Assembly: GCA_903822205.1 (NCBI GenBank)
Contig: CAIJOK010000044.1
Location: forward strand, 1-64,000
Reading direction: 5' to 3'
Origin: an uncultured beta proteobacterium
Lineage (GTDB): Bacteria; Pseudomonadota; Gammaproteobacteria; Burkholderiales; Burkholderiaceae_C
DNA: 64,000 nucleotides
The first letter of the stretch is position 1; each line of letters opens with the position of its first letter. Below are positions 1 through 64,000 of the stretch, in pieces. Made by a program: the position numbers and the translations under genes. The notes beneath the pieces were generated by a model. The model had not been told where the DNA came from. It worked only from the letters and a program-made list of their open reading frames with translations, and made no database searches.

Positions 1-207
1 AGACTGAGGAGCCAACAACTGCTCGATACGACTGCAAAGCAAAGGCCAGTCATCTTGAGCGACGCAGAAGTGCCGTCCCAGATTAAGAACGGTGATTTGG
101 CGCACCTTGCCCGCGACGCGCTGACCGCGCACTAAACGGTAGGTGAAGTAATCCTCGCCGGTGGCGGTGTTGTTGGTACGTGTACGTCGAATAAACATGT
201 GGGCCAT
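1..207 (-). CDS. IS1634-type transposase, N-terminal part cut by window edge
   Basis: An open frame of 69 codons starts at the ATG at 207 on the minus strand and runs off the left edge. The peptide opens MAHMFIRRTRTNNT and continues with LVRGQRVAGKVRQITVLNLG, which I recognise as the opening of IS1634-family (IS4-like DDE) transposases. The catalytic part lies outside the window, so whether it is active cannot be judged. A second in-frame ATG is at 198. A decayed C-terminal relative of the same family lies at 29915-30691, so this family has been active in the genome. Confidence 0.75.
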   Translation of the reverse strand, partial: MAHMFIRRTRTNNTATGEDYFTYRLVRGQRVAGKVRQITVLNLGRHFCVAQDDWPLLCSRIEQLLAPQS

Positions 208-704
208 AATAACAGAAATACCGGATACATTTTATGGCACAACACGAAGCAAATCCAAAAACCTACTCATGAAATATCCAATAAAATCATCAAGCTACTA
301 ATTTGATAGTATGGCAAAATCCGGCTTGCTATGAATTTTGATGTTAAAGACCGGTTAGGCAGAATTGTGCACCAACGCCGAACGGCAGTGATGAAAATAG
401 TGTAACCATCACATTCAAATTTGTAACAAACTATCCCTCCATTTTTTCTATAGCCTTGTACAAATGATTCACGAAATATATTGTAAATTTGTTAAAATTT
501 GGTAACACCAGTATCAATACAAGAAGCTATAATCATCAGAATATGAAAGACAATGGAAAGCATAAGCGTTATGCATAAGCCTGCGTAAAGTGTTGATTTT
601 ATTGAAATTTTGGAATTGCGCTAATTTTGTAAACCGTTGATAATGAACGTTATCTTTTATTTGTTTGTATACCGACGCTTTTTTGATCTGCCGGTGATAT
701 TCTG
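208..704. other. AT-rich gap without a gene
   Basis: About 500 bases of clearly AT-rich sequence between the transposase start and the ABC permease. I see no supported coding region or RNA. The 12-mer TGCACCAACGCC at 368-379 occurs inverted at 29725-29736, beyond the 3' side of the other IS1634-type remnant; it could be an element end but is too short to be sure. The promoter of the permease gene must lie in the right part. Confidence 0.4.
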
Positions 705-3245
705 ATGATTTCTTTTTGGCGACTGGGCATGCGTTCTCTGGTATGCGACCTGCGATCGGGCAGTCTGGGTCTATTGATCCTGGCCGTCACCCTGGCTGCG
801 GCGGCGCTGACATCTGTGGGTTTTTTTGCTGACCGCATCAAGGGCGGTCTGGCCCGCGATGCCAGGCAACTGCTGGGCGGCGATGCCGTTGTGGTTTGTG
901 ACCACACGTTGCCCCCCGACTTTGCCCTACAGGCCCGTTCCCTGGGGCTGGCACAGACCGAGACGTTAAGCTTTGCCACCATGGCCCGCGCCCCTGATGC
1001 CAAAGGCGGTGCCAGCAAACTGGTCGCACTCAAGGCCGTGGACTCTGGCTATCCGCTGCGGGGTGTGATGCGCGTTAGCCCGTCGCCCCAATCACTGGAC
1101 CAGCTCACCCGCGATGTACCCGCCCTCGGCCAGGCCTGGGTTGAGGCCTCGCTGCTTGGCAGTCTGTCTCTGTCTGTGGGCGACAAGCTGCTGCTGGGTG
1201 ATCATGCCGTGCGCATCACCCGTATCCTGACATTGGAGCCTGACCGTGGCATGGGTTTTATGAACTTTGCGCCCCGTGTGATGATCCACCGCGCTGACGT
1301 GGCGGCCACCGGTCTGGTCTTGCCAGCCAGTCGCGTGACCTACCGACTGGCCGTGGCGGGCAGTGAGCAGTCCGTGCAGGCCTTTGTCGACTGGACACAA
1401 GCGCAGATTTTGTCGCACGCGGTGCGAGGTCTGCGGGTCGATTCTCTTGAAAGCGGTCGGCCCGAACTGGCCCAAACCCTGGCACGATCTGAGCATTTTC
1501 TCAATCTGGTGGCCTTGCTGGCGGCACTGTTGAGCGCTGTGGCCGTGGCGTTGACCGCACGCAGTTTTGCTGCTGACCACCTAGACGACTGTGCCATGCT
1601 CCGCGTTTTGGGTCTGCGACAGCAGACCATGGCGGCAGCCTATACCTTTGAATTTGCGATGCTGGGCCTGCTGGCAAGCGCATTGGGGGTTGGCCTGGGC
1701 TTTGGCCTGCACCATGGCTTGGTATGGCTGCTCTCTGGTCTGGTGGACATGGCCCTGCCCGCCGCCACCTGGCAACCTGTGCTATTGGGGCTGGGCGTGG
1801 GGCTATCCTTGTTGTTGGCATTTGGCCTGCCGCCGGTACTGCAATTGGCACAGGTGCCGCCGCTGCGCGTGATTCGCAGGGATGTGGGTGCTCCCAGGGC
1901 TGTCTCTGCGGGTGTTCTGGCGTTGGGCGTGGCCTGTTTTGCAGCCGTGCTGTTGGCGGCCAGTGGCGACATTGGGCTGGGTTTGATCACCGTGGGTGGC
2001 TTTTTGGGGGCCTGTTTGTTGTTTGCCTTGGTCAGTTGGGCTGCGGTGTGGGGTTTACGCAGGGGCATGCGGCAGGCCACCGCCCCCCGCGCCCTGCTGC
2101 TGGCGGCCAGGCAAATGGCGGCCAGGCCGGTTTATGCGGTCATCCAAATCAGCAGCCTGGCACTGGGCTTGCTGGCGCTGGTGCTGCTGGTCATGCTGCG
2201 CACCGACCTGATCGACAGTTGGCGTCAAGCCAGTCCTCCGGATGCCCCCAACCGCTTTGTGATCAACATCTTGCCAGAGCAAGCGCAGAGTTTTGTGCGG
2301 GCACTGCACCAGGGTGGCATCAGCCAGTTTGACTGGTATCCGATGATTCGTGGACGCTTAATCGCCATCAATGGCCGGCCCGTGTCACCGGATGACTATC
2401 GCGATGAGCGTGCCCGTCGTCTGGTGGACCGCGAATTTAACTTGTCCTATAACGCGCAGGTGCCCCATCACAACCAGGTGGTGGCCGGTCGCTGGCAGAC
2501 CGATGAGGTGGATGCCGTCAGCGTGGAGTCTGGCATTGCCAAGACATTGGATCTGGCGCTGGGCGACCGCCTGGGCTTTGATATGGGTGGGGTGGTGACT
2601 GAATCATCCATCACATCGCTGCGCAAGGTGGACTGGGGTTCCATGCGGGCCAATTTTTTTGTGATCTACCCAACGGGTCAGATGAGCAACGTGCCTGCCA
2701 CCTACATGAGTGCATTCAAGGCCCCACAGAGTGAATCACAGAGAGCGCCGCAGCATCAGGGTTTTGACGATGCGTTGGTCAAGCAATTTCCAAACGTCAC
2801 CCTCATCGACATGACGGCCGTCGTCGGGCAAGTGCATCGGGTTCTTGGGCAGGTCATTGATGCGATTGGATTTTTATTTGCCTTTACGCTGGCGGCAGGC
2901 CTGGCGGTGCTGGTGGCATCGGTCACGGCCACCCGCGAAGAACGCATGGGTGACTATGCCGTCATGCGTGCTTTGGGTGCGCCAGACCGTTTATTGCGCC
3001 AGGTACAGCGCATGGAGCTGATCGGCGTGGGTCTTTTGGCGGGGCTGATGGCCAGCGTGGTGGCGCTGGCAGTGGGCTGGGCGCTGGCCCATTTTGTTTT
3101 TGAATTTGACTGGGTGGCCTCTTGGTGGATGCCGCTGTATGGGGCATCTTGCGGTGCGGTACTGGCACTGGCGGCGGGCTGGTGGGGACTGCGCGGGGTT
3201 TTAAGCCAGACTGTGATGACCACATTGCGCCGCACAGGGTATTAA
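705..3245 (+). CDS. FtsX-family ABC transporter permease (YbbP-like)
   Basis: An 846-residue inner-membrane protein with the layout of the YbbP/MacB-FtsX permeases. It has a first membrane span near residues 15-35, a large polar region, an FtsX block of hydrophobic helices from about 260 to 400, a further span near 480, a second polar region, and a C-terminal FtsX block from about 720 to 840 containing TREERMGDYAVMRALGAP. Such permeases pair with a LolD/YbbA-type ATPase and move or release lipophilic substrates at the inner membrane. No ATPase gene is next to it; the upstream neighbour is an insertion sequence, so a partner may have been lost or moved. The substrate is unknown. The start at 705 gives a natural N-terminus with the first helix soon after it. 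Confidence 0.85.
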   Translation: MISFWRLGMRSLVCDLRSGSLGLLILAVTLAAAALTSVGFFADRIKGGLARDARQLLGGDAVVVCDHTLPPDFALQARSLGLAQTETLSFATMARAPDAKGGASKLVALKAVDSGYPLRGVMRVSPSPQSLDQLTRDVPALGQAWVEASLLGSLSLSVGDKLLLGDHAVRITRILTLEPDRGMGFMNFAPRVMIHRADVAATGLVLPASRVTYRLAVAGSEQSVQAFVDWTQAQILSHAVRGLRVDSLESGRPELAQTLARSEHFLNLVALLAALLSAVAVALTARSFAADHLDDCAMLRVLGLRQQTMAAAYTFEFAMLGLLASALGVGLGFGLHHGLVWLLSGLVDMALPAATWQPVLLGLGVGLSLLLAFGLPPVLQLAQVPPLRVIRRDVGAPRAVSAGVLALGVACFAAVLLAASGDIGLGLITVGGFLGACLLFALVSWAAVWGLRRGMRQATAPRALLLAARQMAARPVYAVIQISSLALGLLALVLLVMLRTDLIDSWRQASPPDAPNRFVINILPEQAQSFVRALHQGGISQFDWYPMIRGRLIAINGRPVSPDDYRDERARRLVDREFNLSYNAQVPHHNQVVAGRWQTDEVDAVSVESGIAKTLDLALGDRLGFDMGGVVTESSITSLRKVDWGSMRANFFVIYPTGQMSNVPATYMSAFKAPQSESQRAPQHQGFDDALVKQFPNVTLIDMTAVVGQVHRVLGQVIDAIGFLFAFTLAAGLAVLVASVTATREERMGDYAVMRALGAPDRLLRQVQRMELIGVGLLAGLMASVVALAVGWALAHFVFEFDWVASWWMPLYGASCGAVLALAAGWWGLRGVLSQTVMTTLRRTGY

Positions 3246-3325
3246 GTATTAAGTATTAAGTATTGCAGCCAATAACTAAAAATACAACCGTCTAAATGGT
3301 GACATCTGAATGATGACGAAATGGG

Positions 3326-3492
3326 GTAACCGTTTAGACCCCCATGCCAAATACAGTCATTTCAATGGATGAAAACAACAGTCGTCATTCCCGCGAAGGC
3401 GGGAATCCAGTGCATTTTTGGTTTGCAGGATGCATCAACAGTCTGGATTCCCGCCTTCGCGGGAATGACGGTGAGGGGGTCTAAACGGTTAC
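3326..3492. mobile_element. MITE-like nested palindromic repeat, copy 1
   Basis: A 167-bp element bounded by perfect 17-bp inverted repeats (3326-3342 GTAACCGTTTAGACCCC and its complement at 3476-3492). Inside is a second perfect 28-bp inverted repeat (3383-3410 and 3443-3470), each arm itself a small palindrome of the type ATTCCCGCGAAGGCGGGAAT, which resembles the dRS3/NEMIS-like repeats of Neisseria and other betaproteobacteria. It has no coding capacity; reading through it yields the familiar nonsense peptides VIPAKAGI and IPAFAGMT. A second full copy lies at 49566-49740. It sits just after the permease gene and overlaps the end of the chimeric hsdM/EAL remnant. Confidence 0.85.
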
Positions 3493-3632
3493 GCAGCAAG
3501 GGGCTTTCTGAAATAGTAGCCCTGAACTTCGTCACAGCCATGCAACCGTAAGAACGCTAATATTGCCCCGCGCAGGTCGTCGGCAATTTTCCACAGGGTA
3601 TGGCCCAGTTCTTTTTGGTCGTGTTCGGTCAT
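3489..3632 (-). pseudogene. Chimeric remnant: HsdM N-terminus joined to EAL-domain C-terminus
   Basis: A continuous 47-codon frame runs from ATG 3632 to a TAA at 3489. The first 23 residues, including KELGHTLWKIADDLRGA, match the start of type I restriction methylase HsdM. From about residue 26 the peptide reads FLRLHGCDEVQGYYFRKPL, the closing motif of EAL phosphodiesterase domains. Neither half is long enough to be active. It is best explained by a deletion that joined two unrelated minus-strand genes in frame. The stop codon falls inside the arm of the neighbouring palindromic repeat, so the repeat may have been at the break. Confidence 0.6.
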
Positions 3633-3701
3633 GGTGGGTTGTGTAGCTTCTGTAACTGCAAAAATGAGCTAGCGCTTTGGTTTAAAAACGCTTGTGCCCA
3701 C

Positions 3702-3911
3702 TCAGGCATCACGCATTTCTTTATTCCTCAATAGCATGGCCTTTTTGCTAATTGCATCAATGCTTTCGTCAATATCTATATGCTGTCTCCATTGGGTGTA
3801 GTCAAAAGGCTCTCGTTGAATCAGCGCAATAAATCGCTCCATTTCAATATCACCCAAGTATTGGGACAGAATTTGAACGCCTTTTACTCTTACTTCTGTA
3901 TCGGTAATCAT
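3702..3911 (-). CDS. Small antitoxin-like partner of PIN-domain gene
   Basis: A 69-residue protein with the pattern LGDIEMERFIALIQREPFD and a polar C-terminus. I have seen such sequences as small hypothetical proteins paired with PIN-domain toxins, and here its ATG overlaps the stop of the broken PIN gene by four bases (ATGA, 3908-3911), so it is translated as the second gene of that pair. By position it may be the antitoxin. Its frame is intact although the toxin gene is not. The DNA-binding fold is not obvious by eye, so the antitoxin role is inference. Confidence 0.55.
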   Translation of the reverse strand: MITDTEVRVKGVQILSQYLGDIEMERFIALIQREPFDYTQWRQHIDIDESIDAISKKAMLLRNKEMRDA

Positions 3912-4342
3912 GCTAGTACCTCTCTAATAAAATCAATAGGGTCTTTGATTTGAATCTGATTGATGACGTGTGTTTTTTTCAAAATGCCCTGATCTGTTGT
4001 TAAAAAATAATCAGCATCGGCTGCGATAGCACAGGACACATGCAGTGCATCCAAATTTTTCAATCCCATTTGCTTCAATAATCGTGCAATCTGCAATATG
4101 CTTTCATCTGCATCTACATCAGTGCATGCATATTTTTTCCATTTTGCAATTTGTTCTCGCCGTTCAAGAAAAGGGTTTTTTGCATTTTAATAATCCAATA
4201 CATACGACCAAATTAGTTCATACAAACCCAAGCGTATATTTTCTTGAATTTTAAGTTTTGCCTCTGCCTCTAACAAAATTTTGATATTGGACTGATCATC
4301 AAATGGTCGATTAAACATGCAATTATCAAGGTACAACTTCAT
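3908..4342 (-). pseudogene. PIN-domain toxin with one nonsense codon
   Basis: Starting from ATG 4342 the frame reads MKLYLDNCMFNRPFDD, a typical PIN-domain opening with the first acidic metal ligand (LDNC), and continues to LKNLDALHVSCAIAADADY and FLTTDQGIL near the C-terminus, the second half of a PIN ribonuclease fold. Codon 52 (4187-4189) is TAA within VLDY-NAKNPF, probably a mutated glutamate codon; otherwise the frame is open for all 145 codons. It overlaps the following small gene by ATGA. Known members are toxin endoribonucleases of VapC-like pairs. As it stands the gene is broken unless the stop is read through or translation restarts downstream. Confidence 0.65.
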
Positions 4343-4359
4343 AAGCGAATCCTGGCATG

Positions 4360-4985
4360 TCATGAGTGGGGAAACAAAGCCTGCATCAGGCCTTTATTAT
4401 GGACTTTGAGGGTGTCGAGTTTTTTGGCAGTGCACACTGATCAGTGCGTCGATGCTGGTCAGGCAATCGGCAATTTTTTGTTGTTCTGGCACAACTGAGG
4501 GAATCGGAATTGTGAGTTTAGAAAAATCTGTTTTGTTTATTATTGACAATGTCGAACTTGCCTGCGTTGCCTTAATTGATGGCACTGCATTCAATAGCGA
4601 ATAATAAATAAACTCCCTTTCGTAATTCCTATTTGGAATTAGCGTATTGATCTGTTGATTGGTAATGCAAGGGTAAACAGAAAGAGACATTTTTTCCTAT
4701 CGAAGCAATACAGGTAAACATCGTGGAATGCTTAGGTATAAGTTTTAGTCCTATGTTAGCGACAACACTTCATTGTGTTTTCCACTGATATTTTTTCTCT
4801 GTAATATCCGTCGGAGTAACAAATTGAATGTCGCCATTCCATAGTGACTCATCACTTGTGCTCGGTGTTTTACCAGTCACAATTTCGCCAATGTCTCCCA
4901 GCGGTTTTTGTACCCAATCCCCCGCATCCCGAAACTCGGGGAAGCGCAAAGTTGGCACCAAGGCATTGTTCGGTTGCTTACTCAT
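4360..4985 (-). pseudogene. hsdS: Decayed type I restriction specificity subunit (HsdS)
   Basis: The start at 4985 reads MSKQPNNALVPTLRFPEF followed by WVQKPLGDIGEIVTGKTPS, the standard opening of an HsdS target-recognition domain, and stops at 4770 after VTPTDITEKKYQW. A second piece (4690-4397) carries the end of a recognition domain and the conserved VPEQQKIADCLTSIDALI helix. A frameshift near 4420 moves the last stretch (KGLMQALFPHS, stop at 4360) to another frame. The full gene would be near 1.2 kb; here about half is missing, so DNA specificity is lost. The start overlaps the stop of the PIN-type gene upstream by ATGA. Confidence 0.75.
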
Positions 4986-5232
4986 ACGCCCGCCACCCCT
5001 GCAATGGTGTGTTGCTTAGCCAACGCAGCATCGAGTATCAGCAGTTCCTGTTCGTGATAGACCGCCGAGGCAGCGATGATGGCATCAGGCAATTTACCTT
5101 TGTTTTTTTGCCGGAATGCAATAGTGGCATCTTCAATCGCCGATGTAATGGGCAGGTAGTGCATACGAGCCAAAATAAATGCTATGCTTTTTTGTCCATC
5201 TCATTCAAACCATGATAACTCAATAGTTCCAT
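4982..5232 (-). pseudogene. Second PIN-domain gene, disrupted
   Basis: From ATG 5232 the peptide begins MELLSYHGLNEMDKK and meets a TAG after 16 codons; a one-base shift restores AFILARMHYLPITSAIEDA, then KGKLPDAIIAASAVYHEQEL, the centre and C-terminal part of a PIN ribonuclease domain. The N-terminal third with the first metal ligands is absent. The gene sits between hsdR and hsdS on the minus strand and overlaps the hsdS start by four bases, a place where accessory toxin genes are often found in type I restriction operons. It is not expected to work. Confidence 0.6.
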
Positions 5233-5425
5233 GCGGGTTAAGTCAGAAAAAGAAAGTTATTTAGCATTGAATGCAACAATTTAATTTACCAAAAAATTGT
5301 TCAAGATGTCACTTTCAAAGTATCGTAAGCTGTTGATTTTTATAGCAAAACACGAATAGTTGAATTTGATCTCACAATTTTATGTCAATGATAAAGAACT
5401 TGTATGGCCTAACTTATATGACTCA

Positions 5426-6735
5426 TCATTCGAACCGGTGTCTGTAGTCGTAGTCGATCACACTGGAGGCAAACAGCACAAATTCAAAATCCAGTTCCTG
5501 GATTTTGTCGTTGTCTTCTGCACGGTTTTTGTCCTGCTTTTCTTTCAGACGCTGGGCCGTTTCAAGGTACAGGCCTTTGAAAGCACGCAGAGTATCTTCG
5601 GGCAGTACTTTGTTAATGCTGGCGCTTTGGTCTTCGCTTAAATCGGTGTATTGATCAAGCTGGGTTTTCAGACGCTGCACTTCTTTGAACAAGTTAATGA
5701 ACTGACCGCGAGCATCGTCGCCCTTGAGATTGCTCGCCTCTTGCGGTGTACAGGGCAATCCTTGGCTCTGCATAAAGTTTTGCAGATCGGTGACGGCAGT
5801 ACAAAGTTTGCGAATCACGATGGGGGCGGCATCCACCAGCCAGATTTCTTTGGCGCGATTAATATCACTGCCAGAGAATAAGGCAATGGCTTCGTTGACG
5901 GCCTCTTGCTGCTGGCGAAAATCCAGCACATTGCCGTAGGGCTTGGTGTCGTTGAGAATGCGGTTGGTGCGTGAGAAGGCTTGAATCAAACCGTGGTGTT
6001 TGAGATTTTTATCCACATACAGGGTATTGATGTATTTGGAATCAAAGCCTGTAAGAAGCATATCGACCACAATCATCACGTCGATTTTATTTTGACGCGG
6101 ATAATCGGCATTGCTGTATTTATGATCTTTGATGCGCTGCTGCACATCCTGATAATAAAGATCGAATTCGTTGATACTGTGGTTGGTGCTGATCGGCTGA
6201 AACGTTTCATCTTGCGCCAGACGTTTTTTTTGAATCTCCGTGAACAGGCGATGGTATTCAATGGCATGATTGATGGTGGCTGTGGCCAGTACTGCGTTAA
6301 AGCGGCGTGCATTGGTGGCTGCGTCGTGTTTGGCTAGGATAGCTTCAACCACGGCCCGCTGAGAGATCGTATCGCCCGGCTTGGGTTGGGCATTTCCTTC
6401 GCCCTTGAAATAATCAATATGAAAGCGCAACACATTGCTGTTATCAATGGCATGGGTGATGGTATAGGCGTGTAACTGCTTTTCAAAAATATCAGCCGTT
6501 GTTTTTTAAGAGGCCTGCTGGCCGTCGACCTGTTTGTAACTGGCGTTATCTTGAAAAATCGGTGTGCCGGTAAATCCGAACAGTTTCTATAGCCATTGTC
6601 GGGGTCGTTTTTGTAGTCAACGATCTGCTGCATGGCACGGCGTGGGCTGATGTCGCGGATATCCGCTCGGTATCGGTATTTAAGTGCAATAAGCTTGTCG
6701 ATCAAACCCTGTTCGATCTGTGTTTCTTGCGTCAT
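5426..6735 (-). pseudogene. hsdR: Decayed type I restriction motor subunit (HsdR)
   Basis: The start at 6735 reads MTQETQIEQGLIDKLIALKY, an HsdR N-terminus, then jumps within 40 codons to IVDYKNDPDNGYRN and, after a frame change near 6600, to FGFTGTPIFQDN (helicase motif III) followed by a TAA. The remainder (6433-5426) is an open 335-codon stretch with HsdR motor motifs such as VDMLLTGFDSKYINTLYVDK, and it ends early at SSVIDYDYRHRFE. The nuclease and the first half of the motor are gone and the C-terminus is cut, so the enzyme is dead. The start overlaps the glnE stop by ATGA (6732-6735). Confidence 0.8.
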
Positions 6736-9515
6736 GCCATGTTTCCTGTTTGGCCGCTGCTGACGTGGCGACCGCTGTTGTTTTGTGTCGTTAAGGGGGC
6801 GGTGTCATGACAGGCAAACACCACCCGCCACAGGTGGGTGATCGCGTCGCGCTCGGCTTGCAACTGTGGCGGCATGACATACGGGGGGTCTTCGTTCAGT
6901 CGGGCGCGGTGTTGTGCCAGTCGCAGGGCACGGTAGGCCTCAGCGGCACTGTGTCCCACGCCACAGGGCAACAGACCCAAGACCTCAGCGCACTCAAGCA
7001 AGGCAATGTTGCCCACATTGGCGATCAATTCGGGGTGACTGCCTGCATGGGCCAGAACCAAGTATTGCATGACAAACTCGACATCCATCATGCCACCCGG
7101 GCTGAATTTAAGGTCAAAGCAGTCACCTTTCACTTTGTGCGCTGTGCCGACGCGCTCACGCATGGCCACAATCTCTTGACGCAATGCCAGGGGGTCGCGC
7201 ACGGCGGTGATGACCGCCTGCCGCACTTGGTCAAACCGTGTACGCAAGCTGGCACTGCCCAGCACGCACCGTGCCCGAGTCATGGCCTGATGCTCCCACG
7301 TCCAGGCCGTGTTGGAACCCCGCTGCTGCTGATAACCGGCGTAGGCCGAAAAGCTGGTGATGAGTAAACCGGCATTGCCATTGGGCCGCAGCGCAGTGTC
7401 TATCTCATACAGATCGCCCTCACCGGTTTTGACGGTCAGCCAGTTGATCAACCTGCGCACCAGCAGGGCGTAGACCTCAGGGGCGCGGTCATCGTCGTCG
7501 TCAAAGACAAAAACCAGGTCCAGGTCACCGCCATAGCCCAGCTCTTTGCCGCCCAGCTTGCCATAGGCGATGATGGCCCATTTGGGATCGTCCCGATGTT
7601 TGCGGGCCAGCCCCTGCCAGCACCAGCGGGTGGTGATGCGCAGAACGGCATCGGCTAAGGCACTCAAGTCGTCAGCCACTTGCTCAACGCTCAAACAGCC
7701 TTCCAGGTCTCGCGCCAGGGTGCAAAAAACCTCAGCGTGATGGGCACGTCGCAGCAAGTTCAACAGGGACTCATCGTCATCCTCGCTGGTGCCATGCAGG
7801 GCCAAGCGACGGTGCTCCAGCTCGGCCTCAAACGCCTCAGGGTCAAAGCGTGTTTGCAGCAGGTCGGTGCCTGCAAGTTCGTCGATCACGCCCGGGTGCA
7901 GCAACAAATAGCGCGCTGGCCAGCGGGCCGCTCCTAACAATCTCAGCAGACGCTCATGTACCAAGGGGCGCTCAAGCAACAGCGCTAGGTAGCTTTCGCG
8001 GCGCAGCAAAGGCTCTATCCAGTCCAAGAGGCGTACCGCTGCAAGCTCGGTGGCACGACCATCGCCAACCCACTGGGCTGTGCGTTCCAGTAATCGCAAC
8101 AAACGCAGTCTGGAAGACTCTTGCAACGCCAGGTAGCGCGGATGTTCGCGCCACGCCAGTAGCCTGGTGCGAAAGGCATCGCCCACTTGCGTCAGCAGAT
8201 CGTCCAGATCAGGCGACGAGCTGTTATCGGCATGGGATGTGTGGCAACCCTTGCACTCTGAGGAGTCTCCGCCCAAAAGTTTGTCAAACTCTTGCGCCAC
8301 CCACTCGCGATGAAGATCCAACTGGTGCAGTAGTTGCTGCGACGATGCCAGGCCCATCGTGGCGGCAATCCAGTCCAAATCAGCGTCGTTGGTGGGCAGG
8401 ATGTGGGTTTGCAGGTCGTCCAGGTACTGAATGCGGTGCTCCAGTTGGCGCAAAAACGTGTAGGCTTGCGCCAGTGACAGGGCAGTGTCTGCGACCATCA
8501 GACCGGCACGAACCAATCGGGGCAGGGCGCTTAAAGTGGGGCGGGTGCGAAGCTCTGGAAAGTGCCCGCCGCGCACCACCTGCAACAGTTGCACGATAAA
8601 TTCGATCTCGCGAATGCCTCCGCGTGAGAGTTTGACATCGTTGGCGCGCTCAGGGTGACCCGCACTGCGGTGGCTGGTGTGGGCGCGGATGTGCCGATGC
8701 AAAACACGCAGGGCATCAAACACGCTGTAGTCCAGATAGCGTCTGAAAACAAAAGGCACCACCACTTGGCGCAGCGCCAGATTGGAACCCTCTGCGGCGT
8801 GGGTAGAGGCCACCACCCGACATTTAAGCCAAGCAAATCGCTCCCACTCGCGGCCCTGCACGTGCAGGTATTCCTCCAGAGCATCCAGCGACAGCGCGGC
8901 AGGCCCGCTGTTGCCGTTGGGGCGCAACGCCAGGTCGATTCTGAACACAAAGCCATGTTCGGTCACCTCCCCTATCAGGGCATAAATGGCGCGAACCAGT
9001 TTGGCAAAGTATTCATGATTGGATATTCGCCCCCGCCCTGCGGCATCGCCATCTGTGTCGCCGTCCTCGTCATAGATGTAGATCAGGTCGATGTCACTGG
9101 AGACGTTGAGCTCCCGAGCACCTAATTTGCCCATGCCCAGCACCCACAGTCTGGCATTTTGGTGGTACGCCGTCATGGGCAGGCCGTGGGTTTTAGCCAG
9201 AGTGGCGTGGGCCAGGTTGATGGCCTGCCCCAAGGCAAACTCAGCAAGGTCGGTCATGGCCTGTGTGATGCCCTTCAACGGGGCGGCTTGGTCGCAATCT
9301 AGGCACACCAGACGCTCAAGCACCAGTTGGCGGGTGATGCGCAGTGCGCAAGCAGTGTCGTGACCTGCTGCGATCAGTGCGGCAAACGTGGTGTGCAGAT
9401 GCTGTGGCGCTGGCAGTCCGACAGGCAGCAGGGGCAATAAATCAGCATAACGGCGGCGCACGCGCTGAACCAATCGGGAATAAGACGATAACGATGGGCG
9501 GGTCATAATGCTCAA
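6732..9515 (-). CDS. glnE: Glutamine synthetase adenylyltransferase / adenylyl-removing enzyme
   Basis: A 927-residue protein, close to the usual length of GlnE (about 950). It adenylylates glutamine synthetase when nitrogen is plentiful and removes the AMP when nitrogen is scarce, under control of PII protein. Both nucleotidyltransferase active sites are visible: GMGKLGARELNVSSDIDL at residues 127-144 (adenylyl-removing half, D141 and D143) and GKLGGKELGYGGDLDLVFVF in the second half (adenylyl-transfer half). The regulatory and helical linker regions between them are present. The frame is intact, in contrast to the wrecked restriction genes that touch its 3' end. An alternative start is the ATG at 9506. 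Confidence 0.95.
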   Translation of the reverse strand: MSIMTRPSLSSYSRLVQRVRRRYADLLPLLPVGLPAPQHLHTTFAALIAAGHDTACALRITRQLVLERLVCLDCDQAAPLKGITQAMTDLAEFALGQAINLAHATLAKTHGLPMTAYHQNARLWVLGMGKLGARELNVSSDIDLIYIYDEDGDTDGDAAGRGRISNHEYFAKLVRAIYALIGEVTEHGFVFRIDLALRPNGNSGPAALSLDALEEYLHVQGREWERFAWLKCRVVASTHAAEGSNLALRQVVVPFVFRRYLDYSVFDALRVLHRHIRAHTSHRSAGHPERANDVKLSRGGIREIEFIVQLLQVVRGGHFPELRTRPTLSALPRLVRAGLMVADTALSLAQAYTFLRQLEHRIQYLDDLQTHILPTNDADLDWIAATMGLASSQQLLHQLDLHREWVAQEFDKLLGGDSSECKGCHTSHADNSSSPDLDDLLTQVGDAFRTRLLAWREHPRYLALQESSRLRLLRLLERTAQWVGDGRATELAAVRLLDWIEPLLRRESYLALLLERPLVHERLLRLLGAARWPARYLLLHPGVIDELAGTDLLQTRFDPEAFEAELEHRRLALHGTSEDDDESLLNLLRRAHHAEVFCTLARDLEGCLSVEQVADDLSALADAVLRITTRWCWQGLARKHRDDPKWAIIAYGKLGGKELGYGGDLDLVFVFDDDDDRAPEVYALLVRRLINWLTVKTGEGDLYEIDTALRPNGNAGLLITSFSAYAGYQQQRGSNTAWTWEHQAMTRARCVLGSASLRTRFDQVRQAVITAVRDPLALRQEIVAMRERVGTAHKVKGDCFDLKFSPGGMMDVEFVMQYLVLAHAGSHPELIANVGNIALLECAEVLGLLPCGVGHSAAEAYRALRLAQHRARLNEDPPYVMPPQLQAERDAITHLWRVVFACHDTAPLTTQNNSGRHVSSGQTGNMA

Positions 9516-9570
9516 GAATACCTCTTACTGTCATGGCATCAAAGCCATCCCTCATGATGAAACAAGATGG

Positions 9571-9595
9571 TCCTACCCGCCTTTGTGGGAATGAC
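9571..9595. repeat. Degenerate half-copy of the palindromic repeat
   Basis: The stretch ACCCGCCTTTGTGGGAATGAC at its right side is a worn version of the inner arm of the 3326-3492 element. Read as protein it gives LPAFVGMT, which creates a false N-terminal extension of the next gene. Only one arm is present; no outer 17-bp repeat was found beside it. Confidence 0.55.
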
Positions 9596-9611
9596 TAAGA
9601 AATATCCGCGC

Positions 9612-12600
9612 ATGGTGTCAGCGTTACCTTCCTCTGTTCTTAAAGTCTGGTCTGGCATCACGCGCTGGGCGCTGGGCTTGGTGCTGGCGGCATGGCTTGT
9701 TTTTGGGGCCACGTGGGGCGCTCTGCACTGGCTGATTGTGCCGCGTATCGGCGACTTCAGGCCCTTGCTTGAGGCCCGCGCATCGGAGTGGTTGGGGCTG
9801 CCGGTCCACATTGGAGCGATGGTGGCCACGTCGAACGGCATGGTGCCCTCGGTTGAATTGACCCACGTCACCCTGACAGGCCCCGACGGCCAGGTAGCCC
9901 TGGTGCTGCCACGCGTTTTGGTGGCCTTGTCGCCGCGATCTTTGTGGCACTTGGGGTTGGAGCAAATTGACATCGACCGACCGCAATTGGACATCCGACG
10001 CGCTGCCGACGGAAAAATCACCGTTGCAGGGCTGGACTTGTCGGGCACAGGTGCCAACACGGCGGGCGGGCTGGATTGGTTTTTTGCGCAGCCCGAGTGG
10101 GCCATTCAAGGGGGCACAGTGCGCTGGACGGATGACCAGCGTTTGTCTGACCCTGTGGTGCTGCAAGCTGTCCATGTGGTCATGCGCAACAGGGGTCGTC
10201 ACCATGACCTGCGTGCAGATGCCACCCCGCCACCGCAGTGGGGGGGGGCCATCAGCCTGCGCGGGCAGTTTTTGCAGCCACTGCTGTCGCACCGTCATGG
10301 CAAGTGGCAGGACTGGGACGGCCAACTCTACGCGGCCTTTGAACAGTTGGATGTGTCAGAACTGCGTCGTTACGCCGACATAGGGGTTGATTTGACGCAG
10401 GGCCAGGGCGCACTGCGGGCGTGGGTGGATGTTCGCCAGGGACGCATCACTCAAACGGTGGCCGACGTGGCGCTGGCGCAGGTCAGCCTGACGCTGCGGG
10501 CTGACCTACAGCCCGTCGCCCTGAGGCAGGTGCAAGGGCGGTTAGGGGTCAGGACGCTGGACCCCGGGTTTGAGATTTTGGCCAAGGCACTGACATTTGA
10601 AACACAGGATGGCCTGCTGTGGCCCGCCGGCAATCTGCGCGTCATGTTGACCGGCCACGCCGGTCACGTGACCGAGGGTGGCACCCTGGAGGCCGACCAG
10701 ATCGACCTGGCCGCTCTGGCTCAACTGGCCGATCGAGCGCCCTTGAGCGATCCTGACCGCGCCAGCCTGATCGCCCATGCTCCCAAGGGGCGCATCAGCC
10801 AGTTGACGGCCAGTTGGCAAGGCCCTGTCACGGCCCCCCGTCAGTACACCCTGAAAGGCCAGGCCAGCCAGATCGACATCACCGCCGTGGCCTCTGTGCC
10901 GGGTGTGCAGGGGCTGAATGTCAATTTTGAATTGGATCAGTCCACAGGCCAAGCCAGTTTGAGCATGAAAGACGGCCATGTCACCCTGCCAGAGATTTTT
11001 GAAGACCCCACCATCGCAGTTGATCACATGTCGGCCCGTGCCAGGTGGCAGGTGCAGGGTGAACATCTCGCGGTGCAGGTGGATCAGCTCAAGTTTGCCA
11101 ACGCCGATGCTGCGGGCGAGGCCCAAATCAAATGGCGGACCGACGACGTGGGCACGGTGTCGTCGCATTCACGTTACCCGGGGGTGCTGGACTTGCAAGC
11201 CAGCTTAAGCCGCGCTGATGGCCGCGCCGTCCATCGCTACCTGCCTTTGGTGATAGACAGGGCGGCACGAGACTATGTTCGCGATGCCGTGCAGGACGGC
11301 AGGGCATCATCGGTGCAGTTTCTCGTCAAGGGTGACATCGATCAGTTGCCCCTGATCGACCCCCGCAAGGGCATGTTCAAAATCACGGCACAGGTCGAAG
11401 ATGCCAAACTGGCCTACGTGCCACGCGGTCTGCAGGCCAGTACCGATTTGCCCTGGCCAGTATTGACCGGACTGGGGGGCTTGCTAGAAATCGACCGGAT
11501 GCAGTTGCAGGTCAAAAACGCCCACGCCACTCTGGGAGAGGCTGGCTCGGTCAAGACCACCGGCGTGGATGTGATGATCGAGGATGTGACCCACCCCCGC
11601 GTGATGGTCACAGCCGGCGTATCGGGCGCTTGGCCTGAGCTGCTGAGAATGCTGAACACCTCCCCGCTGGGGGCCATGGTGGGTGGCGTTCTGGCGCACA
11701 GCGTCGTGACGGGTACGGCTGATGGCAAGATCAAACTGAATTTGCCCATCGCCGACCTGACAAAGTCCACACTGAACGGCTCGCTGTCCCTGACTGGCCA
11801 TGATGTGCAGATAACCCCTGACAGCCCACCCCTTTCACGGGTGCGCGGCAATGTCTCATTTACCGAGGCCGCCCTGTCTCTTGGCAATGTGCAGGCCCGC
11901 ATGTTGGGCGGCGATGTTCGTTTGGAAGGCGGTTTGGTGTTTGCCGCAGATTCGCCGCGTGTTCGCAATGCGCCTACGGTGATCCGCGCCACAGGCACTG
12001 CCAGCGCTGATGGCATCGTCCAAACCCCCGAGCTGGGCCTGGTCGCGGGCTTGGCGCGTCAGGCTACAGGCAGTGCAGCCTACAGCGCCACACTGGGACT
12101 CAGGCGTGGCGTGCTTGAGCTGCAAGTGGCCAGCACACTGCAAGGGCTGGCCTTGCGCCTGCCGCAGCCCTTGTTCAAGGCCGCCGATACGCTGATGCCT
12201 GTGCGGTATGCGACGGCCCTGATCACCGATGCGCCGACTGTGCTGCAAGACCGGATGACGCTGTCCATCGCCAACTTGGCGCAGGTGGTTTATGAACGCG
12301 ATGTCTCGCAGCCGCAGCCACGTGTTTTGCGCGGTACCGTCGCCATTGGGCTGGATGCCTCAGAGTCTGTCACGTTTCCTGAGCAAGGTGTGAACGCCAA
12401 CATTCACTTGAACCAATTCAACGCAGATGCCTGGTTAGATGTTTTGGCGCAGGCCGCAGCCCCCACGGTGGATGCCCGCTTGGCAGCGTCCTATTTGCCC
12501 ACCGCGCTGGCCCTGCGGGCCGATGCCCTGATCTATGGCGACCGCCAGTTCAACCACCTAACGGTTGGCGGCACACGTGATGGTCAGCTTTGGTGCGTCA

Positions 12601-13658
12601 ATCTGAATGCCAGTGAGATCAACGGATACCTTGAATACCGCCCGCCCAGCGATGCCGGTGCAGGGGCCACTGTGCATGCACGACTGGCCCGACTCAGCTT
12701 GGCCCCCAGTGTGGCTCACGATGTGGAGACCCTGCTGGACACCCAGCCTGCGGGTGTGCCCGCCATGGACATCGAGGTTGAAGACTTTGAACTGCGCGGT
12801 AAACATCTGGGGCGGCTGGAGGTGGCCGCAGTCAATCGCCAGCATCCATCCACCGACCGGTCAGGTGCAGGTGCGGGGGGACGTGAATGGCGTTTGAACA
12901 CCTTTAATTTGGTCACACCTGAGGCCACGTTTACCGCCAATGGCAGTTGGGCAGCCGCCAGTCCCGCTGCAAAGGGGACCCCCGAACGCCGTCGTACCGT
13001 GATGGATTTTGAGCTGGACATCAAAGACAGCGGCGCTCTGCTGGCGCGTCTGGGCATGAAAGATGTCATTCGCAGCGGTCAGGGCAGGCTGAAAGGCCGC
13101 GTAACCTGGCAGGGGTCACCGCTTAGCCCTGACTACCCCAGCATGGGCGGCGCTTTCACGGTCAATGTTGAATCAGGACAGTTTTTGAAGGCCGACCCTG
13201 GCATTGCCAAACTCTTGGGTGTGCTCAGCCTACAGTCCCTGCCTCGCCGCCTGGTGCTTGATTTTCGAGATGTGTTCAGCGAAGGATTTGCCTTTGATTT
13301 TTTGCGTGGCGATGTCAGCATTGACCAAGGCATGGCGATCACCCACAACCTGCAAATGAAGGGGGTCAATGCTGCCGTGATGATGGAAGGCCAGGCCGAC
13401 ATTGCCAAAGAAACCCAGGACATCCGGGTGGTGGTCATTCCGGAGATCAACGCTGGCACGGCCTCTTTGCTGGCTTCGATCATGAACCCCGTTGTCGGCC
13501 TGGGCACATTTGTGGCCCAGTACCTCTTGCGTCGCCCCCTGATAGAGACGGCTACCCAAGAGTTCCACATTGACGGCAGTTGGAACGACCCCAAAGTAAC
13601 CCAAATCACAAGCGCCCCCGCCACCCTACCGGCATCATCTGCTGCACCCCGCCCATGA
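9612..13658 (+). CDS. YhdP-family AsmA-like envelope protein
   Basis: A 1348-residue protein with one N-terminal membrane span (about residues 10-35, ALGLVLAAWLVFGATWGAL) and a very long periplasmic part rich in beta-strand patterns, ending in the conserved DUF3971/AsmA-like C-terminus. It matches the YhdP (TIGR02099) family. YhdP, TamB and YdbH are thought to be bridge proteins that carry phospholipid to the outer membrane. I place the start at ATG 9612; the frame is open back to 9567, but those extra codons come from a repeat remnant. The stop overlaps the start of mltA by ATGA, so the two are probably translated together. Confidence 0.85.
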   Translation: MVSALPSSVLKVWSGITRWALGLVLAAWLVFGATWGALHWLIVPRIGDFRPLLEARASEWLGLPVHIGAMVATSNGMVPSVELTHVTLTGPDGQVALVLPRVLVALSPRSLWHLGLEQIDIDRPQLDIRRAADGKITVAGLDLSGTGANTAGGLDWFFAQPEWAIQGGTVRWTDDQRLSDPVVLQAVHVVMRNRGRHHDLRADATPPPQWGGAISLRGQFLQPLLSHRHGKWQDWDGQLYAAFEQLDVSELRRYADIGVDLTQGQGALRAWVDVRQGRITQTVADVALAQVSLTLRADLQPVALRQVQGRLGVRTLDPGFEILAKALTFETQDGLLWPAGNLRVMLTGHAGHVTEGGTLEADQIDLAALAQLADRAPLSDPDRASLIAHAPKGRISQLTASWQGPVTAPRQYTLKGQASQIDITAVASVPGVQGLNVNFELDQSTGQASLSMKDGHVTLPEIFEDPTIAVDHMSARARWQVQGEHLAVQVDQLKFANADAAGEAQIKWRTDDVGTVSSHSRYPGVLDLQASLSRADGRAVHRYLPLVIDRAARDYVRDAVQDGRASSVQFLVKGDIDQLPLIDPRKGMFKITAQVEDAKLAYVPRGLQASTDLPWPVLTGLGGLLEIDRMQLQVKNAHATLGEAGSVKTTGVDVMIEDVTHPRVMVTAGVSGAWPELLRMLNTSPLGAMVGGVLAHSVVTGTADGKIKLNLPIADLTKSTLNGSLSLTGHDVQITPDSPPLSRVRGNVSFTEAALSLGNVQARMLGGDVRLEGGLVFAADSPRVRNAPTVIRATGTASADGIVQTPELGLVAGLARQATGSAAYSATLGLRRGVLELQVASTLQGLALRLPQPLFKAADTLMPVRYATALITDAPTVLQDRMTLSIANLAQVVYERDVSQPQPRVLRGTVAIGLDASESVTFPEQGVNANIHLNQFNADAWLDVLAQAAAPTVDARLAASYLPTALALRADALIYGDRQFNHLTVGGTRDGQLWCVNLNASEINGYLEYRPPSDAGAGATVHARLARLSLAPSVAHDVETLLDTQPAGVPAMDIEVEDFELRGKHLGRLEVAAVNRQHPSTDRSGAGAGGREWRLNTFNLVTPEATFTANGSWAAASPAAKGTPERRRTVMDFELDIKDSGALLARLGMKDVIRSGQGRLKGRVTWQGSPLSPDYPSMGGAFTVNVESGQFLKADPGIAKLLGVLSLQSLPRRLVLDFRDVFSEGFAFDFLRGDVSIDQGMAITHNLQMKGVNAAVMMEGQADIAKETQDIRVVVIPEINAGTASLLASIMNPVVGLGTFVAQYLLRRPLIETATQEFHIDGSWNDPKVTQITSAPATLPASSAAPRP

Positions 13659-14887
13659 AAACATCCTCCTTGCCGCGTGACCTGAACGTGAGAATAGGCT
13701 GGCACGCAATGTGCCGATGGCTGACTTTTTGTCTGCTGACTTGCCTGCTGGCCGCATGCAGCACAGTTCACAAGCCCGCCAAATCCGCTCCCAAAAAACC
13801 GCATTCCACGGCTACAGCGCCGGTCCCAAAATCGCATTCAGCGCCATCGACAGGGTCGGTATCGCCTGTCGAAGATGACGACGCAGGGACATCCCTGGTG
13901 TTTGGTAACAGCCGCTGGCTGTCGGTGGATTGGTCAGATTTGCCAGGGTTTGCAGACGATGATTTGTTTTTGGCCTGGAACGCCTGGGTTAAAAGCTGCG
14001 AGCGTCCACACCCTGCGTTTGCGCCCCTGTGCGGGGACATCCGCCGTTTATCGATAGGCAGCGCCGACATGCAACGGCAGTGGATGACGGACAAGCTGCG
14101 ACCCTATCGGGTTGCCCCCCTGTCGGGCGACCCCTCTGCCGGATTGCTGACTGCTTATTTTGAGCCTGAGCTTGAAGCCAGACGGCTGCCTGACGAGACC
14201 TTCAAGGTGCCGGTTTACCAAATGCCTGCGGGCCTGAATCCGCGCACACCGTGGTTCTCGCGCCAACAGATCGATACCCTGTCTGAGGCCAAAGAGGCCC
14301 TGCGGGGTCGTGAAATCATGTACATGGACGATGCCCTACAGGTCATGGTGCTGCACATTCAGGGGTCAGGCAGGGCGGCCGTGACCGAGCCTGACGGCAC
14401 ACGCCACCTGGTCAGGTTGGCCTATGCCGGTCACAACGGCCACCCGTTTGCAAGCATTGCACGCTGGCTGCAAGAATCAGGAGAAGTGACGGATGCTTCA
14501 TGGCCTGGCATTCAGGCCTGGATTGACCACCATCCGGGGCGCTTGGATGAGTTGCTGTGGCACAACCCCCGCGTCGTTTTTTTCAAGGAAGAGCCGCTCA
14601 GCGACCTGGATGCCCGGTTTGGCCCCAAAGGCGCACAGGGTGTGCCCTTGACACCCGGACGGTCTATCGCGATAGACCAAGACAGCATGCCGTACGGCAC
14701 ACCCGTCTGGCTGGTATCCGAGAGTGAGCATCTCAGTCTGCAACGGCTGGTACTGGCACAAGACACCGGAAGCGCCATCCGTGGAGCCGTGCGGGCCGAT
14801 TTTTTTGTGGGCTGGGGCAGCGAAGCCGGTGGGGTGGCGGGGCAGATCAGGCAGCCATTGCGCCTATGGGTTTTGTGGCCACGGTAA
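13655..14887 (+). CDS. mltA: Membrane-bound lytic murein transglycosylase A
   Basis: A 410-residue lipoprotein. The N-terminus has a signal peptide ending in the lipobox LLAAC (CLLTCLLAACS), followed by a Lys/Pro/Ala-rich linker, then the MltA domain and the C-terminal 3D domain with its three aspartates (DTGSAIRGAVRADFFVGWGS). MltA cuts the glycan strand of peptidoglycan to 1,6-anhydro-muramyl products at the outer membrane. I choose ATG 13655 because it overlaps the upstream stop codon (ATGA); an internal ATG at 13709 directly before the signal helix is possible. Further upstream in-frame codons lie inside the YhdP-family gene. Confidence 0.92.
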   Translation: MKTSSLPRDLNVRIGWHAMCRWLTFCLLTCLLAACSTVHKPAKSAPKKPHSTATAPVPKSHSAPSTGSVSPVEDDDAGTSLVFGNSRWLSVDWSDLPGFADDDLFLAWNAWVKSCERPHPAFAPLCGDIRRLSIGSADMQRQWMTDKLRPYRVAPLSGDPSAGLLTAYFEPELEARRLPDETFKVPVYQMPAGLNPRTPWFSRQQIDTLSEAKEALRGREIMYMDDALQVMVLHIQGSGRAAVTEPDGTRHLVRLAYAGHNGHPFASIARWLQESGEVTDASWPGIQAWIDHHPGRLDELLWHNPRVVFFKEEPLSDLDARFGPKGAQGVPLTPGRSIAIDQDSMPYGTPVWLVSESEHLSLQRLVLAQDTGSAIRGAVRADFFVGWGSEAGGVAGQIRQPLRLWVLWPR

Positions 14888-14980
14888 ATAATTAGAGATA
14901 ACGTTACCATCTGTCACCATATCCACCACCGGTCAGCTTTTTACGCTGCGATGCATCTTTAATATCTGAGAGATAACACC

Positions 14981-15952
14981 ATGAACCACTCCTCCATGCG
15001 CGATATTGACGAACGAACCCATCTGACGGCCAACAGCATGTTTGAGCTGCTTTTGTTCAAACTGGGCGAGGCCCCGGGAACCGACCGGCGAGAACTTTTT
15101 GGCATCAACGTATTCAAAGTTCGCGAGATTTTGGTCATGCCCGAGATCACCGCGATGGTCAACAGTCCGCCATCCGTGATGGGGGTGGCCAACATCCGCG
15201 GCCAGATGATCTCGGTCATCAACCTGCCCAAAATTGTCAACTGCAATCCATCCAAAGGGCTTGGCATTTTGCTGGTCACCGAATTTGCCCGTACCACCCA
15301 GGCTTTTGCCGTCGAAGAGGTCAACGAGATCGTCCGTCTGGAGTGGAAGAATGTCCTGTCCGCCGAAGGCCGTGGCGGTGGACTGGTTACCAGCATTGCC
15401 CGCCTAGACGGCAACGCAGAAAACACCCGTCTTGCGCAAGTCCTTGATGTGGAACAGATTTTGCGCGATGTGTTTCCTGAGCAGCACAGCATGGACATCA
15501 TCGTCAATGACAAACTGCACTTGCCCCCTGGCTCGGTCGTGCTGGCAGCTGATGACTCTGCTGTGGCACGCATGATGATCGAACAAGGCCTTAAATCCAT
15601 GGGCGCGCCCTTTATCATGACCAAAACCGGACAGGAGGCATGGGACCGCCTCATCGCTTTGGATGCCGAGGCCCAGGCCCAGGGTAAAACCATTCAGGAC
15701 AAGGTAGCCCTGGTGTTGACCGACCTTGAAATGCCCGTGATGGATGGCTTTACCCTCACGCGCAACATCAAGCAAAATGCCCGCTTTGCATCGATTCCGG
15801 TCATCATCCACTCGTCTTTGACCGGTGCAACCAACGAAAACCACGTCAACAAAGTGGGGGCCGATGGCTATGTGGCCAAGTTTGTCGCAGAAGAACTGGC
15901 CATCGCCATTCGCAAGGTGCTTCGACCCCGAAAGCCGGTGACAGGGCCATGA
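14981..15952 (+). CDS. cheV: CheV coupling protein with receiver domain
   Basis: A 323-residue cytoplasmic protein: a CheW-like domain over about residues 15-165 (VMGVANIRGQMISVINLPKI is the conserved core) and a receiver domain over about 180-310 with ADDSAVARMMIEQ, the phosphoacceptor aspartate in LVLTDLEMPVMDGF and a closing region GADGYVAKFVAEEL. CheV couples chemoreceptors to CheA and tunes adaptation by phosphorylation. It heads a motility block with the Aer-like receptor (convergent) and cheZ. The start has an upstream purine-rich stretch (GAGAGATAAC). In the receiver the usual KP motif reads KF, a common CheV variant. Confidence 0.92.
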   Translation: MNHSSMRDIDERTHLTANSMFELLLFKLGEAPGTDRRELFGINVFKVREILVMPEITAMVNSPPSVMGVANIRGQMISVINLPKIVNCNPSKGLGILLVTEFARTTQAFAVEEVNEIVRLEWKNVLSAEGRGGGLVTSIARLDGNAENTRLAQVLDVEQILRDVFPEQHSMDIIVNDKLHLPPGSVVLAADDSAVARMMIEQGLKSMGAPFIMTKTGQEAWDRLIALDAEAQAQGKTIQDKVALVLTDLEMPVMDGFTLTRNIKQNARFASIPVIIHSSLTGATNENHVNKVGADGYVAKFVAEELAIAIRKVLRPRKPVTGP

Positions 15953-15953
15953 T

Positions 15954-15984
15954 CGCACTGTCCCCGACGTTGGTTGACAGTGCG
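15954..15984. terminator. Hairpin between convergent cheV and receptor gene
   Basis: A perfect 9-bp inverted repeat (CGCACTGTC at 15954-15962 and GACAGTGCG at 15976-15984) with a 13-base loop lies exactly between the convergent stops of cheV and the Aer-like receptor. No long T-run follows on either strand, so a bidirectional terminator is plausible but not certain. Confidence 0.5.
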
Positions 15985-15993
15985 CCTACAGAT

Positions 15994-17541
15994 TTAGCCT
16001 AATCTGAACACATCGGCAGACCGCACCAATTCATACCCCTGTAGCTCAAGGGCACGTGCGGACTCTGCTGCGCTCTCGGCCAACGGTACGTTTTGCCGGG
16101 TGGCCCCATCAATGTCGGTCACCAGTTCGGCCACACGGACGATCGCCTCGCCTTGCACCTTGGATGACAGGACGATTTCTTCCATCAAGCTGGCCACCTG
16201 CCCCACGGCCATGATCGACGAGTCGATCGTTTTCCTGGCCGTTCCAACCTGCAGCAATCCGTCCTCAACCTTTTTGACAGAGTCCTCGATCAGGGACTTG
16301 ATCTCGCGGGCAGCCGAGGCACTGCGACTGGCCAGCAGGCGCACTTCGCTGGCAACGACTGCAAACCCTCGCCCCTGTTCGCCGGCCCGTGCGGCCTCCA
16401 CGGCAGCATTGAGCGCCAAGATGTTGGTCTGAAAGGCTATCCCATCGATCACACCGATGATGTCGGTGATGCGACGCGAGCTGCTGGCGATCGAATCCAT
16501 GGTGCCCACCACCTTGCCGACGGCCGTTCCGCCGTCGGTCACGATACGGCCGGCTTGCTGCACCAATTGGTATGCGCTGTTCGCGTGGGCGGTATTTTGT
16601 TGTACCTTGGCTGCAACGGCATCCATGTTTTTGGCGGTTTCCTGGAGTGATCGGGCTTGCTCCTCGGTGCGGCCCGCCAGGGCCTCGTTGCCCTTGCTGA
16701 TGCGATTGGCCTCTTGTCTGACGGAGTCTGAGCTGGTCAAAATGGTGTGAGCCATCGAGGCCAGACTTTGCTGCATGGCATACAGGGCGTTCATCAACTG
16801 CGCGGCCTCGTCCGTGCCACGGGTGTCCATGCGGTTAGCCAGGTAGCCCGCCGCGATCTGCTTTGAAATGTCAACCGCCACGCCAATGCGATGCACCACG
16901 CTGCGCTGCAAACTCCACCCCACCCATGTGATCAGCCCTATGCCCAGCACCGAACCGGTCACTGCATGAACTCCCATCCAACTCATCCACCCCACGATGG
17001 CCTGTAGCGTGGCGGCCAGGGCGGTCAGCAGGATCAGCCGCCGCCGAATATTGGGTCGGTACCAGCGTTCAAGCACCCCCAAGATGCCAGTATGCACCAC
17101 AGCACCGTGCGAAATGCGCAGTCCCCGCGCCTGACCCGTGCGAAACTGACGGTAAATGGCCGCTACCGGCGCAACGTCAGAACGCTCGGGCTTCATCCGC
17201 ACCGAGGCATATCCCACAATGCGACCGTGCTCCCAGATGGGAGAAACATTGGCCCACACCCAGTAGAAGTCGCCATTTTTGCGACGGTTTTTGACCATGC
17301 CGGTCCAAGTTAGCCCTAGCGGCAGGTCGTGCCACATGTCGGCAAAAGCTTCAGGCGGCATGTCGGGGTGACGTACAAGGTTATGGGCTTTGCCTAAAAG
17401 CTCATCCTCGGAAAACCCGCTGGCCTCGCAAAAATCAGCGTTGGCGTAGGTGATGCAGCCTTTGGCATCTGTGCGCGAAATAGGGGACTGGTTATCGCGC
17501 AGAATGTACTCATTTTGGGTGACCGGCTGGTTGTCAAGCAT
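15994..17541 (-). CDS. Aer-like PAS chemoreceptor
   Basis: A 515-residue receptor. Residues 10-130 form a PAS domain (DAKGCITYANADFCEASGFS) like that of Aer, which binds FAD and reads redox state or oxygen. A hydrophobic double segment at about 165-215 anchors it in the inner membrane without a large periplasmic part. A HAMP-like stretch follows, then a cytoplasmic signalling hairpin with the tip [20 protein letters not shown]. No CheR-docking pentapeptide is seen at the C-terminus (ends SADVFRLG). It lies convergent to cheV and divergent from cheZ, and probably feeds the flagellar pathway as an energy-taxis receptor. Confidence 0.88.
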   Translation of the reverse strand: MLDNQPVTQNEYILRDNQSPISRTDAKGCITYANADFCEASGFSEDELLGKAHNLVRHPDMPPEAFADMWHDLPLGLTWTGMVKNRRKNGDFYWVWANVSPIWEHGRIVGYASVRMKPERSDVAPVAAIYRQFRTGQARGLRISHGAVVHTGILGVLERWYRPNIRRRLILLTALAATLQAIVGWMSWMGVHAVTGSVLGIGLITWVGWSLQRSVVHRIGVAVDISKQIAAGYLANRMDTRGTDEAAQLMNALYAMQQSLASMAHTILTSSDSVRQEANRISKGNEALAGRTEEQARSLQETAKNMDAVAAKVQQNTAHANSAYQLVQQAGRIVTDGGTAVGKVVGTMDSIASSSRRITDIIGVIDGIAFQTNILALNAAVEAARAGEQGRGFAVVASEVRLLASRSASAAREIKSLIEDSVKKVEDGLLQVGTARKTIDSSIMAVGQVASLMEEIVLSSKVQGEAIVRVAELVTDIDGATRQNVPLAESAAESARALELQGYELVRSADVFRLG

Positions 17542-17784
17542 AAAAGTTCCAGTGGTTTTTCGTGATCGTGCGGGGCAGCAAGGGTGGCTTTATAACATCC
17601 ATCGAGCGATGAGGCATCCGCCCTCTGCTATCGACCGTTTTGACCTTGGTGCGCAAGGGTTTAACCCGTCGAAGATCGAACGGCATCCCTGTATTTATTC
17701 AGATAATCTGCGATAAGCCTAAAGTCATTGGGTAAGATCGAAACCATGTCCAGTTTGCATCCTCATCAAAAACAGGTTTTCCCT

Positions 17785-18432
17785 ATGTCAGCACCACTCA
17801 GCAAAGAAGAAACCTACGCCCGACTGGGGTCGATCACTCGCGAGATGCACGAGGCCTTGACGGTGCTGGGCAACAACCAGCTCCAACTGCAAAGCATTGT
17901 CGAAGAGATCCCTAATGCCCGCGACCGGCTGACCTACGTCGGCAAAATGACGGAAGATGCCGCCAACAAAGTTCTCACCTTGGTTGAGACCTCCAAGCCC
18001 GGGTGCGATGACCTGGCCGAACGGGGGCGAGCGCTGGGAGCATCGCTGTCGCGCATGGCCACTGCGAGCGACCTCAGTGTTGAAAAGGCCCGAGGTTTGT
18101 TGACGGTCTGCAGCAAATTTGTCGATCGTTCTGCCACGTTCGCCGAAAACCAGGGTGTCGCCTTGAGCGACATCATGATGGCCCAGGACTTTCAAGATCT
18201 GTCCGGCCAGGTGATCAAAAAAGTGGTGGACATCATCAATCGCACCGAAAGGCAACTGGTCCAGTTGTTGATCGACAGTTCGCCCGATGGCTATGTGTCT
18301 GACACGGCCAAATTGCCGACCATCCAGGTCGCTGCCACGGTGGACACCCACACCCTTGATGGACCACAGACCGCCGAAAAGGCGTTGAAACAAAACGATG
18401 TGGATGATCTGCTGGCCTCTCTCGGTTTTTGA
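17785..18432 (+). CDS. cheZ: CheZ chemotaxis phosphatase
   Basis: A 215-residue protein, nearly the length of E. coli CheZ. The long helical hairpin includes the catalytic segment MMAQDFQDLSGQVIKKVVDI with the active-site Gln, and the C-terminus ends in DVDDLLASLGF, the peptide that clamps CheY-P. It speeds dephosphorylation of CheY and resets the flagellar motor. I favour ATG 17785, which fits the family length and the start of the conserved ARLGSITREMHEAL helix; an in-frame ATG at 17746 and a TTG at 17728 would add short tails. Confidence 0.9.
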   Translation: MSAPLSKEETYARLGSITREMHEALTVLGNNQLQLQSIVEEIPNARDRLTYVGKMTEDAANKVLTLVETSKPGCDDLAERGRALGASLSRMATASDLSVEKARGLLTVCSKFVDRSATFAENQGVALSDIMMAQDFQDLSGQVIKKVVDIINRTERQLVQLLIDSSPDGYVSDTAKLPTIQVAATVDTHTLDGPQTAEKALKQNDVDDLLASLGF

Positions 18433-18480
18433 CAACCCTCTCACAGGCATGAGCCTGATGCTCAAAATTGACTCATCCCC

Positions 18481-19152
18481 ATGGACATCATCGCAGCGCT
18501 GTTTGACTTTATTTTGCACGTGGACAAATACCTCGAAGTGTTTGTGCAAGCCTATGGCGTTTGGGTCTATGCACTCTTGTTTTTGATCGTTTTTGTAGAG
18601 ACCGGCGTGGTGGTGATGCCTTTTTTGCCAGGCGACTCGCTCTTGTTTGTCGCGGGTGCCCTGTGTGGCGTGGGCCTGATGCACTACGGCGCAACCGTGA
18701 TGCTGCTGCTGACGGCGGCGGTTTTGGGCAATCAGTCCAACTACACCATCGGGCGATATTTTGGCCCACGGGTGTTTGGCTGGGACAACTCGCGGTGGTT
18801 TAACAAAAACGCCTTTGACCAAGCCCATGCCTTCTATGAAAAGTATGGCGGCATTACCTTGATCGCCGCACGCTTTATGCCGTTTTTGCGAACGTTTGCG
18901 CCCTTTGTGGCCGGTGTGGCCCAGATGACGCGCCGCCGGTTCACGTGGTTTGATGTGACGGGCGGCGCATTGTGGGTGGGAGGCATCGTGACCGCAGGCT
19001 ATTTTTTTGGCAACATTGCCTGGGTTAAACAGCACCTGGACAAAATCATCTGGACGATGATCTTGGTTCCCGGTCTGGTCGTGCTGTGGGGGGCTTGGCA
19101 AGCTCGCCGCAAGACCACACGGGCCGCAGCTTGCCATGGCGCGTCCCAATGA
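18481..19152 (+). CDS. DedA-family membrane protein
   Basis: A 223-residue inner-membrane protein of the DedA (SNARE-associated/VTT) family, shown by the re-entrant motif region VVMPFLPGDSLLFVAGAL and the second signature RFMPFLRTFAPFVAGVAQM with its conserved arginines and glycines. These proteins are flippases for undecaprenyl phosphate or phospholipids and are linked to membrane potential and envelope integrity. It lies between cheZ and the stator genes in the same direction, but nothing ties it to motility beyond position. Confidence 0.9.
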   Translation: MDIIAALFDFILHVDKYLEVFVQAYGVWVYALLFLIVFVETGVVVMPFLPGDSLLFVAGALCGVGLMHYGATVMLLLTAAVLGNQSNYTIGRYFGPRVFGWDNSRWFNKNAFDQAHAFYEKYGGITLIAARFMPFLRTFAPFVAGVAQMTRRRFTWFDVTGGALWVGGIVTAGYFFGNIAWVKQHLDKIIWTMILVPGLVVLWGAWQARRKTTRAAACHGASQ

Positions 19153-19167
19153 GAAGAAGCAAACACC

Positions 19168-19932
19168 GTGGATTTTTTGACACCTATTGGCGTTTTTGTG
19201 GCGGCGATGTCCGTTATAGGCGGTTTTTGGCTGGAGGGCGGGCACGTTGCCGTGCTGTTTCAATGGCAATCGGCCTGCATCGTCATCGGCGGAACGCTGG
19301 GAGCGGTCATGATTCAAAACTCCTGGGCGCGTTTTGCCGACGGCATCAGGCTGCTGGTCTGGGTGTTTTCAACCCCCACACCGGTGGACAGCACACATCT
19401 GTCCAACCTCTTGGCATGGGGCAAACAGGCCAAGCGGGGCGGCATGTTGGCACTGGAGTCCGTCAATACCGACGAAGTGGGTGACTTTGCCGCACGGGGC
19501 CTGCAACTGTTGGCCAATGGTGTTGCCACAGCGGTGATCGACGATGCCCTGCGACGTGAGCTGGATGCTTACGAGCGCAACCAGCTTGCCGCCGCCAAAA
19601 TCTGGCAACAAGCGGGTGGCTATTCGCCCACCTTTGGCATTGTGGGTGCCGTATTGGGGTTGATCCACATCACCGGCAATATTTCCAATCCTGCCGAGCT
19701 GGGCAAGGGTATTTCGATCGCCTTTGTTGCAACGCTTTATGGCGTGGGTATGGCCAACGTCATCTTTTTGCCGGTTTATGGCAAGATAAAAAGCCTGGTC
19801 GAGAACGAGCTTCGCTACCGCAAGCTGTATCTGGACGGCATTTTGGCCATTGCCCGCAAAGAGTCCCCAGGCACCATTGAGACCCGATTGCTGGGCGACA
19901 TCCGCCAAAGCGCCAGCGACAAACTGGTTTGA
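19168..19932 (+). CDS. motC: Flagellar stator protein of the MotA/MotC/PomA type
   Basis: A 254-residue four-helix stator subunit that conducts ions with its MotB-type partner. The start is GTG at 19168 with a good ribosome site GAGAAGAAG. Visible features are an N-terminal hydrophobic helix, the loop with helix 2 (CIVIGGTLGAVMIQ), the cytoplasmic loop carrying LRRELDAYERNQ, and the paired helices 3/4 (SPTFGIVGAVLGLIHITGNI and IAFVATLYGVGMANVIFLPV). The length and loop are like Pseudomonas MotC and Vibrio PomA rather than E. coli MotA (295 aa). It is followed after 34 bases by the MotB-type gene. Confidence 0.88.
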   Translation: MDFLTPIGVFVAAMSVIGGFWLEGGHVAVLFQWQSACIVIGGTLGAVMIQNSWARFADGIRLLVWVFSTPTPVDSTHLSNLLAWGKQAKRGGMLALESVNTDEVGDFAARGLQLLANGVATAVIDDALRRELDAYERNQLAAAKIWQQAGGYSPTFGIVGAVLGLIHITGNISNPAELGKGISIAFVATLYGVGMANVIFLPVYGKIKSLVENELRYRKLYLDGILAIARKESPGTIETRLLGDIRQSASDKLV

Positions 19933-19966
19933 TAAACGGGTTTAAGAAACGGGTTGGATACCGAAC

Positions 19967-20737
19967 ATGGCGACAGGCACACGCTGCCCCCCGGACACTT
20001 TGCCACCTGCGGCCAGTCCCTCTGCCCCGACAGCGGAGAATGCGGAGAGTACTGAGAACACGGAGTTGGAATCTGTCGCCTGGAAGCCCAAGGCCGACGC
20101 GCAAGAAGACGAACAGCATGAACGCTGGCTGCTGTCTTATGCCGATTTCATTACCTTGCTGATGGTGCTGTTCATGATGCTGTACGCGCTGCAACTGGTG
20201 CGCAACAATGACTTGGCATCGCTGACCGACAAGCTGCAAAACGAAAAACCAGCGACCAGCCCAGTCCGTCCACCCGTTCATCCCGCCCTACAGCCGTCCA
20301 TCCAGCACACCGCAATCCTCACACGCCTGCAAACCCTCAACCGTGATGGACAAATCTACGTTACCGAGCGCCTGCGGGGAGTTGAAATTGACCTGAAATC
20401 GAGCCTGCTGTTTGCGTCCGGTGATGCCCAGGTGCTTCCTGCATCCCGCGCTGCACTGGTCAAAATTGCAGCAGTGCTGCGCGACTATCCTGACAACGAC
20501 GTGATGGTGGAGGGCCACACCGATGCTTTGAACATTACAACCGGCAAATTTGCCTCCAATTGGGAGCTTTCGGCGGCACGGGCCGCAGCAGTGGTGCGGC
20601 GTTTGGTTGATCTGGGCGTATCACCGGCGCGATTGGTGGCCTTGGGGCGGGCCAACAACGTGCCGGCTGCGTTGGGCGATACGCCTGAGGACATGGCCAA
20701 AAACCGGCGTGTGACCATCTTTGTCGGAGTTGAATAA
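19967..20737 (+). CDS. motD: Flagellar stator protein of the MotB/MotD type
   Basis: A 256-residue protein with a cytoplasmic N-terminal tail of about 50 residues, one membrane helix WLLSYADFITLLMVLFMMLY containing the ion-binding aspartate (YAD), and a C-terminal OmpA-like peptidoglycan-binding domain (VMVEGHTDALNI, then NWELSAARAAAVVRRLVDLG and NRRVTIFV). It anchors the stator to the cell wall. The tail is rich in Ala, Pro, Glu and Thr and unusually long. Together with the preceding gene it forms a second-type stator pair; a MotA/MotB pair may exist elsewhere. Confidence 0.88.
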   Translation: MATGTRCPPDTLPPAASPSAPTAENAESTENTELESVAWKPKADAQEDEQHERWLLSYADFITLLMVLFMMLYALQLVRNNDLASLTDKLQNEKPATSPVRPPVHPALQPSIQHTAILTRLQTLNRDGQIYVTERLRGVEIDLKSSLLFASGDAQVLPASRAALVKIAAVLRDYPDNDVMVEGHTDALNITTGKFASNWELSAARAAAVVRRLVDLGVSPARLVALGRANNVPAALGDTPEDMAKNRRVTIFVGVE

Positions 20738-20850
20738 GAGAGAAACATTAAGTTATCTACGATATAAATTTTGGCTAACAGGCGGATTAGCACGATATAA
20801 AAGCATAGAGTGCTATTGTTATTGAATTTATTACGTATAAAACTTATATT

Positions 20851-22002
20851 TTATTTTCCGATCAGCGACTGGCGCACCAACGTCATCAACCTGTTTTGGA
20901 TTTGCTCGGCTTGCAGTGCATCCACCTCTTGCACCTTGGCACATGCATCACGCAGCTCGGCCTGTTTGGCTTTGGACAGCGCACTGTTGATCTTGCCCTG
21001 CACGGCCTCACTGCCATAGACCTGAAGCAGTGTGGCGATCTCATGTATTTCAAACTGATTGACCACCTCAAACAAAGTGATCTGATCCACGCCATACAAG
21101 TCTTCGATGCCCGACATGTCATTGGATTTTTTGGGTGCGCGCTGCGCAAAATAATCGCGGCCTTTGGACTCAAACCAGCGCAGTACCGACGATTTTCGGA
21201 AGGCAAACATTTCGTCTGACAACTCATCTGTGGCCAGTTTGGACATCAGCAGTTTGCGGTCCACGCCGACGAGTTGGGCCAGTTCATTGGCATCGATCAA
21301 CTCCACATCGCTTCGCAGTAAATCGTTGATGCCCTGCGCCGTGGTCTCGGGCAGTTTCATGGCGCGATCAACAATATCAAAAGCAGCATAATAAACCTCG
21401 TTGGCATTGTCCCGGCCTGCTTCCATGCGGATCAAATGCAGAGATTCCATGAATTTAAGAATGGTGCGGCTGCGCTTTTCAGAATTGCCAAACAAATCAC
21501 GTGACTTGTCAATGACCCGCTTCAAGGGGACGCACGATATGGCGGTTTTGTCATCCTTGCGCAACTCAAACTGGCTTTGTCCCGACATGAGCTCAAGCAG
21601 TTGGGCATAAGACACCAGCACAGTTTGCCCTGTGGCTTGCAGGGCCACCCTATTGACCATGGATTTGACACGACCGATCAAGGACTTGACGATGTGACGG
21701 ATCAACGGGGGAGAGCTTTCGATATTGCTCCGCAAGTATTCTTGGTCCACCATGTACAGCTCGCAATACGACAGGGCTTTGGCGCTGGCGCTGCGTGGCT
21801 CTGTGGTGATCAGCGCCATTTCACCAAAACATGCGCCAGGGCCGAGCTTGGACAAGATGATCCGCTTGTCGTCGCGGACAACAAAAATCTCAACTTGACC
21901 CTCCTTGATCAGGTACATGCAGGGTGCGCCTTTGAGACCCTCCGAGAAAATAATCTCTCCAGCAAAAGCCTTTTTTATTTGTTTGTTTGTATTTTGATTC
22001 AT
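20851..22002 (-). CDS. Cyclic-nucleotide-binding-domain protein with unknown helical output
   Basis: A 383-residue protein. Residues 10-130 are a cNMP-binding fold of the Crp/EPAC type (YLIKEGQVEIFVV, then GPGACFGEMALITTEPRSAS, the phosphate-binding cassette with the conserved Arg). No helix-turn-helix of Crp is visible. The remaining 250 residues are predicted helical; the last 80, from LYGVDQITLFEVVNQFEI, loosely recall the helical repeats of FliG but I cannot prove this. It is convergent with the MotD-type gene. The frame is open to 22128, but the cNMP domain normally begins near the N-terminus, so ATG 22002 is preferred. It may link a nucleotide signal to motility (inference). Confidence 0.65.
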   Translation of the reverse strand: MNQNTNKQIKKAFAGEIIFSEGLKGAPCMYLIKEGQVEIFVVRDDKRIILSKLGPGACFGEMALITTEPRSASAKALSYCELYMVDQEYLRSNIESSPPLIRHIVKSLIGRVKSMVNRVALQATGQTVLVSYAQLLELMSGQSQFELRKDDKTAISCVPLKRVIDKSRDLFGNSEKRSRTILKFMESLHLIRMEAGRDNANEVYYAAFDIVDRAMKLPETTAQGINDLLRSDVELIDANELAQLVGVDRKLLMSKLATDELSDEMFAFRKSSVLRWFESKGRDYFAQRAPKKSNDMSGIEDLYGVDQITLFEVVNQFEIHEIATLLQVYGSEAVQGKINSALSKAKQAELRDACAKVQEVDALQAEQIQNRLMTLVRQSLIGK

Positions 22003-22152
22003 GATAAAAAAAGGGCCGGATGACGACCGTTTAACGCATGGATCGTCAGTTTTTGGGGGAGCTTTGTGCATGAAGGGCATCATGCCAGTGAGGCACAGCC
22101 CACAGTCGGGCAGCCCGAACAGGGCCACCCGCCGAACACCAGCAAGGACGGC

Positions 22153-22815
22153 CTAGCCCTTGCCTGGGCGACCGGTTTTGATGGCGGGCACCAGATTTAA
22201 CGCAGCGACAAAAGCCGTATCAGGCAAAGCCGCCAAGGCCTTGATGCCAGCGCGGATCAACCCGCTCTTTTTAACGGGTTGTGCCAGACTGACTGCGCGT
22301 TGTTTCAGCTCAGCGAGCACCGCAAATTCGGCTTTTGGAAGGGTAAAACTGTCACTGACCAGTTGGTTCTTTTTAACCTTGACAGGTTTAATCGGTTTGC
22401 CAGCTTTAGCCAATGACTGCGTGTGCAAGGCCAATTGCAGCACAGTGGTGTCCACGCTTGACGGGATGCCTGTGGCCACATTTTGGACGGTGTCTGCCGC
22501 TGACCGTCGGGTTTTGCGCGGTGCTTTGGCCACAGACCGTGTGCTGGTTTTGGTGGGCACACTGCCGGCATCCGTTGCATCAGGATCGACCTGGGTCAAG
22601 CGCTTAACCCTGGGCCGCATCACCCGCCGCGCCCTGGGGGCCGCAGTGTTTGGAGCCGTCGTGCCCGCAGCAGCCGTGGCCTCTGGCTCTGTGGATGCAG
22701 AGGCTGTCGTTGTAGCTGTTGCCACAGAGGTGTCTGTGGCTTGATCTGGCGGTGTTGTGTCAGGGGCAACAGGGGGCAGACCAGAGTGTTCTGCGTTTGT
22801 GTTGACGTTTGTCAT
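22153..22815 (-). CDS. Hypothetical protein with ribbon-helix-helix-like C-terminus
   Basis: A 220-residue protein. The first 90 residues are low complexity (Thr, Ala, Pro, Glu), followed by a basic stretch RARRVMRPRVKRL and another Lys/Arg-rich part. The C-terminal 70 residues are well ordered: a strand VSDSFTLP, a helix AEFAVLAELKQRAVSLAQ, the turn PVKKSGLIRAGIKALAAL, and the tail AIKTGRPGKG. This is the pattern of a ribbon-helix-helix DNA-binding fold, and similar C-termini occur in unnamed Burkholderiales proteins. It could be a nucleoid-associated or regulatory protein. Function unknown. Confidence 0.6.
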   Translation of the reverse strand: MTNVNTNAEHSGLPPVAPDTTPPDQATDTSVATATTTASASTEPEATAAAGTTAPNTAAPRARRVMRPRVKRLTQVDPDATDAGSVPTKTSTRSVAKAPRKTRRSAADTVQNVATGIPSSVDTTVLQLALHTQSLAKAGKPIKPVKVKKNQLVSDSFTLPKAEFAVLAELKQRAVSLAQPVKKSGLIRAGIKALAALPDTAFVAALNLVPAIKTGRPGKG

Positions 22816-23002
22816 GGGTGAATTCCTTGTAAAAATAACGGGACAAACAGTTTATATCGTTTTATGCGCACTGCGCTGATCATCTTGCCACGAATCACAT
22901 GGGTTTCCAAATTTGACAACACCAGATGCTGCACGCATTGACCGCGCTGATCATCACCACTGATGCAGCACAAACACCGTTTTGAACACCCCATGTTGGC
23001 TT

Positions 23003-24912
23003 TTGACTTCGTGCTGTCACAAACATTTTTTAATCTGGCATGGTCTTCACAACCAGGGCCATCACCATGTCAGATCAAACCATTCTCGACCCTACATTCG
23101 ACCACCCCATCCACCCCATCCACGTCAGGTCTATCCCACACGGCCTGTATTCTCAGTCTGTGCGACACGGCAAGGGGCCATTGGCGGGGCTGATTCGTCG
23201 CCATGCACTGCATCCGGTCTATCAGCCCATTGTGTCGCTGGCCGATGGCGGCATTCATGCGCACGAGGCCCTGATTCGCGGGCCGCAAAACACGCCCTTT
23301 CATACGCCCGATGTCTTGCTGGAAGCTGCCGAAATCGAACATTTGAACTTTGAGTTTGAAAGTTATTGCGCCAGTGCCGCCATGATCCGCTGGAGTGAAC
23401 AGGGTGAGTCCGGACGACTGTTTGTCAACATCAGCGCAGAGGTTCTGGTTCAGGTTTTAAGGCAATGCGGCCCGGCTGTGCTATTGCATGATTTTGGTGT
23501 TTTGCCGCGTAGGCTGGTGCTTGAGATCACCGAGTACGAGCGTGTGTCAGACATGGACTATCTGGCGCGTATTGTGGGGGACATTCGCGCAGCCGGTGTG
23601 TCTTTTGCGCTGGATGACTTTGGCGATGGCCGGTCCAGCCTGCGCTTGTGGTCACAACTCAAGCCCGAATACGTGAAGATCGACAAATACTTTACCCGTG
23701 ACATCAGTCAGTGTGCGAACAAGCTCAAAACACTCCAGGCGCTGCAACAGATCGCGATAATTTTTAATTCTGCGCTGGTTGCAGAGGGCATCGAAAACGA
23801 AGCCGACTTGCGGGTTTTGCGCGATCTTGGCATCGCGTACGGCCAGGGCTTTTTCTTGGGGCGGCCCGCGCCCCATCCACGGCAACAGATCTATCCACAG
23901 GCACAAGCGGTCATCAGCGATGGACGTGTGTCGGTCTTTCCGGAACTGCGCCGAGCTTGCAATGCCGGTGCGCTCAATCGTTTCACCGTCATAGAGGCCC
24001 CTGCGATCGGCCTGACCACCACCAATGAAGAATTGGCTGATTTGTTTATCAACCATCCTGGGCTACATGCTGCGGCCATGCTGGACGATGCCTGCCCTGT
24101 CGGGATCATCAACAAGTCACAATTCATGAATGAATTCAGCAAGTTGTATTACCGCGAGATTTGTGGCCGCAAGCCCTGTTTGATGCACGCCAATTTGTCT
24201 CCACGCCTGATCGAACTCCAGCACAATGTCGATGACTTGGTGGGTATCCTGACATCTGATGACCAGCGTTATCTGACAGACGGTTTTATCGTGACCGACA
24301 ACGGACGCTACGTGGGGCTGGGCACCGGTGACCAACTGGTCAAATCAGTGACTGAAACCCGCATTGAGGCCGCACGCCACGCCAACCCCTTGACGTTTTT
24401 GCCCGGCAATATTCCGATCAGCCAGCACATTGAGCGGCTCTTGAACAAGCACGCCGAGTTTGTCGCCTGTTACGCAGACCTGAACAATTTCAAGCCCTTC
24501 AATGACCAATACGGTTACTGGCGCGGTGACGAGATGATCCGGCTGCTGGCCAGTATCTGCGTGGCGCATTGTGATCCGCAGCGGGATTTTGTAGGGCACG
24601 TGGGCGGTGACGACTTTATTTTGCTGTACCAAAGTGCCAACTGGCACATCCAATGCCGGCAGATCATCGACAAGTTTGCCCAGCATGCACGAACACTGTT
24701 TGACGAGTCTGCGCGATTGGCCGGTGGTATTTCAGCCGAAGACCGCCATGGGGTTGCACGGTTCTTTCCGCTGACCACGTTGTCGATCGGGGCCGTCACA
24801 ATCACACGCCACGCCCTTGCATCTGCCGAGCAGGTGGCCTCTTGGGCCGCAAACGCCAAACATGGTGCCAAGGCCTGTGATGATGGTCTGTTTGTGCAGG
24901 ATATGCAAGGCC
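23003..24912 (+). repeat. Duplicated segment, copy A (EAL-CBS-GGDEF gene with its leader)
   Basis: From TTGACTTCGTGCTGTCACAA at 23003 the sequence is nearly the same as that from 27737 on, through about 64 bases of leader and almost the entire coding region. Similarity fades after GATGGTCTGTTTGTGCAGGAT near 24902, shortly before the stop. The copies differ by scattered substitutions and a short in-frame length difference near codon 15, so they are recent paralogues. Confidence 0.85.
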
Positions 24913-24935
24913 TTGACAATCTGCTCAATCTGTGA
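23067..24935 (+). CDS. EAL-CBS-GGDEF c-di-GMP enzyme, copy A
   Basis: A 622-residue soluble protein. Residues 45-275 are an EAL phosphodiesterase domain with all catalytic motifs visible: EALIRG (67-72), FVNIS, LVLEITEYE, LDDFGDG, VKIDKYF, LVAEGIE and GQGFFLGRP. Residues 300-440 look like a pair of CBS modules (small-ligand sensors). Residues 445-610 are a GGDEF domain with the active loop GGDDF (513-517), a variant compatible with activity. So both making and breaking c-di-GMP are possible, gated by the CBS pair. ATG 23067 is preferred over 23040 because AGGG precedes it. A near copy lies at 27801. Confidence 0.88.
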   Translation: MSDQTILDPTFDHPIHPIHVRSIPHGLYSQSVRHGKGPLAGLIRRHALHPVYQPIVSLADGGIHAHEALIRGPQNTPFHTPDVLLEAAEIEHLNFEFESYCASAAMIRWSEQGESGRLFVNISAEVLVQVLRQCGPAVLLHDFGVLPRRLVLEITEYERVSDMDYLARIVGDIRAAGVSFALDDFGDGRSSLRLWSQLKPEYVKIDKYFTRDISQCANKLKTLQALQQIAIIFNSALVAEGIENEADLRVLRDLGIAYGQGFFLGRPAPHPRQQIYPQAQAVISDGRVSVFPELRRACNAGALNRFTVIEAPAIGLTTTNEELADLFINHPGLHAAAMLDDACPVGIINKSQFMNEFSKLYYREICGRKPCLMHANLSPRLIELQHNVDDLVGILTSDDQRYLTDGFIVTDNGRYVGLGTGDQLVKSVTETRIEAARHANPLTFLPGNIPISQHIERLLNKHAEFVACYADLNNFKPFNDQYGYWRGDEMIRLLASICVAHCDPQRDFVGHVGGDDFILLYQSANWHIQCRQIIDKFAQHARTLFDESARLAGGISAEDRHGVARFFPLTTLSIGAVTITRHALASAEQVASWAANAKHGAKACDDGLFVQDMQGLDNLLNL

Positions 24936-24990
24936 CGCAGCAATTTCGGGTGCTTCGCCATGAGTGGATTCAAAATTAAGGAAATTCAAT

Positions 24991-25881
24991 ATGAAATTTG
25001 GACTCGTAGCCCATCGATCGCACCGCATGGGCCCTGACTGCGCCTTGCTGCGCTGGGCAAAGCGTTGTGAGCCAGACCTGTTCGCGTTGAAACTCCAACT
25101 CCATGCAACTGGCGGTGCGCATGATGCTTTAGTGGTCAACAACTTGCTTGGCAGCCAAATCATCTCCATCGGTCATGGCCGTGATGGTGGGTTGATGCGT
25201 CTTGTTTCGCGTGCAGCAGGTGGATTGAAACCAGAAGATGCCATCGATGGCGTTTTCTTCTTCATTGATCCCATCAATCCAACATCGACCTATCCTGAAA
25301 CCCTGGCGCTCAAACGTCAATGTGTCATTCATGGAAAGCCATTTGTCGCCACCCTGGCCGGTGCAATCGAATGGGTAGGTGTGGAGATGGCCCTTGCCGG
25401 GCTTGTTTCGAGTTCAACTTCGACTTCGACTTCAGGGGGTGAAAAATTAGCACCCCTCGAATCCCAGGTGGTCGCACTGATCGCCCACGATGCTCTCAAA
25501 TCAGAGATGCTGGCGTTTGCAGTCGATTACTTTGACTTGTTATCGCGGTTCGGTGGCCGTGTGGCAACCGGTACCACGGGCAGCAAACTCAACGCGATGG
25601 CGTGGTCGATTGGATGGCCCATATCGCAGCCGTGGGTCACTTGCTACCAGAGCGGACCACTGGGAGGAGATGCGCAGATAGCAGAGTTGGTTTTGGACCG
25701 ACGGTGTCAAAAGGTTTTCTTCTTTGAAGATCCACACGTGGCAAGGCAACACGAAGCGGACATTCAGTTGTTGGATCGTGCTGTTTACAGTGCAGGGGAT
25801 GTCACCACCTGTTTCAACACACCCGCAATGACGCGACGTTGGGCGAAGGCCATGTCAAAACCAGGTTTTGATTTGCAATGA
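24991..25881 (+). CDS. Tandem methylglyoxal-synthase-like protein
   Basis: A 296-residue protein made of two methylglyoxal synthase (MgsA)-like domains; E. coli MgsA is about 150 residues and single-domain. The C-terminal copy (about residues 155-290) keeps the family motifs: LIAHDALKSEM, VATGTTGSKL, SGPLGGDAQIAELV with the catalytic Asp, FFFEDP and a following His. The N-terminal copy has FGLVAHRSHRM (the Asp after the His is Arg), a GHGRDGG loop instead of GPxGGD, and FFFIDPINPTSTYPETLAL, so it is probably non-catalytic. MgsA turns dihydroxyacetone phosphate into methylglyoxal and is inhibited by phosphate. ATG 24991 has an AAGGAAA ribosome site. A Ser/Thr run links the halves. Confidence 0.75.
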   Translation: MKFGLVAHRSHRMGPDCALLRWAKRCEPDLFALKLQLHATGGAHDALVVNNLLGSQIISIGHGRDGGLMRLVSRAAGGLKPEDAIDGVFFFIDPINPTSTYPETLALKRQCVIHGKPFVATLAGAIEWVGVEMALAGLVSSSTSTSTSGGEKLAPLESQVVALIAHDALKSEMLAFAVDYFDLLSRFGGRVATGTTGSKLNAMAWSIGWPISQPWVTCYQSGPLGGDAQIAELVLDRRCQKVFFFEDPHVARQHEADIQLLDRAVYSAGDVTTCFNTPAMTRRWAKAMSKPGFDLQ

Positions 25882-25931
25882 TCTTCAACCAACCCCGTGC
25901 ATGTGGCTTGTGAGATACGGCAAAGTTAGAG

Positions 25932-27521
25932 TTACCGCAAAGCGAGTGCCAGACCAGGCAACCTGAATTGGCTTGCCACGTCTCGCAGACCACCGGCCTG
26001 GTCTTGTAGGTTTTGCGCTGCAGCGGCAGATTCTTCAACCACCGCAGCATTTTGTTGAGCCATGTGATCAAGCTCATTCACGGCCCGGCTGATGCTTGAC
26101 ATGCTGCAACTCTGTGCATAGTTGCTTGCATGAATTTCACCGATCGCCATCGTCACGCTTTCTACTGAATCGACGATGGAACTCATGGCATTTTGTGCCT
26201 GGCTGACCTGGATGGTGCCTAGCCTCACCTTGTCGGCAGAGGCATCTATTAACGACTTGATCGCGTGGGCAGCCTGGGCTGACCGGTTGGACAGCGTGCG
26301 AACCTCGGCTGCCACCACGGCAAACCCCCTTCCCTGATCACCTGCGTGCGCTGCCTCGACGGCCGCATTGAGTGCCAGGATATTGGTTTGATGTGCAATG
26401 TTGTTGATCACCGAAGTGATTTCCACAATCTGGCGTGACGAAACGCTGATGTCATTCATGGTCAGCATCACCTCGGACATGATCGCGCTGCCACTGGCTG
26501 CCTTTAAATTGGCCGATTGCGCCAAGGTTTTGCCCCGTGTTGCAGCTTGCAGCGAAGTCGCCATGGTGGTGGCAATTTCTTCGATGGCTGAACCTGTCTG
26601 CTGCAAAAACGATGCAGTTATTTCAGTCCGGTTGGAAAAATCAAGGTTTCCAGCGGCAATTTGTGTCGCTCCTTCTGCCACATTGTGACTGGCACCCTGC
26701 ACCTGATCGACCAATGTATGCAAAGCACCCTGCATCCGGCCTAATGCTGCCAACAGCCGTCCGGCCTCATCGCGGTCATGTCCTTCAATGTGGGTCGTCA
26801 AATCCAGAGCGGCCACTTGATTGGCCGTGTTCACCGCTTGCTCAATGGGCCGTGTGATACTGCGAACCAGCCAGGTCGATAAAACAAGGCCCAGCAGCGC
26901 TGCACAAATGCTAAAAAGGATAAGCCCCCAGCGGGCGGTCAGGCTGGTATGGTTGATGTCCGTGACAGAGGCTTCAATTTTGGCCAGTTGGGCATCTCCC
27001 AATTGCACAACGGCAACCTGCAATTCCTGTGCAGCCGGTGTGAACTGGCTGGCATAGACCTTTTCGATGTTGGCCGTCACACCCCCATCGCGTGCCACCG
27101 TCAATGCCCGACATGCTTGCAAGAACCTGACATTGGCCTGCACCATGCGACTCAAAATAGTCTTGTCGTCAGGTGCGGTCAGCATTGCCTCCAACTTTTT
27201 GAGCGTGGCCTCTATCTGTAGAGATGTCTGATGGATTTCTGGTGTCAGTGCATCACCCACCTGGGGTTCGGAGCTTAAGGCAAAGGCTTTGGATCGTGCC
27301 ACGTTGACCAGAAGATGACGCTGCAATTCACCGGTGAGACGCTCTGTGGACATGACTTCATCCACCATGCGACCGGTTTGCACCGAGACACCGAACAATG
27401 ACCAAAATCCTATCGTTGATCCCAGCAGGGCGACTGCCAAAACAAGCGACATAACCACAGTTATCCGGCGCGAAAAAGAACCTACAGTCCAAGACCGATT
27501 AAATGAATTTGTTTTTGACAT
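25932..27521 (-). CDS. Transmembrane methyl-accepting chemotaxis protein
   Basis: A 529-residue classical receptor: membrane helix at about 20-42, a periplasmic four-helix-type sensor up to about 205, second helix near 206-228, HAMP, then the cytoplasmic bundle with the tip [20 protein letters not shown] and flanking methylation helices (glutamine/glutamate pairs such as [12 protein letters not shown]). The C-terminus (LPGLALALR) lacks a CheR-binding pentapeptide. The ligand is not evident from sequence. A strong PhoB-box-like repeat lies about 87 bases upstream, so it may respond to phosphate limitation. It is convergent with the tandem MGS gene. Confidence 0.92.
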
Positions 27522-27591
27522 GATGAATGCTCTTTCAAAAATGGTGACTTAACCGGCTAGACAAAATTGAAAACATGGTGAAGTCACGCGC

Positions 27592-27625
27592 ATTTTTGTC
27601 AATTCATGCGACAGTTTGATGACAG
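27592..27625 (-). promoter_or_regulatory. Pho-box-like promoter of the chemoreceptor
   Basis: Read on the minus strand, 27625-27608 is CTGTCATCAAACTGTCGC: two CTGTCAT-type heptamers spaced 11 bases apart, matching the PhoB consensus at 13 of 14 heptamer positions. A -10-like AAAAAT follows after exactly 10 bases (27597-27592), the usual PhoB layout. The receptor start is at 27521. Confidence 0.6.
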
Positions 27626-27736
27626 TCGTCACCCATCCATCAGCCATGAAGTCACTGGTTTTGTTGTTTCTGCCAAAAAATACAAAAGATATCCAACCAA
27701 CTGGCTCCAGTTGTTTGTCACACCAAATTCACGCTG

Positions 27737-29647
27737 TTGACTTCGTGCTGTCACAAACATTTTTTAATCTGGCATGGTCTTCACAACCAGGGTCATCACC
27801 ATGTCAGATCAAACCATTCTCGAACCCACATTCGACCACCCCACACACGTCAGGTCCATCCCGAACGGCTTGTACTCCCAGTCTGTGCGACACGGCAAGG
27901 GGCCATTGGCGGGGCTGATTCGTCGCCATGCACTGCATCCTGTCTATCAGCCCATCGTGTCGCTTGCCGACGGCAGTATTCATGCGCACGAAGCCCTGAT
28001 TCGCGGGCCGCAAAACACGCCCTTTCATACGCCCGATGTCTTGCTGGCAGCCGCCGAAATCGAACATTTGAACTTTGAGTTTGAAACTTATTGCGCCAGC
28101 GCCGCCATGATCCGCTGGAGTGAACAGGGTGAGTCCGGACGACTGTTTGTCAACATCAGCGCAGAGGTTCTGGTGCAGGTTTTACGGCAATGCGGCCCGG
28201 CCGTGCTATTGCATGATTTTGGTGTTTTGCCGCGTAGGCTGGTGCTTGAGATCACCGAGTACGAGCGTGTGTCAGACATGGATTATTTGACGCGTATCGT
28301 GGGGGACATTCGAGCAGCCGGTGTGTCTTTTGCGCTGGATGACTTTGGCGATGGCCGGTCTAGCCTGCGCCTGTGGTCACAACTCAAGCCAGAATACGTG
28401 AAGATCGACAAATACTTTACCCGTGACATCAGTCAGTGTGCGAACAAGTTAAAAACAATCCAGGCGCTGCAACAGATCGCGACCATTTTTAATTCTGCGC
28501 TGGTTGCAGAGGGGATCGAAAACGAAGCGGACATGCGGGTCTTGCGCGATCTCGGTATCACGTACGGCCAGGGCTTTTTCTTGGGGCGGCCCGCTCCTCA
28601 TCCACGGCAACAGATCGACCCAACGGCACAAGCGGTCATCAGCGATGGACGTGTGTCGGTCTTTCCGGAGCTGTGCCGAGCTTGCAGTGCCGGTGCGCTC
28701 AATCGTTTTGAAGTCACAGAGGCCCCTGCGATCGGACTGACCACCACCAATGAAGAATTGGCCAATTTGTTTATCAACCATCCTGGGCTACATGCTGCGG
28801 CCATACTGGACGATACCTGCCCTGTCGGGATCATCAACAGGTCACAATTCATGAATGAATTCAGCAAGTTGTATTACCGCGAGGTTTGGGGCAGCAAGCC
28901 CTGTTTGATGCACGCCAATCTGTCTCCACGCCTGATCGAGCGCCAGCACAATGTCGATGACCTGGTGGGCATCCTGACATCTGATGACCAGCGTTATCTG
29001 ACAGACGGTTTTATCGTGACCGACAACGGACGCTACGTGGGGCTGGGCACTGGTGAACAATTGGTCAAATCAGTGACTGAAACCCGCATTGAGGCCGCAC
29101 GCCACGCCAATCCCTTGACGTTTTTACCCGGCAATATTCCGATCACGCAGCACATTGAGCGGCTCTTGAACAGCCACACCGAGTTTGTCGCCTGTTACGC
29201 AGACCTGAACAATTTCAAGCCCTTCAATGACCAATACGGTTACTGGCGTGGTGACGAGATGATCCGGCTGCTGGCCAGCATCTGCGTGGCGCATTGTGAT
29301 CCGCAGCGAGATTTTGTAGGGCACGTGGGGGGCGACGACTTTATTTTGCTGTTCCAAAATGCCAACTGGCACATCCAGTGCAGGCAGATCATCGACGAGT
29401 TTGCCCAGCGTGCACGAACACTGTTTGACGAGTCTGCGCGATTGGCCGGTGGTATTTCTGCCGAAGACCGCTACGGGATTGCACGGTTTTTTTCGCTGAC
29501 CACACTGTCGATCGGGGCCGTCAAAATCACACGCCACGCCGTTGCATCAGCCGAGCAGGTGGCCTCTTGGGCCGCAAACGCCAAACACCGTGCCAAGGCC
29601 CGTGATGATGGTTTGTTTGTGCAGGATACGCCAGACACGGGCTACCT
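27737..29647 (+). repeat. Duplicated segment, copy B
   Basis: Second copy of the segment at 23003-24912. The last 50 bases (29598-29647) occur a third time at 53366-53415 with one mismatch, showing that at least one more copy of this gene once existed. Confidence 0.85.
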
Positions 29648-29675
29648 AGTGGCTGACAGAAAACCCTCTGTTTAA
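27801..29675 (+). CDS. EAL-CBS-GGDEF c-di-GMP enzyme, copy B
   Basis: A 624-residue paralogue of the protein encoded at 23067, with the same EAL, CBS-pair and GGDEF order. All EAL metal and catalytic residues (EALIRG, LEITEYE, LDDFGDG, LVAEGIE) and the GGDDF loop are conserved. Differences are scattered: a three-residue-scale length change in the HP/IHP-rich N-terminus, several in the CBS part, and a new C-terminal tail (DTGYLVADRKPSV) where copy A has QGLDNLLNL. The third, fossil 3' end at 53366 stops right after GYL, suggesting the longer tail here arose by loss of that stop. Copy number of this enzyme may set c-di-GMP turnover. Confidence 0.88.
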   Translation: MSDQTILEPTFDHPTHVRSIPNGLYSQSVRHGKGPLAGLIRRHALHPVYQPIVSLADGSIHAHEALIRGPQNTPFHTPDVLLAAAEIEHLNFEFETYCASAAMIRWSEQGESGRLFVNISAEVLVQVLRQCGPAVLLHDFGVLPRRLVLEITEYERVSDMDYLTRIVGDIRAAGVSFALDDFGDGRSSLRLWSQLKPEYVKIDKYFTRDISQCANKLKTIQALQQIATIFNSALVAEGIENEADMRVLRDLGITYGQGFFLGRPAPHPRQQIDPTAQAVISDGRVSVFPELCRACSAGALNRFEVTEAPAIGLTTTNEELANLFINHPGLHAAAILDDTCPVGIINRSQFMNEFSKLYYREVWGSKPCLMHANLSPRLIERQHNVDDLVGILTSDDQRYLTDGFIVTDNGRYVGLGTGEQLVKSVTETRIEAARHANPLTFLPGNIPITQHIERLLNSHTEFVACYADLNNFKPFNDQYGYWRGDEMIRLLASICVAHCDPQRDFVGHVGGDDFILLFQNANWHIQCRQIIDEFAQRARTLFDESARLAGGISAEDRYGIARFFSLTTLSIGAVKITRHAVASAEQVASWAANAKHRAKARDDGLFVQDTPDTGYLVADRKPSV

Positions 29676-29847
29676 AAAATCAACTTCACTGGATTTCTAA
29701 AACAGGCATTTTGCAGTTTAAGTAGGCGTTGGTGCATAAATCAAAAAAAACTCATTTGTTATCAATGACTTAAGAAATAGCCGCATTTTTTTCAGAATTT
29801 CAATGAAATCAACTCAACTTTAGACATTCGTGCTCACAGTCAACTGA

Positions 29848-30785
29848 CCTCCCGGGTTCGACAGTTAAAATTTTAAGTTGTTGATTCCTATAGTGGTGCG
29901 CTTCAAACGCGCCATTACCAAAGAGTCAACTGGGCGGGAAGGGTCGGTTTTTTGATCGTCAGTGCTTGCAGGATTTCCGTATGTTCCTGGGTGATGCTTG
30001 ATAGCGCAGCGATGGGATGCAAATCGTTTACCTTTACCACCTGATGCTGAATGCGGCGCAATTTGTCCAATGCACGCTCTGGTGAAATTTTGGTATGGCC
30101 GTCCTTGAGGCGGCTGCGCATCACTCGGTACAGAATCAGCGCCATCAAGCAGATCGACGCATGCACATGAATGCGTTCGGGTAAACGGTGATACATCGGC
30201 GATCCATCAGAAGTCTGCACCACGCCCACTTTGGTCATGCCATAGTGGCGCAAGTTCCCTTCCTGCTCAGACAAACCCGCAGCCCGAATGGTGGTCATGT
30301 CATACAACACCTTGGCCAAGTCTTGATCGACCAAGGGCCGTAGTAGGCTAGACATCACTTTAGCAACCGCGCTTTTGTGGTCGATCAATGCGTCCTAGGC
30401 ATGCAGCAGATGCTGATGCTCAATGGATTCCAGAGAAGTACCCGGCAGGGCCACGGTCTCCAGCCAGCACAGCACACCCAGCTTGGAGTCGGGGTCACAC
30501 AGGTGATTGAATACCATCACTCGGGTCAGGGCTTCAACGTCAATGCTGTGGCGAGTGTGACAAAACACAGAGCTTAGGCCATTAAAACCCAAAGCGTTCC
30601 AAAGCTCCGTAAGCGTCCAGACATCGCCAAAGTCACGGGCGGCATCAAAACGCAAGGTCGGTGGAACACTTGGCGGCGCAGCAAATAACAAATCGTGCCA
30701 TTACAAAATTTTGAATTTAGCGAGTTAGACCGTTGATTCCATTGGGGGGGGTGATTTGGGGCAAATAACTGTCGAACCCGGGAGG
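29848..30785. mobile_element. Insertion-sequence remnant bounded by 20-bp inverted repeats
   Basis: CCTCCCGGGTTCGACAGTTA at 29848-29867 and its exact complement at 30766-30785 enclose about 940 bases that hold a broken IS1634-type transposase. I take them as the terminal inverted repeats. A full IS of this family is nearer 1.7-2 kb, so about half the element is missing. A solo copy of the same end (CACCCGGGTTCGACAGT) is found near 53338. No clear target duplication is visible. Confidence 0.65.
29915..30691 (-). pseudogene. IS1634-type transposase with nonsense codon and internal deletion
   Basis: The first part (30691-30395) has the family motif WNALGFNGL, then VMVFNHLCDPDSKLGVLCWL and ends at a TAG (HQHLLHA-stop), after which the same frame continues DALIDHKS, so this is a point nonsense change. 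The second part has LLRPLVDQDLAKVLYDMTTI with one catalytic-region Asp, then jumps from VGVVQTSDGSPMYH directly to RLPERIHVHASICLMALILY. In intact members these two stretches are hundreds of residues apart, each near a Tyr-His, so the core with the other acidic residues was deleted. The N-terminal domain is also missing. It is dead. Confidence 0.8.
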
Positions 30786-30859
30786 GATGTCTGTTGTTGC
30801 ATAGGTTTGTCAGGATGGAGGTGAACCACGTCAACGTAGATCCATTTTGAGACGACCGA

Positions 30860-31097
30860 CCCGTTGTGGAGCCGGTCAGACTCGCTTTGTCCTTCCACCA
30901 CTTTGGGGCCACGTTTGCCATCGAAACAGGTTTTTGGCGTGTTCTTGAACTGCCTTCTTCCACAGTCCAAACTGGATCGGGTGGATCGCAAATTCTTGAC
31001 CAATCTGGTTGATCGTCTTGTCACCACGGAAAGACTTTAAGCTGACCTCGGCTTTGAACTCTGCTTTGTGTGCTTTTCGCTTTTTTGTCGCACTCAC
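30860..31097 (-). pseudogene. IS3-family OrfA remnant with frameshift
   Basis: ATG 31097 opens MSATKKRKAHKAEFKAEV, followed by KTINQIGQEFAIHPIQFGLW, the helix-turn-helix of IS3-family OrfA proteins. Near 30925 the frame shifts: EHAKNLF continues in the next frame as DGKRGPKVVEGQSESDRL. No OrfB integrase follows; instead the IS1634-type remnant begins. This is a leftover end of an IS3 element. Confidence 0.75.
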
Positions 31098-31145
31098 TTT
31101 GAAACCTTGGTCAACCTTCCACCCGAATGAAACCTCAGTGGCATT

Positions 31146-31177
31146 GTGTCATCAAATTGACATAAAAATTTTATAAA
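31146..31177 (+). promoter_or_regulatory. Possible Pho-box-like promoter before the chemosensory array
   Basis: GTGTCATCAAATTGACAT at 31146-31163 is an 11-base-spaced pair of CTGTCAT-like heptamers (11 of 14 positions), followed after 8 bases by TATAAA (31172-31177). The first gene starts 160 bases downstream at 31337. This is weaker than the sites before pstS and the chemoreceptor and could be chance. Confidence 0.35.
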
Positions 31178-31336
31178 GTGCAGACATCCCATTCTGGATT
31201 GAGTCCTTTAAACACAAAGGATTTATGCAAAATTGTCACGGCCAGGCGTACCGACGAAGTCAGTACGCTGTGGTAAGTTAGGCGATGTGACAACGCCGGG
31301 GTGGGTTCTCGTCAGTTCTAACCAACAATTTTTACC

Positions 31337-32110
31337 ATGAATACTCTCTTCAATAGACTTGCTGTAGTTTTACTACTTTCATTCTCACTGCTTGCACATG
31401 CTGTGGATAAACCAGCGACAGTCAAATTTTGCTATGAGGATGAAAATGTTTACCCGTGGGTGCTTAAGGATAGGCCTGGACTGAATATTCTGTTGATGAA
31501 CTCGGTTGAAAAAATTCTTGGGGTCAAGTTGGAGCTTGTACAGCGCCCATGGAAACGTTGCCAGGCAGAACTGAAAAACGGTGAAGTCGATGGCATCTTC
31601 TCAGCGAGCTACAAAAAGGAACGTCTGGAGTTAGGTGTCTACCCAATGGCAGACGACAAACTTGATGAAAGCAAAGCAGTCATGATTGATAGCTATAACC
31701 TGTATCGACTGAAAGGCAGCAGCGCCCAGTGGGATGGTAAAAAATTGACGATCAGCGGATCGGTGGGCGCTCAGTCCGGGTATTCAATCATTGAGCAGCT
31801 CAAGGGATTGGGCGTCAAGGTAGATGATGGAACAGGCAGTGCTGATAACAACTTGCTCAAACTGTTGTCCGGGCGGGTTGATGCAGTCGCACTGCAAACG
31901 CTGGAAGCTGATAATTTAATAGCAACCAACCCAACGTTTGCCGCCAAAGTGGAAAAAGTGACACCTGCCCTGGTGGTCAAACCGTTCTACCTCATGCTTT
32001 CCAAACAATTCAATGCCAAGTTTGGAGATTTCTCCAAAGAAATCTGGGCTGCTGTGGCCCAAGTGCGCGACTCTGCTGACTTCAAATCGAAAGCACGTGA
32101 TTTCAAATAA
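31337..32110 (+). CDS. Periplasmic solute-binding protein, family 3 type
   Basis: A 257-residue secreted protein: signal peptide to about residue 22 (VVLLLSFSLLAHA), then a bacterial family 3 solute-binding fold (SBP_bac_3) with YPWVLKDRPGLNILLMNSVE, WKRCQAELKNGEVDGIFSAS and a second-lobe VGAQSGYSIIEQL. No transporter genes are near; it is followed by receptor-like and CheX/CheY genes, so it may deliver a ligand to a sensor rather than feed a transporter. Such stand-alone proteins often act as sensor domains in trans. The ligand (amino acid-like by family) is unknown. Confidence 0.8.
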   Translation: MNTLFNRLAVVLLLSFSLLAHAVDKPATVKFCYEDENVYPWVLKDRPGLNILLMNSVEKILGVKLELVQRPWKRCQAELKNGEVDGIFSASYKKERLELGVYPMADDKLDESKAVMIDSYNLYRLKGSSAQWDGKKLTISGSVGAQSGYSIIEQLKGLGVKVDDGTGSADNNLLKLLSGRVDAVALQTLEADNLIATNPTFAAKVEKVTPALVVKPFYLMLSKQFNAKFGDFSKEIWAAVAQVRDSADFKSKARDFK

Positions 32111-32174
32111 ACGTGCTGGTCCCGTGTGAATTTGAAATCAAGGCAATTGACCAGCCTGAATTGAACCTCGTTCC

Positions 32175-32891
32175 ATGATAGCAACCATTGCATTATTGTT
32201 TCTGGGTGCGTTGCTGTTTGGCGCAGTGATGACTTGGCGCTACCAGCAACTTAAACATGCCATGCTCGCCATGTCACCCCGAATTGAAATTCAAGAAGTG
32301 CAGCTTCAACTGCAAGAAGCTCTTGAACGATTGCAACTTCAAAGCGATGAACATCAACAGCGTGAACAGGAGGTTCTATCCAACGCCAGTGAGCTGTCGA
32401 TGAAGCTTAATGAGCACAAACAATTGCTGAAACAAATTCAGTCTAATTTTACAGATGTCAACGGCCATGCCTTGGTTGAATGTGAGTCCTTTGGCAGCGG
32501 TGTTAGCGATTTACTCGGACTGGTCAAAACATTTGAACGCTGGCACGCCGATATGAACAACCTGATCGTTCATAACCGTGAAATGCATGTCAAAAATGAT
32601 GATTTCAGTGCCATCGTGAGACAAATGGTCATTGTGACGCTCAATGCCTCGATAGAGGCAGCCCGCGCAGGAGATCATGGTCGCGGTTTTACCGTCGTAG
32701 CAGATGAGATGCGAAAGTTGGCAGCGCGCGCCGAGAAACTGTCTGCTGACTACCGTAAAAACTTGTACAAAAATGATTTGATTACCGTTAACACGTTCCA
32801 GGATCTACAGGCCGGCGGCAAGATGATCATTGGCTCATTGGTCGGTCTCGAACTGACTTTCAAGAAAATCAAGGAGCGGCTGAGCGCCTGA
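32175..32891 (+). CDS. Miniature methyl-accepting-type membrane protein
   Basis: A 238-residue protein with one N-terminal membrane helix (IATIALLFLGALLFGAVM), a long coiled coil rich in Gln/Glu/Leu (residues about 40-100), and a shortened receptor signalling domain with the tip VTLNASIEAARAGDHGRGFT and VVADEMRKLAARAEKL. Usual receptors have a much longer cytoplasmic bundle, HAMP and a sensor; all are absent here. It could be a scaffold that pairs with the upstream binding protein or with the membrane kinases downstream. It is 65 bases after the binding protein gene and 9 bases before the CheX-like gene, so it belongs to one operon. Confidence 0.75.
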   Translation: MIATIALLFLGALLFGAVMTWRYQQLKHAMLAMSPRIEIQEVQLQLQEALERLQLQSDEHQQREQEVLSNASELSMKLNEHKQLLKQIQSNFTDVNGHALVECESFGSGVSDLLGLVKTFERWHADMNNLIVHNREMHVKNDDFSAIVRQMVIVTLNASIEAARAGDHGRGFTVVADEMRKLAARAEKLSADYRKNLYKNDLITVNTFQDLQAGGKMIIGSLVGLELTFKKIKERLSA

Positions 32892-32900
32892 ATATTCACC

Positions 32901-33455
32901 ATGATCACTAATAATGCACGTGAAGGTTTTGACCACTTGCTACTGCAAGGCATCAAAAGTTGCCTGGCAACCCAGGATAGCGACAATTGTCAAATCCATA
33001 TCAAGAATGATTTGACCGATTCACAGGAGCCGCATCTGGCTGTTCTGACAATATCTTCCTATCTGTTTCGAGTGATGGTTTTTTTTCATTTCGCAACTGA
33101 CAATCCAACCAAAGAGCACTTCGCTAAGTTATGCAAAACAAGCGCCCATGACATGAACGAAAAGGTCTTTATGGATGCGATTTGTGAGCGAGCCAATATG
33201 TGTTGTGGCTCGTTGAGCCGAGACCTTTCTCGTGCATTCCCACACATTGGCATGTCAACCCCCAACATTGTTAATCGGCAATGCGCTTCACATCTGCATT
33301 TGCTCAATTTTGTTCATATCCGTCACTTCAAGGTTGAAGTTAATACCGCTACGCATTTTCATGTCACGCTGTGTGTGAATAGCTACGATAACCTCGATTT
33401 CACGGTTGACAAGTTCGCATCAGATGCTGGCAATGGCGAACTGGAAATGTTTTGA
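32901..33455 (+). CDS. CheX-like phosphatase
   Basis: A 184-residue cytoplasmic protein. The segment AICERANMCCGSLSRDL contains the E-x-x-N active-site pattern of the CheC/CheX/FliY phosphatases, followed by FPHIGMSTPNIV, the beta-strand edge typical of CheX. CheX removes phosphate from CheY-P. It begins 9 bases after the mini-receptor gene. E. coli-type CheZ is also encoded in this window (17785), so this pathway has its own phosphatase. The call rests on motif and neighbours. Confidence 0.65.
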   Translation: MITNNAREGFDHLLLQGIKSCLATQDSDNCQIHIKNDLTDSQEPHLAVLTISSYLFRVMVFFHFATDNPTKEHFAKLCKTSAHDMNEKVFMDAICERANMCCGSLSRDLSRAFPHIGMSTPNIVNRQCASHLHLLNFVHIRHFKVEVNTATHFHVTLCVNSYDNLDFTVDKFASDAGNGELEMF

Positions 33456-33479
33456 CACCCCAACAACAAGGAGACACCC

Positions 33480-34454
33480 ATGAGTGAAGAAATCAAAGTT
33501 GTGAGCAAATTTTTGGTGCTGGATGATGACCAAAGCTGCCACGACAAAATCAAGATGTTTTGCGATGAAAACAGTTTGATTCCCCTGAAAGTCCAGGCAG
33601 ACAACGTGATGCTCATATTGAAGTCCAATGTGGATTTGGGCGGCATCTTGCTGTCCGAGAATTTTGGAGGTGATGCGTGTGCAGGCATAGAGCTTGGACG
33701 AGCCATTCATTCAATGCGCCCTGAATTGCCGCTGTTTTTACGGCGAGAGAATTGCGAAAACCTTGATGACCTTTCTCCACAAGACCGTCGCACATTTGCT
33801 GCGGCCTACACGATTGAGAATATTTCCTGTCTGCGAAAGACACTTGACGAATCAATTTTCAGCCTTGTCTATCCTAGCGTATTGGTACGCGGTGTTTTGG
33901 AGTTGACAAAATCCGCACTGGAGAGTCAGTTCATTGACATGACAGCCGAAAACGAATCGCCGTATATCGTGCGCGACAAATTGATTTTTGGCGAAATATT
34001 CACCCTCATTCCCATAGAAAACAACTGGTGTCGAGGCTTCATGATGTTGCAGTCAGAAGAGCAGTCATTGCTGGAACTCGTCAAATTTGAACGCACACAT
34101 GTCAGCTCGGACAGTGCCGAGGATTTTCGCAGACTGAACAGTGTTCTGGGTGAAATTACCAATCTGATTTGGGGTGCCTTCAAAAACCGATATTCGGGGA
34201 TCACCCGTGCGGACAGGAATTTGTCACAGGTTCCCATTGTGATCAATCATTTGCACCGTTATATCTCTTTTGGCTCTGACAATCCGCAACTGTGCTTTCG
34301 CTACACACTAACGGATAAGACGCAAGCTAATTCTCGCTCACTGGTCATCAACCAAAAGTTTGTCTTTAACTTGAACTGGAATCCTGATGATTTTTCAGAT
34401 AACTCGGCATCTGTCGAAGATTTGGTGAGCGCGGGTGAACTGGATTTATTTTAA
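33480..34454 (+). CDS. Degenerate receiver fused to CheX-like phosphatase domain
   Basis: A 324-residue protein preceded by AAGGAGA. Residues 8-125 resemble a response-regulator receiver (SKFLVLDDDQSCHDKIKMF) with the acidic pocket, but the position of the phosphoacceptor Asp reads GGILLSENFGGD, so it is likely not phosphorylated. Residues 135-320 look like a second CheX-type domain: LNSVLGEITNLIWGAFKNRY carries the E-x-x-N pair. It may bind CheY or a kinase through the dead receiver and act as phosphatase. It lies between the first CheX-like gene and cheY, 16 bases before the latter. Confidence 0.6.
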   Translation: MSEEIKVVSKFLVLDDDQSCHDKIKMFCDENSLIPLKVQADNVMLILKSNVDLGGILLSENFGGDACAGIELGRAIHSMRPELPLFLRRENCENLDDLSPQDRRTFAAAYTIENISCLRKTLDESIFSLVYPSVLVRGVLELTKSALESQFIDMTAENESPYIVRDKLIFGEIFTLIPIENNWCRGFMMLQSEEQSLLELVKFERTHVSSDSAEDFRRLNSVLGEITNLIWGAFKNRYSGITRADRNLSQVPIVINHLHRYISFGSDNPQLCFRYTLTDKTQANSRSLVINQKFVFNLNWNPDDFSDNSASVEDLVSAGELDLF

Positions 34455-34470
34455 TTTATTGGAGTAAAGC

Positions 34471-34839
34471 ATGGCACAAATACTGATAGTGGATGATTCG
34501 AGTACCGTTCGCAACGAAGTAGGAGACTTTTTGACAAAAAGCGGCATGACCGTGTCATTGGCGGTTGATGGACGTGACGGCCTGGCAAAACTCAAATCTG
34601 ATCCATCCATCAAACTCGTTGTCTGCGATGTCAACATGCCCAATATGGATGGGCTGACGATGGCAGAAAAGGTACGTGGTGAGTTACACAACCAGACCGT
34701 CAATATCATTATGCTGACAACAGAAAACTCGCCAGCCATGAAAGAACGTGGTAAAGCAGCAGGCATCAAGGGCTGGATCGTTAAACCGTTCAAGGGTGAT
34801 GCCGTATTGGCCACGTTCAAGAAACTTGTAGGTGCTTAA
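34471..34839 (+). CDS. CheY-like single-domain response regulator
   Basis: A 122-residue receiver protein with ribosome site GGAG. Conserved residues are visible: acidic pair D8/D9 (ILIVDDSSTVRNEV), phosphoacceptor D53 (VVCDVNMPNMDG), T83/T84 (MLTTEN) and K105 (IVKPFKGDA). It has no output domain, so it acts like CheY, by binding a motor, a phosphatase or an enzyme. Its neighbours (two CheX-like proteins before, CheA-like kinase after) suggest it is the phosphate carrier of this pathway. Confidence 0.9.
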   Translation: MAQILIVDDSSTVRNEVGDFLTKSGMTVSLAVDGRDGLAKLKSDPSIKLVVCDVNMPNMDGLTMAEKVRGELHNQTVNIIMLTTENSPAMKERGKAAGIKGWIVKPFKGDAVLATFKKLVGA

Positions 34840-34920
34840 CTGAACCCTTTCATCGCTGTCAATCAGTCCAAAGAGAATCTGATTCTATTCAGGCATGATT
34901 TAAAACGAAGGAGATAGTAC

Positions 34921-37197
34921 GTGGTTCACTACATGAGAAGCAGCATCGTCAGGGTATTCACCTTGGTGGTGCTGATCGGCATCGTCGTCGGTATGGGTGT
35001 TTTTACCTGGATGATCGGCGCGTACAACTATGACCGATCCATGCGCGAGCTTAGCGACAAAGCCACCAACACCGCCCAGCTGGCCGCCGTCAGTCTGGTT
35101 GAACCGGTCTGGAATTTCAACACCGCCGAGGTGCAGGGCATTGTGTCGGCCATCATGCTCGATACCGATGTGCAGGGCATTCGCCTGACCCAGGTCGGTG
35201 AAGACAAGCCGCAGTTGGAGAAACTGCGTGATGGCAGCAGCGCAGTCAGCTTTTCGGGTCTGCTTGCCAATGCCGCTAATTTGCAGAGGTCGGAAGCCAT
35301 CGTGCGCGAAGGCAAGGAGATTGCCCGCATCCAGATTGTGACTTCCAGCGACAAGGTGCTGGCGTTGGTGCGCTTCACCAGCATCATGATCGCTGCGTTT
35401 GCGGTGATCTTTGTTGCGCTGCTGTCGGGCTTTGTCTGGTGGCTGGGGCGGCGCATCATCCAGCGGCCCATTGATTTATTGCGCAACAGCGCCGACCAAC
35501 TCGCTTGTGGCAACCTGGAATATGCCATTGACACACGGCGTAGCGATGAACTGGGCAGCCTGGCCGTCAGCTTTGACGAGATGCGCAATGCCATCCGTCA
35601 GATGCTGGCCGTCATAGAGGAACATAACCGAACGCTGGAGCAAAAGATACTGGAGCGAACCGCTGAACTCCAAACCAAAACCAACGACATCAACACGATG
35701 CTGGAAAACATGCGCCAAGGCATTTTTACCATCGTTTCGGGTGGCATTATTCACCCCGAATATTCGGCTTACCTGCGCGACATTTTTGAAGTACTGGACA
35801 TCGCCAGCTTGAGCGTCTGTCCCTTCTTGTTTGCCGACAGTTCGGTGGGTGGTGATGAACTCGCGCAGGTGGATGCCACCATCAATGCCCTGATCGGTGA
35901 GGAAGCGATGAATTTCCAATTCAACTCGCACCTGCTGACCACTGAATACACCAAAAACTTTGCCAACGGGAAACACAAGACCATTGAGCTGGACTGGAGT
36001 CCAGTGCTTAACACCGATGGCCTGATTGACAAGCTGATGGTGACGGCACGCGACGTTACCGAGCTCAAGGCATTGCAGTGCGAGACCGAGCAGCAGAAAG
36101 AACAGCTTGAAATCATTGGACAGATTCTGGCTTTGTCGCGTGACAAACTGCTTGAGTTCTTCAAGACATCGTATGAGTTTCTGGACGAGAACCAGGCGCT
36201 GATCGAGCAAACTCCGCAGCTCAATCTGGATGTGGTCGCCACCCTTTTTCGCAATCTACACACCGTCAAGGGCAATGCCCGCACTTATGGCCTGAGCTAT
36301 TGCACTGACAAGGTTCACGCGGCCGAAAGCGTCTATAGCCTGCTGCGTGCACAACACAACTATGACTGGAACCAGCAAGCCCTGCTCGATCAGTTGGGCC
36401 AGGCGCGCGCCTGTATTGCCAAGTATGAAGACATTTACAAGTCCCGATTGGCTGGCTATAGCAACAGCGGCGCGGATGACACCAGCCCTGGCATGATGGA
36501 AAAAATCGCCTTGGCCATTGCGCGACTGAACGCCGACTCTTCCATTGAGGACTATAAAAACTTTACACGGATCGTGCGCGCCACCGTTGATGCCATGCGC
36601 TATGAAACAGTGGCAGCCATGCTGCACGGTATCGTGGCTGCCCTGCCTTCAATTGCGCGCCAGCTTGGCAAAGAGGTGCCCGAATTGGTCATTCAGGACT
36701 ATGGCATACGGATCAGAAAAGACATTGTTCCGGTGCTGCGCAATGTGTTCATGCATTTGTTCAGAAATAGCCTTGACCATGGTCTTGAAAGCACAGCTGA
36801 TCGCACAGCAGTGGGCAAACCAGCGCAAGGGCGCATCTTGCTGGAGGTCAGCCGCGACGACGACGCGCTGCGTTTCAGGTTTAGCGATGATGGGCAAGGC
36901 TTGGCGCTCGAAAAAATCCACGCCAAGGCCTGCGCTACTGGTCGCCTGATCGTCGGTCAGGCAGTCAGTGATGAAGCATTGGCCGAGATGATTTTTCTTT
37001 CGGGGGTGACCACCGCCGAGGCACTGACTGATGTGTCGGGCCGCGGCATCGGCATGGATGCCGTGCGCAAATTTTTGCACAAACACTTGGGCGACATCAG
37101 CCTGGTGTTCACCGCCCCCTCGCAGCAAGGCTACCGACCGTTTTGCCTGTTGCTGACGCTGCCGCCGTCGCTGACCTTGGTTGATGTCGGCGAGTGA
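34921..37197 (+). CDS. Membrane-bound CheA-like histidine kinase (Hpt plus ATPase), paralogue 1
   Basis: A 758-residue kinase starting at GTG 34921 after a strong AAGGAGA. Order: membrane helix (about 8-30), short periplasmic sensor with AVSLVEPVWNFNTAEVQGIV, second helix near 148-170, HAMP with coiled coil, a PAS-like domain (about 260-385), a histidine phosphotransfer domain with H447 in LHTVKGNARTYGL, and a C-terminal ATPase with N-box HLFRNSLDHGLE, FSDDGQGLAL and SGRGIGMDAV. This is CheA chemistry (Hpt plus ATPase) without P2, dimerisation or CheW-like domains, placed on a membrane sensor. Likely partner is the CheY just upstream. Confidence 0.85.
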   Translation: MVHYMRSSIVRVFTLVVLIGIVVGMGVFTWMIGAYNYDRSMRELSDKATNTAQLAAVSLVEPVWNFNTAEVQGIVSAIMLDTDVQGIRLTQVGEDKPQLEKLRDGSSAVSFSGLLANAANLQRSEAIVREGKEIARIQIVTSSDKVLALVRFTSIMIAAFAVIFVALLSGFVWWLGRRIIQRPIDLLRNSADQLACGNLEYAIDTRRSDELGSLAVSFDEMRNAIRQMLAVIEEHNRTLEQKILERTAELQTKTNDINTMLENMRQGIFTIVSGGIIHPEYSAYLRDIFEVLDIASLSVCPFLFADSSVGGDELAQVDATINALIGEEAMNFQFNSHLLTTEYTKNFANGKHKTIELDWSPVLNTDGLIDKLMVTARDVTELKALQCETEQQKEQLEIIGQILALSRDKLLEFFKTSYEFLDENQALIEQTPQLNLDVVATLFRNLHTVKGNARTYGLSYCTDKVHAAESVYSLLRAQHNYDWNQQALLDQLGQARACIAKYEDIYKSRLAGYSNSGADDTSPGMMEKIALAIARLNADSSIEDYKNFTRIVRATVDAMRYETVAAMLHGIVAALPSIARQLGKEVPELVIQDYGIRIRKDIVPVLRNVFMHLFRNSLDHGLESTADRTAVGKPAQGRILLEVSRDDDALRFRFSDDGQGLALEKIHAKACATGRLIVGQAVSDEALAEMIFLSGVTTAEALTDVSGRGIGMDAVRKFLHKHLGDISLVFTAPSQQGYRPFCLLLTLPPSLTLVDVGE

Positions 37198-37244
37198 TCC
37201 GCGATGAGTTTTTTCTCGATATTTTTTATTGGCGATGACTCAAG

Positions 37245-37541
37245 TGGTTACCAGACAGGCCAGATTTCTCGGGGCCATTCATGGCTGGACTCCTCTTTCA
37301 AGACTCCGCGTGACGATGACATCTGTGCGATCAATGCTCATCGGATGCATCGTTCAGCCAGCTTGGTTTTTCTGTGGTGATAGAGTCGATCAGAGCATCA
37401 ACCACTATAGTTCATCAATTGTGAAAAACGCTGTTCAAGACGATGTGACAACTGGAACTGTCCATACATCTCAAAGGTAGCCAACGCGATCGTTGTGACC
37501 ACGATGAACAGAATGACAAGGCGAATACGTATGGACTGCAT
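37245..37541 (-). pseudogene. Fossil of a histidine kinase/HD-GYP module
   Basis: On the minus strand, ATG 37541 begins a frame MQSIRIRLVILFIVVTT and continues to LSHRLEQRFSQLMN, nearly the same as the first 43 residues of the kinase encoded at 51484-53046. At about 37407 it jumps to VDALIDSITTEKPSWLNDAS ending DEH-stop (near 37333), the last residues of the HD-GYP regulator at 49845-51479. Bases below 37333 still resemble the sequence downstream of that regulator. Everything between, about 3 kb, has been deleted. This is the remains of a second copy of the intact two-gene module 12 kb away, stranded between the two CheA-like kinases. Confidence 0.8.
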
Positions 37542-37563
37542 CTGATGATTGTTGACCATGATT

Positions 37564-37581
37564 GTGACAAACAGATGTCAG
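37564..37581 (-). promoter_or_regulatory. Conserved operator/Pho-box-like site of the fossil module
   Basis: GTGACAAACAGATGTCAG lies 23 bases before the fossil start codon. The intact module has GTGACAAAAAGATGTCAC at 53269-53286. Read on the minus strand this is a pair of heptamers 11 apart (CTGACAT, TTGTCAC; 12 of 14 PhoB positions), and AACAAT follows after 10 bases in both copies. It is also close to an inverted repeat GTGACA-6-TGTCAC, so another regulator is possible. Confidence 0.45.
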
Positions 37582-37679
37582 CCGCGTCCAAATGAAGCGA
37601 TGGGCCTTACACATGGGCCTTACACAACACAAGAACTGTTTGACAAATGCGCCTGGCCAAACTTATAAAGCGCATAAAA

Positions 37680-37713
37680 ACGACATCAAACTGTCATCCA
37701 GGAGGTCAATAAT
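37680..37713 (+). promoter_or_regulatory. Pho-box-like promoter of the second CheA-like kinase
   Basis: ACGACATCAAACTGTCAT (37680-37697) has one perfect CTGTCAT heptamer and one weak one, 11 bases apart (11 of 14). AATAAT follows after exactly 10 bases (37708-37713), five of six matches to a -10. The start codon at 37746 is preceded by GTGAGG. Confidence 0.45.
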
Positions 37714-37745
37714 CCGCAGCAATATCAACAAATCGTGAGGTCGTT

Positions 37746-40109
37746 ATGAACATTCGTTATCGCATCATATTGCTGGTGGTTTTGACTTTTTTGGCAATCT
37801 CGCTCATCGGAAGTTTTGCGGTTTACCAGAGCAGAGGCAGCGCCATCCAGGTCAAGGTAGTCACCAAGGGTGTGGTGCCCAGCTCACTGGCCACAGCCGA
37901 ACTGGTGGGGCAGTTGAAAGACGTGCAACTCGCAGTGATGACCATTGTTTCTGCCACAGACCTGAAATTGGCTGCTCTGGCAGAAGATCGGTTGCTAGCT
38001 ACGCAGGCACGCTTGCAACGTGCCTTTGACGATCAGTTGAACTATGCTGACAGCAATGCCCAGCGCGGATTGCTCATGCAGGTCAAAGAAAATCTCACTA
38101 ACTACTATAGCGCCATCAAGGACACCATTGGCTTTAAGCTCAAGGGTAACAACGATATGGCGGAGGCCAATCTTGCCGCCAACGTGAGTGGCTATCTACA
38201 GGAGATGGAGCAGGTGGTGGAAACGCTACAGGTCCAGAAGCGACGCAGCAAGGACGATGCGATTGCAGGGCTCAATGACAACCTTAACAACACGACCAGA
38301 ACAACTGCCTTCATGACCGTGATCGCGGTGCTGTGTCTGAGTGGGGCAGGGTTGTTGTTATACCGTCAGATTATTCACCCCATCAGAGAGATGGAACTTA
38401 AGATGACGGAAATCGCCAGCAGTCAGGATTTCAGCCAAAGACTACCGGTGCATCGCATGGATGAAGTGGGTCATTCAATGATCGCTTTCAATTCAATGGT
38501 TGAAAAAATTCAGGAGAGTACTGAACTTGTCAAGCAAAAGACGGCCGACATTCGTGCGATGCTTCAATACGTCCCGCAGGGCATTCTGACGGTGGAGTGC
38601 GGCAACCGGATTCACCCAGAGTATTCAGATTTTCTGGAAAGCATTCTGGAAACCAAGGACATTGCCGGGCGCAACCTGATGGATGTGGTGTTCTCTGAGA
38701 CCCAATGCAATGCAGACCAACTGTCACAAATCGAGACTGCCGTCAGTGCCTGCATTGATCAGGATATGATGGACTTTAGCTTCAACGAACACCTGCTCGT
38801 GAACGAAGTCCACAAAACCATGATGAATGGCTGCATCAAAATACTTGATCTGAACTGGTCACCCATTACAGACGAAAACGGCATCACTCGTCGCATTTTG
38901 CTGTGTGTGCGCGATGTGACTGATGTCCGTGCTCTGGCCACCAGAGCGCAGGAGCAAAAACGTGAACTCAACATTGTTGGTGAAATCCTGGCGGTCAAGC
39001 AGGAAAAGTTCTACGAGTTCGTGCAAACTGCGATTCAATTTATCGAGGACAACCGCGCCATCATCGAGAACACAAGCGATGCCGATTTGGATGCAGATCG
39101 CACTCCAGTGATCACAAAGTTGTTTCGCAACATGCACACCATCAAAGGCAATGCACGTACCTATGGTCTTCTTCACCTGACGCATGTTGTGCATGTCGCT
39201 GAGCAAACTTATGACAGCTTGCGTCAAAATTCTGATACGGTGTGGGATAGCGAATATATGTTGACACAACTCGATGCTATTCGCAAAGCATTGGATGAAT
39301 ACGTGAATATCAACGAAATTAAGCTTGGCCGTAAGGGACCTGGCCGTCGCGCTGACGTGGATAAGTTCATGATTGTGGACAAACCGCATATCGACGCGAC
39401 TCTGGCACTGTTGAATAGTGCCGACTTGACCAATATGTCTGGATTGCGCGAAGCCTTGCGCCAAACTCGCCACAATCTGGAACTGATGGGTACAGAACCA
39501 GTAGAAGAAGTGCTGGCAGGGGTGCTTGAATCGTTGCCGTCCCTGGCCCGCGAGCTGGGCAAGGAACCGCCTGTTTTGGGCATTCAATCCCATGGCATCA
39601 TGCTACGCAACCAGGTGGCCAGTCTGTTGAAAAATGTCTTTATGCATCTCTACAGAAATGCGGTGGACCACGGTCTGGAAACTGCGGCTGAACGCATGGC
39701 GCACGGCAAGAGTCCGGTTGGTCAAATTCAACTGACATTGAACATGCAAGGTGATCAGCTCGCGATTCGACTACAGGACGATGGACGCGGACTGGCACTT
39801 GATGCCATTCGTCGCAAGGCGCAGGAACGCCAATTGATTTTGCCTGACGAAGTTTTGACACCCGAGCGTGTGGCCCAGCTTGTCTTGCAGCCAGGATTTT
39901 CCACCGCAAAACATGTGACTGAAGTGTCAGGACGTGGTGTCGGCATGGATGCGGTTAAGAGCTTTGTCCAAGCAGAGGGAGGTTCTATTGCGTTGGTCTT
40001 GCTGGATGCCACGTGCAATCAGGAATTCTTGCCTTTTGAAACCTTGATTCTTTTGCCAGGCAAGTTTGCGGTCGCACCCGTTTTGCATTTGTTGCAACGG
40101 GCTGCTTGA
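37746..40109 (+). CDS. Membrane-bound CheA-like histidine kinase, paralogue 2
   Basis: A 787-residue kinase with the same output as the protein encoded at 34921 but a different sensor. The N-terminus has a membrane helix (about 7-28), a periplasmic four-helix-bundle region like the 4HB sensors of chemoreceptors (about 30-190), a second helix near 193-213, HAMP, a PAS-like domain (about 270-405), an Hpt domain with H464 (MHTIKGNARTYGLLHL), and an ATPase with HLYRNAVDHGLE, LQDDGRGLAL and SGRGVGMDAV. It lacks P2, dimerisation and CheW domains. A chemoreceptor-type sensor on CheA-type catalytic parts makes a one-piece receptor-kinase. It probably shares CheY and CheX with the upstream genes. Confidence 0.85.
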   Translation: MNIRYRIILLVVLTFLAISLIGSFAVYQSRGSAIQVKVVTKGVVPSSLATAELVGQLKDVQLAVMTIVSATDLKLAALAEDRLLATQARLQRAFDDQLNYADSNAQRGLLMQVKENLTNYYSAIKDTIGFKLKGNNDMAEANLAANVSGYLQEMEQVVETLQVQKRRSKDDAIAGLNDNLNNTTRTTAFMTVIAVLCLSGAGLLLYRQIIHPIREMELKMTEIASSQDFSQRLPVHRMDEVGHSMIAFNSMVEKIQESTELVKQKTADIRAMLQYVPQGILTVECGNRIHPEYSDFLESILETKDIAGRNLMDVVFSETQCNADQLSQIETAVSACIDQDMMDFSFNEHLLVNEVHKTMMNGCIKILDLNWSPITDENGITRRILLCVRDVTDVRALATRAQEQKRELNIVGEILAVKQEKFYEFVQTAIQFIEDNRAIIENTSDADLDADRTPVITKLFRNMHTIKGNARTYGLLHLTHVVHVAEQTYDSLRQNSDTVWDSEYMLTQLDAIRKALDEYVNINEIKLGRKGPGRRADVDKFMIVDKPHIDATLALLNSADLTNMSGLREALRQTRHNLELMGTEPVEEVLAGVLESLPSLARELGKEPPVLGIQSHGIMLRNQVASLLKNVFMHLYRNAVDHGLETAAERMAHGKSPVGQIQLTLNMQGDQLAIRLQDDGRGLALDAIRRKAQERQLILPDEVLTPERVAQLVLQPGFSTAKHVTEVSGRGVGMDAVKSFVQAEGGSIALVLLDATCNQEFLPFETLILLPGKFAVAPVLHLLQRAA

Positions 40110-40217
40110 GCATGGAAGTCACGCTGATATTTGTGCTGGGTTTTGTCATGGGCGACCGCCGTGCGACGAAAGCTGAGTACCTACCACGTCCATGTTCAAC
40201 ACGGCATCGCCCAAGGG

Positions 40218-41096
40218 CTAGTGTTGGTTGGCAAAAATAGCCCTAACTTCCTGGTAGTTGTCATCATTCACCCGGGTAAATCCGCTGATGTTGAGCTGCA
40301 CAAACATGTTCTGGAATGTTGCGTCATTCTGAAAGAAGGCTTTGTCAAGCAAGGCAACCAGATGGGGGCAAAGCTTGCCACGATAAACAAAAGGGTCATG
40401 TGGAATCGGCGACGATGTCCAGATGATGCTGAGTTCGGTCGGGCCAAGGCTGCCTTGGCGCACAGCCTCGTCTGCGCGAAGGCTCGAAACAAAGGCCGCA
40501 TCGACAATGCCTTTTTGCACAGACTGTATGGCACGGTCATGCGATCCGGCAAAAGTCACACGACCAAAATAGCGTTCAAGCGGCAGTCCGGTCAGTTTGG
40601 CAATGGCTTCACGGGGCAGCAGAGCGCCTGAGGTGCTGGTGGGGTCGATCAGGCTGACACTGGCACCGCGCAGGTCTGCCACGTTGTTAAATCCCTTGTC
40701 ACGTCGCACTATCAAGAGGGATCGGTAATGTGAGGGCGAATCGGTATAAGTGCCTTTGATCCCTACCGTGGACGCAAACGCCGTGATGCCGGGATCGCGG
40801 GTTTTGGCCAGGGCATAAGAAGCCGGTCCCAGTTCGGCCAGGTCGATGCTGCCAGACAAAATTCCCTCCACCACGGCACCATAAGACACGGGATGAACCA
40901 GTTCTATGCGTCGTGCCAGCAAGCGCTCCAATGCCTGAATCAACGGGCGGTATTCATTGAATTGAATCTCGACGGACTTTTGGGGTATCACGGCAAATCT
41001 GAAGATTTTTGGATCACTGCACTGTGCTGCCCCCAGTGAACCCAGGCCAAACAACGTGACCAGACCGACAAGGTATATTTTGAAATTCAAGATCAT
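40218..41096 (-). CDS. PhnD-type periplasmic binding protein
   Basis: A 292-residue protein with a signal peptide (LVGLVTLFGLGSLGAA) and the fold of the PhnD family (phosphate, phosphite or phosphonate binding): FAVIPQKSVEIQFNEYRPLI, GSIDLAELGPASYALAKT, STSGALLPREAI and the hinge VDAAFVSSLRADEAV. No transporter genes adjoin it. Its ATG overlaps the stop of the upstream GGDEF-EAL gene by four bases, so the two are co-translated, and the binding protein may be the sensor partner of that membrane enzyme. The ligand is inferred from family only; many such stand-alone PhnD proteins sense other oxyanions. Confidence 0.8.
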   Translation of the reverse strand: MILNFKIYLVGLVTLFGLGSLGAAQCSDPKIFRFAVIPQKSVEIQFNEYRPLIQALERLLARRIELVHPVSYGAVVEGILSGSIDLAELGPASYALAKTRDPGITAFASTVGIKGTYTDSPSHYRSLLIVRRDKGFNNVADLRGASVSLIDPTSTSGALLPREAIAKLTGLPLERYFGRVTFAGSHDRAIQSVQKGIVDAAFVSSLRADEAVRQGSLGPTELSIIWTSSPIPHDPFVYRGKLCPHLVALLDKAFFQNDATFQNMFVQLNISGFTRVNDDNYQEVRAIFANQH

Positions 41097-43426
41097 TCGG
41101 GCTTCAAATAGGATTGAATAAGAAGGTTGCGGGCGGCCTCGGCGGGCATCGGTCGGCTCAAGAGATACCCCTGAACTTCATCACAGCCAACGGTTTTGAG
41201 ATGAACGAGTTGCTCCAAAAGTTCGACACCTTCGGCAACCACGTTCTTTTTCAAGTTGTGCGCCAGCGTCACGATGGAGGAAACAATGACAGCATCAGAA
41301 GGAATGTTGCGAATTTCGCTGATGAAGGATCGGTCGATCTTGATGGTGTGGATGGGTAAGGTACGGATGTAGTTAAAACTTGAATAACCATTGCCAAAGT
41401 CATCCAAAGCAATGCCCACCCCGATTTTTTCCAGCGCACTCAGTACCGATACTGCAAGCTCAACAGGTTCCACCAGACAGCTCTCGGTAATTTCAACCGC
41501 CAGCAGATGTGCTGACAATCCAGCTTGGCCCAGGCAGGCGGCAATGCGCCCGGGCAGTTGCTCATCGCGTAACTGCCGTGCCGTCACATTGACGGCAATG
41601 GGCACAATCGCCAGCCCCTGCGCCTGCCAGAGCGACAGTTGATGACAACATGCTTGTACCACCCAGTCACCCAGGGCCATGTCCAGCCCCGTGCTCTCTG
41701 CAATGGGGATGAATTCACCGGGTTGAATCAAACCATGTTGTGGATGATCCCACCGAACCAGTGCCTCAAAGCCGACAATCCGATAGTCGGCAAGGCGAAC
41801 TTTCGGCTGAAAATACACCACCAGCTCGTTGTCGGCAATGGCCTGGGGTAGGCGTTGCTCCAATTCAAACTGGCGATCGCAGGGTGGGTTGAGTGAAGGT
41901 TCATAAAAGGTGTAACGCCCCCGGCCAGCCCGTTTGGATTGGTACATGGCCGCATCGGCATTGCGCGAAAGAATATCCACGTTGTGGCCGTCACGCGGGA
42001 ATACCGCAATGCCAATGCTGGGGCTGACCTGAAGATCGTGTCCATCCAGATCGACATACGGACGGCTGATCAACTCGACCATTTTGCTGGCAACCTCGGT
42101 GATGTGTTCCACGTTGTCAAGTTCGGTTAGCAGGATGGCAAATTCATCGCCGCCCAGGCGGGCAACCAAGTCTGATTCGCGCAGTGCAGCACTGAGCCGC
42201 GTGGCGACGGTTTGCAGCAGCAGGTCACCCACATGATGGCCCAGTGTGTCATTGACAAATTTGAAGCGATCCAGATCAACGTACATCAGACCATAGTGCT
42301 TGCGACTGCGTCTGGCTCGTGCGATATGGCTGGCACCCAGCTCAAAGAACATGCGTCGGTTGGGCAGCGATGTCAGTGGGTCATGTGTGGCCAGTTTGAG
42401 GACGCGTTGTGCTTCTTCCTGTAATTGCAGAATGAGTGTGCGTTTGTCAAGATCGGCAGCTTTCAGGGCAACGACGAGTTGCTCCCTTTTTTGAATGGTA
42501 CTGGCAATCCAGCAAAGCGCGCCCACCATGAACGCCGTGATCAACCACAAGGTGGGGGGAAACCGCGAGCCGTTGATGCCGTAATCGGCATACATTTCTT
42601 CCAGATCACGACTGACCACGACAAGGAAAGGAAAAGGCACAAGATGCCTGAAACTGACCTGACAGGGGCGGCCATCGTCGAACAGATCCGTGACCACCGA
42701 ACCATGGCGCTCACCTGAAAACGGCAAAAGTGCAGTCTGCCAGGGTTGTTTGGACAGTTCCAATCCGCCTTGTCTGGCTCTGGCGATTTCTTCGCCATTT
42801 CGGCGCAATATCTGTATGGCCCCCGTTCGCCCGATGTCAATATTCTGGTACAAGCCCAGCAAATATCCCAGGTCGAGTACGACCATGAAAATTCCATGTA
42901 TTCTGCCGGTTTTGTCCGGCATCGGAAACAGAAGGGGAACTTGCCACATTTTTTCTTGCAACGTTGAAACAGGTCCCACATGCAAACCCGAGGCAGCTTT
43001 GTCTTCGAGCGTGGCCCGAATACTTTGGGTGAGCAAGTCACTGTCCGTTGATGCTGAAGACGAATAGACCCTTTTCAAGTGCATGTCATACAAGGCCATA
43101 CGCACGAAGGCATGATCCAAAGAAAGCATCGCTTCCAGTCGGGTGGATGCCTCAGTGCTGTTACCGTCAAACCATTCAGCAGATGCCAGTGCCAGCAATG
43201 CCCCCTTATCCAGCAACTGGGCCAGGTTTTCGGAGATGATGAATGCCAGACTCTCCTGGTGAACACGTGCGTTATGGTGGGCCATCTTGCGCTCTTGCAC
43301 AAGCATCTGCTGCGTGATGAACCAGGTTGCAACCAGTACCAATACAAACAGCGTGACAACGCCAAAAACAGGGTTTTTTAAAACCGACCCAACCAGCGTC
43401 TTGAAGATTTTGGGGCAACGCAGCAT
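41093..43426 (-). CDS. Membrane sensor GGDEF-EAL protein
   Basis: A 777-residue protein: membrane helix at about 18-40, a periplasmic Cache-like sensor of about 260 residues, a second helix near 305-325, then GGDEF and EAL domains. The diguanylate cyclase site is intact (GGDEF 425-429) with the product-inhibition site RESD five residues before it. The EAL domain also keeps its motifs: EALVRW (554-559), AVNVTARQL, LAVEITESC, ALDDFGNGYSS, IKIDRSFI, VVAEGVE and GCDEVQGYLLSRP. So it may switch between making and degrading c-di-GMP. It overlaps the PhnD-type gene (ATGA), which suggests ligand-bound PhnD controls it. Confidence 0.9.
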   Translation of the reverse strand: MLRCPKIFKTLVGSVLKNPVFGVVTLFVLVLVATWFITQQMLVQERKMAHHNARVHQESLAFIISENLAQLLDKGALLALASAEWFDGNSTEASTRLEAMLSLDHAFVRMALYDMHLKRVYSSSASTDSDLLTQSIRATLEDKAASGLHVGPVSTLQEKMWQVPLLFPMPDKTGRIHGIFMVVLDLGYLLGLYQNIDIGRTGAIQILRRNGEEIARARQGGLELSKQPWQTALLPFSGERHGSVVTDLFDDGRPCQVSFRHLVPFPFLVVVSRDLEEMYADYGINGSRFPPTLWLITAFMVGALCWIASTIQKREQLVVALKAADLDKRTLILQLQEEAQRVLKLATHDPLTSLPNRRMFFELGASHIARARRSRKHYGLMYVDLDRFKFVNDTLGHHVGDLLLQTVATRLSAALRESDLVARLGGDEFAILLTELDNVEHITEVASKMVELISRPYVDLDGHDLQVSPSIGIAVFPRDGHNVDILSRNADAAMYQSKRAGRGRYTFYEPSLNPPCDRQFELEQRLPQAIADNELVVYFQPKVRLADYRIVGFEALVRWDHPQHGLIQPGEFIPIAESTGLDMALGDWVVQACCHQLSLWQAQGLAIVPIAVNVTARQLRDEQLPGRIAACLGQAGLSAHLLAVEITESCLVEPVELAVSVLSALEKIGVGIALDDFGNGYSSFNYIRTLPIHTIKIDRSFISEIRNIPSDAVIVSSIVTLAHNLKKNVVAEGVELLEQLVHLKTVGCDEVQGYLLSRPMPAEAARNLLIQSYLKPE

Positions 43427-43545
43427 GAAGCGCTAACGGACACCGTCAGAGTGGTGAAAGGTAAACGTACACAACGAACGTCTACTTGAGGCCATTTTAG
43501 GAACGCAACATGTTATTTTTAGGTCGACCAGAGAATGGACGACCT

Positions 43546-45438
43546 TCACACCACTTTTTTGGCTTTCCTGTTTACCAATGTCATCGTCACCGTATTCTTG
43601 CCATACTTAATCTTGGGAGTTAGGTTGGGCGCACTGGTGATGGCGGTGAAGGTGCCCTTGATTTCACCCGCATTGAGCAGGGTGTAGGTGATACCGGTAG
43701 CCCATTTTTTGCTGCCTTGACGCAGCATCAGAGTGCCGTTGAGTTGCGCGGTGCCCGTCACTGTCATGGGATTGACACGGCCCTGTGCGTTCAAGGCCAT
43801 GCCCAGCGTTGCGTTGTTGTGTTGGTTGTAACTGCCAATGCTGATCTTGCCATCGTTGTACAAACCGGCCCCCGGCATCACGTCCACGCTGGCACTGCCA
43901 GAGAGTTCACCCGTGGGTGCAATGATGAGAAGGCCAGCCGCTACCGTGGTGGGGCCACGGTAGGTGTTCACGCCCGCCAGGGTGACAGCGCCGGTGCCCG
44001 GTTCAATGGTCAGCGATGTTTCAGGATTGACACCGAGGTATTTCTGCAGGGCAGGGGTTTCCTTCCATTTGGTGTTGATCGTGGCTCCCCGGTTGATGTC
44101 AACAGACGCGAAATTTTGGAGGGCTCCTGTGATGACCTGACCTGCCGTGGTGTCAATGTGCAGGCGGTTGGTCACGCTGTCTTGCGAAGATGGTGTGATG
44201 TCGCCGTTCACGCCTGAATCGTCAAGCAGGTACATGTGGTACTCATGTTGACTACTGGCCAGCCCGTTTTGTAACGATGCTGAAGCCCAGTTGCGCGTGT
44301 TGGCAGGGTAATCTGCCGCCAGGTAGTCGCTCAGTTTTCGGCCAGACTGATCAGCATAGTTCTCAGAGCGGGCCAGAGCAATGCCGTTGGCCACAGCGGC
44401 AAAAAAAGAAATGGGGGCGGCAATCAGGTTCTTTTTACCCATGCAGGCAGGCTCGGTGGCATCGAGCGCACAACCCGCCAGTTTGTTATTCCACACAACG
44501 CGGTGGCGTAAAAAATCGGCCCAGTAAAACTCAACAAAATTAATGTCATTGGCCAGATCAGGTGCCAGCATGGCGGGGTCTGGGTTGACCCAGCCCTTTG
44601 GGAAACCTTTTGAAAACCCCTTGAGATACGCGTTGCCCCCCAGTGTGGCCGTAGCGGTCTTGACAATGGGGTCCACCATGCCCCAGGTCAAACTGCGGTA
44701 GTCATCGTTGGTCATGCTGACCTTGCCCGGCACGGTAGGCATGGTTAGACGGCTGGGCCATATCGGTTGCAGGCCAGCATAGCCGGAGTCTGTTGAACGA
44801 AGCAACTGGTTGCCCGCCGGGCCAAACAAAAGCGCATTGTTGGCCGACTGCTGGGTCTGCCACCAGGCATCTGTGGTGGGCTTGGGCGATTCAGAATAAT
44901 AGCTAGCGGCAATGTGGCCCAGAACAACATGACCCAGACCAGGTACCACTTCACGCGGTGATGCGGTGTTAGCAGCCAAGTAACCTGCCGTGGTGTGGTG
45001 GCCGTCCGTGATATAGGCCAGGCCATCCGGTCCCACGACGATGGGAAGGTCTTTTTCCTTCCAGAAGGCCACCAGGTTGGCCCCCTTGTTGTTTTGATCC
45101 GAGTAGTCGTAACGGGTGATGCCATCCGATGTGGAAGGAGTGACAGCCGACAAGGTTAACGCTGCCGACACCACGGCTTTGTAATCCACTTCACGAAAGC
45201 CCAACGACCGTTGGGTGGCGCGCAAATCGGTGCTGGCAACCTGATTGTCAGCATTGAGCCAGACGGGGGTGTTGATCGGCAGTGTCGAACCAAACGGAAT
45301 GTATGTCACAGCCGGTGCCGTCCCTGTTTTGGCAACGATGCGGATTTCTTCTGCAACCACCGCAAAAGGGGGAAAAAAACCTGCGAGCATGACCGCTGCG
45401 GCGAGGCGAAACATGGGATGGATGACATAGGTGTTCAT
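43546..45438 (-). CDS. Secreted ParB-like domain protein with autotransporter-type repeats
   Basis: A 630-residue protein with a signal peptide (AAAVMLAGFFPPFAVVA). Residues 30-160 resemble the ParB-like/Srx fold of PF08857: YIPFGSTLPINTPVWLN, RATQRSLGFREVDYKAVV and LAYITDGHHTTAGYLA with the phosphate-binding Arg/His region. The middle, about 200-440, is of unknown fold. The C-terminal 150 residues contain the passenger repeat GTGAVTLAGVNTYRGPTTVA typical of autotransporters and a second strand-rich repeat, but no beta-barrel follows. It is therefore exported to the periplasm or beyond; the role is unknown. It is divergent from the porin gene. Confidence 0.65.
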   Translation of the reverse strand: MNTYVIHPMFRLAAAVMLAGFFPPFAVVAEEIRIVAKTGTAPAVTYIPFGSTLPINTPVWLNADNQVASTDLRATQRSLGFREVDYKAVVSAALTLSAVTPSTSDGITRYDYSDQNNKGANLVAFWKEKDLPIVVGPDGLAYITDGHHTTAGYLAANTASPREVVPGLGHVVLGHIAASYYSESPKPTTDAWWQTQQSANNALLFGPAGNQLLRSTDSGYAGLQPIWPSRLTMPTVPGKVSMTNDDYRSLTWGMVDPIVKTATATLGGNAYLKGFSKGFPKGWVNPDPAMLAPDLANDINFVEFYWADFLRHRVVWNNKLAGCALDATEPACMGKKNLIAAPISFFAAVANGIALARSENYADQSGRKLSDYLAADYPANTRNWASASLQNGLASSQHEYHMYLLDDSGVNGDITPSSQDSVTNRLHIDTTAGQVITGALQNFASVDINRGATINTKWKETPALQKYLGVNPETSLTIEPGTGAVTLAGVNTYRGPTTVAAGLLIIAPTGELSGSASVDVMPGAGLYNDGKISIGSYNQHNNATLGMALNAQGRVNPMTVTGTAQLNGTLMLRQGSKKWATGITYTLLNAGEIKGTFTAITSAPNLTPKIKYGKNTVTMTLVNRKAKKVV

Positions 45439-45535
45439 AGGCTTGAATTGAAAAATTGATCGGGTGGGGCTGTGATTGTGAACGTCCCTTGTTAAAGATT
45501 TGTGACAGGCATAACCGCTGGCAAGTGCCGATTTC

Positions 45536-45569
45536 AGGTCATCAAACTGTCATGTTGGACAGTTACGCT
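45536..45569 (+). promoter_or_regulatory. Pho-box-like promoter of the porin
   Basis: AGGTCATCAAACTGTCAT (45536-45553) contains heptamers 11 bases apart (12 of 14 PhoB positions). A weak -10 TACGCT starts after 10 bases (45564). Overlapping it is a perfect inverted repeat AACTGTC-6-GACAGTT (45545-45564), which could be an operator for another regulator. The porin starts at 45632. Confidence 0.5.
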
Positions 45570-45631
45570 GACCCCCGCAGCAACAGGTTTAATGGTGAAT
45601 CTGTGCGAGCAAAAACTTTTATGGAGTTCTT

Positions 45632-46867
45632 ATGAGCAAACAGTTTTCAGTACGTCAAAACAAGATCGCCCTGGCAGTCATGGTGGCCTTTGGCGCAAGC
45701 TTTTCAACCAGCCACGTATTGGCATCCGAGGCCGATGTCTTAAACAAAATCGAGGCACTTCAAGCCGAGATCGACAGCCTGAAAGCCCAGGTCGCAGCCA
45801 AGCCTGTCGCAGCGCCTGTGGCCGTGACCGAGGGTAAATCGGCCAGCAAGGATGGCATCGAATGGTATGGTCGCCTTGATCTGGTTGCAGAGTCCAATGA
45901 CGATGGCACAGCCAAACGGACTTATTTGCAAAACATTTCTTCGCGTCTTGGCTTGAAGGGTCAGCGTCAACTCGTCAATGGACTGACAGGTCTCATTCAA
46001 GTGGAAACAGGCATTGCGCCCGATGAATCGAGCAACAGCAAGACCTTTGCCAGCCGCAACAGCTACCTGGGTTTGCAAGGCGACTTTGGGACGTTTGCAG
46101 CAGGCACCTACGACACACCCTTCAAGAAACTGGATGAAAATGTGAGTCTGTTGTGGGGCAATGCAGATGCCATGGAACACATCATTCATGGCAAGGGTAG
46201 TCAGGCTTTCGGGGTCAATTTCCATACCCGCCTGGTCAATACATTCCAATACTGGAGTCCAAAATTCAGCGGTTTTCAGGTCAAGCTGGCTTACAGCCCT
46301 GACGAACAAAAGGACACTTACGACGGCAAGACGGCATCCGTGGTTAATGGCAAGACCATGCCCGTTGCACCGGCAGGTGCTAACCGATCTTTCTTTGGGT
46401 CGTCAGTTGAATACAACAACGGCATCTTTAATGTGGGTTTGGCAACCGATGCCAAACAGGACCCCATTCTGCTGGGCAAAGACATCACTGCCACCAAACT
46501 CCTGGTCGGTGTGAAGCAAAACAACTGGACTTATGGCGGTGCCTACAGCACGATTGACAATAACGATGGTCTGAAAGCCAGCAACTGGATGGTGTCCGGC
46601 CAATATGACATGGGGTCGGTCGTTTTAAAAGCCAATTACGGCGTGGCCGGAGAGTCCAAAGACAATGCCCAGGATGGCGGCAAGATGCTGGGCCTGGAGG
46701 CAGACTTTCGCCTGGACAAGGCCACAACGGCGTATTTTTATTACGCAGATTACAGGGCCGATTCCAAGGCAAAAGGCTTCAAGTTTGATGCCGGTGACAA
46801 CAGCACAAAAACAGCCATTGGGAAAGATGCCAATGTGCTTGGCATTGGCATTCGTTACAACTTTTAA
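45632..46867 (+). CDS. General outer-membrane porin
   Basis: A 411-residue trimeric-type porin of the Burkholderiales Gram-negative porin family. Signal peptide up to LASEA, then a short predicted coiled coil (VLNKIEALQAEIDSLKAQVA), then strands starting GIEWYGRLDLVAES and NISSRLGLKGQRQLVNGL, the loop-3 region FGTFAAGTYDTPFKKLDE, and the ending GIGIRYNF with the C-terminal Phe needed for barrel assembly. The N-terminal helix is uncommon in general porins and recalls the coiled coils of the phosphate/pyrophosphate porins OprP/OprO. A Pho-box-like site upstream suggests induction when phosphate is low, but the substrate is not proven. Confidence 0.85.
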   Translation: MSKQFSVRQNKIALAVMVAFGASFSTSHVLASEADVLNKIEALQAEIDSLKAQVAAKPVAAPVAVTEGKSASKDGIEWYGRLDLVAESNDDGTAKRTYLQNISSRLGLKGQRQLVNGLTGLIQVETGIAPDESSNSKTFASRNSYLGLQGDFGTFAAGTYDTPFKKLDENVSLLWGNADAMEHIIHGKGSQAFGVNFHTRLVNTFQYWSPKFSGFQVKLAYSPDEQKDTYDGKTASVVNGKTMPVAPAGANRSFFGSSVEYNNGIFNVGLATDAKQDPILLGKDITATKLLVGVKQNNWTYGGAYSTIDNNDGLKASNWMVSGQYDMGSVVLKANYGVAGESKDNAQDGGKMLGLEADFRLDKATTAYFYYADYRADSKAKGFKFDAGDNSTKTAIGKDANVLGIGIRYNF

Positions 46868-46900
46868 GGGTTGTTCATTTACCGCGCACACGTCACGGCA

Positions 46901-47081
46901 GTAACCGTATAGACCCCTATGCGCCAACTATATGCGCCAACTTAAGGCCATTCGCCCTATGCCATTCTTCTATTAGGGTAGTTTTTGCGTTCAAGTTTGC
47001 AGATCGCTCTGAGCTTTGTCATTAAAAATAAAGGGATTTCGATAATATCCTTTTGAACTGAAATTCCTTAGTTGGCGCATA
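46901..47081. mobile_element. Solo MITE arm next to a second MITE-like element
   Basis: 46901-46917 (GTAACCGTATAGACCCC) matches the outer arm of the 3326-3492 element at 16 of 17 bases, with no opposite arm. Directly after it begins a different element: TATGCGCCAACTTAAGG at 46931-46947 and its near complement CCTTAGTTGGCGCATA at 47066-47081, about 150 bp without coding capacity, with an extra direct copy of TATGCGCCAACT at 46918. Probably one element landed in or beside the other. Apart from this and the promoter of the next gene the gap 46868-47180 holds nothing I can name. Confidence 0.55.
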
Positions 47082-47133
47082 TTGTGTCAAACCATGAGCG
47101 AACCCTCAATCCGTGTGAAACTTTAGCATCTGC

Positions 47134-47167
47134 ACGTCATCACATTGTCATCAATCAACTTGATAAA
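47134..47167 (+). promoter_or_regulatory. Possible Pho-box-like promoter of the hybrid kinase
   Basis: ACGTCATCACATTGTCAT (47134-47151): GTCAT repeats 11 bases apart, 11 of 14 PhoB positions. GATAAA follows after exactly 10 bases. The start codon at 47181 is very near, leaving a short leader. Confidence 0.35.
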
Positions 47168-47180
47168 TCATAATACTATT

Positions 47181-49559
47181 ATGCCTATAGACCATAACAA
47201 AACAAACCGTGTAATTTCACGTGTTGTGACACCTGTCACCTGGGTCGTTGCGGCTTTGCCGATTTTTCTGCTTGCGATCGGCTATCAGTTGAATGATCGC
47301 ATTCCGTTCTATGTTCAGGTTGCTTTTTCTGAAGATCGCGATGTGTCCGCATGGCGACAGCAATGGGTGTGGATTGGACTATGGATCGTGCCTTTGTTGT
47401 TGACCATCGGAATGGCTCTTGTTCGTCTTCACAAGACCAAGCAGAAAGCGGAACTTGCTTCGAGCAAATTGGAATACCGTCAGGCCATGTTCAACGCCCT
47501 GTTCGATCAGTCTAATTTTTTTGCCTGCATTCTCAACAGCGACGGTCGTCTGCTGGAAGTCAATGACAGGGCACTGGCAGTCATTGGTCGTCATCGTGAC
47601 GAAGTGATGAATCAGTATTTTCCGGATACCCCCTGGTGGTCGGATGCCGCAGATCGATCCCGTTTGGAAGCCAGCATCAAGGTAGCAAAAACAGGACAGT
47701 ACGCCATGTTTGAAGCGGTTCATCCTACGGCTAGCAATGGCAATATCTACGTGATGTTCCATATCCATCCTGTGCAGATGGGTGAACAGTGTTACATCGC
47801 TGTCACGGGCATTGACATCACCGATCGAAAACAGGCAGAACTTAGCCTGGAGAGAGAGAGCGAAAAAAACAAGGCGCTTAAGCTCAGTGAAGCACAGATG
47901 ACCACATCACAGAGGATCAGCGGTACAGGCTCATGTGTCTATGACTTCAACACCGACATCGTTCGGGCATCAATCCAAATGCTGCGCATGTTTGGGTTAT
48001 CAACCGACATCACGGATCGCCCATTGGATGACTTTCTGGCTTGTGTACCCAAGCACCGTGATCTGGTTCGCCAGACTTTGGCTGGCAAGTTTGGTTTTCC
48101 AATCGACATTGCGGATTACCCTTTGGATGACTTATTGGCTGGTATTCCTGAACATGATCCAGTTCATCAAACCTTGACTGATTTGATTAACCAAAGCCAT
48201 CAGTATGATGCTGAGTTCGCCTTACAGCCCGCCGATGGGTCGCCAACCAGGGTCATCCACGCCATCGGCAAACTCGAACGGGATAGTCAGGGAACCCCTA
48301 TCAAGATTTTTGGCTTTATTCAGGATGTGACGGAGCGTCGGAAAACGGAGGCCGAGCTGAAAGAGGCCAAGATAGCCGCTGATGCTGCCAATGTCACAAA
48401 AAGCAGATTCCTGGCCACGATGTCGCATGAGATTCGCACTCCCATGAATGGCATTTTGGGCATGGCGCAACTGCTGTTGATGCCCAACTTGACAGACAAC
48501 GAGCGTCATGTTTATACAAGAACCATTTTTTCGTCTGGACAAACACTGTTGGAACTGCTCAATGATATTCTTGACATGTCAAAAATTGAGGCAGGGAAAT
48601 TTCAGCTTGACAGCATCGTTTTCGAACCCGACGCGATTCTTCGTGAAACGCAAAGCCTGTTTTCTGGCACGGCGCATGCCAAGGGTCTGCAACTCGAATG
48701 CCAATGGAATGGCTTACCAAGCAATCGCTACCGGTCCGACGCGATCCGTATTCGTCAGATGCTTTTGAATCTCGTGGGTAACGCCATCAAATTCACCAAG
48801 GAGGGTTGCGTTCGTATCGAAGGTGTTGAGCGTGAACAAGATGGTGAGTCGGCCCTGCTGGAGTTTTCGGTGAGTGATACAGGCATGGGCATACCGCCTG
48901 AAAAAATTGACCTGCTCTTTAAGCCGTTTTCGCAGACCGACAGTTCCATCACGCGTGAGTTTGGCGGCTCAGGGCTAGGCCTGTCCATTGTGTGCAATCT
49001 GGCCAAAATGATGGGCGGTGACGTTGGGGTTGAAAGCGTTGCGGGCAAGGGTTCCAGATTTTGGTTTTGTCTGCGAGCCAAACATGTCGCAGACGGTGAA
49101 GAATGCCGCAGTTCTGAACGGCCAACTAACACCATGACCGAGCCTGCCCTGCTTTCACGGCGTGTGTTGGTGGTTGAGGACAATGTCGTCAACCGCATGG
49201 TGATTGAGTCCATGCTGACGAAACTCGGTGTCCGTGTGACGCTGGCCCACGACGGCCAGCAAGCTTTGGACACCATCACCCAAGGTGATTGTTTAGACCT
49301 TGTCATGATGGATTTAAACATGCCCGTCATGGATGGTTACGGTGCTACAGATCGGATTCGCCAGTGGGAACTCAACAACAATCGGCCACGCTTGCCAATT
49401 GTTGCCTTGACTGCCGATGCGTATGAAGAAAACCGCCTGCATTGCTTGGCTTTGGGTATGGACGACTTTCTGACCAAGCCCATCGCGTTAGATGCACTGA
49501 AATCGACTTTAACCAAGTGGCTACCGATGCCAAATAGCGAGTCTCTCACTTTAACGTGA
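47181..49559 (+). CDS. Hybrid histidine kinase with PAS domains and receiver
   Basis: A 792-residue kinase: two membrane helices (about 15-35 and 68-88) bound a short periplasmic loop; two PAS domains (about 100-225 and 245-390); dimerisation/phosphoacceptor region with H416 in TMSHEIRTPMNGILGMAQ; ATPase with NLVGNAIKFTKEG, VSDTGMGIPPEKI and GGSGLGLSIV; receiver with phosphoacceptor D711 in LVMMDLNMPVMDGYG. In the second PAS the unit DITDRPLDDFLACVP is repeated 36 residues later as DIADYPLDDLLAGIP, an internal duplication. No Hpt domain is included, so a separate phosphotransfer protein is expected. ATG 47181 is preferred over an upstream TTG at 47145. Confidence 0.9.
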   Translation: MPIDHNKTNRVISRVVTPVTWVVAALPIFLLAIGYQLNDRIPFYVQVAFSEDRDVSAWRQQWVWIGLWIVPLLLTIGMALVRLHKTKQKAELASSKLEYRQAMFNALFDQSNFFACILNSDGRLLEVNDRALAVIGRHRDEVMNQYFPDTPWWSDAADRSRLEASIKVAKTGQYAMFEAVHPTASNGNIYVMFHIHPVQMGEQCYIAVTGIDITDRKQAELSLERESEKNKALKLSEAQMTTSQRISGTGSCVYDFNTDIVRASIQMLRMFGLSTDITDRPLDDFLACVPKHRDLVRQTLAGKFGFPIDIADYPLDDLLAGIPEHDPVHQTLTDLINQSHQYDAEFALQPADGSPTRVIHAIGKLERDSQGTPIKIFGFIQDVTERRKTEAELKEAKIAADAANVTKSRFLATMSHEIRTPMNGILGMAQLLLMPNLTDNERHVYTRTIFSSGQTLLELLNDILDMSKIEAGKFQLDSIVFEPDAILRETQSLFSGTAHAKGLQLECQWNGLPSNRYRSDAIRIRQMLLNLVGNAIKFTKEGCVRIEGVEREQDGESALLEFSVSDTGMGIPPEKIDLLFKPFSQTDSSITREFGGSGLGLSIVCNLAKMMGGDVGVESVAGKGSRFWFCLRAKHVADGEECRSSERPTNTMTEPALLSRRVLVVEDNVVNRMVIESMLTKLGVRVTLAHDGQQALDTITQGDCLDLVMMDLNMPVMDGYGATDRIRQWELNNNRPRLPIVALTADAYEENRLHCLALGMDDFLTKPIALDALKSTLTKWLPMPNSESLTLT

Positions 49560-49565
49560 AAGAAC

Positions 49566-49740
49566 GTAGCCGTTTAGACCTTGGGGCCATACATCGTCAT
49601 TCCCGCGAAGGCGGGAATCCAGACATCCTTTGCATCTTTGAACACCAAAATACACTGGATTCCCGCTTTCGCGGGAATGACGATCTTGTTTTTTCTTTGC
49701 AAAAATAACAATATTGGGCCAGAAGGGTCTAAACGGTTAT
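49566..49740. mobile_element. MITE-like nested palindromic repeat, copy 2
   Basis: A 175-bp relative of the 3326-3492 element: outer arms GTAGCCGTTTAGACC (49566-49580) and GGGTCTAAACGGTTAT (49725-49740), inner 28-bp arms at 49595-49622 and 49655-49682 (one mismatch). The centre and the right spacer differ fully from copy 1, so only the palindromic parts are conserved. It directly follows the hybrid kinase stop and may also act as a transcription stop. The rest of the gap to 49844 resembles sequence beside the fossil module at 37245. Confidence 0.8.
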
Positions 49741-49844
49741 CTTCTTTCCAAATGGTTACGCTCTGACTTTATCAAGCCAGACTCTTCGTGGCATTTCATG
49801 GCTGCATTCTTTCAATGCCCTGTGTGACGATGACGACTGTGCGA

Positions 49845-51479
49845 TCAGTGCTCATCAGAAACATCGTTCAGCCAGTTTGGTTTTTCTGTGGTGACATAGT
49901 CGATCAGGGCATCAACCACATCTGGGTCAAACTGCTTATGGCGACGCTCCTGCAAATAATGGATGACATCGGGCAGAAGCCATGGTTCTTTGTAGGGACG
50001 TTTGTGCAACAAGGCATCAAAAACATCAATCACGGCAACGATGCGTGCACCCAAGGGAATATCATGACCCGAGAGGCCACGAGGGTAACCCTTGCCATCG
50101 AAATGTTCGTGGTGACCCCCTGCAATTTGGGCACCCACCGTGAGATAACTTTGCCCACCGAGCATTTTGGCTGCCCGTGCAAGCACTTTTTCTCCCGCCA
50201 TGGCGTGCGTCTCCATGATCACGCGTTCTTCTGGTGAGTGGCTGCCTTTCTTCAGCAGCACGGCATCGGGGATGGCCACCTTGCCGATGTCGTGCAGCAT
50301 GCTGGCTAAGCCCACTTGCGAAAGAAAAAGCGAAGTAATCTCTTCAGGAAATCGGCCCCACTCTTTCAGTCGCAATGAAATGGCATCGGTCATGATTGAC
50401 ACGCGCCGGACATGGCCGCCGGTGTCGGTATCACGCGATTCGGCCAGATCGGCAAGCGCTACCACGGTGGCTTCCTGCCCTCGTTGAAGTTGGTCGTACA
50501 TGTGCAGTTTGTCAAAAGCCGCCGCGATGCGATCACAAAAAATACCCAACAGGTCGCGCTGAAAATCAGCCAGCGGCCAAGGCGGGGTCAAGATAATGAC
50601 AAACTCACGACCCTGCGAAGCGTGAACAAACAAGACATCAGCATCTGATGTAAATAGACTGGCCCGCTCACGTAAAACCTGTCGAATCAATGCTTGCCAG
50701 GGATGATTGACCGGCAATACTTGCTGGTCGGCCAGAACGGAATACTGTTCTGTGGCGGCCAGAACCGCCAGTTCACCTGTGTTGCTATCTGATGCCAGCG
50801 GTGAGACGCACAGCGATCCCCATGCCCCCAGATCAAGGATCGCATTGACCTGATGGAGTACGCCCGAAGCAAACTCCTGTAGGGATCGAAGCTCATACAG
50901 GTTGCTGGCACCATACAAAATTCTGCTTAAGCCAATACGGTTGCGCTCGATGGTAAGCAGACCTTCGTAGGCACGCAGGGACGCAATGACGGTCGTGAAC
51001 AGTCTTTGTTTGGTCAGTTCGGTCTTGGCTCTGTAATCGTTAATGTCGAAGTCAATGATCACGCGCTCTTCAGGTGCCTGCCCAGGTTGTCCGGTACGCA
51101 AAACAATCCGGATCAGGGGATTATTCAGTTCGCCACGGATGCGTTGCACCAACACCAGTCCAGCGTCGTTGGTTTCCATGACAACATCCAGCAGCACCAG
51201 CGCAATATCGCGATCGACTGTCAGCACCTCATAAGCCTGTGCAGCGCTGTAAGCCGAGATTAACTCCATGGGACGGCCCTTGTAAATAACGCTATTCAGA
51301 ACCAGGCGTGTGACCGCGTGAATGTCAGTATCGTCATCAACAATCAGGATGCGCCACGGCAGCACGTCCTGCACCGGCACCACTGCATCTGATGAGTCAT
51401 CCACCATCCAGTTCATATCGTCTGTATCAGAAGTCGTTGAGGTATTCACATCTGTGCTCCAGTTGTCAATTCTTTTCAC
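49845..51479 (-). CDS. Response regulator with HD-GYP output
   Basis: A 544-residue protein. A receiver domain (about residues 30-160; WRILIVDDDTDIHAVTRLVL, phosphoacceptor in LVLLDVVMETNDAG) is followed by a GAF-like DUF3369 region (about 175-340) and a C-terminal HD-GYP domain with LHDIGKVAIPDAVLLKKGS and HHEHFDGKGYPRGLSG, the metal and GYP motifs of c-di-GMP phosphodiesterases. It would degrade c-di-GMP when phosphorylated by the kinase gene just upstream, whose stop lies 5 bases before the proposed GTG start at 51479. An ATG at 51416 is an alternative. A fossil of the 3' end of a sister copy is at 37333-37405. Confidence 0.88.
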   Translation of the reverse strand: MKRIDNWSTDVNTSTTSDTDDMNWMVDDSSDAVVPVQDVLPWRILIVDDDTDIHAVTRLVLNSVIYKGRPMELISAYSAAQAYEVLTVDRDIALVLLDVVMETNDAGLVLVQRIRGELNNPLIRIVLRTGQPGQAPEERVIIDFDINDYRAKTELTKQRLFTTVIASLRAYEGLLTIERNRIGLSRILYGASNLYELRSLQEFASGVLHQVNAILDLGAWGSLCVSPLASDSNTGELAVLAATEQYSVLADQQVLPVNHPWQALIRQVLRERASLFTSDADVLFVHASQGREFVIILTPPWPLADFQRDLLGIFCDRIAAAFDKLHMYDQLQRGQEATVVALADLAESRDTDTGGHVRRVSIMTDAISLRLKEWGRFPEEITSLFLSQVGLASMLHDIGKVAIPDAVLLKKGSHSPEERVIMETHAMAGEKVLARAAKMLGGQSYLTVGAQIAGGHHEHFDGKGYPRGLSGHDIPLGARIVAVIDVFDALLHKRPYKEPWLLPDVIHYLQERRHKQFDPDVVDALIDYVTTEKPNWLNDVSDEH

Positions 51480-51483
51480 ACCC

Positions 51484-53046
51484 TCAGATTTGAGGGAGGA
51501 TCGGACTCTTACGCGGAAAGTCCATGACAAAGCAACTTCCTTGACCCAGTTCGCTCTGCACAAGTATCGTTCCACCAAACTGTTGGGTCATGATGTTGTA
51601 TGCAATGTTCAGACCCAGACCTGTTCCACCTTGCCCATTCATGGTTGTAAAAAAAGGCTCGAATATCTTCCCGATATGCTCAGGTACGATGCCGCAACCG
51701 TTGTCGCAAAACCGCATCTCCACTCTGTCAGCTTTTTGTTCTACCGTGATTTGTATGCGACCCTCTTCCCTGCCCTTGAACGCGTGGACCAGTGCATTCA
51801 TGGTCAGGTTGGTAATGATTTGCGCCATTGCGCCGGGGTAGCCGTCGAGTTCGATCACCTGGGAGCACTCTATCTTCACCAGTGTCTTGCTCTGTTTCAG
51901 TCTAGGACGCAAACTGGAGATGATTTCTTCCAGATACTGTTGTAAATCGTAGCTGCGGCGATGCTCGCTGGTTCGGTCAGAGGCGACGTGTTTGAAGCTC
52001 TGGATCAGGTTGGCAGCGCGCTCTGAATTGCTCAAAATCAGGCGAGCACTCTTGCAGGCTAGCGTCACATAGGCAGTGATCTCTGACTTGCGCAGGCTGC
52101 CCTGTGTCAACTTGACCTGAAGATCGTCACTCGCATCGAGCAACACCGACGCACTGGTCAGCGTGATGCCAACCGGGGTGTTGATTTCGTGGGCCACACC
52201 CGCCACCAGACTACCCAGGCTGGCAAGTTTTTCAGCTTGCACTAAAGACTGCTGTGCGGACTGCAATTCGGCAAAAGCCTGTTTTGCACGCTCAGCAGAG
52301 GCATGCGCCTCCTGCATCGCCTGGGCGTGTCGTTGCATCACCTGGCGCACCTTGCGCTGCGTCAGGTTAAAACCACGAATCACATCGACGAATTCGGTGT
52401 GACCTGCCTCCGGTAGTTCCTGTACCACCTCATCACCACTGTCAGCCAGCCCGAACAAGGCATCACGCAAACGCTGCAAGGGCACAAAAACCATTTGCAG
52501 ACTGAGTGCCATCGCCAGCACCAGCACCAAGTCCACAACCAGCGCTTCGGTCATCCAGCGCAGCGTATGTACACGCAGCTCACGGTCGATATTTTTGCGA
52601 GAAAAATACACCACAGCCCGTCCCAAATAGTAGCGTGCTGCCGTTCCTGCCTGCGTGTTGCCAACGCCCAGATCGCCGTGGTACATCTTCATCTCAAGGC
52701 GAATGCCATTGAAATCGTCGCTGATCTGGCCTTGGATCACATGACCCTGTGGGTCGCGCAGAGCGGCGGCCAGCAATCTGTCCTTGGTATCGAATACTTG
52801 GATCGCATTGATTTCGTCCTGCAGCATCTCGACAACGAGGTTGCGCAAGATACCCTCCTTATCCACATTCCACACCAAGTCGGGCATACCCATTTCAAGC
52901 CGCTTGATGGTGACGTTCATCAATTGCGAAAAACGCTGTTCAAGACGATGTGACAACTGGTACTGGCCGTACATCTCAATGGTGGCCAGTGTGGTCGTTG
53001 TGACCACGATGAACAGAATGACAAGGCGGACACGGATGGACTTCAT
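51484..53046 (-). CDS. Membrane histidine kinase paired with the HD-GYP regulator
   Basis: A 520-residue kinase: membrane helix (about 5-25), periplasmic sensor of about 145 residues with MPDLVWNVDKEGILRNLVVE, second helix near 165-190, HAMP-like linker and coiled coil, phosphoacceptor motif LVAGVAHEINTPVGITL, and ATPase with NLTMNALVHAF, CDNGCGIVP and GTGLGLNIAY. It forms a two-gene unit with the HD-GYP regulator downstream. Start ATG 53046 (MKSIRVRL) is chosen because the fossil copy at 37541 begins MQSIRIRL at the same point; an upstream ATG at 53058 is possible. The ATG overlaps the stop of a 67-codon ORF (ATGA). Confidence 0.9.
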   Translation of the reverse strand: MKSIRVRLVILFIVVTTTTLATIEMYGQYQLSHRLEQRFSQLMNVTIKRLEMGMPDLVWNVDKEGILRNLVVEMLQDEINAIQVFDTKDRLLAAALRDPQGHVIQGQISDDFNGIRLEMKMYHGDLGVGNTQAGTAARYYLGRAVVYFSRKNIDRELRVHTLRWMTEALVVDLVLVLAMALSLQMVFVPLQRLRDALFGLADSGDEVVQELPEAGHTEFVDVIRGFNLTQRKVRQVMQRHAQAMQEAHASAERAKQAFAELQSAQQSLVQAEKLASLGSLVAGVAHEINTPVGITLTSASVLLDASDDLQVKLTQGSLRKSEITAYVTLACKSARLILSNSERAANLIQSFKHVASDRTSEHRRSYDLQQYLEEIISSLRPRLKQSKTLVKIECSQVIELDGYPGAMAQIITNLTMNALVHAFKGREEGRIQITVEQKADRVEMRFCDNGCGIVPEHIGKIFEPFFTTMNGQGGTGLGLNIAYNIMTQQFGGTILVQSELGQGSCFVMDFPRKSPILPQI

Positions 53047-53246
53047 CGGGCCACGCATCCGCAGCTAGGCGAACATAACAAAAAACGCATCTGCGGCGCT
53101 TGGCCCAGGCCGGCTGAAATGAACCCAGCGAAGGCGCTGAGAACGGGTATTTTTGATGCAGGATGTGGTTCTTCTGCCCAAATGCCACCGTGCAGGCTGC
53201 CACAGGCGGTCAACAAAAAGGCTTTTTTTAGGTGGAATCTTGTCAT
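53043..53246 (-). CDS. Small exported-type ORF before the kinase
   Basis: A 67-residue reading frame starting ATG 53246: MTRFHLKKAFLLTACGSLHG then GIWAEEPHPASK, which looks like a signal peptide followed by about 40 residues without a known fold. Its TGA overlaps the kinase ATG (53043-53046), so the two could be translationally coupled. The fossil sister module lacks this ORF: there the kinase begins 23 bases after the conserved upstream site. It may be the start of a lost periplasmic binding-protein gene fused by deletion, or a small regulator. Unrecognised. Confidence 0.35.
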   Translation of the reverse strand: MTRFHLKKAFLLTACGSLHGGIWAEEPHPASKIPVLSAFAGFISAGLGQAPQMRFLLCSPSCGCVAR

Positions 53247-53268
53247 ATCGAGATTGTTGTTTATTGTT

Positions 53269-53286
53269 GTGACAAAAAGATGTCAC
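53269..53286 (-). promoter_or_regulatory. Operator/Pho-box-like site of the kinase-HD-GYP module
   Basis: GTGACAAAAAGATGTCAC is a perfect inverted repeat (GTGACA, 6-base spacer, TGTCAC). On the minus strand it also reads as 11-base-spaced heptamers (GTGACAT, TTGTCAC; 11 of 14 PhoB positions) with AACAAT 10 bases on. The same site, slightly diverged, precedes the fossil copy at 37564-37581, so it was conserved with the module. Confidence 0.45.
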
Positions 53287-53332
53287 CCGTGAAGTTGCCT
53301 CCATTTCACGGACACTTTCTAACTGAAAGAGA

Positions 53333-53531
53333 GAGTCCACCCGGGTTCGACAGTGAAAGCTGTCAGCCCGTGATGATGGTTTGTTTGTGCAGGATACGCC
53401 TGACACGGGCTACCTGTAAGCCGCTTTTCACGGGTGACCCGCAGCCCTGTAGCCTGGATGGATGGCGACTCAATCCAGGAGATTCGTGTTCGATCTCCCC
53501 GCATGCCGCTTCGCTTCATACGGGCTACAGG
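53333..53531. other. Gene-tail fossil, IS end and palindromic repeat before pstS
   Basis: 53338-53354 carries the end motif CCCGGGTTCGACAGT seen at the IS ends at 29848 and 30785. Bases 53366-53415 match 29598-29647 (3' end of the EAL-CBS-GGDEF gene, one mismatch in 50) and the frame then ends GYL-TAA at 53418. Then CCTGTAGCC at 53446-53454 pairs with GGCTACAGG at 53523-53531 as the ends of a small REP-like element. No functional gene is here. Confidence 0.7.
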
Positions 53532-53550
53532 TTTGTTGTTTCACGTTAAT

Positions 53551-53584
53551 TTGTCACAATACTGTCACAGAGTGCCGTTACATT
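53551..53584 (+). promoter_or_regulatory. Pho box and -10 of pstS
   Basis: TTGTCACAATACTGTCAC (53551-53568) is an 11-base-spaced heptamer pair matching the PhoB consensus at 13 of 14 positions. TACATT (53579-53584) follows after 10 bases as the -10. This is the expected place for PhoB activation of the phosphate transporter genes; pstS starts at 53653. Confidence 0.8.
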
Positions 53585-53652
53585 GCAGGGCGGTTCTGAC
53601 CCGTTTTGTTTTTTTAACGACCATCTTTGTCCATTTCTACACATTTCATCTT

Positions 53653-54687
53653 ATGAAAATCACGTTTTCACACTCCTTACTTTTTGCCGCAGCCGTGTCT
53701 TGTCTTGCGCCCGTGGGTGCCCAAGAGATCGTTGGCGCTGGGGCCACTTTTCCAGCCCCGCTGTACGCCAAATGGGCCTCAGAATACAACAAAGCCACCG
53801 GTGTCAAGGTCAATTACCAGTCGGTGGGGTCGGGTGCCGGCATCAAACAGATCGACTCCAAAACGGTTGACTTTGGTGCGTCAGACATGCCACAGACCGA
53901 TGATGTCTTGAAGGCCAAAGGACAGTTTCAGTTTCCAACCGTGATCGGTGGCACCGTGCCCGTGATCAACATCAAGGGCATTGCCCCAGGGCAAATGCGG
54001 CTGGATGGCGCTGTGTTGGGTGACATTTACCTTGGCAAAATCACCAAGTGGAACCATGCTGCCATCAAGGCCTTGAACCCCGGTTTGGCCTTGCCTGATG
54101 CTGACATTACACCGGTTCGCCGCGCTGATGGTTCAGGTACCACGTTTAATTTCACCAATTACTTAAGCCGCGTTCACCCCGAATGGAAAGCCAAAGTGGG
54201 CGAGGGCACTGCCGTCAACTGGCCCGTGGGTGCAGGTGGCAAGGGCAATGAAGGTGTGGCAGCCTTTGTCAATCGCCTGCCAAACTCGATTGGCTATGTC
54301 GAATATTCGTATGTCAAACAAAATAAGATGACCTACACCCTGATGAAAAATCGCGATGGCGTGTTTGTGGCACCCGATGAGGATGCATTCAAGGCAGCCG
54401 CCGCAGGTGCAGACTGGAATCAATCGTTTTACCAGTTGATCACCGACCAGCCTGGCAAAAACGCATGGCCCATTTCAACAGCCACCTTTATTTTGATGTA
54501 CACCCAACAGGACAAGCCTGCACATGCCACCGAGACTTTCAAGTTTTTCACATGGGCTTTTAAGAATGGCGGCAAGAGCGCGGCTGATCTGGACTATGTG
54601 CCCATGCCTGCCAACGTGATTGCCACGATTGAAAAGGTCTGGAGCCAAGTCACCGATACAGCGGGCAAGCCGGTGTTACTCAAGTAG
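53653..54687 (+). CDS. pstS: Phosphate ABC transporter, periplasmic phosphate-binding protein
   Basis: A 344-residue protein with a signal peptide ending near VGAQ, then the PstS core: IVGAGATFPAPLYAKWASEY, YQSVGSGAGIKQI (phosphate loop with Ser-Gly), VDFGASDMPQTD and VRRADGSGTTFNF with the Arg/Asp/Ser ligands. It binds inorganic phosphate and hands it to PstCA. I chose ATG 53653 over further in-frame starts (back to 53434) because only this one places the signal peptide at the N-terminus and lies downstream of the Pho-box promoter. Confidence 0.95.
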   Translation: MKITFSHSLLFAAAVSCLAPVGAQEIVGAGATFPAPLYAKWASEYNKATGVKVNYQSVGSGAGIKQIDSKTVDFGASDMPQTDDVLKAKGQFQFPTVIGGTVPVINIKGIAPGQMRLDGAVLGDIYLGKITKWNHAAIKALNPGLALPDADITPVRRADGSGTTFNFTNYLSRVHPEWKAKVGEGTAVNWPVGAGGKGNEGVAAFVNRLPNSIGYVEYSYVKQNKMTYTLMKNRDGVFVAPDEDAFKAAAAGADWNQSFYQLITDQPGKNAWPISTATFILMYTQQDKPAHATETFKFFTWAFKNGGKSAADLDYVPMPANVIATIEKVWSQVTDTAGKPVLLK

Positions 54688-54863
54688 CTCGGTGATCGCC
54701 CTTTATTGTCACAAAAAGTAATTGATGGTAATATTTTGATAACAATCCTTGTTATGCTTGATAGCTGTGCATACATTGCTACAAAATGCAAAGTGATTGA
54801 GTTGAAAATTTATTGTTACATTTGTTATTTGTTCGTTTGCTTTGGAGATGATTCTTGTCATCC

Positions 54864-55886
54864 ATGACCCTGTCAGCTTGCCCCATGCCCTTTGAGGACA
54901 GTCTTCAGTTTGATGCACAGGCTGTCAGCCGTCGGCCTGCTGCGCCGGCGCGTTTTGGCCCTCTGGCTGACCGCATGTTTGGCTGGATGGCCATGGGCGC
55001 AGCGCTCTTGACGCTGGGTTTGCTGGCCGCCATTCTGGTGTCACTGACGGTTGGGGCCTGGCCCGCGATCTCACAATCGGGGGCCGGTTTTTTGACCAGC
55101 ACCACCTGGGACCCCGTCAAGCAAGAGTTTGGCGGCCTGGTGATGATCTACGGCACGCTGATGACATCAGCCATCGCCCTGCTGATCGCTGTGCCGGTCA
55201 GCTTTGGCATTGCCATCTTTTTGACAGAACTGGCACCCGCATGGCTTAAGCGCCCGCTGGGCACGGCAATCGAGCTTTTGGCGGCCATTCCGTCTATCGT
55301 CTATGGCATGTGGGGACTGCTGGTCTTTAGCCCGATTTTGTCCAATTACGTCCAGCAACCTTTGCAATCGATGTTTGCCAGTGTGCCCTACCTGGGCGCA
55401 TTTTTTTCCGGGCCGCCAGTGGGTATCGGCATTTTGGCTGCCGGCATCATTTTGGCCATCATGATCATTCCGTTCATCTCGGCGGTCATGCGCGATGTGT
55501 TTGAGGTCACACCCACCTTGTTGCGAGAGTCTGCCTATGGACTGGGGGCCACCACCTGGGAGGTTGTGTCCTGTGTGGTTTTGCCCTACACCAAGGCCGG
55601 CGTGCTAGGCGGCATCATGCTGGGCTTGGGTCGCGCCATTGGCGAAACGATGGCCGTCACCTTTGTGATCGGTAACTTTAACCAACTCGATTCTCTCAGT
55701 CTGTTTCAGGCCGCCAACAGCATCACGTCGGCGCTGGCCAATGAGTTTGCCGAGGCCAATCCGGGTTTGCACCAGGCATCGCTGATGTACCTAGGTCTGG
55801 TGCTTTTTTTCATCACGTTTGTGGTGCTGGGCATCTCCAAAATTTTGTTGCAGCAGCTTAAAAAGCGCGAAGGATCCAAGGCATGA
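54864..55886 (+). CDS. pstC: Phosphate ABC transporter permease PstC
   Basis: A 340-residue inner-membrane permease with six membrane helices and the ABC-coupling motif region [20 protein letters not shown] (EAA loop) followed by [18 protein letters not shown]. It forms the channel with PstA. The gap from pstS is about 175 bases without a visible terminator. ATG 54864 is used; a TTG at 54855 lies seven bases after GGAG and could be the true start. The N-terminal 35 residues are polar and precede the first helix. Confidence 0.95.
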
Positions 55887-56791
55887 ATAACGGCATGAAT
55901 CACACCGTGATCAGCCCCTCATCGGTTTTGCAAGCCGAGGCGCTTGAGCGTTCTCGTCTGGCCCGCTACGCCAGGCGCAAGCTGACCAATCGGGTGGCGC
56001 TGACGCTGTCCATGCTGGCCATGACGTTTGGTCTGGTCTGGCTGTTCTGGATTTTGATCGAGACCTTTATTTTGGGCCTGGGCGGGCTATCGGTCGCCAC
56101 ACTGACGCAGATGACTCCTCCGCCCAATGAGGTCGGCGGCCTGGCCAACGCCATGTATGGCTCGTTTTTGATGGTGCTGTTGGCCACGTGTGTTGGAACC
56201 CCCATCGGCATCATGGCCGGCATTTATCTGGCTGAGTTTGATACCCACAGTGGGCTGGCGCACTTGACGCGCTTTGTCAATGACATCTTGCTGTCGGCAC
56301 CGTCTATCGTCATCGGCCTGTTTGTCTATGCCGTGATTGTGGCGCGTCTGCGGTCTTTTTCGGGCTATGCGGGGGTTGCGGCACTGTCGCTGATCGTCAT
56401 ACCGGTGGTCATTCGCACCACCGAGAACATGCTGCAACTGGTGCCATCCGGTCTGCGTGAAGCCGCCTATGCTTTGGGTGCGCCCAAGTGGCGAGTGGTC
56501 ACATCCATCACCCTGCGGGCCGCCCGATCTGGCGTGATCACCGGCATTTTGCTGGCTGTGGCGCGCATTGCCGGAGAGACTGCACCCCTTTTGTTCACAG
56601 CGCTTAGCAACCAGTTTTGGACCTCCAGTCTGAGCGAGCCTATGGCCAGTTTGCCCGTCACCATCTTCAAATTTGCCATGAGTCCGTATGAGAACTGGCA
56701 AAAACTGGCCTGGGCCGGTGTGTTCATCATCACGCTGGCCGTGCTGCTCTTGAACATTCTGGCCAGGGTGTTAACCCGCAACAAAATCTGA
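55883..56791 (+). CDS. pstA: Phosphate ABC transporter permease PstA
   Basis: A 302-residue permease overlapping pstC by ATGA. Six helices; EAA loop [20 protein letters not shown] and the following [17 protein letters not shown] are diagnostic of PstA. It pairs with PstC and is driven by PstB, encoded 12 bases downstream. Confidence 0.95.
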
Positions 56792-56803
56792 GACGGCCCC
56801 ACC

Positions 56804-57562
56804 ATGCAGACCGACAAGATCACCGTCAACCATCTCAATTTTTACTATGGCAAATTTCACGCCCTCAAAGACATCTGCCTGAAAGTGCCTGAAAAAAAAG
56901 TCACGGCGTTTATTGGCCCGTCAGGCTGTGGCAAATCGACTTTGCTTCGGGTTTTTAACCGCATGTTTGAGCTTTACCCCGAGCAGCGTGCCACTGGCGA
57001 AGTGTTATTGGACGGTGAAAACTTACTGACCAGCAAACAAGACGTTGCCCTTTTGCGTGCCAAGGTTGGCATGGTGTTTCAAAAACCCACGCCTTTTCCG
57101 ATGTCCATCTTTGACAACGTGGCATTTGGGGTCAAACTGTTTGAGGCACTCAACCCCGCAGCCCTTGAGGACCGTGTTGAATGGGCGCTGAACAAGGCTG
57201 CCCTGTGGTCAGAGGTCAAGGACAAATTAAAGCAAAGTGGCTCCAGCCTGTCAGGCGGCCAGCAACAGCGCCTGTGCATTGCCCGGGGCATTGCCATTCG
57301 CCCGGAGGTGCTGCTGCTCGATGAACCCTGTTCGGCTCTTGACCCCATCTCTACCGCCAAGATCGAAGAACTGATCACCGAGCTGAAAAGTGATTACACG
57401 GTGTTGATCGTCACCCACAACATGCAGCAGGCTGCCAGGTGCAGCGACCACACGGCCTATATGTACCTGGGCGATCTGGTTGAGTTTGGGGCCACCGAAC
57501 AGGTTTTTTTTAATCCCGTCTGCAAAGCTACCGAAGACTACATCACCGGTCGCTTTGGTTAA
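56804..57562 (+). CDS. pstB: Phosphate ABC transporter ATPase
   Basis: A 252-residue ATPase with Walker [11 protein letters not shown]-loop [15 protein letters not shown], signature [16 protein letters not shown], Walker [13 protein letters not shown] and the switch His in [18 protein letters not shown]. It powers phosphate uptake and, with PhoU, reports phosphate supply to the PhoR/PhoB system. Confidence 0.97.
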
Positions 57563-57591
57563 TTTCAAATTGCCGATTGCGCTCTTCTAAT

Positions 57592-57617
57592 CGCTCCCAT
57601 GCTCCGGCGTGGGAGCG
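57592..57617. terminator. Hairpin between pstB and phoU
   Basis: CGCTCCCA (57592-57599) pairs perfectly with TGGGAGCG (57610-57617) over a 10-base loop; a TAATTTTTT run follows about 12 bases later. It could weaken transcription into phoU, or be a REP-like repeat, since this hairpin sequence is a common repeat type in proteobacteria. Confidence 0.45.
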
Positions 57618-57661
57618 CTACCAGTATCTAATTTTTTAGAGTTCGATTACCAGGAATCATC

Positions 57662-58363
57662 ATGCCCGAAAAACACCTATCCACCCAATTTGACAGCGAA
57701 CTCAACGAGGTTTCGACCAAGGTCATGGAGCTTGGCGGTTTGGTTGAGCTTCAAATCAAAAAAGCCATCAGTGCCCTGTCGCAGTTCAGCATCGATCTGG
57801 TCAATGAGGTGGCCGCCAACGAGCTGCGCGTCAATGCCATGGAAATCGACATTGACCGCGAGTTGTCCAGCATCATCGCCCGCCGTCAGCCCACGGCGGT
57901 TGACCTGCGCTTGTTGATCGCAATCTCCAAAATCACGGCCAACCTGGAGCGCGTGGGCGACGAGGCCGAAAAAATCTCCCGCATGGTGCTGTTGATCATC
58001 GAAAGCGGTGCGCCCCGATCATTGCCGTCGCTTGAGCTTAAAGTGGCCTCGGACATGGCATCGAGCCTGTTGCGCCAGGCATTGGATGCCTTTGCACGCC
58101 TTGACACCGAGGCCGCAGTGTCCATACTTAAAGACGACTATTTGATCGACCGTGAGTTTGATGGTTTTGTCCGCAAGCTGATCACTTACATGATGGAAGA
58201 CCCGCGCACCATCTCGGCCAGTCTTAACCTGTTGTTTTTGGCTAAATCGATCGAGCGCATTGGCGACCACGCCAAAAATATCGCTGAACTGATCATCTAC
58301 GTGGTCAAAGGGGCCGACATTCGCCATACCTCGATGGCGCACATCGAGTCCGTCATCAAATAA
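57662..58363 (+). CDS. phoU: Phosphate signalling protein PhoU
   Basis: A 233-residue all-helical protein with two PhoU repeats, each bearing the metal-binding E/D-x-x-x-D pattern: ITANLERVGDEAEKISRMV and FLAKSIERIGDHAKNIAELI. It represses the Pho response when phosphate is plentiful by linking PstB to the sensor kinase. It follows pstB after about 100 bases with a GGAATCATC leader. Confidence 0.95.
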   Translation: MPEKHLSTQFDSELNEVSTKVMELGGLVELQIKKAISALSQFSIDLVNEVAANELRVNAMEIDIDRELSSIIARRQPTAVDLRLLIAISKITANLERVGDEAEKISRMVLLIIESGAPRSLPSLELKVASDMASSLLRQALDAFARLDTEAAVSILKDDYLIDREFDGFVRKLITYMMEDPRTISASLNLLFLAKSIERIGDHAKNIAELIIYVVKGADIRHTSMAHIESVIK

Positions 58364-58392
58364 AACAAAGAACAAAGAACAAAAAAAGACCC

Positions 58393-59088
58393 ATGAAACA
58401 CGAACCCATGGTGCTGGTGGTTGAGGACGAATCTGCTGTCGCAGAGCTGATCGCCGTCAATCTGCGCCACAACGGTTTTCGTGTCACCTGGGCCATCGAC
58501 AGTGACAGTGCCCAGCGAGAACTGGATGCCGTGCTGCCCGCTGTCATTTTGCTGGACTGGATGCTGCCTGGTGACAGCGGCCTGGCATTGGCCAGACGCT
58601 GGCGTCATCATCCACGCACCCGGGCCACACCCATCATCATGCTGACGGCAAGGGGCGACCTGGCCGACCGCGTGGCCGGTCTGGATGCCGGCGCAGATGA
58701 CTACATTGCCAAGCCATTTTCGACCCGAGAGCTCTTGGCCCGGGTGCGGGCCGTGCTGCGCAGGCGCTTGCCAGAGCAGGCAGCAGAGTCGGTCGTGCTA
58801 GGCCCGTTGCAGTTGGATGCCGCCACGTACCGCGTGACATTTGACAACCAAATCATCAAACTGGGCCCCACAGAATTCAAGCTGTTGAGTTACCTGATGC
58901 ACCATGCCGAACGGGTTCACAGCCGGTCTAGTTTGCTGGACAAAGTGTGGGGCGACCATGTCTTTATTGAAGAGCGCACGGTGGATGTTCACGTGAAACG
59001 CCTGCGTGAGGCCCTGGGGCCAGATGCCGGCCAGATGATTGAGACGGTGCGCGGCGCGGGCTATCGGCTAAGCGACCACAGGGTTTGA
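58393..59088 (+). CDS. phoB: Phosphate response regulator PhoB
   Basis: A 231-residue OmpR-type regulator: receiver with EDESAVAELI, phosphoacceptor D55 (VILLDWMLPGDSG), TARG and KPFSTRELLARV, then a winged-helix domain with GPTEFKLLSYLMHHAERVHS and ERTVDVHVKRLREAL. It activates Pho-box promoters under phosphate starvation. No phoR follows; instead a large hybrid kinase on the opposite strand overlaps the last 21 bases of this gene. Confidence 0.95.
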   Translation: MKHEPMVLVVEDESAVAELIAVNLRHNGFRVTWAIDSDSAQRELDAVLPAVILLDWMLPGDSGLALARRWRHHPRTRATPIIMLTARGDLADRVAGLDAGADDYIAKPFSTRELLARVRAVLRRRLPEQAAESVVLGPLQLDAATYRVTFDNQIIKLGPTEFKLLSYLMHHAERVHSRSSLLDKVWGDHVFIEERTVDVHVKRLREALGPDAGQMIETVRGAGYRLSDHRV

Positions 59089-62000
59089 AACCGTTGCTGT
59101 AGTGTGATCTGGTGAGTCCAGCGGCAACCATTGGTCCAGCATGGCCTTGAGTTTATCCATGCGCAAGGGCTTGCTCAAATAGTCGTCCATGCCATTGTCC
59201 AGACAGCGCTGGGCCTCACCCTGCATGGCGTTGGCGGTCACTGCAATGATGGGTTTGTGGGGGCCAGTTCCTTCTTCCGCACGAATCAAAGCGGTCAACT
59301 CAAAGCCGTCCATCAAAGGCATGTGACAGTCGGTCAGCAACAACGCAAAGCGGCCGGTTCGCCATTTCTCAATTGCCGTCATGCCGTCTTCAGCAAGTTC
59401 AGCCGCATAGCCTAACAGGCGCAATTGTTCGCCGATCACTTCCCGGTTGGTTTCATTGTCTTCGGCAAGCAAGATCAGTTTGCCGCAGGCAGCAGCTTGC
59501 TCAACACTGGGAGCGGGTGTATGGGGTTGCAAACGACGATCTTGCACGCTGGCTCGCATGGATACAGGGGATGCCTCCATCAGGGGCAATTCCACCGTAA
59601 ATTCTGATCCATGGAACACTTTGCTTTGAACCATGATCTGACCGCCCATCAATTTGATCAGTTGTCTGCTGATGGACAGTCCCAGACCGGTGCCGCCGTA
59701 TTGGCGTGATGTGCCGGAATCAGCCTGGGTAAAGGGTTGAAACAAACGGGCCACCACTTCGTTACTCATGCCAATGCCGTTGTCTATGACACGCAAGTGA
59801 ACACCAGGCAGGCTGTTGGCAAGTGTGCAGGGTTCTACCCGCAACGCCACTTGTCCTTGGCGTTTGGATTCGCTGCGCGTGAACTTGATGGCGTTGCCAA
59901 TCAGGTTGATCAACACCTGGCGCAAACGTAAAGGGTCAGAAAATACCCATTGCGGAAGCGCTGGATCAACCCACACGGAGAGATCAATGTACTTGGATTT
60001 TGCGGCAGTCGTCATCAGATGCACCACGTCTTGTGCCACCTCGCACAAAGGTGTAGCGATCTGTTCAACGGTAAGTTTGCCGGCTTCAATTTTGGAGTAA
60101 TCCAAAATGTCATTGAGAATGCCCAGCAGAGCCAAAGAGGACTGGTTAATGGTGTCCAGCATACGGTGCTGGTTTGGGTTCAGATCGGTGCGCTGTAACA
60201 GATCAACCATGCCGATCACACCGTTCATGGGCGTGCGAATTTCGTGGCTCATGTTGGCCAGAAACTCTGACTTGGAACGGCTGGCTGCATGTGCGGCATC
60301 TTCCATCTTTTTACGCTCGGTGATGTCGGTATTCGTTCCAACCAATCGCACAGGTGCGCCGTTACTGCCGAAACTGACGGCCATGCCCCGGCCCAGAATC
60401 CACTTCCAACGGCCATCCTTGCATTGCATGCGAAACTCGCAGGCAAAGGGCATTTTTTCGTCGATGCTCACTTTGAGTGTCGCCATGACATTGGATAAAT
60501 CATCAGGATGAACGCGACCGGACCATGCAGATGCGTTATTGGCAAGCTCATTCTCAGCGTAGCCCAGCATTTCCTTCCAGCGCTTGGAAAACAATGCCTC
60601 ATCGGTCTCAAGATTCCAGTCCCAAACGCCATCCCCCGAACCTTCAAGTGCAAATTGCCATCGTTCTGAACTGGCTTTCAAGGCATCTTCAAGCTGTCTG
60701 CGATCGTTCACGTCACGGCAAATCGCGATGATTTTGGGTGAACCGCCATCAACGGAGAGTGTGGCGTTGATTTCAACGGGTGTGATTTGTCCGGATCCAT
60801 CCACATAGTCAATGACGAGGTTTTTGATCCGTCTATCCTCAATGCACTGCGCTAGGGCATTCAGGTTTTTTTCTATCTCATAGTCCGCCGTCCACTGTAT
60901 GACTGATTTGCCCAGAATGTCTTTGAGTTCGGTGTGACCTGTCAGCCGAACATATTCTGGATTGGCATCCAGTACCTTGCCATCAGTGTCAATCATTAAA
61001 AATCCCGTTCTTGTGGTCTCGATCAACGTCCGGTATTTTTCTTCAGAAGATTTCAGGTTTTCGAGAGATTGTTCCAACTCAACGGTTTGTTGCTCGACCA
61101 ATTCTTGAAGATGATCGCGATGAAGCAGCAATTCTTGTTGTATTCCCTTACTTTCCGTGATGTCGGCAATGTAGCCATGCCACAGCACGGAGCCATCTGG
61201 CTCACGCTGGGGTTGTGCGCTGGCCGACACCCAACGCACCGTGGTGTCCAACAACACCACACGCCATTCGTGATGCCATTCGGTCATCCCTCTGGCCGAT
61301 GTCAAGGTGGTGCTGATCAAGCCACTCACATCATCCGGATGGGCAGTGGCAAAAGCTTTTTGCGCATCTTCACGAACATCGTTTGGGGCAACACCGAAGA
61401 GATTTTGCATCTGCCGGCTGGCATAAGGAAAGCAAAAACTGCCATCGGTGCGCAATTTAAGCTGGTACACGCAACCTGGCAGGCAACTGGTAAGTTTCTG
61501 GAGGAAATCGCGTGATGCAAGGGCGGCCAATTCCACCTGCTTGCGTATGGAAATGTCGTGACGTTGTTGCACAGCAAAGCTGATGAGCGCGGTGAGCAAC
61601 GACAGTGTCACACCCAAAATGATGCCCACAATAGCTACCAATTGGGGTTTGCGCGTCAGTACAGGCGCACCGTAGCCAGGCAGCGAGTGAAATGACAATG
61701 TCCAGGTGTGTCCGCCAAATACAAGGGGCAGGGTGCTGTTGAATGGAGAGACATAAGTCGCATCAAAACCCGTCGTGTCATCTTCGTCGTACATCAGGTC
61801 TGCTTGGGAGCGTGTGCTGCCGTCAAAAATTTCCAGATCAATCAATTGCGATCCTGCTGGCAGTGCGCTGGCCACAAATTCAGTCATGCGAAATGGCATG
61901 TCCACCCACCCCAAACAATTGGCATGGCGCTTGGCCGGTGTATCCATGGCTGCGCCAAAGCGGTAAACAGGCGCATACATGATGAAACCAGGAACATCGG

Positions 62001-62640
62001 TGCCAGCGTCTTGTTTAAGTGTCAGTTTGGAAGATAGAGATGTCGTGGCGTTGTCGCGTGCGCGCGCCATGGCTGGTTGCTCAGCAGGCACGGTGTAAAC
62101 GTCAAAGCCAAGTACCTTGCGGTTATCAGGGGTCTGGGGTTCAAGATAGATGATGGGCGCATAGATTTTTCGCGGTGACACGGGGCTGACGTGGTAAGCA
62201 GGCCACCCATCGCGACGCACATCAGCGATGTGACGGTTTAGATTTGGGGCGATCACCTGCGCCATAAACCCCACACCCACCGAGCCAGAGACATGCTGAG
62301 AAACACCAAAGCTTGCGTAATAGGCATGAAAATCCCGGCGTGTCACCTTGACGGATGCATTGAAAAGTCCCACAAACCCCTTGAGCAGCAGCTCATGCTC
62401 CACCAGATGCCTTTCAAGGTGTGCTTTGATGTCGATCACATCGCGATCGAAGTTGCTGCGAACTTCAAGCTCAGCGTCACGTCCAGCGCTACGCCATAAC
62501 AGAGCGGTTGCGGCCAGTGATACGGTGAGCACAAGAAGTGCCAAAAAAACGGGCCAAAACCTGGACGCGTTTGCAAACGTGTGACGGGTCTGGTGTTCGG
62601 GTGTGGTGGACATTGGGTTGATTTTGAACGGGTCTGTCAT
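59068..62640 (-). CDS. CHASE-PAS hybrid histidine kinase
   Basis: A 1190-residue kinase: membrane helix (about 30-50), a CHASE periplasmic sensor (about 80-310, VTRRDFHAYYASFGVSQHVS, GWVDMPFRM), second helix near 340-365, three PAS/PAC domains (about 385-790), phosphoacceptor H799 (ANMSHEIRTPMNGVIGMVDL), ATPase with NLIGNAIKFTRSESK, IDNGIGMSNEV and GGTGLGLSISRQ, and a receiver with D1104 in LLLTDCHMPLMDGF. It meets phoB tail to tail with a 21-base overlap. It fills the place where phoR is usually found, but its layout is not PhoR-like, so a phosphate role is speculative. ATG 62613 is an alternative start. Confidence 0.92.
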   Translation of the reverse strand: MTDPFKINPMSTTPEHQTRHTFANASRFWPVFLALLVLTVSLAATALLWRSAGRDAELEVRSNFDRDVIDIKAHLERHLVEHELLLKGFVGLFNASVKVTRRDFHAYYASFGVSQHVSGSVGVGFMAQVIAPNLNRHIADVRRDGWPAYHVSPVSPRKIYAPIIYLEPQTPDNRKVLGFDVYTVPAEQPAMARARDNATTSLSSKLTLKQDAGTDVPGFIMYAPVYRFGAAMDTPAKRHANCLGWVDMPFRMTEFVASALPAGSQLIDLEIFDGSTRSQADLMYDEDDTTGFDATYVSPFNSTLPLVFGGHTWTLSFHSLPGYGAPVLTRKPQLVAIVGIILGVTLSLLTALISFAVQQRHDISIRKQVELAALASRDFLQKLTSCLPGCVYQLKLRTDGSFCFPYASRQMQNLFGVAPNDVREDAQKAFATAHPDDVSGLISTTLTSARGMTEWHHEWRVVLLDTTVRWVSASAQPQREPDGSVLWHGYIADITESKGIQQELLLHRDHLQELVEQQTVELEQSLENLKSSEEKYRTLIETTRTGFLMIDTDGKVLDANPEYVRLTGHTELKDILGKSVIQWTADYEIEKNLNALAQCIEDRRIKNLVIDYVDGSGQITPVEINATLSVDGGSPKIIAICRDVNDRRQLEDALKASSERWQFALEGSGDGVWDWNLETDEALFSKRWKEMLGYAENELANNASAWSGRVHPDDLSNVMATLKVSIDEKMPFACEFRMQCKDGRWKWILGRGMAVSFGSNGAPVRLVGTNTDITERKKMEDAAHAASRSKSEFLANMSHEIRTPMNGVIGMVDLLQRTDLNPNQHRMLDTINQSSLALLGILNDILDYSKIEAGKLTVEQIATPLCEVAQDVVHLMTTAAKSKYIDLSVWVDPALPQWVFSDPLRLRQVLINLIGNAIKFTRSESKRQGQVALRVEPCTLANSLPGVHLRVIDNGIGMSNEVVARLFQPFTQADSGTSRQYGGTGLGLSISRQLIKLMGGQIMVQSKVFHGSEFTVELPLMEASPVSMRASVQDRRLQPHTPAPSVEQAAACGKLILLAEDNETNREVIGEQLRLLGYAAELAEDGMTAIEKWRTGRFALLLTDCHMPLMDGFELTALIRAEEGTGPHKPIIAVTANAMQGEAQRCLDNGMDDYLSKPLRMDKLKAMLDQWLPLDSPDHTTATVSNPVVA

Positions 62641-63090
62641 CCTGGCGTCCTTGATTGAATGCGCCCAAACGGGCTGCTGGCATCACGTCTGGGGCGGCTT
62701 TCAGGCGACATCATCAACCACCCCCAAACTGTCAAAACGCTTCATTTTCACGGAAATGCCCGTCCAGTGCAGGGTTCGGGAAAGCGGTGGTTTCATGGAT
62801 CACTTTTTTGAACTCTTGAATGTAGGACATCGTAAATTTGGTGTCCACGATGGTCTTCGATGGAATGTTTGCTGCTGTATGGCCGTAAACGCAAGGCTTG
62901 TAATTGGACCGTAGCGGGAAGTGTACATTCAATGTACAATCAATGTACAATAAATTATTGATGCTATTGTATTGCATCAATTTTCTAATTATGCACGGTA
63001 TATAAGCGTATCTTGCTATTGTTTTTTAATTTATAGCGTATTTTATTTTTTAGAGGCTTTGAGACCCTGCCCCAATCGCAGTCACACCAA
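62641..63090. other. Intergenic region
   Basis: About 450 bases upstream of the CHASE kinase, becoming AT-rich towards 63050. It holds the three-fold 11-bp repeat listed separately and no convincing gene. A minus-strand open stretch at 62732-62980 has no recognisable features. Confidence 0.4.
62922..62954. repeat. Three 11-bp iterons with TGTACA cores
   Basis: TGTACATTCAA, TGTACAATCAA and TGTACAATAAA follow each other directly with an 11-base period; each starts with the palindrome TGTACA. One helical turn spacing suggests cooperative binding of a regulator on one face of the DNA. It lies about 280 bases upstream of the CHASE kinase start and about 140 before the small ORF at 63091. Confidence 0.65.
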
Positions 63091-63249
63091 ATGACCACCC
63101 CACCTGTCACCGACAACTATCGCATCTACGACCGCTACGACCGCTACGATGGCGACGATGGCGACTGGGACAAGCAACGCATACTTTTTCGCTCTCTCGT
63201 GCGCTTTGAACAGTCGTTGATGCAGGAACGTTTTGGAAGACAACGATAA
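63091..63249 (+). CDS. Small hypothetical protein with Asp/Tyr/Arg repeats
   Basis: A 52-codon frame from ATG 63091 to TAA 63247-63249. The peptide is highly charged: MTTPPVTDNYRIYDRYDRYD then GDDGDWDKQRILF and a basic helical end RSLVRFEQSLMQERFGRQR. No good ribosome site precedes the ATG. It lies between the iteron region and the end of a chemoreceptor gene. Unrecognised; may be a fragment. Confidence 0.35.
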   Translation: MTTPPVTDNYRIYDRYDRYDGDDGDWDKQRILFRSLVRFEQSLMQERFGRQR

Positions 63250-63474
63250 AAGGGCGTCTTGCAGTTGCTCAGACGTTGCCAGGGTGGGGGGGTGCAGTGG
63301 GGTCAGAGAGCAAACTGCGCTGCGGCGAGGCTTTCAGTTCAGCCTCTTGGGCGCGGAATTCTGCGTACCAGGCGCTGGATTCGATGGTTTGCAGGCGGTA
63401 TTCCAGGCCGTTGGGGCCGGCCAGCGACACCCTGCAGCACAATGCAATTCTTGTCGCTTGGTCCGTGCTGGAAT

Positions 63475-64000
63475 CTACAACAATAACTTGCGGTGTGGTT
63501 GATGGCCAATGGAACGGGTATGACCCCGAGTTGGCGCGGCATCGGTGGTAAAAAATGCAACCGACTGCTGCAACTGGCTGGCCTGGCTGGACAGTTCTTC
63601 GCTGGTGGCAGCCAGTTCTTCAGAGGCCGAGGCATTTTGCTGGGTGGCTTGGCTTAAATGGCCCATCACAGTGCCGATCTGGGTGATGGACTCGCTCTGC
63701 TCTGCTGATGCCGCAGTGATCTCTTGCACCAGCTCAGAGGTTTTTTGGATGCTGGGAACAATCTCGCCTAGCAACCTGCCCGCGCGTTCGGCTGTGTTCA
63801 CACTGTTGCCGGCCAGCTCTCCTATCTCTTTGGCTGCATCTTGACTGCGTTCGGCCAGTTTGCGAACCTCGGCGGCCACCACTGCAAAGCCTTTACCGTG
63901 TTCACCCGCACGGGCAGCCTCGATGGCGGCGTTGAGCGCCAGCAGGTTGGTCTGGTACGCAATGTCATCGACGATGCTGATCTTGGCGGCGATCTGTTTC
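63475..64000 (-). CDS. Chemoreceptor, C-terminal part cut by window edge
   Basis: The minus-strand frame enters from the right edge and is in phase through the receptor tip [20 protein letters not shown] and [20 protein letters not shown] to the C-terminal methylation helix ([20 protein letters not shown]) and a short tail ending HRKLLL at 63475. The N-terminal sensor is outside the window. The 225 bases between 63250 and 63474 show no clear gene, only a minus-strand open stretch of about 50 codons without known motifs. Confidence 0.9.

What the first reader, a model, noticed from the sequence alone, without database searches (positions are those of the whole stretch)
31337..40109. Unusual self-contained chemosensory array with membrane CheA-type kinases
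In one direction lie a periplasmic binding protein, a miniature receptor-like protein, a CheX-like phosphatase, a dead-receiver/CheX fusion, CheY, and two CheA-like kinases carrying their own membrane sensors, PAS and Hpt. There is no CheW, CheR, CheB or classical CheA. This looks like a phosphorelay that has merged receptor and CheA into one protein, with two phosphatases to drain CheY-P. It may control something other than, or in addition to, flagella. I am not aware of a described system with exactly this set.
Basis: partly seen in the sequence, partly recalled or inferred. Interest (0 to 1): 0.75.

Follow-up and report, generated by a model that had tools for sequence, protein, structure and literature searches.

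The report
CheA-like sensor-kinase module without CheW
A conserved set of neighbouring bacterial genes encodes a sensor kinase that carries the phosphate-handling parts of the chemotaxis kinase CheA but lacks its receptor-coupling part, together with its own CheY and two CheX-type proteins that are predicted to switch that CheY off; it is likely a second, simpler route by which swimming bacteria feed outside signals into their behaviour.

Summary
Seven + strand genes at 31337-40109 encode a binding protein, a miniature receptor-like protein, a small CheX-like protein, a degenerate-receiver/CheX fusion, CheY and two membrane kinases. The kinases have Hpt and CheA-type ATPase domains but no CheW-like (P5) domain, so they are not CheA by the published definition. 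Five components (kinase, mini-receptor, small CheX, receiver-CheX, CheY) form a conserved module: contiguous and co-directional in 82 of 94 loci, mostly Betaproteobacteria. The binding protein is not part of it. It is not an array: nothing array-forming is encoded there, and the host has CheA and CheW elsewhere. New here: both CheX-type proteins end in one peptide, GELELF, seen in 0 of 1259 other proteins of these loci. In 13 whole genomes 9 of the 10 further hits of the tail patterns are chemotaxis proteins (5 MCP, 3 CheD, 1 weakly CheZ-like). This suggests that the module's phosphatases dock on a chemotaxis hub. Likely mechanism: kinase-to-CheY phosphotransfer drained by two CheX proteins; activity and output are untested. 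All 13 module genomes examined have FliM (order baseline 78 of 117). The listings I saw showed no paper on this module, but subscription literature was not searchable. Verdict: a new variant of a known kind.

The parts
32175..32891 (+). mini-receptor (238 aa): N-terminal hydrophobic segment, predicted coiled coil, MCP hairpin tip, short return helix
   Evidence: MCPsignal E 4.9e-16, residues 146-190 only; own conserved blocks W123/N134/N141 and Y193..NDL.T..FQD.QAGGKM; 323 bits against 70 for the next match in its genome
32601..32726 (+). MCP-like tip of the mini-receptor (residues 143-184)
   Evidence: C side [22 protein letters not shown] kept in nearly all of 88; N side F/Y-Q-T-N of canonical tips mostly K/R-Q/H-V/M-V/I here
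32901..33455 (+). small CheX-like protein (184 aa), predicted CheY-P phosphatase
   Evidence: PF13690 E 0.00021, under cut-off; CheX assigned to 9 of 120 listed relatives; E96 and N99 in 88 of 89 aligned, 1 gap; profile match to the CheX part of the fusion, E 1.5e-05, probability 80
33186..33197 (+). ExxN motif of the small CheX (E96-N99)
33435..33452 (+). C-terminal tail GELEMF of the small CheX
   Evidence: tail in 76 of 87 family members; 0 of 1259 other proteins of the loci; whole-genome pattern hit
33480..34454 (+). degenerate receiver fused to CheX (324 aa)
   Evidence: receiver fold 7-133 and CheX fold 129-298 in the AlphaFold2 model; 1334 database matches at E <= 0.001
33657..33659 (+). 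Glu60, at the receiver's phospho-Asp position by the reporter's own alignment to CheY
   Evidence: E in 84 of 92 with a letter, D in 3; invariant in the 19 rows of A1
34152..34163 (+). ExxN motif of the fusion (E225-N228)
   Evidence: E and N in 94 of 94
34434..34451 (+). C-terminal tail GELDLF of the fusion
   Evidence: tail in 86 of 92; pattern hit
34471..34839 (+). CheY, single-domain response regulator (122 aa)
   Evidence: Response_reg E 2.8e-24; D8, D9, D53, T83 in 90 of 90 and K105, W102 in 89 of 90, 1 gap; nearest solved relative V. cholerae CheY4, 4h60
34627..34629 (+). Asp53 of CheY, predicted phosphorylation site
   Evidence: 90 of 90
34921..37197 (+). kinase K1 (758 aa): predicted TM, alpha/beta periplasmic part, TM, HAMP, PAS-like part, Hpt, CheA-type P4, no P5
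36259..36261 (+). His447 of K1, predicted Hpt phospho-His
   Evidence: His in 85 of 85
37746..40109 (+). kinase K2 (787 aa): 4HB_MCP_1 sensor, HAMP, PAS-like part, Hpt, HATPase_c, no P5
   Evidence: Hpt and HATPase_c in 51 of 51 scanned module kinases; starts 548 bp after K1
39135..39137 (+). His464 of K2, predicted Hpt phospho-His
   Evidence: invariant H464 in the 51 rows of A3
31337..32110 (+). family-3 periplasmic binding protein; neighbour 64 bp upstream, not part of the conserved module
   Evidence: PF00497 E 1.7e-07; no close relative in the other 93 loci

Best explanation
This is a conserved five-gene signalling module in which a membrane sensor kinase, built from the Hpt and ATPase parts of CheA but lacking the CheW-like coupling domain, would phosphorylate a dedicated CheY, while two CheX-type proteins that share a C-terminal GELELF peptide would likely dock on a chemotaxis hub and strip the phosphate off. 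Shown: the gene set, its conservation, domain architectures, catalytic motifs, the shared tail, and the presence of the tail on CheD, MCP and one CheZ-like protein in module genomes. Inferred: the kinase's own sensor and HAMP control phosphorylation of the Hpt His; the His passes phosphate to Asp53 of CheY; the two ExxN-bearing CheX domains remove it. Inferred and weaker: the receiver of the fusion, with Glu in the phospho-Asp place, is a permanently set regulatory arm; the mini-receptor is a membrane scaffold derived from a receptor tip; the output modulates flagellar behaviour, perhaps not by binding FliM directly.
Against: No phosphotransfer or phosphatase activity was measured. The small CheX matches Pfam only at 0.00021, under the cut-off. 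The nearest solved CheY relative, V. cholerae CheY4, was reported not to bind FliM (PMC3774744, abstract and passages), which speaks against direct motor control. Alpha5 of the module CheY is the least conserved of the six elements (0.74), which speaks against the whole alpha4-beta5-alpha5 face as the tail's dock. The tail's partner is unknown; the tail was sought only in module genomes, so it may be older than and independent of the module, and 11 of 87 small CheX and 6 of 92 fusions deviate from it. The FliM association ignores phylogeny and rests on 13 genomes. Neighbouring genes show no common output.
Confidence: 0.62

Rival explanations
1. The module is a separate two-component pathway with no physical link to chemotaxis; CheY-P would act on a non-motility target such as a c-di-GMP enzyme or a type IV pilus, and the tail would serve only inside the module.
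For: CheY resembles V. cholerae CheY4, reported not to bind FliM. GGDEF-EAL genes lie on both sides of the window's module, and the family of the upstream one lies near the module in 6 of 94 loci, the window included.
Against: The tail occurs on CheD, MCPs and a CheZ-like protein in module genomes. All 13 module genomes have FliM and CheW. Six of 94 loci is weak.
Confidence: 0.27
2. The mini-receptor joins canonical receptor arrays, so that the module is an add-on which brings CheX phosphatases and extra kinases to the flagellar array (compatible with the best explanation, but more specific).
For: The C side of the tip is nearly identical to canonical receptors; CheW is present in 13 of 13 module genomes; the CheX tail is shared with CheD and MCPs.
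Against: On the N side the canonical tip is altered (Asn in 20 of 20 canonical tips, Val or Ile in 79 of 88 mini-receptors). The chain after the tip is short, about 55-75 residues in the window's protein, with no room for a canonical second methylation helix (recalled).
Confidence: 0.3
3. This belongs to the signalling systems intermediate between two-component and chemotaxis systems that Wuichet and Zhulin described in 2010, so the class is already known in outline (compatible with the best explanation).
For: My recollection of that paper's abstract only; the architecture here (own sensor, Hpt, CheA-type ATPase, no P5) would fit an intermediate.
Against: The paper is not held, so neither its gene sets nor its families could be compared.
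Confidence: 0.35

Closest known systems
CheA histidine kinase of chemosensory systems
   Different: no CheW/P5 domain, which a survey found in 100% of CheAs (PMC10782961, passages); own membrane sensor, HAMP and PAS-like part
CheX phosphatase (T. maritima 1xko, B. burgdorferi CheX-CheY 3hzh)
   Different: fused to a degenerate receiver in one protein; both module CheX proteins carry the GELELF tail
CheZ phosphatase
   Same: recalled: E. coli CheZ docks on CheY through a C-terminal peptide; one weakly CheZ-like protein here has the tail GDIELF (L185, Pfam CheZ E 0.0019 under cut-off)
   Different: different fold (recalled); no CheZ gene in the module
V. cholerae CheY4
   Same: best solved relative of the module CheY (4h60, E 5.2e-24), Trp at the beta5 switch position (PMC3774744)
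   Different: encoded with cheA, cheW, cheB, cheR and cheD genes in cluster III (PMC11940527, one passage)
Methyl-accepting chemotaxis proteins
   Same: C side of the hairpin tip
   Different: no sensor or HAMP match, altered N side of the tip, short return helix, own conserved blocks

Membership tests
CheA | phosphotransfer (Hpt) domain | tested here: met
   51 of 51 module kinases scanned
CheA | dimerization domain P3 | tested here: inconclusive
   P3P4 structure 4xiv aligns over 515-750 but with rmsd 10.5
CheA | CheA-type kinase domain P4 | tested here: met
CheA | CheW (P5) domain, in 100% of surveyed CheAs (PMC10782961) | tested here: not met
   CheW not among the 11 families matched by 51 kinases; 42-92 residues after the G2 box in 82 of 85
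CheA | no sensor domain of its own (PMC10782961 abstract) | tested here: not met
   4HB_MCP_1 in 29, 7TMR-DISM in 5, HAMP in 38 of 51
Canonical chemosensory array system | CheW adaptor encoded with kinase and receptor | tested here: not met
   none in 31337-40109; nearest in the window is CheV at 14981-15952
CheX phosphatase | ExxN catalytic motif | tested here: met
   94 of 94 fusions, 88 of 89 small CheX with 1 gap
CheX phosphatase | CheX fold | tested here: inconclusive
CheX phosphatase | dephosphorylates CheY-P | not testable with these tools
   needs an assay
Active receiver domain (fusion N-terminus) | receiver fold | tested here: met
Active receiver domain (fusion N-terminus) | phosphorylatable Asp | tested here: not met
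   Glu in 84 of 92, Asp in 3 of 92; position assigned by my own alignment
CheY | acid pocket, phospho-Asp, Thr and Lys | tested here: met
   D8, D9, D53, T83 in 90 of 90; K105 in 89, 1 gap
CheY | binds FliM | not testable with these tools
   nearest solved relative does not (PMC3774744)
MCP | canonical signalling tip | tested here: not met
   C side kept, N side differs at positions (Ala, Asn) invariant in 20 own-genome MCPs
Wuichet and Zhulin 2010 intermediate systems | gene set listed in that paper | not tested
   paper not held

The most novel reading that the evidence does not exclude
A CheA-like signalling system without CheW shares a C-terminal docking code, G-[ED]-[LIVM]-[ED]-[LMF]-F, with CheD, with particular MCPs and with a CheZ-like protein. 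Through this tag its two CheX phosphatases sit on the same chemotaxis hub (CheY or CheA) as the canonical enzymes, so that a stand-alone membrane kinase can override or retune the flagellar array. The mini-receptor is a new receptor-derived protein family that couples to the kinase instead of to CheA.
Probability: 0.3. Interest if true: 0.82.

Novelty: new variant of a known kind. Interest (0 to 1): 0.62.

Why it matters
If it works as proposed, sensor, Hpt and CheA-type kinase act as one membrane protein with a dedicated CheY and two phosphatases, conserved as a unit in many Betaproteobacteria and some Gammaproteobacteria. That would make the question of how receptor-coupled CheA evolved from stand-alone kinases directly testable. 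The shared C-terminal peptide gives a concrete, mutable link between this module and canonical chemotaxis, and is a candidate docking code that would explain how several chemotaxis proteins are brought to one place.

Tried and rejected
HubP/MotV/MotW of V. cholerae (PMC8789113, passages), met through a search for CheX and Hpt: different domain architecture, rejected. A conserved output gene next to the module: families recurring beside it look like lineage synteny. Of 18 neighbours scanned, among them a glutamine amidotransferase, FtsK, an acetyl-CoA carboxylase subunit and transporters, one was an EAL-GGDEF protein, one an HDOD protein and one a binding protein of another family (L091). The binding protein as a module part: no close relative in the other 93 loci (that search reaches close relatives only). 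The argument that the tail partner cannot be the mini-receptor or small CheX because L107 lacks them locally: rejected, since a small CheX is elsewhere in that genome. Sigma-70-like promoters and terminators around the genes: no more than in shuffles. My first gene calls (longest ORF first) missed or mislabelled genes in many loci and were replaced by profile hits and a codon-based caller. A hydrophobic-segment test for the mini-receptors gave 56 of 87; some called starts look too late, and the membrane anchor is not shown for all. The mini-receptor and K1 were not compared with any library of predicted cellular structures. Literature: searches listed no paper that I recognised, from title, abstract start or term counts, as describing this module; four of them showed only the top of long lists (26: 25 of 271; 29: 15 of 212; 74: 10 of 101; 20: 20 of 25), and no search was made for the tail. 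The two other searches were for other points. The library lacks most subscription journals.
Full report
Observation. The seven genes are present as described. By the coordinates the gaps in the window are 64 bp (binding protein to mini-receptor), then 9, 24, 16 and 81 bp down to K1, and 548 bp between K1 and K2. K1 and K2 are paralogs (38% identity over residues 161-752 of K1).

The 324-residue protein has a receiver fold at 7-133 and a CheX fold at 129-298 (the model is of middling confidence, mean pLDDT 69.5). By my alignment to CheY, its phospho-Asp position is Glu in 84 of 92 sequences with a letter there, and the switch Thr position is Arg in 82 of 94. The CheX half keeps E and N of the ExxN motif in 94 of 94. 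The small CheX keeps them in 88 of 89, with one gap. That ExxN is the CheX active site is recalled knowledge. The small CheX is the weakest assignment: Pfam E 0.00021 under the cut-off, CheX assigned to 9 of the 120 listed relatives, one solved CheX at E 0.029.

The mini-receptor looks like a family of its own. It keeps the C side of the receptor tip (L-N-A-x-I-E-A-A-R-A-G, then G-R-G-F-A-V-V-A, then E-V-R and L-A) in nearly all of 88 sequences. Just before that, 20 canonical receptors of the same genome read Ala (20), Phe or Tyr (16), Gln (20), Thr (19), Asn (20), whereas the mini-receptors read Val (84 of 88), Lys or Arg (68), Gln or His (72), Val or Met (82), Val or Ile (79) (20 of the 32 other matches were fetched). 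It has conserved blocks of its own before and after the tip.

The neighbourhood. Receiver-CheX proteins were found in 13 of 399 genomes of the order and 4 of 369 of a class sample, the own genome included in both. A scan of named genomes confirmed 152 loci and kept 80; their titles are mostly Betaproteobacteria (Rhodoferax, Aquabacterium, Herbaspirillum, Paraburkholderia, Caballeronia, Rhodocyclaceae and others) with a few Gammaproteobacteria. With the 13 stretches and the window this gives 94 loci, of which two pairs share an identical fusion protein and contig length. All five genes are contiguous and co-directional in 82 of 94: 66 in the order kinase, mini-receptor, small CheX, receiver-CheX, CheY; 9 in the order kinase, receiver-CheX, CheY, mini-receptor, small CheX; 5 with the kinase last; 1 with kinases at both ends; and the window with two kinases last. 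The other 12 are 5 without an adjacent kinase, 3 with the fusion alone, 2 with kinase, fusion and CheY, 1 with small CheX, fusion and CheY, and 1 with kinase and fusion; some of these lie at contig ends. These counts are conditional on the fusion protein, which was the query. Three class-level loci not used to build anything (L136-L138, 3.9 kb each, too short to show the kinase) again carry mini-receptor, small CheX, fusion and CheY; L139 holds a second fusion gene of one of those genomes with only a weak CheY match nearby. Their tails fit the pattern in 4 of 4 fusions and 2 of 3 small CheX. The binding protein has no close relative in the other 93 loci, and neighbouring genes show no common function.

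A shared tail. Both CheX-type proteins end in the same peptide. With the pattern GE[LIMVF][ED][LIMVFA]F at the C-terminus it is present in 86 of 92 fusions and 76 of 87 small CheX proteins (duplicates removed) and in 0 of 1259 other called proteins of the loci; most of the exceptions are one-residue variants such as GALELF. The stretch is predicted with low confidence in the model (297-324), as expected for a free tail. Two DNA patterns for the tail (second residue Glu or Asp) gave 26 and 7 hits in 13 whole genomes; the reversed control patterns gave 1 and 0. The 33 hits are 23 CheX-family genes (22 and 1; all 23 checked to end a small CheX or fusion gene), 3 CheD, 5 MCP, 1 weakly CheZ-like protein (Pfam CheZ E 0.0019, under cut-off) and 1 frame without a Pfam match. 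Ten of 19 CheD loci examined by a rough reading script end in this tail or a close variant, including one of the own genome's three CheD matches, with GSVDLF, in a cluster with CheA and CheW domains. So the tail recurs on chemotaxis proteins well beyond chance in these genomes. It was not sought in genomes without the module. Its partner is unknown. CheZ of E. coli docks on CheY by its C-terminal peptide (recalled), which makes CheY a candidate. Of six elements of the module CheY compared, beta5 (1.00) and alpha4 (0.93) are the most conserved, which would fit a dock there; but alpha5, part of the CheZ-binding face, is the least conserved (0.74; whole protein 0.85).

Link to flagella. All 13 module genomes of the order sample have FliM and CheW. 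FliM is found in 81 of 120 genomes of the order, three of which are module genomes, so 78 of 117 without; Fisher one-sided p 0.0073, not corrected for phylogeny. Against a direct motor role: the CheY's nearest solved relative is V. cholerae CheY4, reported to hold the switch Trp inward but not to bind FliM (PMC3774744, abstract and passages). The module CheY also has Trp there in 89 of 90 (1 gap).

Reading. I take this to be a stand-alone sensor-kinase pathway made of chemotaxis parts, with fast reset by two CheX phosphatases, and probably tied to the canonical chemotaxis machinery through the tail. Phosphotransfer, phosphatase action, tail docking and output are inferred. It is not an array, and the binding protein at its head is a local neighbour. 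Eight literature searches listed nothing that I recognised as this module, some of them showing only the top of long lists; Wuichet and Zhulin 2010, which I recall as describing intermediates between two-component and chemotaxis systems, is not held and may cover its class.

Noticed in passing
genomes G178, G122, G195, G206, G060, G295 (L113, L121, L132, L180-L185): C-terminal G[ED][VI][ED]LF on CheD, on MCPs and on one weakly CheZ-like protein: a possible chemotaxis-wide docking tag.
   Followed up: partly
window 40218-43426, - strand: PhnD-like binding protein (PF12974, E 7e-55) overlapping by 4 bases a GGDEF-EAL protein with a weak Cache match: a likely binding-protein/c-di-GMP sensor pair.
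   Followed up: no
window 23040-24935 and 27774-29675, + strand: Two related EAL-GGDEF proteins upstream of the module; the same family lies near the module in five other loci.
   Followed up: partly
window 14981-15952 and 15994-17541: CheV (CheW plus receiver) next to a PAS-containing MCP on the other strand.
   Followed up: no
window 29915-30963, - strand: Three short frames without a Pfam match between the EAL-GGDEF gene and the binding protein; they may be pieces of a broken transposase (impression only).
   Followed up: partly
window 49845-53058, - strand: Response regulator with DUF3369 and HD domains next to a histidine kinase.
   Followed up: no
L042:4938-6062 and L052:5001-6098, upstream of the module: Fatty acid desaturase match and transposase-like (DDE_Tnp_ISL3) match in one frame.
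   Followed up: no
L028 and L139: Receiver-CheX fusion genes standing without the rest of the module in the stretch fetched, both keeping the tail.
   Followed up: partly
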